A DNA stretch of 20,094 nt, from positions 271,724-291,817 of the forward strand of contig MU646396.1 in the NCBI GenBank assembly GCA_026770585.1. Reading direction: 5' to 3'. The stretch comes from Baffinella frigidus. Its lineage: Eukaryota > Cryptophyceae > Cryptomonadales > Baffinellaceae. Shown here piece after piece: positions 1 to 20,094 of the stretch. The stretch's first letter is position 1, and each line of letters begins with the position of its first letter. The notes beneath the pieces were generated by a model that saw only the letters and a program-made list of their open reading frames with translations, was not told the DNA's origin and did no database searches. The position numbers were made by a program, and so were the translations under genes.

Positions 1-15
1 GGGGGGGGGGGGGGG
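1..15. repeat. Poly-G run at the left edge
   Basis: Fifteen G residues open the window, mirrored by a C run at the other end. This is a homopolymer at a contig edge, so it may be an assembly limit rather than biology. No gene is associated. Confidence 0.9.
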
Positions 16-699
16 CGTATGAGCGAGATACTCCTGTAAGGCCATGCTATGCGGGATGCGTGGCATGGCTGTCGAGAACCCCGATCGGCCGTGCTTGCTA
101 GCGCAGAGAGTGCTTGCTGGCGCGCAAACCAGAGACTTTGCACTCCATTTGCTTTCTCTCGAAAATCTGAGGGGGGGAATTGTTTCTGAGGCGGGGGTTG
201 ATTCGCGACACTCGCAGGCGGCAGATCAGGCGTGGACCGCGCGATCGTTCCTTCCTCCCCCTTCTCCTCCTCCTCCTCCTTCTCCTCCTCCGCACCTAAG
301 GGCTGCTACGGGGGAAAGCGGTGTTGGATCAAATTGACAAACACGACCGCGACGAGCCAGGAGAAAAGTTGCAACGAGACGTGAGGCTAACCCTACTGGC
401 TTGAGTGTAAGGTTCGGCGTAGTTTATGTGAGTTGAAACGCGCGGAACATGTAGATGCCCGGGGGGAATTCGAGAGGGAGACCCTGATGGTTTGTGCGGT
501 GGTGCTCAGCTGGATTCCCGGGCACTGTCGGGTCAGCTGTCACCTGTTTCACGGACCAGTGAGTCAGCAAACCAACGGTTGGTGTTGCTTCGCCCGGGCT
601 GCTAGAAGGGTATCTGGGCTACAGGACCTAGGGGGGGGGCGCTTTCTTATCGAGGGACCTCTGTAGGGGGGCGGCGGGTGCTTGTACTCGCTATCCCTC
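16..699. other. No recognisable gene; TCC microsatellite
   Basis: Open frames on both strands here are short and compositionally biased. The only clear structure is a (TCC)n-type tract at about 250-292, which gives poly-Pro on one strand and poly-Arg on the other. I see no domain, splice-site pair or homology and assign no function. Confidence 0.6.
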
Positions 700-1161
700 A
701 AGTGGCGAGGGGGTCTTTTAAGACCCACCGGGGTGGAATGTTTTGAATAAAGTGTGAATCGTCCTGAATTCGCGCTCACGAGATCATGGAGGGGAGAGCT
801 GGGCTCTGGCGCTCTCCAACGCCGTCAAACTGTGTACGCTGCTGCCACATGGTGCCTACTGCGTCCCCAAGCACTCACACCAAATGTACGCGCGTGACAC
901 GGGCGGTTTAGGGTCGATTTTTATGCTCTTCAGACATATTTGGGCAATTGGTGTGGTATTTTTCATGTAAAAAGTATACTGCTCGTACTCAAACAGCGCT
1001 CAAACGTTGTACACTTCCGCTCTAGGGTGCCTCTGGGACCACCGAACACTCGCATCAACTGTGCAGCCGCCCCACCGTGTGGTAGGGGGAGTCACATACA
1101 TGTACCGGATTTTTATTCACAAGCTAGGGCGTCTTTTAAGACCCACTGATGCTCGCCACTT
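700..1161. repeat. Possible element bounded by inverted AAGTGGCGAG
   Basis: AAGTGGCGAG at 700-709 is matched by its exact reverse complement at 1152-1161. Just inside each end lies the same 16-base sequence GTCTTTTAAGACCCAC (713-728 and 1131-1146). With flanking bases the left copy forms a GGGTCTT/AAGACCC stem. The interior has no convincing ORF. It could be a decayed non-autonomous TIR element or a chance arrangement; no target-site duplication was identified. Confidence 0.3.
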
Positions 1162-1339
1162 TGGGGATGCCCCTGTATCTCGAGACGTGGGAGGTGAACT
1201 CCATCGTGGGTCTGGCGGAACTGCGTATACATGTACGCGTGTGAGATACAGGCATGAAACCATGCACTTTCAACTCTCTGCCACCATTTTCACAAATTGT
1301 TTGGAATTTGTATTTACACGTCGGTATTGCGCCTGTTGC

Positions 1340-1933
1340 TCACGCGAAGTAGCTGCCCTTTGCAGCTGGCGCTGAGCAGCCATGCGCCAGGCACGGGGCC
1401 AAGCGCGCCCTTGGCTCACCAAGCTGCTTTTCAGCCCCGTGCCGCTTCTCTCGCTGCTCTTGCCCAATCCATTCCGAACTGGTCCGACGCATGGATTGCA
1501 GGAACCCTGGCAGGGTGTGAAGGCTGCGCCTTGGTGGGTCGTTCTGAGGCGTCAAGACCGGGATTATGTGTCCAAACTCGAGGACGGCGTCCTTGATTGG
1601 CTTGCCTGGGACCGGCTGCCGCACGATTCTCGCGGAAACGATCTTGCCCGAGGCCTTCCGTCGGATCCACACGCGCACGACTGTGTGGACCTTGCCGCGG
1701 AGCGCAGACGCCACTTGATCGCAGGATGAGGAGGAGGTGAACTCCTTGTTGTCGACCTGCATGATCACATCGCCCTTGCATAACTCGGTCCCTGAGCAAG
1801 CAGCGGCGCCTGACTTGAGCACGGAAGCGATGCACACGTTACCGTTCACTTTTTCGAGAACGCATCCGATGCCCCCCTCCTGGGAGAGCGGCAGCTTGCT
1901 GGCCGGCCTGTTCTGGCTCGCGCCGGATCCCAT
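1340..1933 (-). CDS. PDZ-domain protein with N-terminal myristoylation-type motif
   Basis: A 197-codon single-exon frame. I start it at the ATG whose 5' end is at 1933: it has A at -3 and G at +4 and opens MGSGASQ, which fits the N-myristoylation pattern (Gly2, small residue at 6). The frame stays open upstream to 2077, but that extension looks like translated repeat DNA. Residues about 20-92 form one PDZ domain: a GGIGCVL carboxylate-binding loop (20-26), a CSGTELCKGDVIMQVDNKEF segment (46-65) matching the usual sG-L--GD-I--Vn pattern, and a final helix/strand at QVASALRG and VVRVWIRR (73-92). The C-terminal ~100 residues are basic, unrecognised and without membrane segments. PDZ domains bind C-terminal peptides of partners, so a membrane-tethered adaptor is inferred. 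The partner is unknown and splicing was not tested. Confidence 0.75.
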   Translation of the reverse strand: MGSGASQNRPASKLPLSQEGGIGCVLEKVNGNVCIASVLKSGAAACSGTELCKGDVIMQVDNKEFTSSSSCDQVASALRGKVHTVVRVWIRRKASGKIVSARIVRQPVPGKPIKDAVLEFGHIIPVLTPQNDPPRRSLHTLPGFLQSMRRTSSEWIGQEQREKRHGAEKQLGEPRARLAPCLAHGCSAPAAKGSYFA

Positions 1934-1993
1934 CGTGTTCAGAGGCTGGTGCCGTTGGATCGTGCTATGATCGGGTAATTTTTGTATTGGTTT

Positions 1994-2240
1994 ATCAGGG
2001 GAATCCCAGAGACAGAGCAGAGGAACTGGAGGAGAAACCAAGGGAGGGGGGGTTCCTAGGTTTCCCCGGTGATTCAAAAGACGTTTTTATCTCGGTCATG
2101 ATGACTCGTTTCTTTACATCTGACAAAAAACGTGTCTCTTCAAGTCACGTTTTTGTCATCAGGGGAATCAGAGAAAGTTGAGGAGAAACTGGCTGACGCG
2201 TGATCAGTCAAAAGACGTTTTTATCTCGGTCACGACTTGT
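1994..2240. repeat. Diverged tandem duplication upstream of the PDZ gene
   Basis: ATCAGGGGAATC occurs at 1994 and 2158, each followed by a GAGGAGAAAC block. CAAAAGACGTTTTTATCTCG occurs at 2075 and 2209. The two copies are colinear but differ by indels (spacing 164 then 134). The block lies within about 300 bp upstream of the minus-strand PDZ start, so it covers that gene's probable 5' region. Any promoter role is unproven. Confidence 0.6.
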
Positions 2241-2575
2241 TTGCTTACATGATGTCTCCCACAAACCTTGTGTGACTGTTCTATCTGTTTATGGAGGTTT
2301 CCTCGTTTAAGAGAGTCAGCAGGCCGCACAGGATTGACGGTACGAGTCGTACTGTCGACTTGCAATCCTACACGTGCCGTTACGCGTAACCCGTTACGAA
2401 GGGGCCTTCTGGGACCGTCCTAGGGGCTCCGCAGCTCACCACCCGGGAGGGTCTGGACGCGGCAGAAAACGTCACGGTCAGGATCTAAGCACTGACCTTT
2501 CTCCAATCTCTAAATCGGTGAGCCGAACGCCCCGCTGCTTCCCCCGCATCGCCACGTTTTCCAAATTAGTCAACA
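2241..2575. other. No recognisable gene
   Basis: I see no supported coding exon, RNA gene or repeat family between the tandem duplication and the element relic. Short open frames here have no domain-like composition. Confidence 0.5.
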
Positions 2576-2712
2576 AAACGCCGCAAAAGGAATTTAATTT
2601 GGTCGGTTTTCTCAAACAACCGTTTCTAAGCGATAAGACCTAGGACCCTACGGTCGGCAACCCGTAGGGACATAGGGGGGTTCTAAGGATACGGCAACGG
2701 AAAATGGGTTAA
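2576..2712 (-). mobile_element. Diverged inverted copy of the 164-bp TIR element family
   Basis: Read in reverse orientation, this stretch is colinear with the family copies at 17806, 18347 and 19716. ATAAGACCTAGGACCCTACG (2633-2652) corresponds to the reverse complement of the block near 18440-18460. GGCAACC and GGTTCTAAGGATACGGCAAC follow in the expected order, and GCCGCAAAAGGAATTTAATT resembles the inner TIR. The outer TIR (CCCACACAG) is not preserved, so this is probably an old relic. Confidence 0.45.
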
Positions 2713-3235
2713 AACAAGGGCATCTCACCAACGCTCCCCCGCTCCCCGGCCGTCGGGGCCGTAGTCGACTACCCGTCGCAGCAGCACCGCACCTCCACCA
2801 CAATAACTCCCGCCGTGCCCCCTCCTCCTCCCCACCCTACTCCCCACCCTACTCCCCGCGTGCACCTGTCCGCCCCCCCTCCTTCCCACACACCCTCTCT
2901 GTCACCCAGATGCCGGCGGCGTGCTGGACGGCGGCGCCCAAGGCCCGGCTTCCGGTAACTTCATCTACGCCGTTCGTCGCTGTCGTAGCTACCTCGTCCT
3001 AGTGGCCGAGGCACTCCTTGCCTCAATTACCCTGCGGGGTGGTGGTGGGCTACTAGAGCCCTCGTGACCCGGCCTACCTCGCCCCCAGGTGTGAAGCGGT
3101 CGTTTTTATCAACTTAATAAACCTGGCGTTTGCCACATGAGGATTGAGTTCCGGCCAAAAATCTGCAGAGAACATGATTCTCTCGTATTCATCACTCTGA
3201 ACGAAACTTCTCAATGCAGGGCGCAAGGCGTGTGC
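2713..3235. other. C-rich low-complexity DNA, no gene seen
   Basis: The stretch contains C-rich tandem pieces such as CCACCCTACTCC repeated around 2832-2857. No open frame carries recognisable domain features and no RNA gene is evident. Confidence 0.5.
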
Positions 3236-5130
3236 CAAAACCTGAACCCCAAACCCAAACCCTAAATCCCAAACTATTTAACCTAAACCTTAAACCCCAA
3301 ACACGAAACACGAAACACGAAACCGTGAACCGAAAATACAAAAAACAGGGAACCCTTAGCCTTAAACCTTAACCTTTACTCCCTGAACATTGAACTCTAA
3401 AATCTAAACCTAAACCCAAACCCTGAAATCTAAACCCTAAACCCTATACCCCTATACCTAAACCCCAAACCTTAACCTGCAAACCCAGAACCCTCGACCC
3501 GAAAACCCGGAACCCCAAACACTAAACCTTAAAGCCTAAACCCCCAACCCAAAACTGCATACCCCAAGTCTCACACAATAAATTCTGAACATGAAACACG
3601 AAATGCGAATACCTGAACCCTAATCCCAAAACCCTAAACCCTAAACCCTGAACACTAAACGCTGAACCCTAAAACTCATCCCTAAACCTCAAACCTCAAC
3701 CCTCAACCCTCAACCCTCCACCCGGAGCCCTTAACTCAAAAACTTAAACACTAAACACTGAACCCTGAACCCAAAACCCTAACCCCTGAACAACAAACCC
3801 CAAGCCTCACACAAACAATACTGCAATTGAAACTCAAAACACGAAACACGAAACACGAGCCCCAACCCCCAAACTTTAAACCCTAAACCCTGAACCCTGA
3901 ACCCTGAACCCTGAACCCCAAACCCTAAACCCAGAACCCTAAACCCAAAACCCTAAACCCAAAACCCTAAATCCTAAACCCTCTACCTTCAACCCTCAAC
4001 CCTCAGCCCCAAACCCTGAACCCTAAACCTTAACCCTGAACCCTAAAACCTAAACAATGAACAATAAACCCCAAACCCTCAACCCTGAACCCTAAACTTT
4101 AAACCCTAAACCCGAAACCGTGAACCCTGAACCATGAACCACAAAACCCAACCACAAACCCAAAATCCCAAACAGGAAAGACGAAACACGAACCCCTAAA
4201 CCTTCAACCCTAAACCCTGAACCCTAAACCCAAAACCATAAACCCCAAATCCTGAATCCTACAACCGCAACCCAAAGCCCTGAACCCTGAACCCTACACC
4301 CTAAACCTGAAACCCTAAAACACCTCAACCTCAACCCTAAACCCCAAACCCTAGACCCCAAACCCGATCCCCGAAGCATTAACCCTCAACCACCTACCCT
4401 CAACAAACAATAATCTGCCCTCAAACCTGAACCCTCAATCCGCATCCCGCAACCCGCAACCCTCAACCCGCAACCCTAAACCCTCAATTCAAAAACTCAA
4501 ACCCCAAACACTAAACCCGAAACCCGAAACCCCAAACCCCAAACCCGAAAACCCAAACCCCAAACCCTGAACACTGAACCATAAACCCTCGCCCCTAAAC
4601 CCTACACCTTAAACCCTAAACCCCACGTTTAAGGGTTTAGTGTTAAGAGTTTACAGTTTAGAGTTTAGACATCACATTCCAGGGGTTAGGGATTTAGGGT
4701 TGAGGGTTGAGGGTTCAGTTGTTATGGCTTGTGGTTTGTGTTTTAGGGTTCAGGGTTCAGGGTTTAGAGTGTTCAGGGTTGAGGGTTGATGGTTGAGGGT
4801 TTAGGGTTTGTGGTTTAGGGTTTGTGGTTTAGGGTTCAGGGTTTAGGGTTTCGGGTTTAGGGTTCAGGGTTCAGGGTTGAGGTTGGAGGTGTGTTGGTTG
4901 AAGGTTGATTGTGTAGAGTATCGGTGTTAGGTTTCAGGGTTTAGGGTTTAGGATTTGGGGTTTAGAGTTCATGGTTTATGGTTTAGGGTTTAGCGATCAG
5001 TGTTCAGAGTTTAGTGTGTAGGTTTTTTAGGTTTTAGGGTTGAGACTCAGGGTTTATGGTCTAGGGTTCATGATTTTGGGTCTAGGGATCAGGTTTCAGT
5101 GTTCAGGGTTTAGGGGTTAGGGTTTAGTTT
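3236..5130. repeat. Interstitial telomere-like repeat tract with orientation switch
   Basis: Nearly the whole stretch consists of degenerate 7-base units: CCCTAAA, CCCTGAA, CCCTCAA and CCCGAAA up to about 4624, then TTTAGGG, TTCAGGG and TTGAGGG to about 5130. The switch is abrupt, around CCCCACGTTTAAGGG at 4621-4635. CCCTAAA/TTTAGGG is the telomere repeat of land plants and several algal lineages. The order here (C strand then G strand) is opposite to a head-to-head telomere fusion, which reads G strand then C strand. Units are too mutated to be an active telomere. No gene is visible inside. Confidence 0.9.
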
Positions 5131-5430
5131 TCTGGTTTTGAAGTTTCCGCGAGCACCGCGTTGTTTCAGCATGTCTCTGTGCTCCGAATGGCTGATCTTG
5201 TGTCTCTCAGATTTCATGAGACACTCTTGTGGATTCCAGAACCGCCGAGAAACGTAAATTCGGCGTGGGGTTACATCTCACCATCCCCAACAAGAGGCCG
5301 AGAGGCAGCGCTACAAAGGATGTAAATGACCCACCCTCGGAGGACCCTGGCCCTGCCCAGACGGATGGCGTGCGTCTCGCTCGAAGGGGGCACGCCGCCG
5401 TAGTCCAGTGCCAGGAACGTCATGTCGGTT
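5131..5430. other. Unassigned region between telomere-like tract and hairpin cluster
   Basis: A plus-strand frame is open across this stretch and on to 5873 but has no ATG start. It contains a basic KRPR patch (about 5298-5309) and is otherwise unlike any family I know. It could be an exon of an unrecognised gene; I do not call it. Confidence 0.35.
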
Positions 5431-5524
5431 CCACCCCTCACCCGGGGTGGCACCGGCCCCTAGTGGTGGGGCTGGCCACTAGGGGCATCTTTCACGGCGG
5501 CAAGCCCCCTCCGGGGGCTTGCCG
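5431..5524. repeat. Cluster of three consecutive perfect hairpins
   Basis: Three back-to-back inverted repeats: CCACCCC/GGGGTGG (5431-5437 with 5444-5450); GCCCCTAGTGG/CCACTAGGGGC (5456-5466 with 5476-5486); and CGGCAAGCCCCC/GGGGGCTTGCCG (5498-5509 with 5513-5524, loop TCC). All stems are perfect, of 7, 11 and 12 bp. They could fold in RNA or extrude in DNA. Function is unknown; no gene end is firmly placed here. Confidence 0.8.
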
Positions 5525-6243
5525 GCATCGAGTGCAGCGAGCTGCTTGCCGACGCCAGCAGTTCTCCAGCGCGGGAGCCGCTCTGCTGCATCATTGTCAT
5601 CCTCCTGCGGCTCCCGGAGACGCCGACACTGCCGATTCAACCCAGCCCCTTCCCTCCCCCTTTCCAGCAGGGATGTTCGTCTTGCTGCGACTTTTCCAAG
5701 TCTCAGGCACGGCATGTTTCCAGAGCCGCCTGCGAGCGCGCTCTCAGGTGAAGCGATGCCCAGGATGGGGTGCACCTGCAGCTTCTCGTCATGGCGAGCC
5801 AGCGTCAGTGGGAGTTGCAGGGCGCACAGACCTCAATTTGACATCATCTCAGGATGTGTACAAAGCCGGCTGACCAGTCGTGTCTGGGCTAGAACACTGG
5901 CTCGAGCCATCTATTTCCAAGGATGACTGGGGATGACGGTACGTAGAACGAGAAGGCATCTTGTTTGCATCTGGCAAAGTTGACTAAATTTAAATTTAAA
6001 ATCAAGGATTTGGTCTTGGCCGTGAGGGTTAGTGGACAGTTCCCCCCCCCTTCAAAACACTTCACCATGGCCGGGCGCAAGCGGGGGCGGGAAGAGTCCT
6101 CGGTTCATCAGGCAGGTGTGTGCTACCCCCCCCCACCCCCCGGCTTCCCTGCTGGGAACACCCATGTTTCATACCATCTTTGTTGCAGTCCATTTGCCGG
6201 TGACCTGGTCCCCAAATGACGGCCGGTCTCAGCAGGCGGCGCG
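5525..6243. other. No secure gene; 5' flank of the SAM-ankyrin gene
   Basis: Overlapping open frames on both strands have biased composition and no recognised domain. The minus frame 5775-5479 contains a Glu/Asp-rich patch and could be the end of an unknown gene. C runs occur at 6043-6050 and 6127-6140. A CTCAGCAG acceptor-like site ends at 6235, just before the SAM start codon. No core promoter motif was recognised. Confidence 0.4.
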
Positions 6244-6473
6244 ATGAAGCCGCTCCGAGAGCTCTCCGCCGAGGAGTTTTGCGCGCTCCTGCACTCGCTG
6301 GGACTCGGCAAGTTCGCCGTAGGGTTCCTTGCGGCAAGGCTCGACGGCAGGCAGCTCTCCCTCGCGGGTGACGAGGATCTCGCAAAGGTGGGCATCCCCA
6401 CTTTGCGGACGCCCGACTGAACAACCTTGCCGACTTGGCGTGGTCGCTAAATGGCTCGCGCCCCAATCACCAG
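6244..6473 (+). CDS. SAM-domain exon, interrupted by a one-base frame break
   Basis: From ATG 6244, 58 codons run to TGA 6418-6420. Residues about 7-51 match a SAM domain: LSAEEFCALLHSLGLGKF (helices 1-2), GFLAARLDGRQLSLA (helix 3 with the idG--L pattern) and GDEDLAKVGI (helix 4 with the typical lGI ending). The expected last helix is present but in another frame: HFADARLNNLADLAWSLNG follows from 6399. One extra C in the CCCC run at 6396-6399 would join the frames. The restored frame reaches CACCAG|GTGGGC, a phase-0 donor at 6473/6474 that suits the phase-0 exons downstream. This is either a sequencing error in a homopolymer or a real disabling frameshift. A stop at 6217 bounds the frame upstream. 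Confidence 0.65.
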
Positions 6474-9400
6474 GTGGGCATCGACCTTCCCACGCCCCGC
6501 AGGTGCCCCCCTCCCTCCGACACGAAGCCGACAGGAAGCCCTCGTCCAACGTCTGCGGTTCAGTCACTTGACTGGTCCCCCAGCTGGCATTTTCTTGCTA
6601 TTACTCAGATTCAATCCACTCCACGCGCATGGGTCTGCCTAGCCTGCACAGTACTGCGAAATTACAGTACTGTGCTGCACTGCGCCTGCCGTACAGAGTA
6701 TGCCCCTCCTCGCACCTCTCCCGCACCTCTCGCTGCGCGCACCTCCCACACCTCCTCTCACACCTCCCCCGCACAGGGCGAACATTCCCGAGGAGGAGAC
6801 TGATGGATGACCGGCAGAGGGTTGTTAACGGAGGTCCCTCGATTTGCCAAACTCTTGAGTTCAACTGACGCATCCCGGGCTGGTCGCCCGTTGGTCAACG
6901 TCCATCACCTGAATCACCCGAAAACCCAAACCCCAAACACTCAACCCTACACCCCAAACCCTACGCCCCGACCCCTGCACCCCTGCACCCCACACCCCTC
7001 AACCCTGGACCCTACACCCTAGACCCCAAACCCTACACCCTACACCCGAAACCCGAAACCCGAAACCCGAAACCCAAAACCCGAAACCTGAAACCATTCG
7101 AAAACCGCAGGTCGCTGCTCGAGGCCATCGAGGCTTTCAAGGCTGGAGGGTTGCCGCTGGCTAAGCTTTCGAGCCATGTATCCCCTCCCCCCAACCCCCG
7201 ACCCGCTGGCTAAGCTTTCGAGCCATGTAGCCCACCCACCCCAACCCCAACCCTACACCGCAGACCCCTCCCAAAATTCCACAGCCCCCCCCCCCCAAAC
7301 CCCAACCCTACACCTTGCTCGAAAGCACGGTGAGAAAGTGGTGGAGAACGGTTGCCTTGAGATCGAAATCGTTGTGTTTAGGGTTTAGGGTGGATAGGGT
7401 CTAGGCCCAGAGTCGTTTCGGGGGCGTTTCTCGGCGCGGAGGTGACGCCGAACAGTTTTCTCGGGTGGAGCTTGGGGTTAAGGGTTCTGGTGTGCGTGTC
7501 TGCGAATGCGACAGAGCACCCAGCTCAGGCCGCGGGTTGGGTCAGCCAGAACAGCAACTCCTGAACGTGTGTGGACAGGAGGAGGAGGGGGGGGAGGACG
7601 AGGAGAAGGAGGAGGAGGGGGCGGAGACGTCTCCGGAGGAGGAGAAGCAGGACAAGGAGGAGCAGGAGGATGACGATTACACCAAGGACGGGGTAAGCCC
7701 CCAGCCACCCGAAGTTAACCACATCGCGATATGTCACCTGTATTAGATTTCACCGAGACTAAACCCTGAGGGTTTAGTCTTGGGGGGCTCTGTGTTTCTT
7801 TTTATGTGATTAATATTCGGATCCCATTGTCTGGGAGCGTTGCATGAATAAGTCGAGTGTTTGAGAATGGGGGGGGGGTCGGAGGGAACTGAGGGGAGGG
7901 GGACCGATTGGGATTGGCTGACGGGGAGCCGCGCGCCGCAGAATGGAGAAACACCGCTGCACATCTCTGCTGCTCAGGGTGAGGAGGCCTCGATCAAGGA
8001 GCTTCTGGCGGCGAACGCGGACGTTCACGCCAAGAACGAGGTACGCGCGGGAAGGGGGTAGGGTGCTGGCAGAGCGAGAAGGGGCGAGGGGGGGACGAAG
8101 GGAGGGGGTTGGCCTGGGGACTGCATTCTACTTGAGTGGGGTGGAGGTGTGGACCTGTGGTTGTTAAATGACCCAATCTGTGAACCATAGACCCTACTCT
8201 AACCCTTGACCTGCCGCCCTGAGCGTAAACCCCGAATGCCAACCCCTCAACACGTAAACCCAGAATTCCCGATCCTTGTTGACCAACCTCAAATCCTAAC
8301 CATCAACCGTAGAGATCTCAGCCTCGATCCTCAACCCTGGGCCTTCAAGTCCGAAACCTTGAACCACGCACGACTAAACCCCAACCCCTAATGTCCAAAC
8401 TATGACCTCAGCAACTTAGCTGTAAACAACCCTCAATCCCAAACCCTCAGCCTAAGCCCTACATCCTCAATCACAATCCCTCAAACTACGCCCTCAACCC
8501 CAATATCGCAGACTTATATCCTCGATCTTTATGATCTCAACCAGGGTTTGTGATTAGGAATGTCGTTTGTGAGACGTAGACTCAACGTTCACATACACCC
8601 TGGTCAACCCCGAACGCTGAACCGAACAACATTGATCGCTGGATTCCTAGGCGAACACATAATGATTCAGGGTCGTGGTGGTGACCACACAGTGGTTTTT
8701 CGTGTTGTGGAAGGATTCCGCACCCTTTATTTTTACCAGAAAAGTGCGATGTTCAATTGTCGGAGCGTTGGCATCGGTTGTAGGCGGCGCTAGAAACAAC
8801 GCGCAGTGGACTTGGCTGACTTTCACCACTCCTTTCCCCACAGGATGGCAGCACGCCGCTTCATGCCGCAGCTTTTCAGGGTCAGGAGGGGGCGATCCAT
8901 CTTCTTCTCGCGGCTGAGGCGGATGTTCACGCCACGGACGAGGTAAGCTTGGGGGAGGGGCGTAGGCTGCTGGGAGGGCGAGGGGGAATGGCCTGGGGAC
9001 TGAATGTTACGTTTGTGTTTTGGATGTTGTTGAAAGACCAAATCCGGGAGCCTCAGACCCAACCGTTTACCGTAAACCATAAACTCTCAGCGTAAACCCC
9101 GAACCTCAAATCCCCAAGTGGGCTTGGCTGACGGGGAGGTTTTTTGCGTAGGGTGGAAGGACGCCGCTGCATTATGGTGTGTTGCATGAATGAGTCGAGT
9201 GTTTGCGAATGGTGGGTGTTTCAGAGGGATCCGAGGGGAGTTGGGGCGATTGGTCTGGGCTGACTGGGAACCGCGCGGCGCAGGAAGGATGCACGCCGCT
9301 GCATTCGGCTGCTTCTCAGGGTCAGGAGGCGGCGATCAAGGCGCTTCTGGCGGCCAACGCGGACGTTCACCCAAAGGACGAGGTAAGGGGGGACAGGGGG

Positions 9401-12400
9401 ATTGGTGAAGGCGGTGTTGTCTATTTCTGAAATTATTGTTCGGATGCCTTTGTCTGGGCGCGTTGTATGAATGAGTGGAGGGCTTGCGAATGGCGGGGGG
9501 CTTCGGAGGGACTTGAGGGGCGGGCAACGGCTTGGGCTTGGCTGACTCGCAGCCCCTCTTTTCTCAGGACGGATGCACGCCGCTTCATTGGGCTGCTTCT
9601 AAGGGCCAGGAGGCTGCGATCAAGGCGCTTCTCGCGGCGAACGCGAACGTTCACACACAGGACGAGGTAAGGGGGGCAGAGGTGATTGGTCAGGGCGGTG
9701 GATTTTTATATGTAATTATTGTTCGGATGCCATTGTCTGGGCGCTTTGCATGAATCAGTCGAGTATTTGAGAATGTTAGGGGCTTCGGAGGGACCTGAGA
9801 GGAGGGGGGCGGCGTGGGCTTGGCTGACTCGCAGCCCCTCTTTCCGCAGGAAGGATGCACACCGCTTCATTGGGCTGCTTCCAAGGGTCACGAGGCGGCG
9901 ATCAAGGCGCTTCTCGCGGCCAACGCGGACGTTCACGCCAAGCACGAGGTAAGTGGGGCAGGGGGCAAGGGTGCTGGGAGGGCACGGAAGGGGGATAGCG
10001 GCCTGGGGACTGCATGTTAGTTTATCGGTGTTGCCCTGATCTTGTTGCATGACCCAATCCGTCCACTACAGACCCAACTCGAAGCCCTTGACCCTAAGCC
10101 CTGAGCGTAAACCGCGAATGCTGAACCCACGCCACGTAAATCTGGAATTCCCGACCCTTGTTGATGAACCTCAAACCGTAACCGGAAACCGTAGAGACCT
10201 CAGCCTCGATCCTCAACCCTGAGCCCTTTAGTCCGAAACCGTGAACACGCACGAATGACCCCTAACCCCATAATGTTTAAACCATGGCCTCTGCAGCTAA
10301 CTGTAAACAACCCTAAATCCCAAACCCTCAACCTAAGCCCTAAATCCTAAATCCCAATCCCCCAACCTAAGCCCTCAACCCCAATACTTCAGACTTTTAT
10401 CCTCAACCCAGATGATCTAAACCAGGGTTTGCGATTAGGGATGTCGTTTGTGAGACATCAACTCTACGCTCAGATACACCCTGGACGTCCAACCCGAACG
10501 CTGCATCGAACGCCATTGATCGCAGGCATCCTAGGCGATCACATTTTGATTCAGGGTCGTGGAGGTGACCTCACCTTGGGGTTGTCGTGGTGTCGAAGTA
10601 TTCCGCACCCATTATTTTCACCACACATGTGCGATGTTCAATGGTCGGAGCGGTGGCATCGGTTGTAGGCGGCGCTAGCAACAACGCGGAGTGGACTTGG
10701 CTGACTTTGACTTCCCTGTTCCTGCAGGATGGAAAGACGCCGCTGCATTCGGCTGCCTTTCGGGGGCAGGAGGGGGCGATCAAGCTGCTTCTGGCGGCGA
10801 ACGCGGACGTTCACGCCAAGGACAAGGTACGCGTTGGGAAGGGGAGTAGATTGCTGGGAGGGCCAGGGGGGAATTGCCTGGGGACGATATGTTATGTATT
10901 TGTTTTGTATGTTGGTGAAAGACCCCATCCGTGAACCTCAGACCCAACCGTTAACCGCGAACCGTAAACTCTGAGCGCAAACCCCGAACCTCAAATCCCC
11001 AATGGTTGCCTCGGTGGCATGGGTTGCAGTCGGTGCTAGCAACAATGTCAAGTGGGCTTGGCTGACGTGGATGTGCCTGGCGAAGGGTGGAAGGACGCCG
11101 CTGCGTTGTGGCGCGTTGCATGAAAGAGTCGAGTGTTTGAGAATGGTGGGGGTTTCGGAGGGATCTGAGGGGAGCGGAACGGCTTGGGTCTGGGTGATGT
11201 GGAGCCGCATGCCGCAGACTGGAGAAACGCCTCTGCATTTCGTGGCAAAACTGGGGCATGATGCGGCGATCAAGGCGCTTCTGGCGGCGAACGCGGACGT
11301 TCACGCCAAGCACGAGGTAAGTGTGCAAGTGGAGTAGGATGCTGGGAGGGTTAGGGGGTGGCGGCCTTGGGACCGCAGTTTTCTTCAGTGGTGTGGAAGT
11401 GTGGACCTGAGGTTGTTGGATGACCCAATGCGTGAACCATAGACCCTACTCTGAACCCTTGACCCCAAGCCCTGAGCGTAAATCCCGAATGCTGATCCCT
11501 CTACAAGTTTACCCGGAATTCCCGACTCTGTTGATGAACCTCAAACAATAACCGTAAACCGTAGAGACCTCAGCCTCGATCCTCAACCCTGGGCCTCAAG
11601 TCCGAAACCGTGAACACCGCACTAAACCCTAACCACTAATGTCTCAACCATGACTTCTGCACCTAACTGTAAACAACCCTAAAATCCAAACCCTCAACCT
11701 AAGCCCCAAGTTATTCCAATCCCTCAACCTAAGCTCTCAACCCCAATACCTCAGACTCATCTCCTCGACTCTGATGATCTCAACCAGGGTTTGCGATTAG
11801 CGATGTCGTCTTGTGAGATATATCCTCTACGCTCAGATACACCCTGAACGTCCACCCCGAACGCTGAATCGAACACCGTTGATCGCTGGAATCCTAGGCG
11901 ATCACATACTGATTCAGGGTCTTTGTGGTGACCACACCGTGGTTTGTCGTTGTTTCGAAGGATTGCGCACTCATTATTTTTACCACACAAGTGCGACGTT
12001 CAATGGTCGGAGCGTTGGCATCGGTCGTAGGCGGCGCTAGAAACAATGCGGAGTGGACAAGGCTGACCTGCCCCCATTTTCCCCGCAGGATGGAAGGACG
12101 CCGCTGCATTACGCTGCTTCTGATGGCCAGGAGGCGGCGATCAAGCTGCTTGTTGCAGCCAACGCGGACGTTCACGCCACGGACGAGGTCATCCTGGGGC
12201 AGCGAAGTAGAGTGCTTGGAGGACGAGGGGGAGGGGGCGGCCTTGGAACTCTCTATCTTACGCGTGCGGTTTAGATGTGGTTGAAAGACTCACTCCGTGA
12301 ACCTAAAACCCAACTGTACACCGTAAACCATGAACTCTGAGCGTCAACCCTGAACCTCAAATCCCCAATAGTTGCAGCGGTGGCATGGTTTCCAGGCGGC

Positions 12401-15400
12401 TCTTGAAACAATGCCAAGTGGGCTTGGCTGACGGGGATGTCTGGCGCAGGGTGGAAGGACGCCGCTGCATCATGGTGCGTTGCATGAATTAGTTGAATGT
12501 TTGCAAATGGTGGGGGTCTCGGAGGGATCATAGGGGAGTGGGACGGTTTGGGCTTGGCTGATGTCAAGTTGCGCGCCGCAGAATGGAGAGACGCCTCTGC
12601 ATTTCGTTGCGAAAGTTGGGCATGATGCGGCGATCAAGGCGCTTCTGGCGGCGAACGCGGACGTTCACGCCAAGCACAAGGTAAGGGGAGGGGAGGGGAG
12701 CAGGGTGCTGGGAGGTCGAGGGGGGAGGCGCTCACATACACCCTGGACTTCCACCCCGAACGCTGAATCGAACGCCATTGTTCGCTGGAATCTTAGGCAA
12801 GCTGACACTGATGTAGGGCCTTTGTGGTGACCACACCGCGGTTTGTTGTGATGTCGAAGGATCCCGCACCCATTGTTTGTACCACACAAGTGTGTTGAAT
12901 GGTCGGAGCGTTGGCAATGCGGAGTTGTCTTGGCGAACTCTTACCCCTTTTTTCCACAGGGTGGCAGGACGCCGCTGCATGTGGCTGCAGTGAAGGGTCA
13001 CGAGGCGGCGATCAAGGCGCTGCTGGGTGCCACGGCGGACGTTCACGCCAAGGACGAGGTAAGCGCGGGGGAGGGGGGGAGGGTGCCGGGAGGGCGAGGG
13101 TGGGTGGTCTGGGGAATGTTCCTCGGAGGGATCTGAGGGGAGGGGGGTGCCTTGGGCTTGGCTGACGGGGAGCCGCATGCCGCAGAATGGAGATACACCG
13201 CTGCACATCTCTGCTGCTCAGGGTGAGGAGGCCTCGATCAAGCTGCTCCTGACGGCCAACGCGGACGTTCACGCCAAGAACGAGGTAAGCGCGGGAAGGG
13301 GGTAGGGTGCTGGGAGGGCGAGGGAGCGGCGGCTTGGGTACTTTATTTTGCCTTAATGGTGTGGTGGTGTGGACCTGAGGTTGTTGAATGACCCAATCTG
13401 TGAACCATAGACACAACTCTAAACACGTAAACCCGGAATCCCCGACACTTGTTGATGAACCTCAAACCGTAACCGTGATCCGTAGACACCTCAGCCTTGA
13501 TCGTCGACCCTGGGCCGTTAAGTCCGAAACCTTGAACCACGCACCACTAAACCCCATCCCTTAAAGTCTAAACCATGACCTCTGCACCTAACTGTAAACA
13601 ACCCTGAATCCCAAACCCTAAACCTAAGCCCCAAATCCCAATCCCCAAACCTAAACCCTAAACCCCAATACCTTGGACTTATTTTCTCGACCCTGATGAT
13701 CAAGACCAGGGTTTGCGATTAGGGATGTCGTCTGTGAGACATATCCTCTACGCTCAGATACACCCCGAACGTCCACTCCGAACGCTGAATCAAACACCGT
13801 TGATCGCTGGAATCCTAGGCGATCACATACTGATTCAGGGTCTTTGTGGTGACCACACCGTGGTTTGTCGTTGTGTGGAAGGATTCCGCACACCGATTGT
13901 TTGTACCACACAAGTGCGATGTTCAATGGTCGGAGCGTTGGCGTCGGTCGTAGGCGACGCTAGAAACAATGCGGTGTGGGCTTGGCTGACTTTTACCCCG
14001 TTTCCCGTAGGATGGAAGGACGCCGCTGCATTATGCAGCTATTCATGCTTCAAAGGGGGAGAACGCAACGATCAAGGCGCTTCTGGCGGCGAACGCGGAC
14101 GTTCACGCCAAGGACGAGGTACCAGTGGAAGTGGGGTAGAGTGCTGGGAGGGTGAGGGGGCGGGGGCGGCCTGGGGCCTGCATTCTACTTTGGTGGTGTG
14201 GAGGTGTGGACCGGATGTTGTTGGATGACCCAATGTGTGAACCATAGACCCAACTCCAAATTCTTGACCCTAAGCCCTGTGCGTAAACCCCGAATGCCGA
14301 ATCCTCAACACGTAAACCCGGAATTCCCGACCCTTGTTGATGAACCTCAAACAATAACCGTAAACCGTAGAGACCTCAGCCTCGACCCTCGAACCTGGAC
14401 CTTGAAACCGTGAACCACGCACGACTAATCCCTAACCACTAATGTCTCAACCATGACCTCTGCACCTCACTGTAAACAACCCTCAATTCCAAACCCTAAA
14501 CCGAAGCCCTAAACCCTAAATCCCAATCCTTCAAACCAAGCCCTCAGCCCCAACAGAGCGTTTGCGATAATTGTTGTCCATTTCAGACGTGCGGTTTACC
14601 GGTCTTCCGGTTTTCAAAAATGTTGTTAAGGTCGTAAAACATTTTACGGTACAAATAAAAACCGGAAAACCGGAAAACCGCACGCCCAAAATGGACAACA
14701 ATTACCGCAAACGCTCTACCTCAAACATGCATTCTCGACTCTGATGATCTACACCATGGTTTGCGATTACGAATGTCGTTTGTGAGACATAGACTTTACG
14801 CTCAGATAGACCCTGCACGTCCACCCCGAACGCTGAAGCGTTGGCATCGGTTGTAGGCGACGCATAGAAACAATGTGGAGTGGTCTTGGCTGACGTTTAC
14901 CCCCCTTTCCCCGTAGGATGGAAGTACGCCGCTGCATGCGGCAGCGTCTCAGGGCGAGGAGGCACCCATCAATGCTCTTCTCGCGGCGAAGGCAGACGTT
15001 CACGCCAAGGACAAGGTCAGCTTGGAACCAGGTCAGCGTGGAAAGGGGATAGTTTGCTGGGAGGGAGAGGGGCTTGGGGCGCGGCCGGGGGACTCCATGT
15101 GAAGTTTATTATTATCATAATTATTATTTTCTTGATTTGTACCACACACGTGCGAGGTTCAATGGAGCGTTGGCATCGGTTGCAGGCGGCGCCACAACAA
15201 TGCGGAGTGATCTTGGCTGACGTGTACCCTCCCCCGTTCCGCAGGATGGAAGCACACCGCTGCATTCGGCTGCTTTTCAGGGTCAGGAGGGGGCGATCAA
15301 GCTGCTTCTGGCGGCGAACGCGGACGTTCACGCCAAGGACGAGGTACGTGTGGGGATGGGGAGTAAGGTGCTGCAAGAGCAAGGGGGATGTGGCCTTGGA

Positions 15401-18400
15401 ACTCCTTCTCACGTGTTTGTTTTGGATGTTATTGAAAGACCCAATCCGTGAACCTCAAGACCCAACTATACGCCGCTGCATTATGGTGCATTGCATGAAA
15501 GAGTGTTTGAGAATGTCGGGGGCTTCGGAGGGATCCGAGGGGAGGGGGGGCGATTTGTCTTGGCTGATGGGGAGCCGCGTGCGGCGCAGGAAGGATGCAC
15601 GCCGCTTCATTCGGCTGCTGCTCAGGGTCAGGAGGCCGTGGAGGCGGCGATCAAGGCGCTTCTCGCGGCCAACGCGGACGTTCACGCCAAGCACGAGGTA
15701 AGTGGGGACGGGGGTTGGGGTGATGGGAGGGCACGAAAGGGGGACAGCGGCCTGGGGACCGCATGTTACTTTAGTGGTGTGCAGGTGTGGCCCTGATGTT
15801 GTTGCATCACCCAATTCGTGAACCATAGACCGAACTCTCAACCCTTGACCATAGGCCCTGTGCGTAAACCTGAAATGCCAAAACCTCAACACGTCAACCC
15901 GGAATTCCTGACACATTTCACCCAACTCTAAAGATGTAAACCCGGAATTCCCGACTCGGTTGATGAACCTCAAACCCTAACCGTAAACCATAGAGACCTC
16001 AGCCTCGATCCTCAACCCTGGGCCTCAAGTCCGAAACCGTGAACCACGCACCACTAAAACCTAACCACTTATGTTTCAAGACAGGACCTCTGCACCTAAC
16101 TGTAAACAACCCTAAATCACAAACCCTTAATCTAAGCCTCAAATTCTCAAACCCAATCCCTCAACCCAAGCCCTAAATCCCAATACCTCAGACTTATCTC
16201 CTCGACTCTGATGATCTCAAACAGGGTTTGCGATTAGGGATGTCGTGTGTGAGACATATCCTCTACGTTCAGATACACCCCGAACGTCCACCCCGAACGC
16301 TGAATCGAAAGTCATTGATCTCTGGAATCTCAGGTAGAAAAGCACTCGTATTCAAGACCTTGTTGGTGACCACACCGTGGTTTGTCGTGGTGACCAAAGA
16401 TTCCGCACTCATTTTTTTTACCACGCAAGTGCGATGTTCAATGGTCGGAGCGTTGGCATCGGTTGTAGGCGGCGCTAGAAACAATGCGGGTTGGTCTTGG
16501 CTGACTCCCCCCCACCTTTCCCCGCAGGATGGAAGGACGCCGCTGCATTACGCTGCTTCCGATGGCCAGGAGGGGGCGATCAAGCTGCTTCTGGCGGCGA
16601 AGGCGGACGTTCAAGCCAAGGCTGAGGTTAGAGTTGGGCAGGGGAGTAGGGTGTTTGGAGGGCGAGGGGGGCGGGGTCTTGGAACTCAATGTTTCGTGTG
16701 TGGTTTGGATGTTTTTGACAGACCCAATCCGTTTACTTCAGACCCAACCGCAAACCATAAACTCTGAGCGTAAACCCCGAACTTTTGACCCTTCCTGAAC
16801 AACCTCAACCCCTATCCTTAAAGCGTGACCGTGAGATCTAAGCTTCGATCCTCACCCCTGGTCCTTGACGTCCTGAAACGTGAACCACGCACGACTAAAC
16901 CCTGAACTCCTACTGTCTAAACCCTACACTCTTTACCGAAACCAGAAACAACCTGTGTCTTCCAAACTCTGAACCTAAGCCCCCTGGACCTTCAACTCCA
17001 TTACCGCAGAAGTTCTTCCTCGACCCTGATCATCTTCTAAACCAGAGTTTGCGAAGAGGGATGACGTGTGTGAGACTAAGACCCTTTCAACGTTAGGCTA
17101 CGTGTCAACTCAGACCCTACGCACACGTACGCACATACAGACCCACAACGCTCAAAGGAAAGTCCTTGCACTCTGAACTTTCAGGCCAGCACGGACTGAC
17201 GCAGGGTCTTTGTGGTGATCATGATCACAGCGTTTTCTGGCGCCCCCTGCAACCAATGTTTTCACTTGTAGACGGATTTGTCACAGTTTATTTGTACCAC
17301 AGAAGTAGAATGCTGGACGGTTGGCATCGGGCGCAGACGGCGCTAGAAACGTCGCGGAGTGGGCTCGACTGACGGGGAGGCGCGCTCTCTCTCTCTCTCT
17401 TTCGCTCTCTCTTCCGCGTGGCGCAGGGGGGGTCTACGGCGCTGCACGCGGCGGCGAAGGAGGGTCAGGAGGCGGTGATCAAGGCGCTTCTGGCGGGGAA
17501 CGCCGACGTTCACGCCCAGGACGAGGTTAGGGGGAAGGAGAGCGAGAGAGAGAGAGTGAGAGAGAGAGTGAGAGAGAGAGACAGAGAGATTGGCCAGAAG
17601 GGGGGTCGTACGGTCAGACGGGTGGTCATAAGGCTAGGACGAGATCACCCTGTGGGGAGGGGGGTGCTGGGAGGGCCAAGGGGGTGGGGGGGGGGCGAGA
17701 GTTTGTGTTTTGGACGTTTTGGGAATTTTCCAATCTGACTGTTTCTACAGACGCCTCAACTCTAAACCAAATATTGACCCCCCCCCCCCGTGTTTTTGGA
17801 CGGTACCCACACAGCGGGCTACGAAGGAGAAACATCGTCAAAATCAACCCAATACCGGTCACCTTATCCGTAGGAACCTCCCCTATGTTCCTACGGATTG
17901 CCTACCGCAAGGTCGTAGGTCGTGTCGCTTGAGGGTTATTCGAAATCTCTTCGAAGTCTGCTGCGTGGAATGACATGCTTTTCTGCCGCGTAACTTCCCG
18001 ATATCTTCGATGATGGAGCGAAAATCGGCTAAGCGCGTTGCGAGAATGCGTCGAGGGTTTGAGCAGGGTGGTGGCGTGGAGGAATCTTAGGGGAGGGGGA
18101 CGGCTTGGGCTTGGCAGACTGTGAGGACTACGGGCTTAGTATGGCGGGTAGTGACGGTGACTGATGTGGTGGGGCAAATGGTGGGGTGATGCAGGAAGTG
18201 ACGGTGACTAATGTGGTGTGGCGAACGGTGGGGTGGGCAGGATGGAGATACGGCGCTGCACCATGCTGCGAAGCTGGGACTAGATGCGGCGATCAACGCC
18301 CTTCTCCTCCAACGCCCAGAACACGTCAACGCCAAGAACAAGGCAACCACACAGAGGGCTACCAAGGGATTGTCGGGCAATCAGTGCCCGAGTTTCCGTT

Positions 18401-19194
18401 ACCTTATCCGTAGGAACCCACCTATATTCCTGGGGGTTGCCTACCGTAGGGTCCTAGGTCTTACCGTTTAGGGGTTATTAAAAATTCCTTCAAAGTCCGC
18501 TGTGTGGGTGGGGGAGACGGGGGTGGCGCTGGAAGGGCGAGTGCAGGGGCTGAGTTTTCTATCTATGGATTTTGCTGGGACATTCTACCCTGACGATTTC
18601 GACAGACACGCCCCGTAAACCCCAACCTGGACCTACCTCCTAACCCGGAATGGGCTGGCCGTGTTGCGAGAATGCGTCGAGGGTTTGAGAAGGGTGCCGC
18701 CGTGGAAGCATCTCAGGGGAGGGGGGCGCCTTCTAGCTCTGCCTGGGTTTTATTCTGGCTCGTCCTCAAGGCTTTATGTACGCCCTTTGGTACTGGATTT
18801 CTGCTCTTAAATACTGTGAAGGACGAGCCAGAATCAAACTGAGGTAGAGCTAAGACTTGGGCTTGGCTGATGGGGAGGCGCTTGGCGCAGGATGGGTCGA
18901 CGCCGCTGCATGCGGCAGTTGGCATGAACCCCATGCACTTCAGGGCGCGCGGCGAGGTCTTCCAACAGAAGGTCTTCCAGAAGATTCAGGTCGCCCTTTC
19001 CGCACAATTTCATTCCTTCAACATTTGATTTGATTAGGATTCATAAGTAAAGTTAACTATGCCATAGTAATTTCTCCTATGATATTTTGAGATTTTTCGG
19101 CCTGAGGTGTTGACAGAGCCCTTGTGATAATGGCCAGGAGGCGGCGATCCGAGAGCTTCTGGCGGGCAAGGCCGACGTGCACGCCCAGGACAAG
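6244..19194 (+). CDS. Multi-exon SAM + acidic linker + ankyrin-array gene (overall span, inferred)
   Basis: I infer one plus-strand gene from consistent strand, phase and domain order: SAM domain at 6244-6473, possible WH2-like exon at 7111-7177, E/D-rich exon ending at 7692, then 18 full ankyrin exons from 7942 to 18342, a divergent exon at 18891-18989 and a truncated one at 19117-19194. All ankyrin exons begin after an AG and end before GT (one GC), and all enter and leave in phase 0. Joined, the 18 full repeats give about 600 residues of solenoid. Ankyrin repeats bind proteins and SAM domains often oligomerise, so a cytoplasmic scaffold or regulator is likely; ligand unknown. The link between the SAM part and the array is inference, because exons between 6474 and 7578 are unclear and the SAM frame is broken. 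The true 3' end may lie outside the window. Confidence 0.55.
6474..7110 (+). other. Putative intron DNA: hairpin, pyrimidine tracts, telomere-like repeats
   Basis: Good acceptor-like sites occur at TTTTCTTGCTATTACTCAG (ending 6608) and after the pyrimidine-rich stretch ending CCGCACAG (6776), so small exons may exist here. I could not settle any. A perfect hairpin lies at 6646-6675. CCCTAAA/CCCGAAA-type repeats occupy about 6915-7095, including consecutive CCCGAAA units near 7046-7075. Confidence 0.45.
6646..6675. repeat. Perfect 11-bp hairpin
   Basis: GCACAGTACTG (6646-6656) is followed after 8 bases by CAGTACTGTGC (6665-6675), its exact reverse complement. Each arm contains the palindrome CAGTACTG. 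It lies in probable intron DNA; function unknown. Confidence 0.8.
7111..7177 (+). CDS. Possible small exon with WH2-like motif
   Basis: After the acceptor AAAACCGCAG there is a 67-base stretch ending before CAT|GTATCC. In its best frame it reads SLLEAIEAFKAGGLPLAKLS, an amphipathic helix followed by an L-x-K-L element. This recalls WH2 actin-binding motifs (LL--I then LKKV) but is not diagnostic. The preceding codons (NRR) stay open in frame, so the exon could start further upstream. Entry phase does not match the donor at 6474, so another exon would be needed between them. Confidence 0.3.
7154..7229. repeat. 27-bp exact direct repeat including a donor-like site
   Basis: The sequence beginning CCGCTGGCTAAGCTTTCGAG and ending CATGTA occurs at 7154-7180 and again at 7203-7229, a period of 49. 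The duplication copies the end of the possible WH2-like exon together with its CAT|GTA donor-like site, giving two candidate 5' splice sites. Confidence 0.8.
7579..7692 (+). CDS. Acidic (Glu/Asp-rich) linker exon upstream of the ankyrin array
   Basis: A purine-rich stretch encodes 38 residues that are mostly E and D with some K, G and Q (EEEGGEDEEKEEEG at its start, EDDDYTKDG at its end). The 3' end is a good donor, GACGGG|GTAAGC, in phase 0, matching the phase-0 entry of the first ankyrin exon. The start is my choice: GTGGACAG at 7571-7578 is an in-phase acceptor, but the frame is open further upstream to 7465. It is probably a flexible, highly charged linker between SAM and ankyrin parts. 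Confidence 0.5.
7693..7941 (+). other. Intron before ankyrin exon 1
   Basis: It starts GTAAGC and ends GGCTGACGGGGAG...GCCGCAG. It carries a perfect telomere-unit hairpin (7756-7780), a decayed relic of the 60-nt half exon (GCGTTGCATGAATAAGTCGA near 7838-7857) and a G-rich run at 7868-7903. Confidence 0.6.
7756..7780. repeat. Telomere-unit hairpin
   Basis: AGACTAAACCC (7756-7766), loop TGA, then GGGTTTAGTCT (7770-7780): a perfect 11-bp stem whose core is one C-strand and one G-strand telomere-like unit. It repeats in miniature the orientation switch of the 3236-5130 tract. Confidence 0.8.
7942..8040 (+). CDS. Ankyrin exon 1 (33 codons)
   Basis: Opens NGETPLHISAAQGEEA and ends ADVHAKNE before GTACGC. 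The acceptor GCCGCAG is GC-rich with no pyrimidine tract. The canonical TPLH, AA, G and LL positions are present; S9 replaces the usual Ala. Closest sibling is exon 11, which shares HISAAQGEEASIK. Confidence 0.8.
8041..8843 (+). repeat. Long intron family, copy L1
   Basis: 803 bp between exons 1 and 2. Order of blocks shared with the other long introns: G-rich start; ACCCAATCTGTGAACCATAG; degenerate CCCTAAA-like DNA (about 8180-8540); GTTTGTGATTAGGAATGTCG; GGTGACCACACAGTGG; GGCATCGGTTGTAGGCGGCG; branch box TTGGCTGAC; pyrimidine tract; CACAG. No ORF of note. Confidence 0.8.
8844..8942 (+). CDS. Ankyrin exon 2 (33 codons)
   Basis: Opens DGSTPLHAAAFQGQEG and ends ADVHATDE before GTAAGC. Acceptor CTTTCCCCACAG is pyrimidine-rich. 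It differs from most cassettes by H rather than K at position 19 and AEAD rather than ANAD in the second half. Confidence 0.8.
8943..9283 (+). other. Intron between ankyrin exons 2 and 3
   Basis: It starts GTAAGC with a G-rich run, contains the half-exon relic R1 and ends with GGCTGACTGGGAACCGCGCGGCGCAG. Its middle includes short telomere-like pieces (about 9055-9110). Confidence 0.65.
9152..9211 (+). pseudogene. Half-exon relic R1
   Basis: After an intact branch box (GGCTGACGGGG) and acceptor (TTTTTTGCGTAG), 60 bases read GGRTPLHYGVLHE and then hit a stop (TGA 9191-9193). The homologous end ATG|GTGGGT could act as a donor. It resembles an ankyrin exon that has lost its second half and is now disabled. 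Confidence 0.55.
9284..9382 (+). CDS. Ankyrin exon 3 (33 codons)
   Basis: Opens EGCTPLHSAASQGQEA and ends ADVHPKDE before GTAAGG. The acceptor (GCGGCGCAG) is of the GC-rich class. P replaces the usual A in the HAK triplet. Together with exons 5 and 15 it forms the EGC subclass. Confidence 0.8.
9568..9666 (+). CDS. Ankyrin exon 4 (33 codons)
   Basis: Opens DGCTPLHWAASKGQEA and ends ANVHTQDE before GTAAGG. The acceptor CCCCTCTTTTCTCAG is pyrimidine-rich. N replaces D in the ADVH motif and TQ replaces AK. W at position 8 is shared only with exon 5. The preceding intron (9383-9567) is one of the shortest and carries a decayed half-exon relic. Confidence 0.8.
9850..9948 (+). CDS. Ankyrin exon 5 (33 codons)
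   Basis: Opens EGCTPLHWAASKGHEA and ends ADVHAKHE before GTAAGT. Preceded by GCTGACTCGCAGCCCCTCTT and TCCGCAG. Exons 4 and 5 with their introns (9383-9567 and 9667-9849, 185 and 183 bp) are a recent-looking tandem duplication. Confidence 0.8.
9949..10727 (+). repeat. Long intron family, copy L2
   Basis: 779 bp with the same block order as L1: G-rich start, GACCCAATCCGTCCACTACA, telomere-like DNA (about 10075-10420), GTTTGCGATTAGGGATGTCG, GGTGACCTCACC, GGCATCGGTTGTAGGCGGCG, TTGGCTGACTTTGACTTCCC and CTGCAG. Confidence 0.8.
10728..10826 (+). CDS. Ankyrin exon 6 (33 codons)
   Basis: Opens DGKTPLHSAAFRGQEG and ends ADVHAKDK before GTACGC. The acceptor CCCTGTTCCTGCAG is of the pyrimidine-rich class. 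The last residue is K instead of E, as in exons 9 and 13. Confidence 0.8.
10827..11217 (+). other. Intron between ankyrin exons 6 and 7
   Basis: 391 bp. It contains a shortened piece of the long-intron 3' region (GGTGCTAGCAACAATG...TTGGCTGACG), the half-exon relic R2, and a G-rich spacer before GGTGATGTGGAGCCGCATGC and CGCAG. Confidence 0.65.
11086..11145 (+). pseudogene. Half-exon relic R2
   Basis: 60 bases read GGRTPLRCGALHERVECLRM and end ATG|GTGGGG in phase 0 without a stop. The upstream acceptor is mutated (GCGAAG where R3 has GCGCAG) and the core H is R, so it is probably not used. Confidence 0.5.
11218..11316 (+). CDS. Ankyrin exon 7 (33 codons)
   Basis: Opens TGETPLHFVAKLGHDA and ends ADVHAKHE before GTAAGT. 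The acceptor is GCATGCCGCAG (GC-rich class). FVAK replaces xAAx, shared only with exon 9; T at position 1 is unique in the array. Confidence 0.8.
11317..12088 (+). repeat. Long intron family, copy L3
   Basis: 772 bp, a full-length family member with all shared blocks. It holds one of the clean empty sites (CCCCAATACCTCA near 11739-11751) equivalent to the element insertion point in L6. The branch box is a variant, AGGCTGACC. Confidence 0.8.
12089..12187 (+). CDS. Ankyrin exon 8 (33 codons)
   Basis: Opens DGRTPLHYAASDGQEA and ends ADVHATDE. Acceptor TTTTCCCCGCAG is pyrimidine-rich. The donor is GTCATC, a weaker match than the GTAAG/GTACG of most cassettes. Nearest sibling is exon 16 (DGRTPLHYAASDGQEG). 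Confidence 0.8.
12188..12581 (+). other. Intron between ankyrin exons 8 and 9
   Basis: 394 bp, organised like the intron at 10827-11217: shortened long-intron 3' piece, half-exon relic R3, G-rich spacer, branch box TTGGCTGATG and acceptor GCGCGCCGCAG. Confidence 0.65.
12450..12509 (+). pseudogene. Half-exon relic R3, best preserved
   Basis: Branch box GGCTGACGGGG and acceptor CTGGCGCAG are intact. The 20 codons read GGRTPLHHGALHELVECLQM with no stop and end ATG|GTGGGG in phase 0, so it could still act as a mini-exon. It has ankyrin-like TPLH and a second-helix-like VECLQM but lacks the ANADVHAK half. Confidence 0.5.
12582..12680 (+). CDS. Ankyrin exon 9 (33 codons)
   Basis: Opens NGETPLHFVAKVGHDA and ends ADVHAKHK before GTAAGG. 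The acceptor GCGCGCCGCAG is of the GC-rich class. Near-twin of exon 7, supporting duplication of the exon 6-7 block to give exons 8-9. Confidence 0.8.
12681..12959 (+). repeat. Long intron family, deleted copy L4
   Basis: 279 bp. The G-rich start is joined near 12730 directly to GCTCACATACACCCTGGAC, which in full copies lies about 460 bp further in. The deletion removes the telomere-like part. A GGTGACCACACCGCGG block remains. The branch box is degenerate (TTGGCGAAC) and the acceptor is TTTTTTCCACAG. Confidence 0.75.
12960..13058 (+). CDS. Ankyrin exon 10 (33 codons)
   Basis: Opens GGRTPLHVAAVKGHEA and ends ADVHAKDE before GTAAGC. The second half has LLGATAD where others have LLAANAD, the most divergent inner helix among the first 16 cassettes. 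The first codons GGR match the half-exon relics. Confidence 0.8.
13059..13185 (+). other. Short intron between exons 10 and 11, G-quadruplex-prone
   Basis: 127 bp. It begins GTAAGC and runs into GGGGGAGGGGGGAGGG, GGGAGGG, GAGGG and GGGTGG, a dense series of G runs. It ends GGCTGACGGGGAGCCGCATG and CCGCAG. Confidence 0.7.
13186..13284 (+). CDS. Ankyrin exon 11 (33 codons)
   Basis: Opens NGDTPLHISAAQGEEA and ends ADVHAKNE before GTAAGC. Nearly the same as exon 1, with T instead of A in the LLTAN segment. It indicates that the exon 1 type was copied about 5 kb downstream. Confidence 0.8.
13285..14010 (+). repeat. Long intron family, copy L5
   Basis: 726 bp, full block order. Telomere-like DNA about 13415-13690, then GTTTGCGATTAGGGATGTCG, GGTGACCACACCGTGG and branch box TTGGCTGAC. 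It ends in TAG instead of CAG. Confidence 0.8.
14011..14118 (+). CDS. Ankyrin exon 12 (36 codons)
   Basis: Opens DGRTPLHYAAIHASKGEN and ends ADVHAKDE before GTACCA. It is three codons longer than the norm, with the extra residues in the turn after the first helix (IHASKGENATIK). The acceptor is CCCGTAG. Length stays a multiple of three and both ends stay phase 0. Confidence 0.8.
14119..14916 (+). repeat. Long intron family, copy L6, carrying an inserted TIR element
   Basis: 798 bp, of which 161 plus a 2-bp duplication are the element at 14556-14716. Without it the copy is shorter than average: the GGTGACCACACCGTGG block is missing and CCGAACGCTGAAGC joins directly to GTTGGCATCGGTTG near 14838. 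It ends TTGGCTGACG...CCGTAG. Confidence 0.8.
14556..14716. mobile_element. 161-bp MITE-like element with TA target site
   Basis: The ends are inverted repeats: GAGCGTTTGCGATAATTGTT on the left pairs with the right end, with one mismatch in the outer 28 bp, and pairing continues with some mismatches for about 59 bp. The interior is AT-richer and non-coding. Sibling introns L3 and L8 read CCCAATACCTCA at the same place. Here CCCCAACA precedes the element and TACCTCA follows, which fits duplication of TA with one T-to-C change. TA duplication suggests a Tc1/mariner-type parent, but no transposase is visible. Confidence 0.8.
14917..15015 (+). CDS. Ankyrin exon 13 (33 codons)
   Basis: Opens DGSTPLHAAASQGEEA and ends ADVHAKDK before GTCAGC. 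The second half reads APINALLAAKAD, with K for N. The acceptor is CCCCGTAG. Confidence 0.8.
15016..15244 (+). repeat. Long intron family, deleted copy L7
   Basis: 229 bp. The G-rich start is followed by an AT-rich simple stretch (ATTATTATCATAATTATTAT, 15109-15128) and then the family 3' end from GTACCACACACGTGCGAGG onward, with the branch box TTGGCTGACG and CCGTTCCGCAG. The telomere-like middle is missing. Confidence 0.75.
15245..15343 (+). CDS. Ankyrin exon 14 (33 codons)
   Basis: Opens DGSTPLHSAAFQGQEG and ends ADVHAKDE before GTACGT. Acceptor CCCGTTCCGCAG. Close to exons 2 and 6 in the FQG/FRG first-helix segment and GAIKLLL. Confidence 0.8.
15344..15589 (+). other. Intron between exons 14 and 15 with 5'-truncated relic R4
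   Basis: 246 bp. At 15470-15515 a piece reads ACGCCGCTGCATTATGGTGC and continues like the half-exon relics, but its acceptor and first codons are missing and GTCGA is deleted. A G-rich spacer and GGCTGATGGGGAGCCGCGTG precede GCGGCGCAG. Confidence 0.6.
15590..15697 (+). CDS. Ankyrin exon 15 (36 codons)
   Basis: Opens EGCTPLHSAAAQGQEAVEAA and ends ADVHAKHE before GTAAGT. Three extra codons (a repeat of the GAGGC(C/G)G(T/C)G-type bases, giving EAVEAA) lie between the helices. Otherwise of the EGC subclass with GC-rich acceptor. Confidence 0.8.
15698..16527 (+). repeat. Long intron family, copy L8
   Basis: 830 bp, the longest copy. It includes a local duplication: AACCCGGAATTCC occurs at about 15896 and again near 15939, each followed by GAC. 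It contains an empty element site (TCCCAATACCTCA near 16168-16180), GTTTGCGATTAGGGATGTCG, GGTGACCACACCGTGG, TTGGCTGACTCC and CCCCGCAG. Confidence 0.8.
16528..16626 (+). CDS. Ankyrin exon 16 (33 codons)
   Basis: Opens DGRTPLHYAASDGQEG and ends ADVQAKAE before GTTAGA. Q replaces the otherwise conserved H in the DVH motif. Near-twin of exon 8 in its first half. Confidence 0.8.
16627..17426 (+). repeat. Long intron family, diverged copy L9
   Basis: 800 bp, clearly related but the most diverged: GACCCAATCCGTTTAC, CTGATCATCTTCTAAACCAG, GTTTGCGAAGAGGGATGACG, GGTGATCATGATCACAGCG and GGCATCGGGCGCAGACGGCG replace the usual blocks. It ends CGACTGACGGGGAG followed by a CT microsatellite and GCGCAG. Confidence 0.75.
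17385..17413. repeat. CT-rich arm of an inverted repeat around exon 17
   Basis: (CT)n followed by TTCGCTCTCTCTTCC. Its reverse complement shares not only GA repeats but also the GGAAG and GAGAGCGA interruptions with 17533-17560 on the other side of exon 17. Confidence 0.75.
17427..17525 (+). CDS. Ankyrin exon 17 (33 codons)
   Basis: Opens GGSTALHAAAKEGQEA and ends ADVHAQDE before GTTAGG. TALH replaces TPLH, as in exon 18. The second half has LLAGNAD. It begins with six G residues after GCGCAG, leaving the exact AG clear. Flanked by CT and GA tracts that could pair in the transcript. Confidence 0.8.
17533..17589. repeat. GA-rich arm of the inverted repeat around exon 17
   Basis: GGAAGGAGAGCGAGAGAGAG and further GA/GTGA units. 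It is complementary to 17385-17413 across the 99-bp exon. Confidence 0.75.
17806..17969. mobile_element. 164-bp TIR element, copy C1
   Basis: Left end CCCACACAGCGGGCTACGAA pairs imperfectly with the right end TTCGAAGTCTGCTGCGTGGA. The middle has a perfect 11-bp hairpin ATCCGTAGGAA/TTCCTACGGAT (17866-17876 with 17888-17898), then TTGCCTACCGCAAGGTC. No ORF. No clear target-site duplication. Confidence 0.75.
18148..18240 (+). repeat. 46-47 bp tandem duplication with two candidate acceptors
   Basis: The unit beginning GTGACGGTGACT(G/A)ATGTGG occurs twice (18148-18194 and 18195-18240). Each copy carries a branch-point-like CTGAT/CTAAT and ends in an AG acceptor (ATGCAG at 18194, GGGCAG at 18240). 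Use of the first would add 46 bases and shift the frame; the second gives a normal ankyrin exon. Confidence 0.7.
18241..18342 (+). CDS. Ankyrin exon 18 (34 codons), GC at the donor position
   Basis: Opens DGDTALHHAAKLGLDA. The second half departs from all others (LLLQRPEHVNAKNK), with one extra codon and VNAK as in many ankyrins elsewhere instead of VHAK. The expected donor is AAG|GCAACC: GC instead of GT. This could be a GC-AG intron or a lost splice site. A TIR element copy starts 4 bases later. Confidence 0.7.
18347..18508. mobile_element. TIR element, copy C2, abutting exon 18
   Basis: Left end CCACACAGAGGGCTACCAAG pairs with the right end CTTCAAAGTCCGCTGTGTGG. It shares TTATCCGTAGGAAC, TTGCCTACCG and GGGGTTATT with the other copies; the right arm of the internal hairpin is mutated (TTCCTGGGGGT). 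It starts 4 bases after the exon 18 boundary. Confidence 0.75.
18509..18890 (+). other. Remainder of the intron between exons 18 and 19
   Basis: It has a G-rich stretch, telomere-like fragments (about 18610-18645), a spacer GTTGCGAGAATGCGTCGAGG, the 123-bp inverted-repeat element, and finally TTGGCTGATGGGGAGGCGCT with acceptor TGGCGCAG. Confidence 0.6.
18733..18855. mobile_element. 123-bp inverted-repeat element in a short-intron spacer
   Basis: TAGCTCTGCCTGGGTTTTAT plus TCTGGCTCGTCCT on the left pairs with the right end (18820-18852), 4 mismatches in 33. The spacer in other introns reads GCCTTGGGCTTGGCTGAC (13148-13165). Here GCCTT is followed by the element and then CTTGGGCTTGGCTGA, fitting insertion with a CTT duplication (18730-18732 and 18856-18858). 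No ORF. Superfamily not assigned. Confidence 0.65.
18891..18989 (+). CDS. Divergent exon 19: ankyrin-like first half only
   Basis: After GGCGCAG it reads DGSTPLHAAVGMN, a normal ankyrin start, then continues PMHFRARGEVFQQKVFQKIQ, which does not fit the second helix. A phase-0 donor-like CAG|GTCGCC closes it at exactly 99 bases, the cassette length. Earlier GAG|GTCTTC is an alternative donor (18956/18957). It may be a diverged or rearranged cassette, or a decaying end of the array. Confidence 0.4.
19117..19194 (+). CDS. Truncated ankyrin exon 20 (26 codons)
   Basis: After the acceptor-like TGTTGACAG, 78 bases read SPCDNGQEAAIRELLAGKAD and end VHAQDK before GTCAGT, in phase 0 at both ends. The TPLHxAA half is absent. 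It could be the missing second half of exon 19 separated by about 130 bp, or an independent truncated cassette. Confidence 0.45.
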
Positions 19195-19715
19195 GTCAGT
19201 GGGGGAGATGAGATGTACTGGTCAAAAACCAAAACCTGTCAAATTTCAACGTGTTCAAGCGGGGGTTGCTAGGCGAGCGAGTTGGGGGCGTCGCGTTATT
19301 TCTTTTTTCTTTTCTTTTTTTCTCCAGAGTTTTTTGGCAGACGCAAACCCTAAACCCTGAACTGAACCTATGTTCCAAACCCTGATAAAGACCCCTAGAC
19401 CGAGGGGGGCATGGTCAGGGGGGGTGCTGGGAGGGCGAATCGGGGAGAATGGGAGTAGGTACCTTTCTATTTTTCCATTCGATTTTGGATTTTTCGCCCT
19501 GAATTGTTGACAGACCCCAACCCTGAACCCTAAACATGAAGCCTCAGCAGCGTCAACCCTGTATCCTGAGAAAGACCCCCTAATCCTTAATTTTAAGCCC
19601 TGTACCACAACTATAACTCCTGTACATTCTTGTATGATAAAAATCTCGTTTTTTTTCGAGTATGCAGCATATTGTGTTTTCGTGCGGTGTCTTAACTCGA
19701 CCCTCAAACCCGCAA
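19195..19715 (+). other. 3' intron or flank; possible terminal mini-exon at 19328-19360
   Basis: A strong pyrimidine tract (19299-19325) ends TCTCCAG. The following frame reads SFLADANPKP and stops at TGA 19358-19360, in phase with exon 20. Its stop comes from CCCTAAACCCTGA telomere-like bases, and a related block (TTGTTGACAGACCCC, about 19507) recurs, so this may be only repeat DNA. No other ankyrin exon is visible downstream. Confidence 0.3.
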
Positions 19716-19880
19716 CCCACACAGCTGGCAACGAAGGGAATCTTGTTGGCTAAGCCATCGAGAATCGGTTAGGACATCCGTAGGAACAATCCTATCTTCC
19801 TACGGATTGCCTACCGTAAGGTCCTTTATATTGTTGATTGTGGGTTATTCTCGAAATCCCTTTGTAGTCCGCTGTGTGGG
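19716..19880. mobile_element. 165-bp TIR element, copy C3
   Basis: Left end CCCACACAGCTGGCAACGAA pairs with the right end CTTTGTAGTCCGCTGTGTGG. The internal hairpin ATCCGTAGGAA/TTCCTACGGAT (19776-19786 with 19797-19807) is perfect. TTGCCTACCGTAAGGTCCT and GGGTTATTC match C1 and C2. Confidence 0.75.
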
Positions 19881-20070
19881 AGAAGAGCTCTGCAGTGTTT
19901 TTTCTGTGCAGCATCTTGGCTCGACCGCATACACCCGGACCAAATGCACCAAAATGCTAAGCTTAGACCATGCGTCAAAATGCTCGGCAATATTTCCCCT
20001 TGCTTAGACCCTAACCCTGAGCTTTGACCCCAATCCCCAATCCCTGATTTACATGCCCTAAACCACGACC
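19881..20070. other. Right flank, no gene seen
   Basis: No ankyrin exon or other domain is visible. Telomere-like fragments (CCCTAACCCTGA about 20008-20019) occur. Confidence 0.5.
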
Positions 20071-20094
20071 CCCCCCCCCCCCCCCCCCCCCCCC
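20071..20094. repeat. Poly-C run at the right edge
   Basis: 24 C residues close the window. As with the G run at the start, this is most simply an assembly or sequencing limit at a homopolymer. Confidence 0.9.

Follow-up and report, generated by a model that had tools for sequence, protein, structure and literature searches.

Arrays of LRR exons that share a single phase are already in print (PMC11378527; PMC6564038). The brown-algal ROCO (LRR) and NB-ARC-TPR genes, as presented by Teng 2024 (PMC11378527), citing Zambounis 2012 and Teng 2023, contain tandem arrays of one-repeat exons of uniform phase, for which shuffling and variation of the binding face are reported. Likewise, the 90-bp LRR exons of Tetrahymena form arrays of exactly sized exons with a single intron phase, ascribed to ectopic recombination, possibly with the involvement of a retrotransposon (PMC6564038). 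The 20,094-nucleotide window of the genome of the cryptophyte alga Baffinella frigidus analyzed here contains an array of 18 ankyrin cassettes at positions 7942–18342 of the forward strand, with one repeat per exon; it parallels, for ankyrin, the repeat exons described in brown algae and ciliates. Whereas the brown-algal genes, in the account cited, encode LRR in 72-bp phase-2 exons, or TPR, the Baffinella array encodes ankyrin repeats in 99-bp phase-0 exons, probably together with a SAM domain. The Tetrahymena arrays, as described, comprise more than 70,000 phase-2 LRR exons in which a repeat straddles exons, in contrast to one array and one related protein in Baffinella. Since its repeats are ankyrin and no ROC-COR or NB-ARC domain was detected among the four translated pieces scanned, the locus does not belong to the ROCO/NB-ARC-TPR family. 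Animal ankyrin genes, for example ANK1, contain long runs of ankyrin repeats with many exons of 99 or 198 bp; to our knowledge, neither introns copied at 80% identity nor a two-exon unit has been reported for them. No report of an ankyrin one-repeat exon array was found in the literature searched, mostly by title and start of the abstract.

As proposed by the first-pass annotation, the array comprises 18 one-repeat exons, 15 of them of 99 bp, two of 108 bp (14011–14118 and 15590–15697) and one of 102 bp (18241–18342), all preceded by AG, followed by GT in 17 cases and by GC in one (E18), and in phase 0 at both ends, the exon limits coinciding with codon boundaries. Every exon is thus symmetrical and the cassettes are frame-neutral, as had also been claimed; a single repeat per exon and one common phase hold for all 18, and none contains an in-frame stop. 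A Pfam search (PF00023) of the joined translation revealed 18 ankyrin stretches with a score of 404.5 bits against a cutoff of 21.1, which places the product, with its 33-residue repeats, among the ankyrin repeat proteins. The pattern cannot be put down to chance: a 121-nt repeat family spans 16 cassettes in 17 rows, E15 being counted twice, and a 93-nt family spans 17 cassettes and the damaged cassette E20. Similar repeats are found in a second Baffinella protein (P0143), located on a contig of 312,683 bp. A protein search with the joined array returned only general ankyrin proteins, of at most 41% identity, among the best 120 of 7852 matches, and a search of viral contigs gave a single 15-residue match, 67% identical. 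Rfam and ARAGORN yielded no matches and no genes, respectively, in the window, both ends of which carry homopolymer runs.

The upstream flanks of E1 to E17 separate into two clades, A and B, with support 100/100 (the class trees cover E1–E17, with E18 excluded). Class B comprises E1 (7942–8040), E3 (9284–9382), E4 (9568–9666), E5 (9850–9948), E7 (11218–11316), E9 (12582–12680), E11 (13186–13284) and E15 (15590–15697), and class A comprises E2 (8844–8942), E6 (10728–10826), E8 (12089–12187), E10 (12960–13058), E12 (14011–14118), E13 (14917–15015), E14 (15245–15343), E16 (16528–16626) and E17 (17427–17525), in the order BABBBABABABAAABAA. The 108-bp cassettes E12 and E15 each carry a 3-codon insertion, and the 99-bp cassette E16 ends in GAG, followed by GTTAGA. 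Exon classes track flank classes, with 2 changes versus 5.9 in shuffles; in the exon tree, 10 of 14 inner branches lack support. The similarity of exons is correlated with that of their upstream flanks (Mantel r 0.39, P=0.0005) and of their downstream flanks (Mantel r 0.37, P=0.0145). Eight introns are longer than 600 bp, and five of these (1, 5, 7, 11 and 15) are 80–86% identical over 715–781 columns, which shows that introns were copied together with the exons.

The copying involves a higher-order unit of about 1.35 kb with two exons, laid out as a class B exon, an intron of about 780 bp, a class A exon and an intron of 340–390 bp that carries a truncated third cassette. Three of the seven B-to-B steps measure 1342, 1368 and 1364 bp, and the remaining four 284, 282, 604 and 2404 bp. 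Not every part of the array fits the two-exon unit, since identity to the rest of the long introns is just 57–70% for introns 12 and 16 and only 42–47% for intron 17. The four truncated cassettes lie in intron 2 (9152–9178), intron 6 (11086–11112), intron 8 (12450–12476) and intron 14 (15470–15488); the first three each follow a branch box and AG, and the fourth is a remnant that has lost its 5' part, the branch box and the AG. The same junction of the truncated cassette occurs in four A-to-B introns, three of which also have its 5' end. A role as genuine short exons was rejected, as the distance from AG to the next GT or GC is 25 nt in each of the first three, which is not a multiple of three. 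Because uniform phase arises whenever a symmetrical exon is copied along with its intron, the 17 junctions amount to about one independent event rather than 17 observations; in an array that grew by copying of exon and intron units, the phase was therefore copied automatically. Copying, truncation and recombination of cassettes are borne out by the data; the earlier proposal that uniform phase reveals a gene "built so that" its cassettes are exchangeable is weakened.

The donors of E1 to E17 score between 5.4 and 14.2, and 12 of these 17 exceed 9.5, against a score of 3.9 for the GC donor of E18. A box, TGGCTGA(C/T), is found 5' of 12 of the 18 cassettes, with its A located 20–24 nt from the exon. 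To judge from the consensus, the most likely identity of this TGGCTGAC box is an extended branch site. A splicing repertoire, in which cassettes would be skipped or chosen and many binding proteins would derive from one gene, as proposed for the brown-algal LRR and TPR receptors, agrees with the symmetry of all 18 cassettes and with the wide range of donor scores, where the lowest values (5.4 in E12 and 6.3 in E8, versus 14.2 in E2, E10 and E11) could favour skipping; the one-repeat LRR exons of brown algae are, in addition, reported to be alternatively spliced (PMC11378527). However, copying alone explains the symmetry, and the retention of the branch box in 12 of 18 cassettes, together with the 12 of 17 donors above 9.5, argues against a choice of this kind, which we consider doubtful.

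Recombination is evident at the level of the units. The PHI test on five exon-intron-exon units is significant (P=0.001), with supporting splits that shift along the unit, whereas on the 17 exons alone it is not (P=0.77 and 0.84). Cassette E15 is a chimera that resembles E3 in its 5' part and E5 in its 3' part, the switch being located between exon bases 51 and 75 (maximum chi-square P=0.0005). In the pairs E1–E11 and E5–E15 the exons are closer (pS 0.08–0.09) than the adjacent introns (0.17–0.19). The units have thus recombined, and the array is a real, frame-neutral, exon-shuffling one, with shuffling between cassettes seen in the units and in the E15 chimera. The five best-matching long introns differ by 14–20%, so that the copies are not very recent, which would fit a fixed structural ankyrin domain of conserved repeat number, its one-repeat exons being a relic of its origin and not a present source of variation. 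Ankyrin domains, moreover, are described as growing generally by multi-repeat copying (PMC1553488). The E15 chimera and the shifting splits point instead to repeated rearrangement, and the exon pairs that are closer than their introns likewise disfavour a conserved number, which therefore appears possible but rather unlikely. The same divergence bears on a wrong joining of repeats in a draft genome, given that the published assembly of Baffinella sp. CCMP2293 is described as a draft of 534.5 Mb, of which 41.1% is repeats (PMC9756366), and that the homopolymer runs at the window ends would suit such an error. The closest pair of cassettes, however, is at most 94% identical, and the differences among the five similar long introns are far beyond ordinary sequencing error, which makes an artefact highly improbable.

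An acidic exon lies upstream of the array, and before it a stretch that resembles a SAM domain. The SAM-domain coding stretch (6244–6399), identified from the translations, scores 21.3 bits with SAM_2 against a cutoff of 20.5 and is under the cutoff of SAM_1. A frame break follows 3' of the match, where the SAM frame runs into a TGA at 6418–6420 and a different frame stays open. The acidic low-complexity exon (7579–7692), whose probable 5' limit is given by an AG, has a GTAAGC donor with a score of 9.0 and is in phase 0 at both ends. Of the Pfam models applied to four translated pieces of the window, only ankyrin, SAM and PDZ passed their cutoffs. At the 3' side, E18 (18241–18342), the most diverged cassette, adjoins an inverted-repeat element that begins at the sixth base 3' of the exon. 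Two damaged cassettes with approximate limits follow: E19 (18891–18989) retains the 5' ankyrin half, after which its codons are unrelated, and has a poor donor with a score of -1.5, and E20 (19117–19194) retains the 3' ankyrin half with a GTCAGT donor. The SAM stretch is probably part of the same gene as the array, and the gene may extend beyond the window. To judge from the break in the SAM frame, the weak GC donor of E18 beside the element, and the damage to E19 and E20, the locus may be partly decayed.

The cassettes themselves are under selection. In 4000 runs of a neutral simulation, a mean of 5.55 of the 18 exons acquired a stop, and all 18 stayed open in a fraction of 0.0005, which indicates that the reading frames are selected. 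Ten of the 33 residues are invariant across E1–E17, and the variation is concentrated in the first half of each repeat, where pS is 0.45 (fast), against 0.22 in the more uniform second half. Purifying selection acts on the framework, with an omega of 0.05 in the first half of the repeat. The exposed positions give an omega of 2.43 (1.65–3.43) with the overall pS, a value that cannot be taken as strong positive selection, as it mixes the fast first half with the uniform second; the fairer value, with the local pS, is 1.47 (1.11–1.91), and within the classes omega is 1.59 in B and 1.05 in A. This is modest evidence of diversifying selection, for which positions 1, 3, 8, 11, 12 and 20 are the candidates. 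The variable positions are not peculiar to this array, since ankyrin repeats in general vary there too (Spearman 0.54 against 473 repeats from the best 120 of 7852 protein matches, a correlation inflated by the match pattern, which fixes several columns). A pseudogene derived from a SAM-ankyrin gene, with cassettes that are open only through recent copying, would account for the frame break in the SAM stretch, the damage to E19 and E20, the truncated cassettes and the element at the E18 donor. Against this stand the 18 open cassettes, compared with the neutral mean of 5.55 with a stop, and the framework omega of 0.05, from which we infer that constraint was active through much of the divergence; a pseudogene is, hence, unlikely.

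Taken together, we consider it probable that the locus is a gene for a scaffold or adaptor protein with SAM and ankyrin domains, and that its array grew by tandem copying of exons with their introns, followed by unequal recombination. The binding domain would expand mainly through the two-cassette unit of about 1.35 kb, and unequal recombination between homologous introns, occasionally within exons, would alter the number and order of cassettes. As all cassettes are phase-0 symmetrical and cut between repeats, one repeat can be added or removed with the frame intact, and each gain, loss or swap of a cassette would amount to exactly one repeat, leaving frame and fold unharmed. A protein is presumably produced from the locus, which would bind its partners via the variable first half of the repeats, and changes in the array would then alter binding. 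A broader reading, which seems improbable as a whole, is that a single-celled cryptophyte independently evolved shuffling, frame-neutral ankyrin cassettes, each variable in its first half and homogenised at the DNA level in its second, that would yield many binding specificities via recombination, possibly with combinatorial splicing, in the manner of the LRR/TPR immune-receptor repertoires proposed for brown algae. Engineered ankyrin binders vary at positions similar to those of the Baffinella array, which, for this reason, may be a natural library akin to them. The higher-order unit, the truncated cassettes and the chimeric exon preserve traces of the process, so that the multiplication of repeat exons can be read directly at this locus. 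The array adds ankyrin to LRR and TPR, and cryptophytes to brown algae and ciliates, as cases of one-repeat-per-exon shuffling, which would make such shuffling a convergent route to modular binding proteins.

The array comprises 18 exons at positions 7942–18342 (E1–E18; intron n follows exon n), each encoding one ankyrin repeat of 33–36 residues; when their translations are joined, Pfam scores 18 stretches as ankyrin. Fifteen of these cassettes span 99 bp (E16, for example, at 16528–16626), two span 108 bp and one 102 bp. A re-reading of the window, 20,094 bp with a G+C content of 54.8%, bears out the first-pass description of 18 phase-0 exons: all 18 begin and end at codon boundaries and follow an AG acceptor, and 17 precede a GT donor, the exception being GC in E18. 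The donors of E1–E17 score between 5.4 and 14.2, and that of E18 scores 3.9. A TGGCTGA(C/T) box, with its A 20–24 nt 5' of the exon, is present in 12 of the 18 cassettes and presumably represents the branch site, whose consensus it fits. The cassettes are thus frame-neutral modules, as had been claimed.

The uniform phase had also been taken as independent evidence for a modular design, a use that fails because the introns are copies too. Eight introns exceed 600 bp, and introns 1, 5, 7, 11 and 15 are mutually 80–86% identical; introns 12 and 16 share 57–70% identity with the other long introns except intron 17, which has 42–47% identity to every other long intron. By this comparison, not the exons alone but also the introns were copied. 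A tree of the 110 bp upstream of E1–E17, from which E18 was excluded as too diverged, resolves two clades, A and B, with support of 100/100, in the order BABBBABABABAAABAA. Introns entering A exons are longer than 700 bp in seven of nine cases; A-to-B introns measure 127–394 bp, and the two B-to-B introns 183 and 185 bp. From one B cassette to the next the step measures 1342, 284, 282, 1368, 1364, 604 and 2404 bp; three steps correspond to a two-cassette unit, two to local copying of a single cassette, and the remainder to rearrangement. The A-to-B intron contains a truncated cassette in which intron sequence takes the place of the 3' part; its branch box and AG are retained in three of four introns. 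The junction is identical in all four, so that one deletion was copied together with the unit.

The proposal that cassettes recombine is upheld for the past history of the array; variant splicing and present-day variation, which were also proposed, may occur but are unproven. The PHI test on the five exon-intron-exon units around introns 1, 5, 7, 11 and 15 (U1, U5, U7, U11 and U15; 71 informative sites) yields P=0.001 with each of three window widths, the lowest value possible with 1000 shuffles. In the upstream exon, seven sites support U5+U15 and six U1+U11; in the last third of the intron, four support U7+U11, and seven other splits have one or two sites apiece. Over a region reaching from 60 bp upstream of its start to 180 bp downstream, E15 is chimeric, matching E3 at 20/25 sites 5' and E5 at 57/63 sites 3' of a breakpoint that falls within exon bases 51–75 (P=0.0005, the lowest possible with 2000 shuffles, adjacent sites not all being independent). 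E5 is again the commoner match at about -183 to -120, so either E15 is a mosaic that switches more than once, or the alignment is poorer in that stretch. Counting against recombination, PHI falls short of significance within the 17 exons alone (P=0.77 and 0.84), so exons mostly travel whole and most breaks lie in introns. The similarity of exons follows that of their flanks, with r 0.39 (P=0.0005) for the upstream flank and r 0.37 (P=0.0145) for the downstream one; between the two flanks the correlation is only weak (r 0.18, P=0.0485).

The repeats have been kept open. Simulated neutral drift from the consensus puts a stop into 5.55 of the 18 exons on average and leaves all 18 open in a fraction of 0.0005 of 4000 runs. 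Much of the replacement change sits at repeat positions 1, 3, 8, 11 and 12, for which omega is 2.43 on the overall and 1.47 (bootstrap 1.11–1.91) on the local synonymous rate, values biased by the choice of positions after column variation had been viewed and by the omission of position 20 (pN 0.54). By class, this omega is 1.59 in B and 1.05 in A. Six positions known from designed ankyrin proteins have a pN of 0.39, a value that columns drawn at random attain with P=0.005; two of the six, 24 and 33, scarcely vary. The synonymous rate itself is uneven, with pS 0.22 in codons 14–33 versus 0.45 in the first half, and fourfold third positions of E1–E17 differ in 262/1070 comparisons at exon bases 40–99 and 398/914 in the first half. 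The uniform second half points either to homogenisation at the DNA level or to constraint, for instance from splicing signals. Among the matches listed, ankyrin repeats at large are variable at the same first-half positions, and also at many second-half positions that are uniform in these cassettes. Diversification of the first-half positions is possible on these patterns, not proven.

Upstream of the array lie an acidic exon, phase 0 at either end, and a SAM stretch (6244–6480) with a Pfam match just above the cutoff, where the frame stops at a TGA and a different frame runs on; the break may be a sequencing slip, an intron or a real lesion. Farther upstream, a PDZ-domain protein beginning MGSGASQ is encoded on the minus strand (1340–1932). 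Its relative T484DRAFT_1744337 of Baffinella frigidus, 68% identical over 89%, lies on the same contig, and two more relatives, at 55% and 63%, come from JGI metagenomes. Degenerate telomere-like repeats extend over about 1.9 kb at 3230–5150; on the plus strand they are of the CCCTAAA type as far as about 4625 and of the TTTAGGG type beyond it, and such degenerate words are also frequent in most long cassette introns. The window starts with 15 G (1–15) and ends with 26 C (20069–20094). Two damaged ankyrin pieces lie downstream of E18. MITE-like inverted-repeat elements occur in intron 12 (14555–14717; 60-nt arms, 90% complementary) and at 18734–18852 (33-nt arms, 88% complementary). Element ends matching CACACAGCNGNCNACNAAGG with at most two mismatches number five, against 0.03 expected; the copies lie at 17808–17827, 18348–18506 and 19718–19878, two with both ends and one with the left end alone, and one copy of this inverted-repeat element starts at the sixth base past the E18 exon end.

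Similar repeats (54% identity over 95%) occur in P0143, a 164-residue protein from a different Baffinella contig (312,683 bp) and the sole Baffinella-named protein in the best 120 of 644 matches, most of the 120 being without a name. Baffinella is a cryptophyte. The draft genome of strain CCMP2293, which is reported to belong to the same species as B. frigidus, measures 534.5 Mb with 53.9% G+C and 41.1% repeats, and the main text of the genome paper contains no word beginning "ankyrin" or "intron" (PMC9756366). Arrays of similar build are described elsewhere. According to PMC11378527, brown-algal ROCO genes carry 72-bp phase-2 exons of one LRR each; shuffling, variants made by splicing, and positive selection at sites of the concave face are reported for them, but no somatic recombination of these loci. 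PMC6564038 describes arrays in Tetrahymena in which every LRR exon is exactly 90 bp long and the introns are in phase 2, ascribed to ectopic recombination with the possible involvement of a retrotransposon. The Baffinella array differs from both in its ankyrin repeats, 99-bp length, phase 0 and cryptophyte host. Ankyrin domains are described as expanding mostly by several at once (Björklund 2006; PMC1553488), and the two-cassette unit of Baffinella fits this several-at-a-time expansion.
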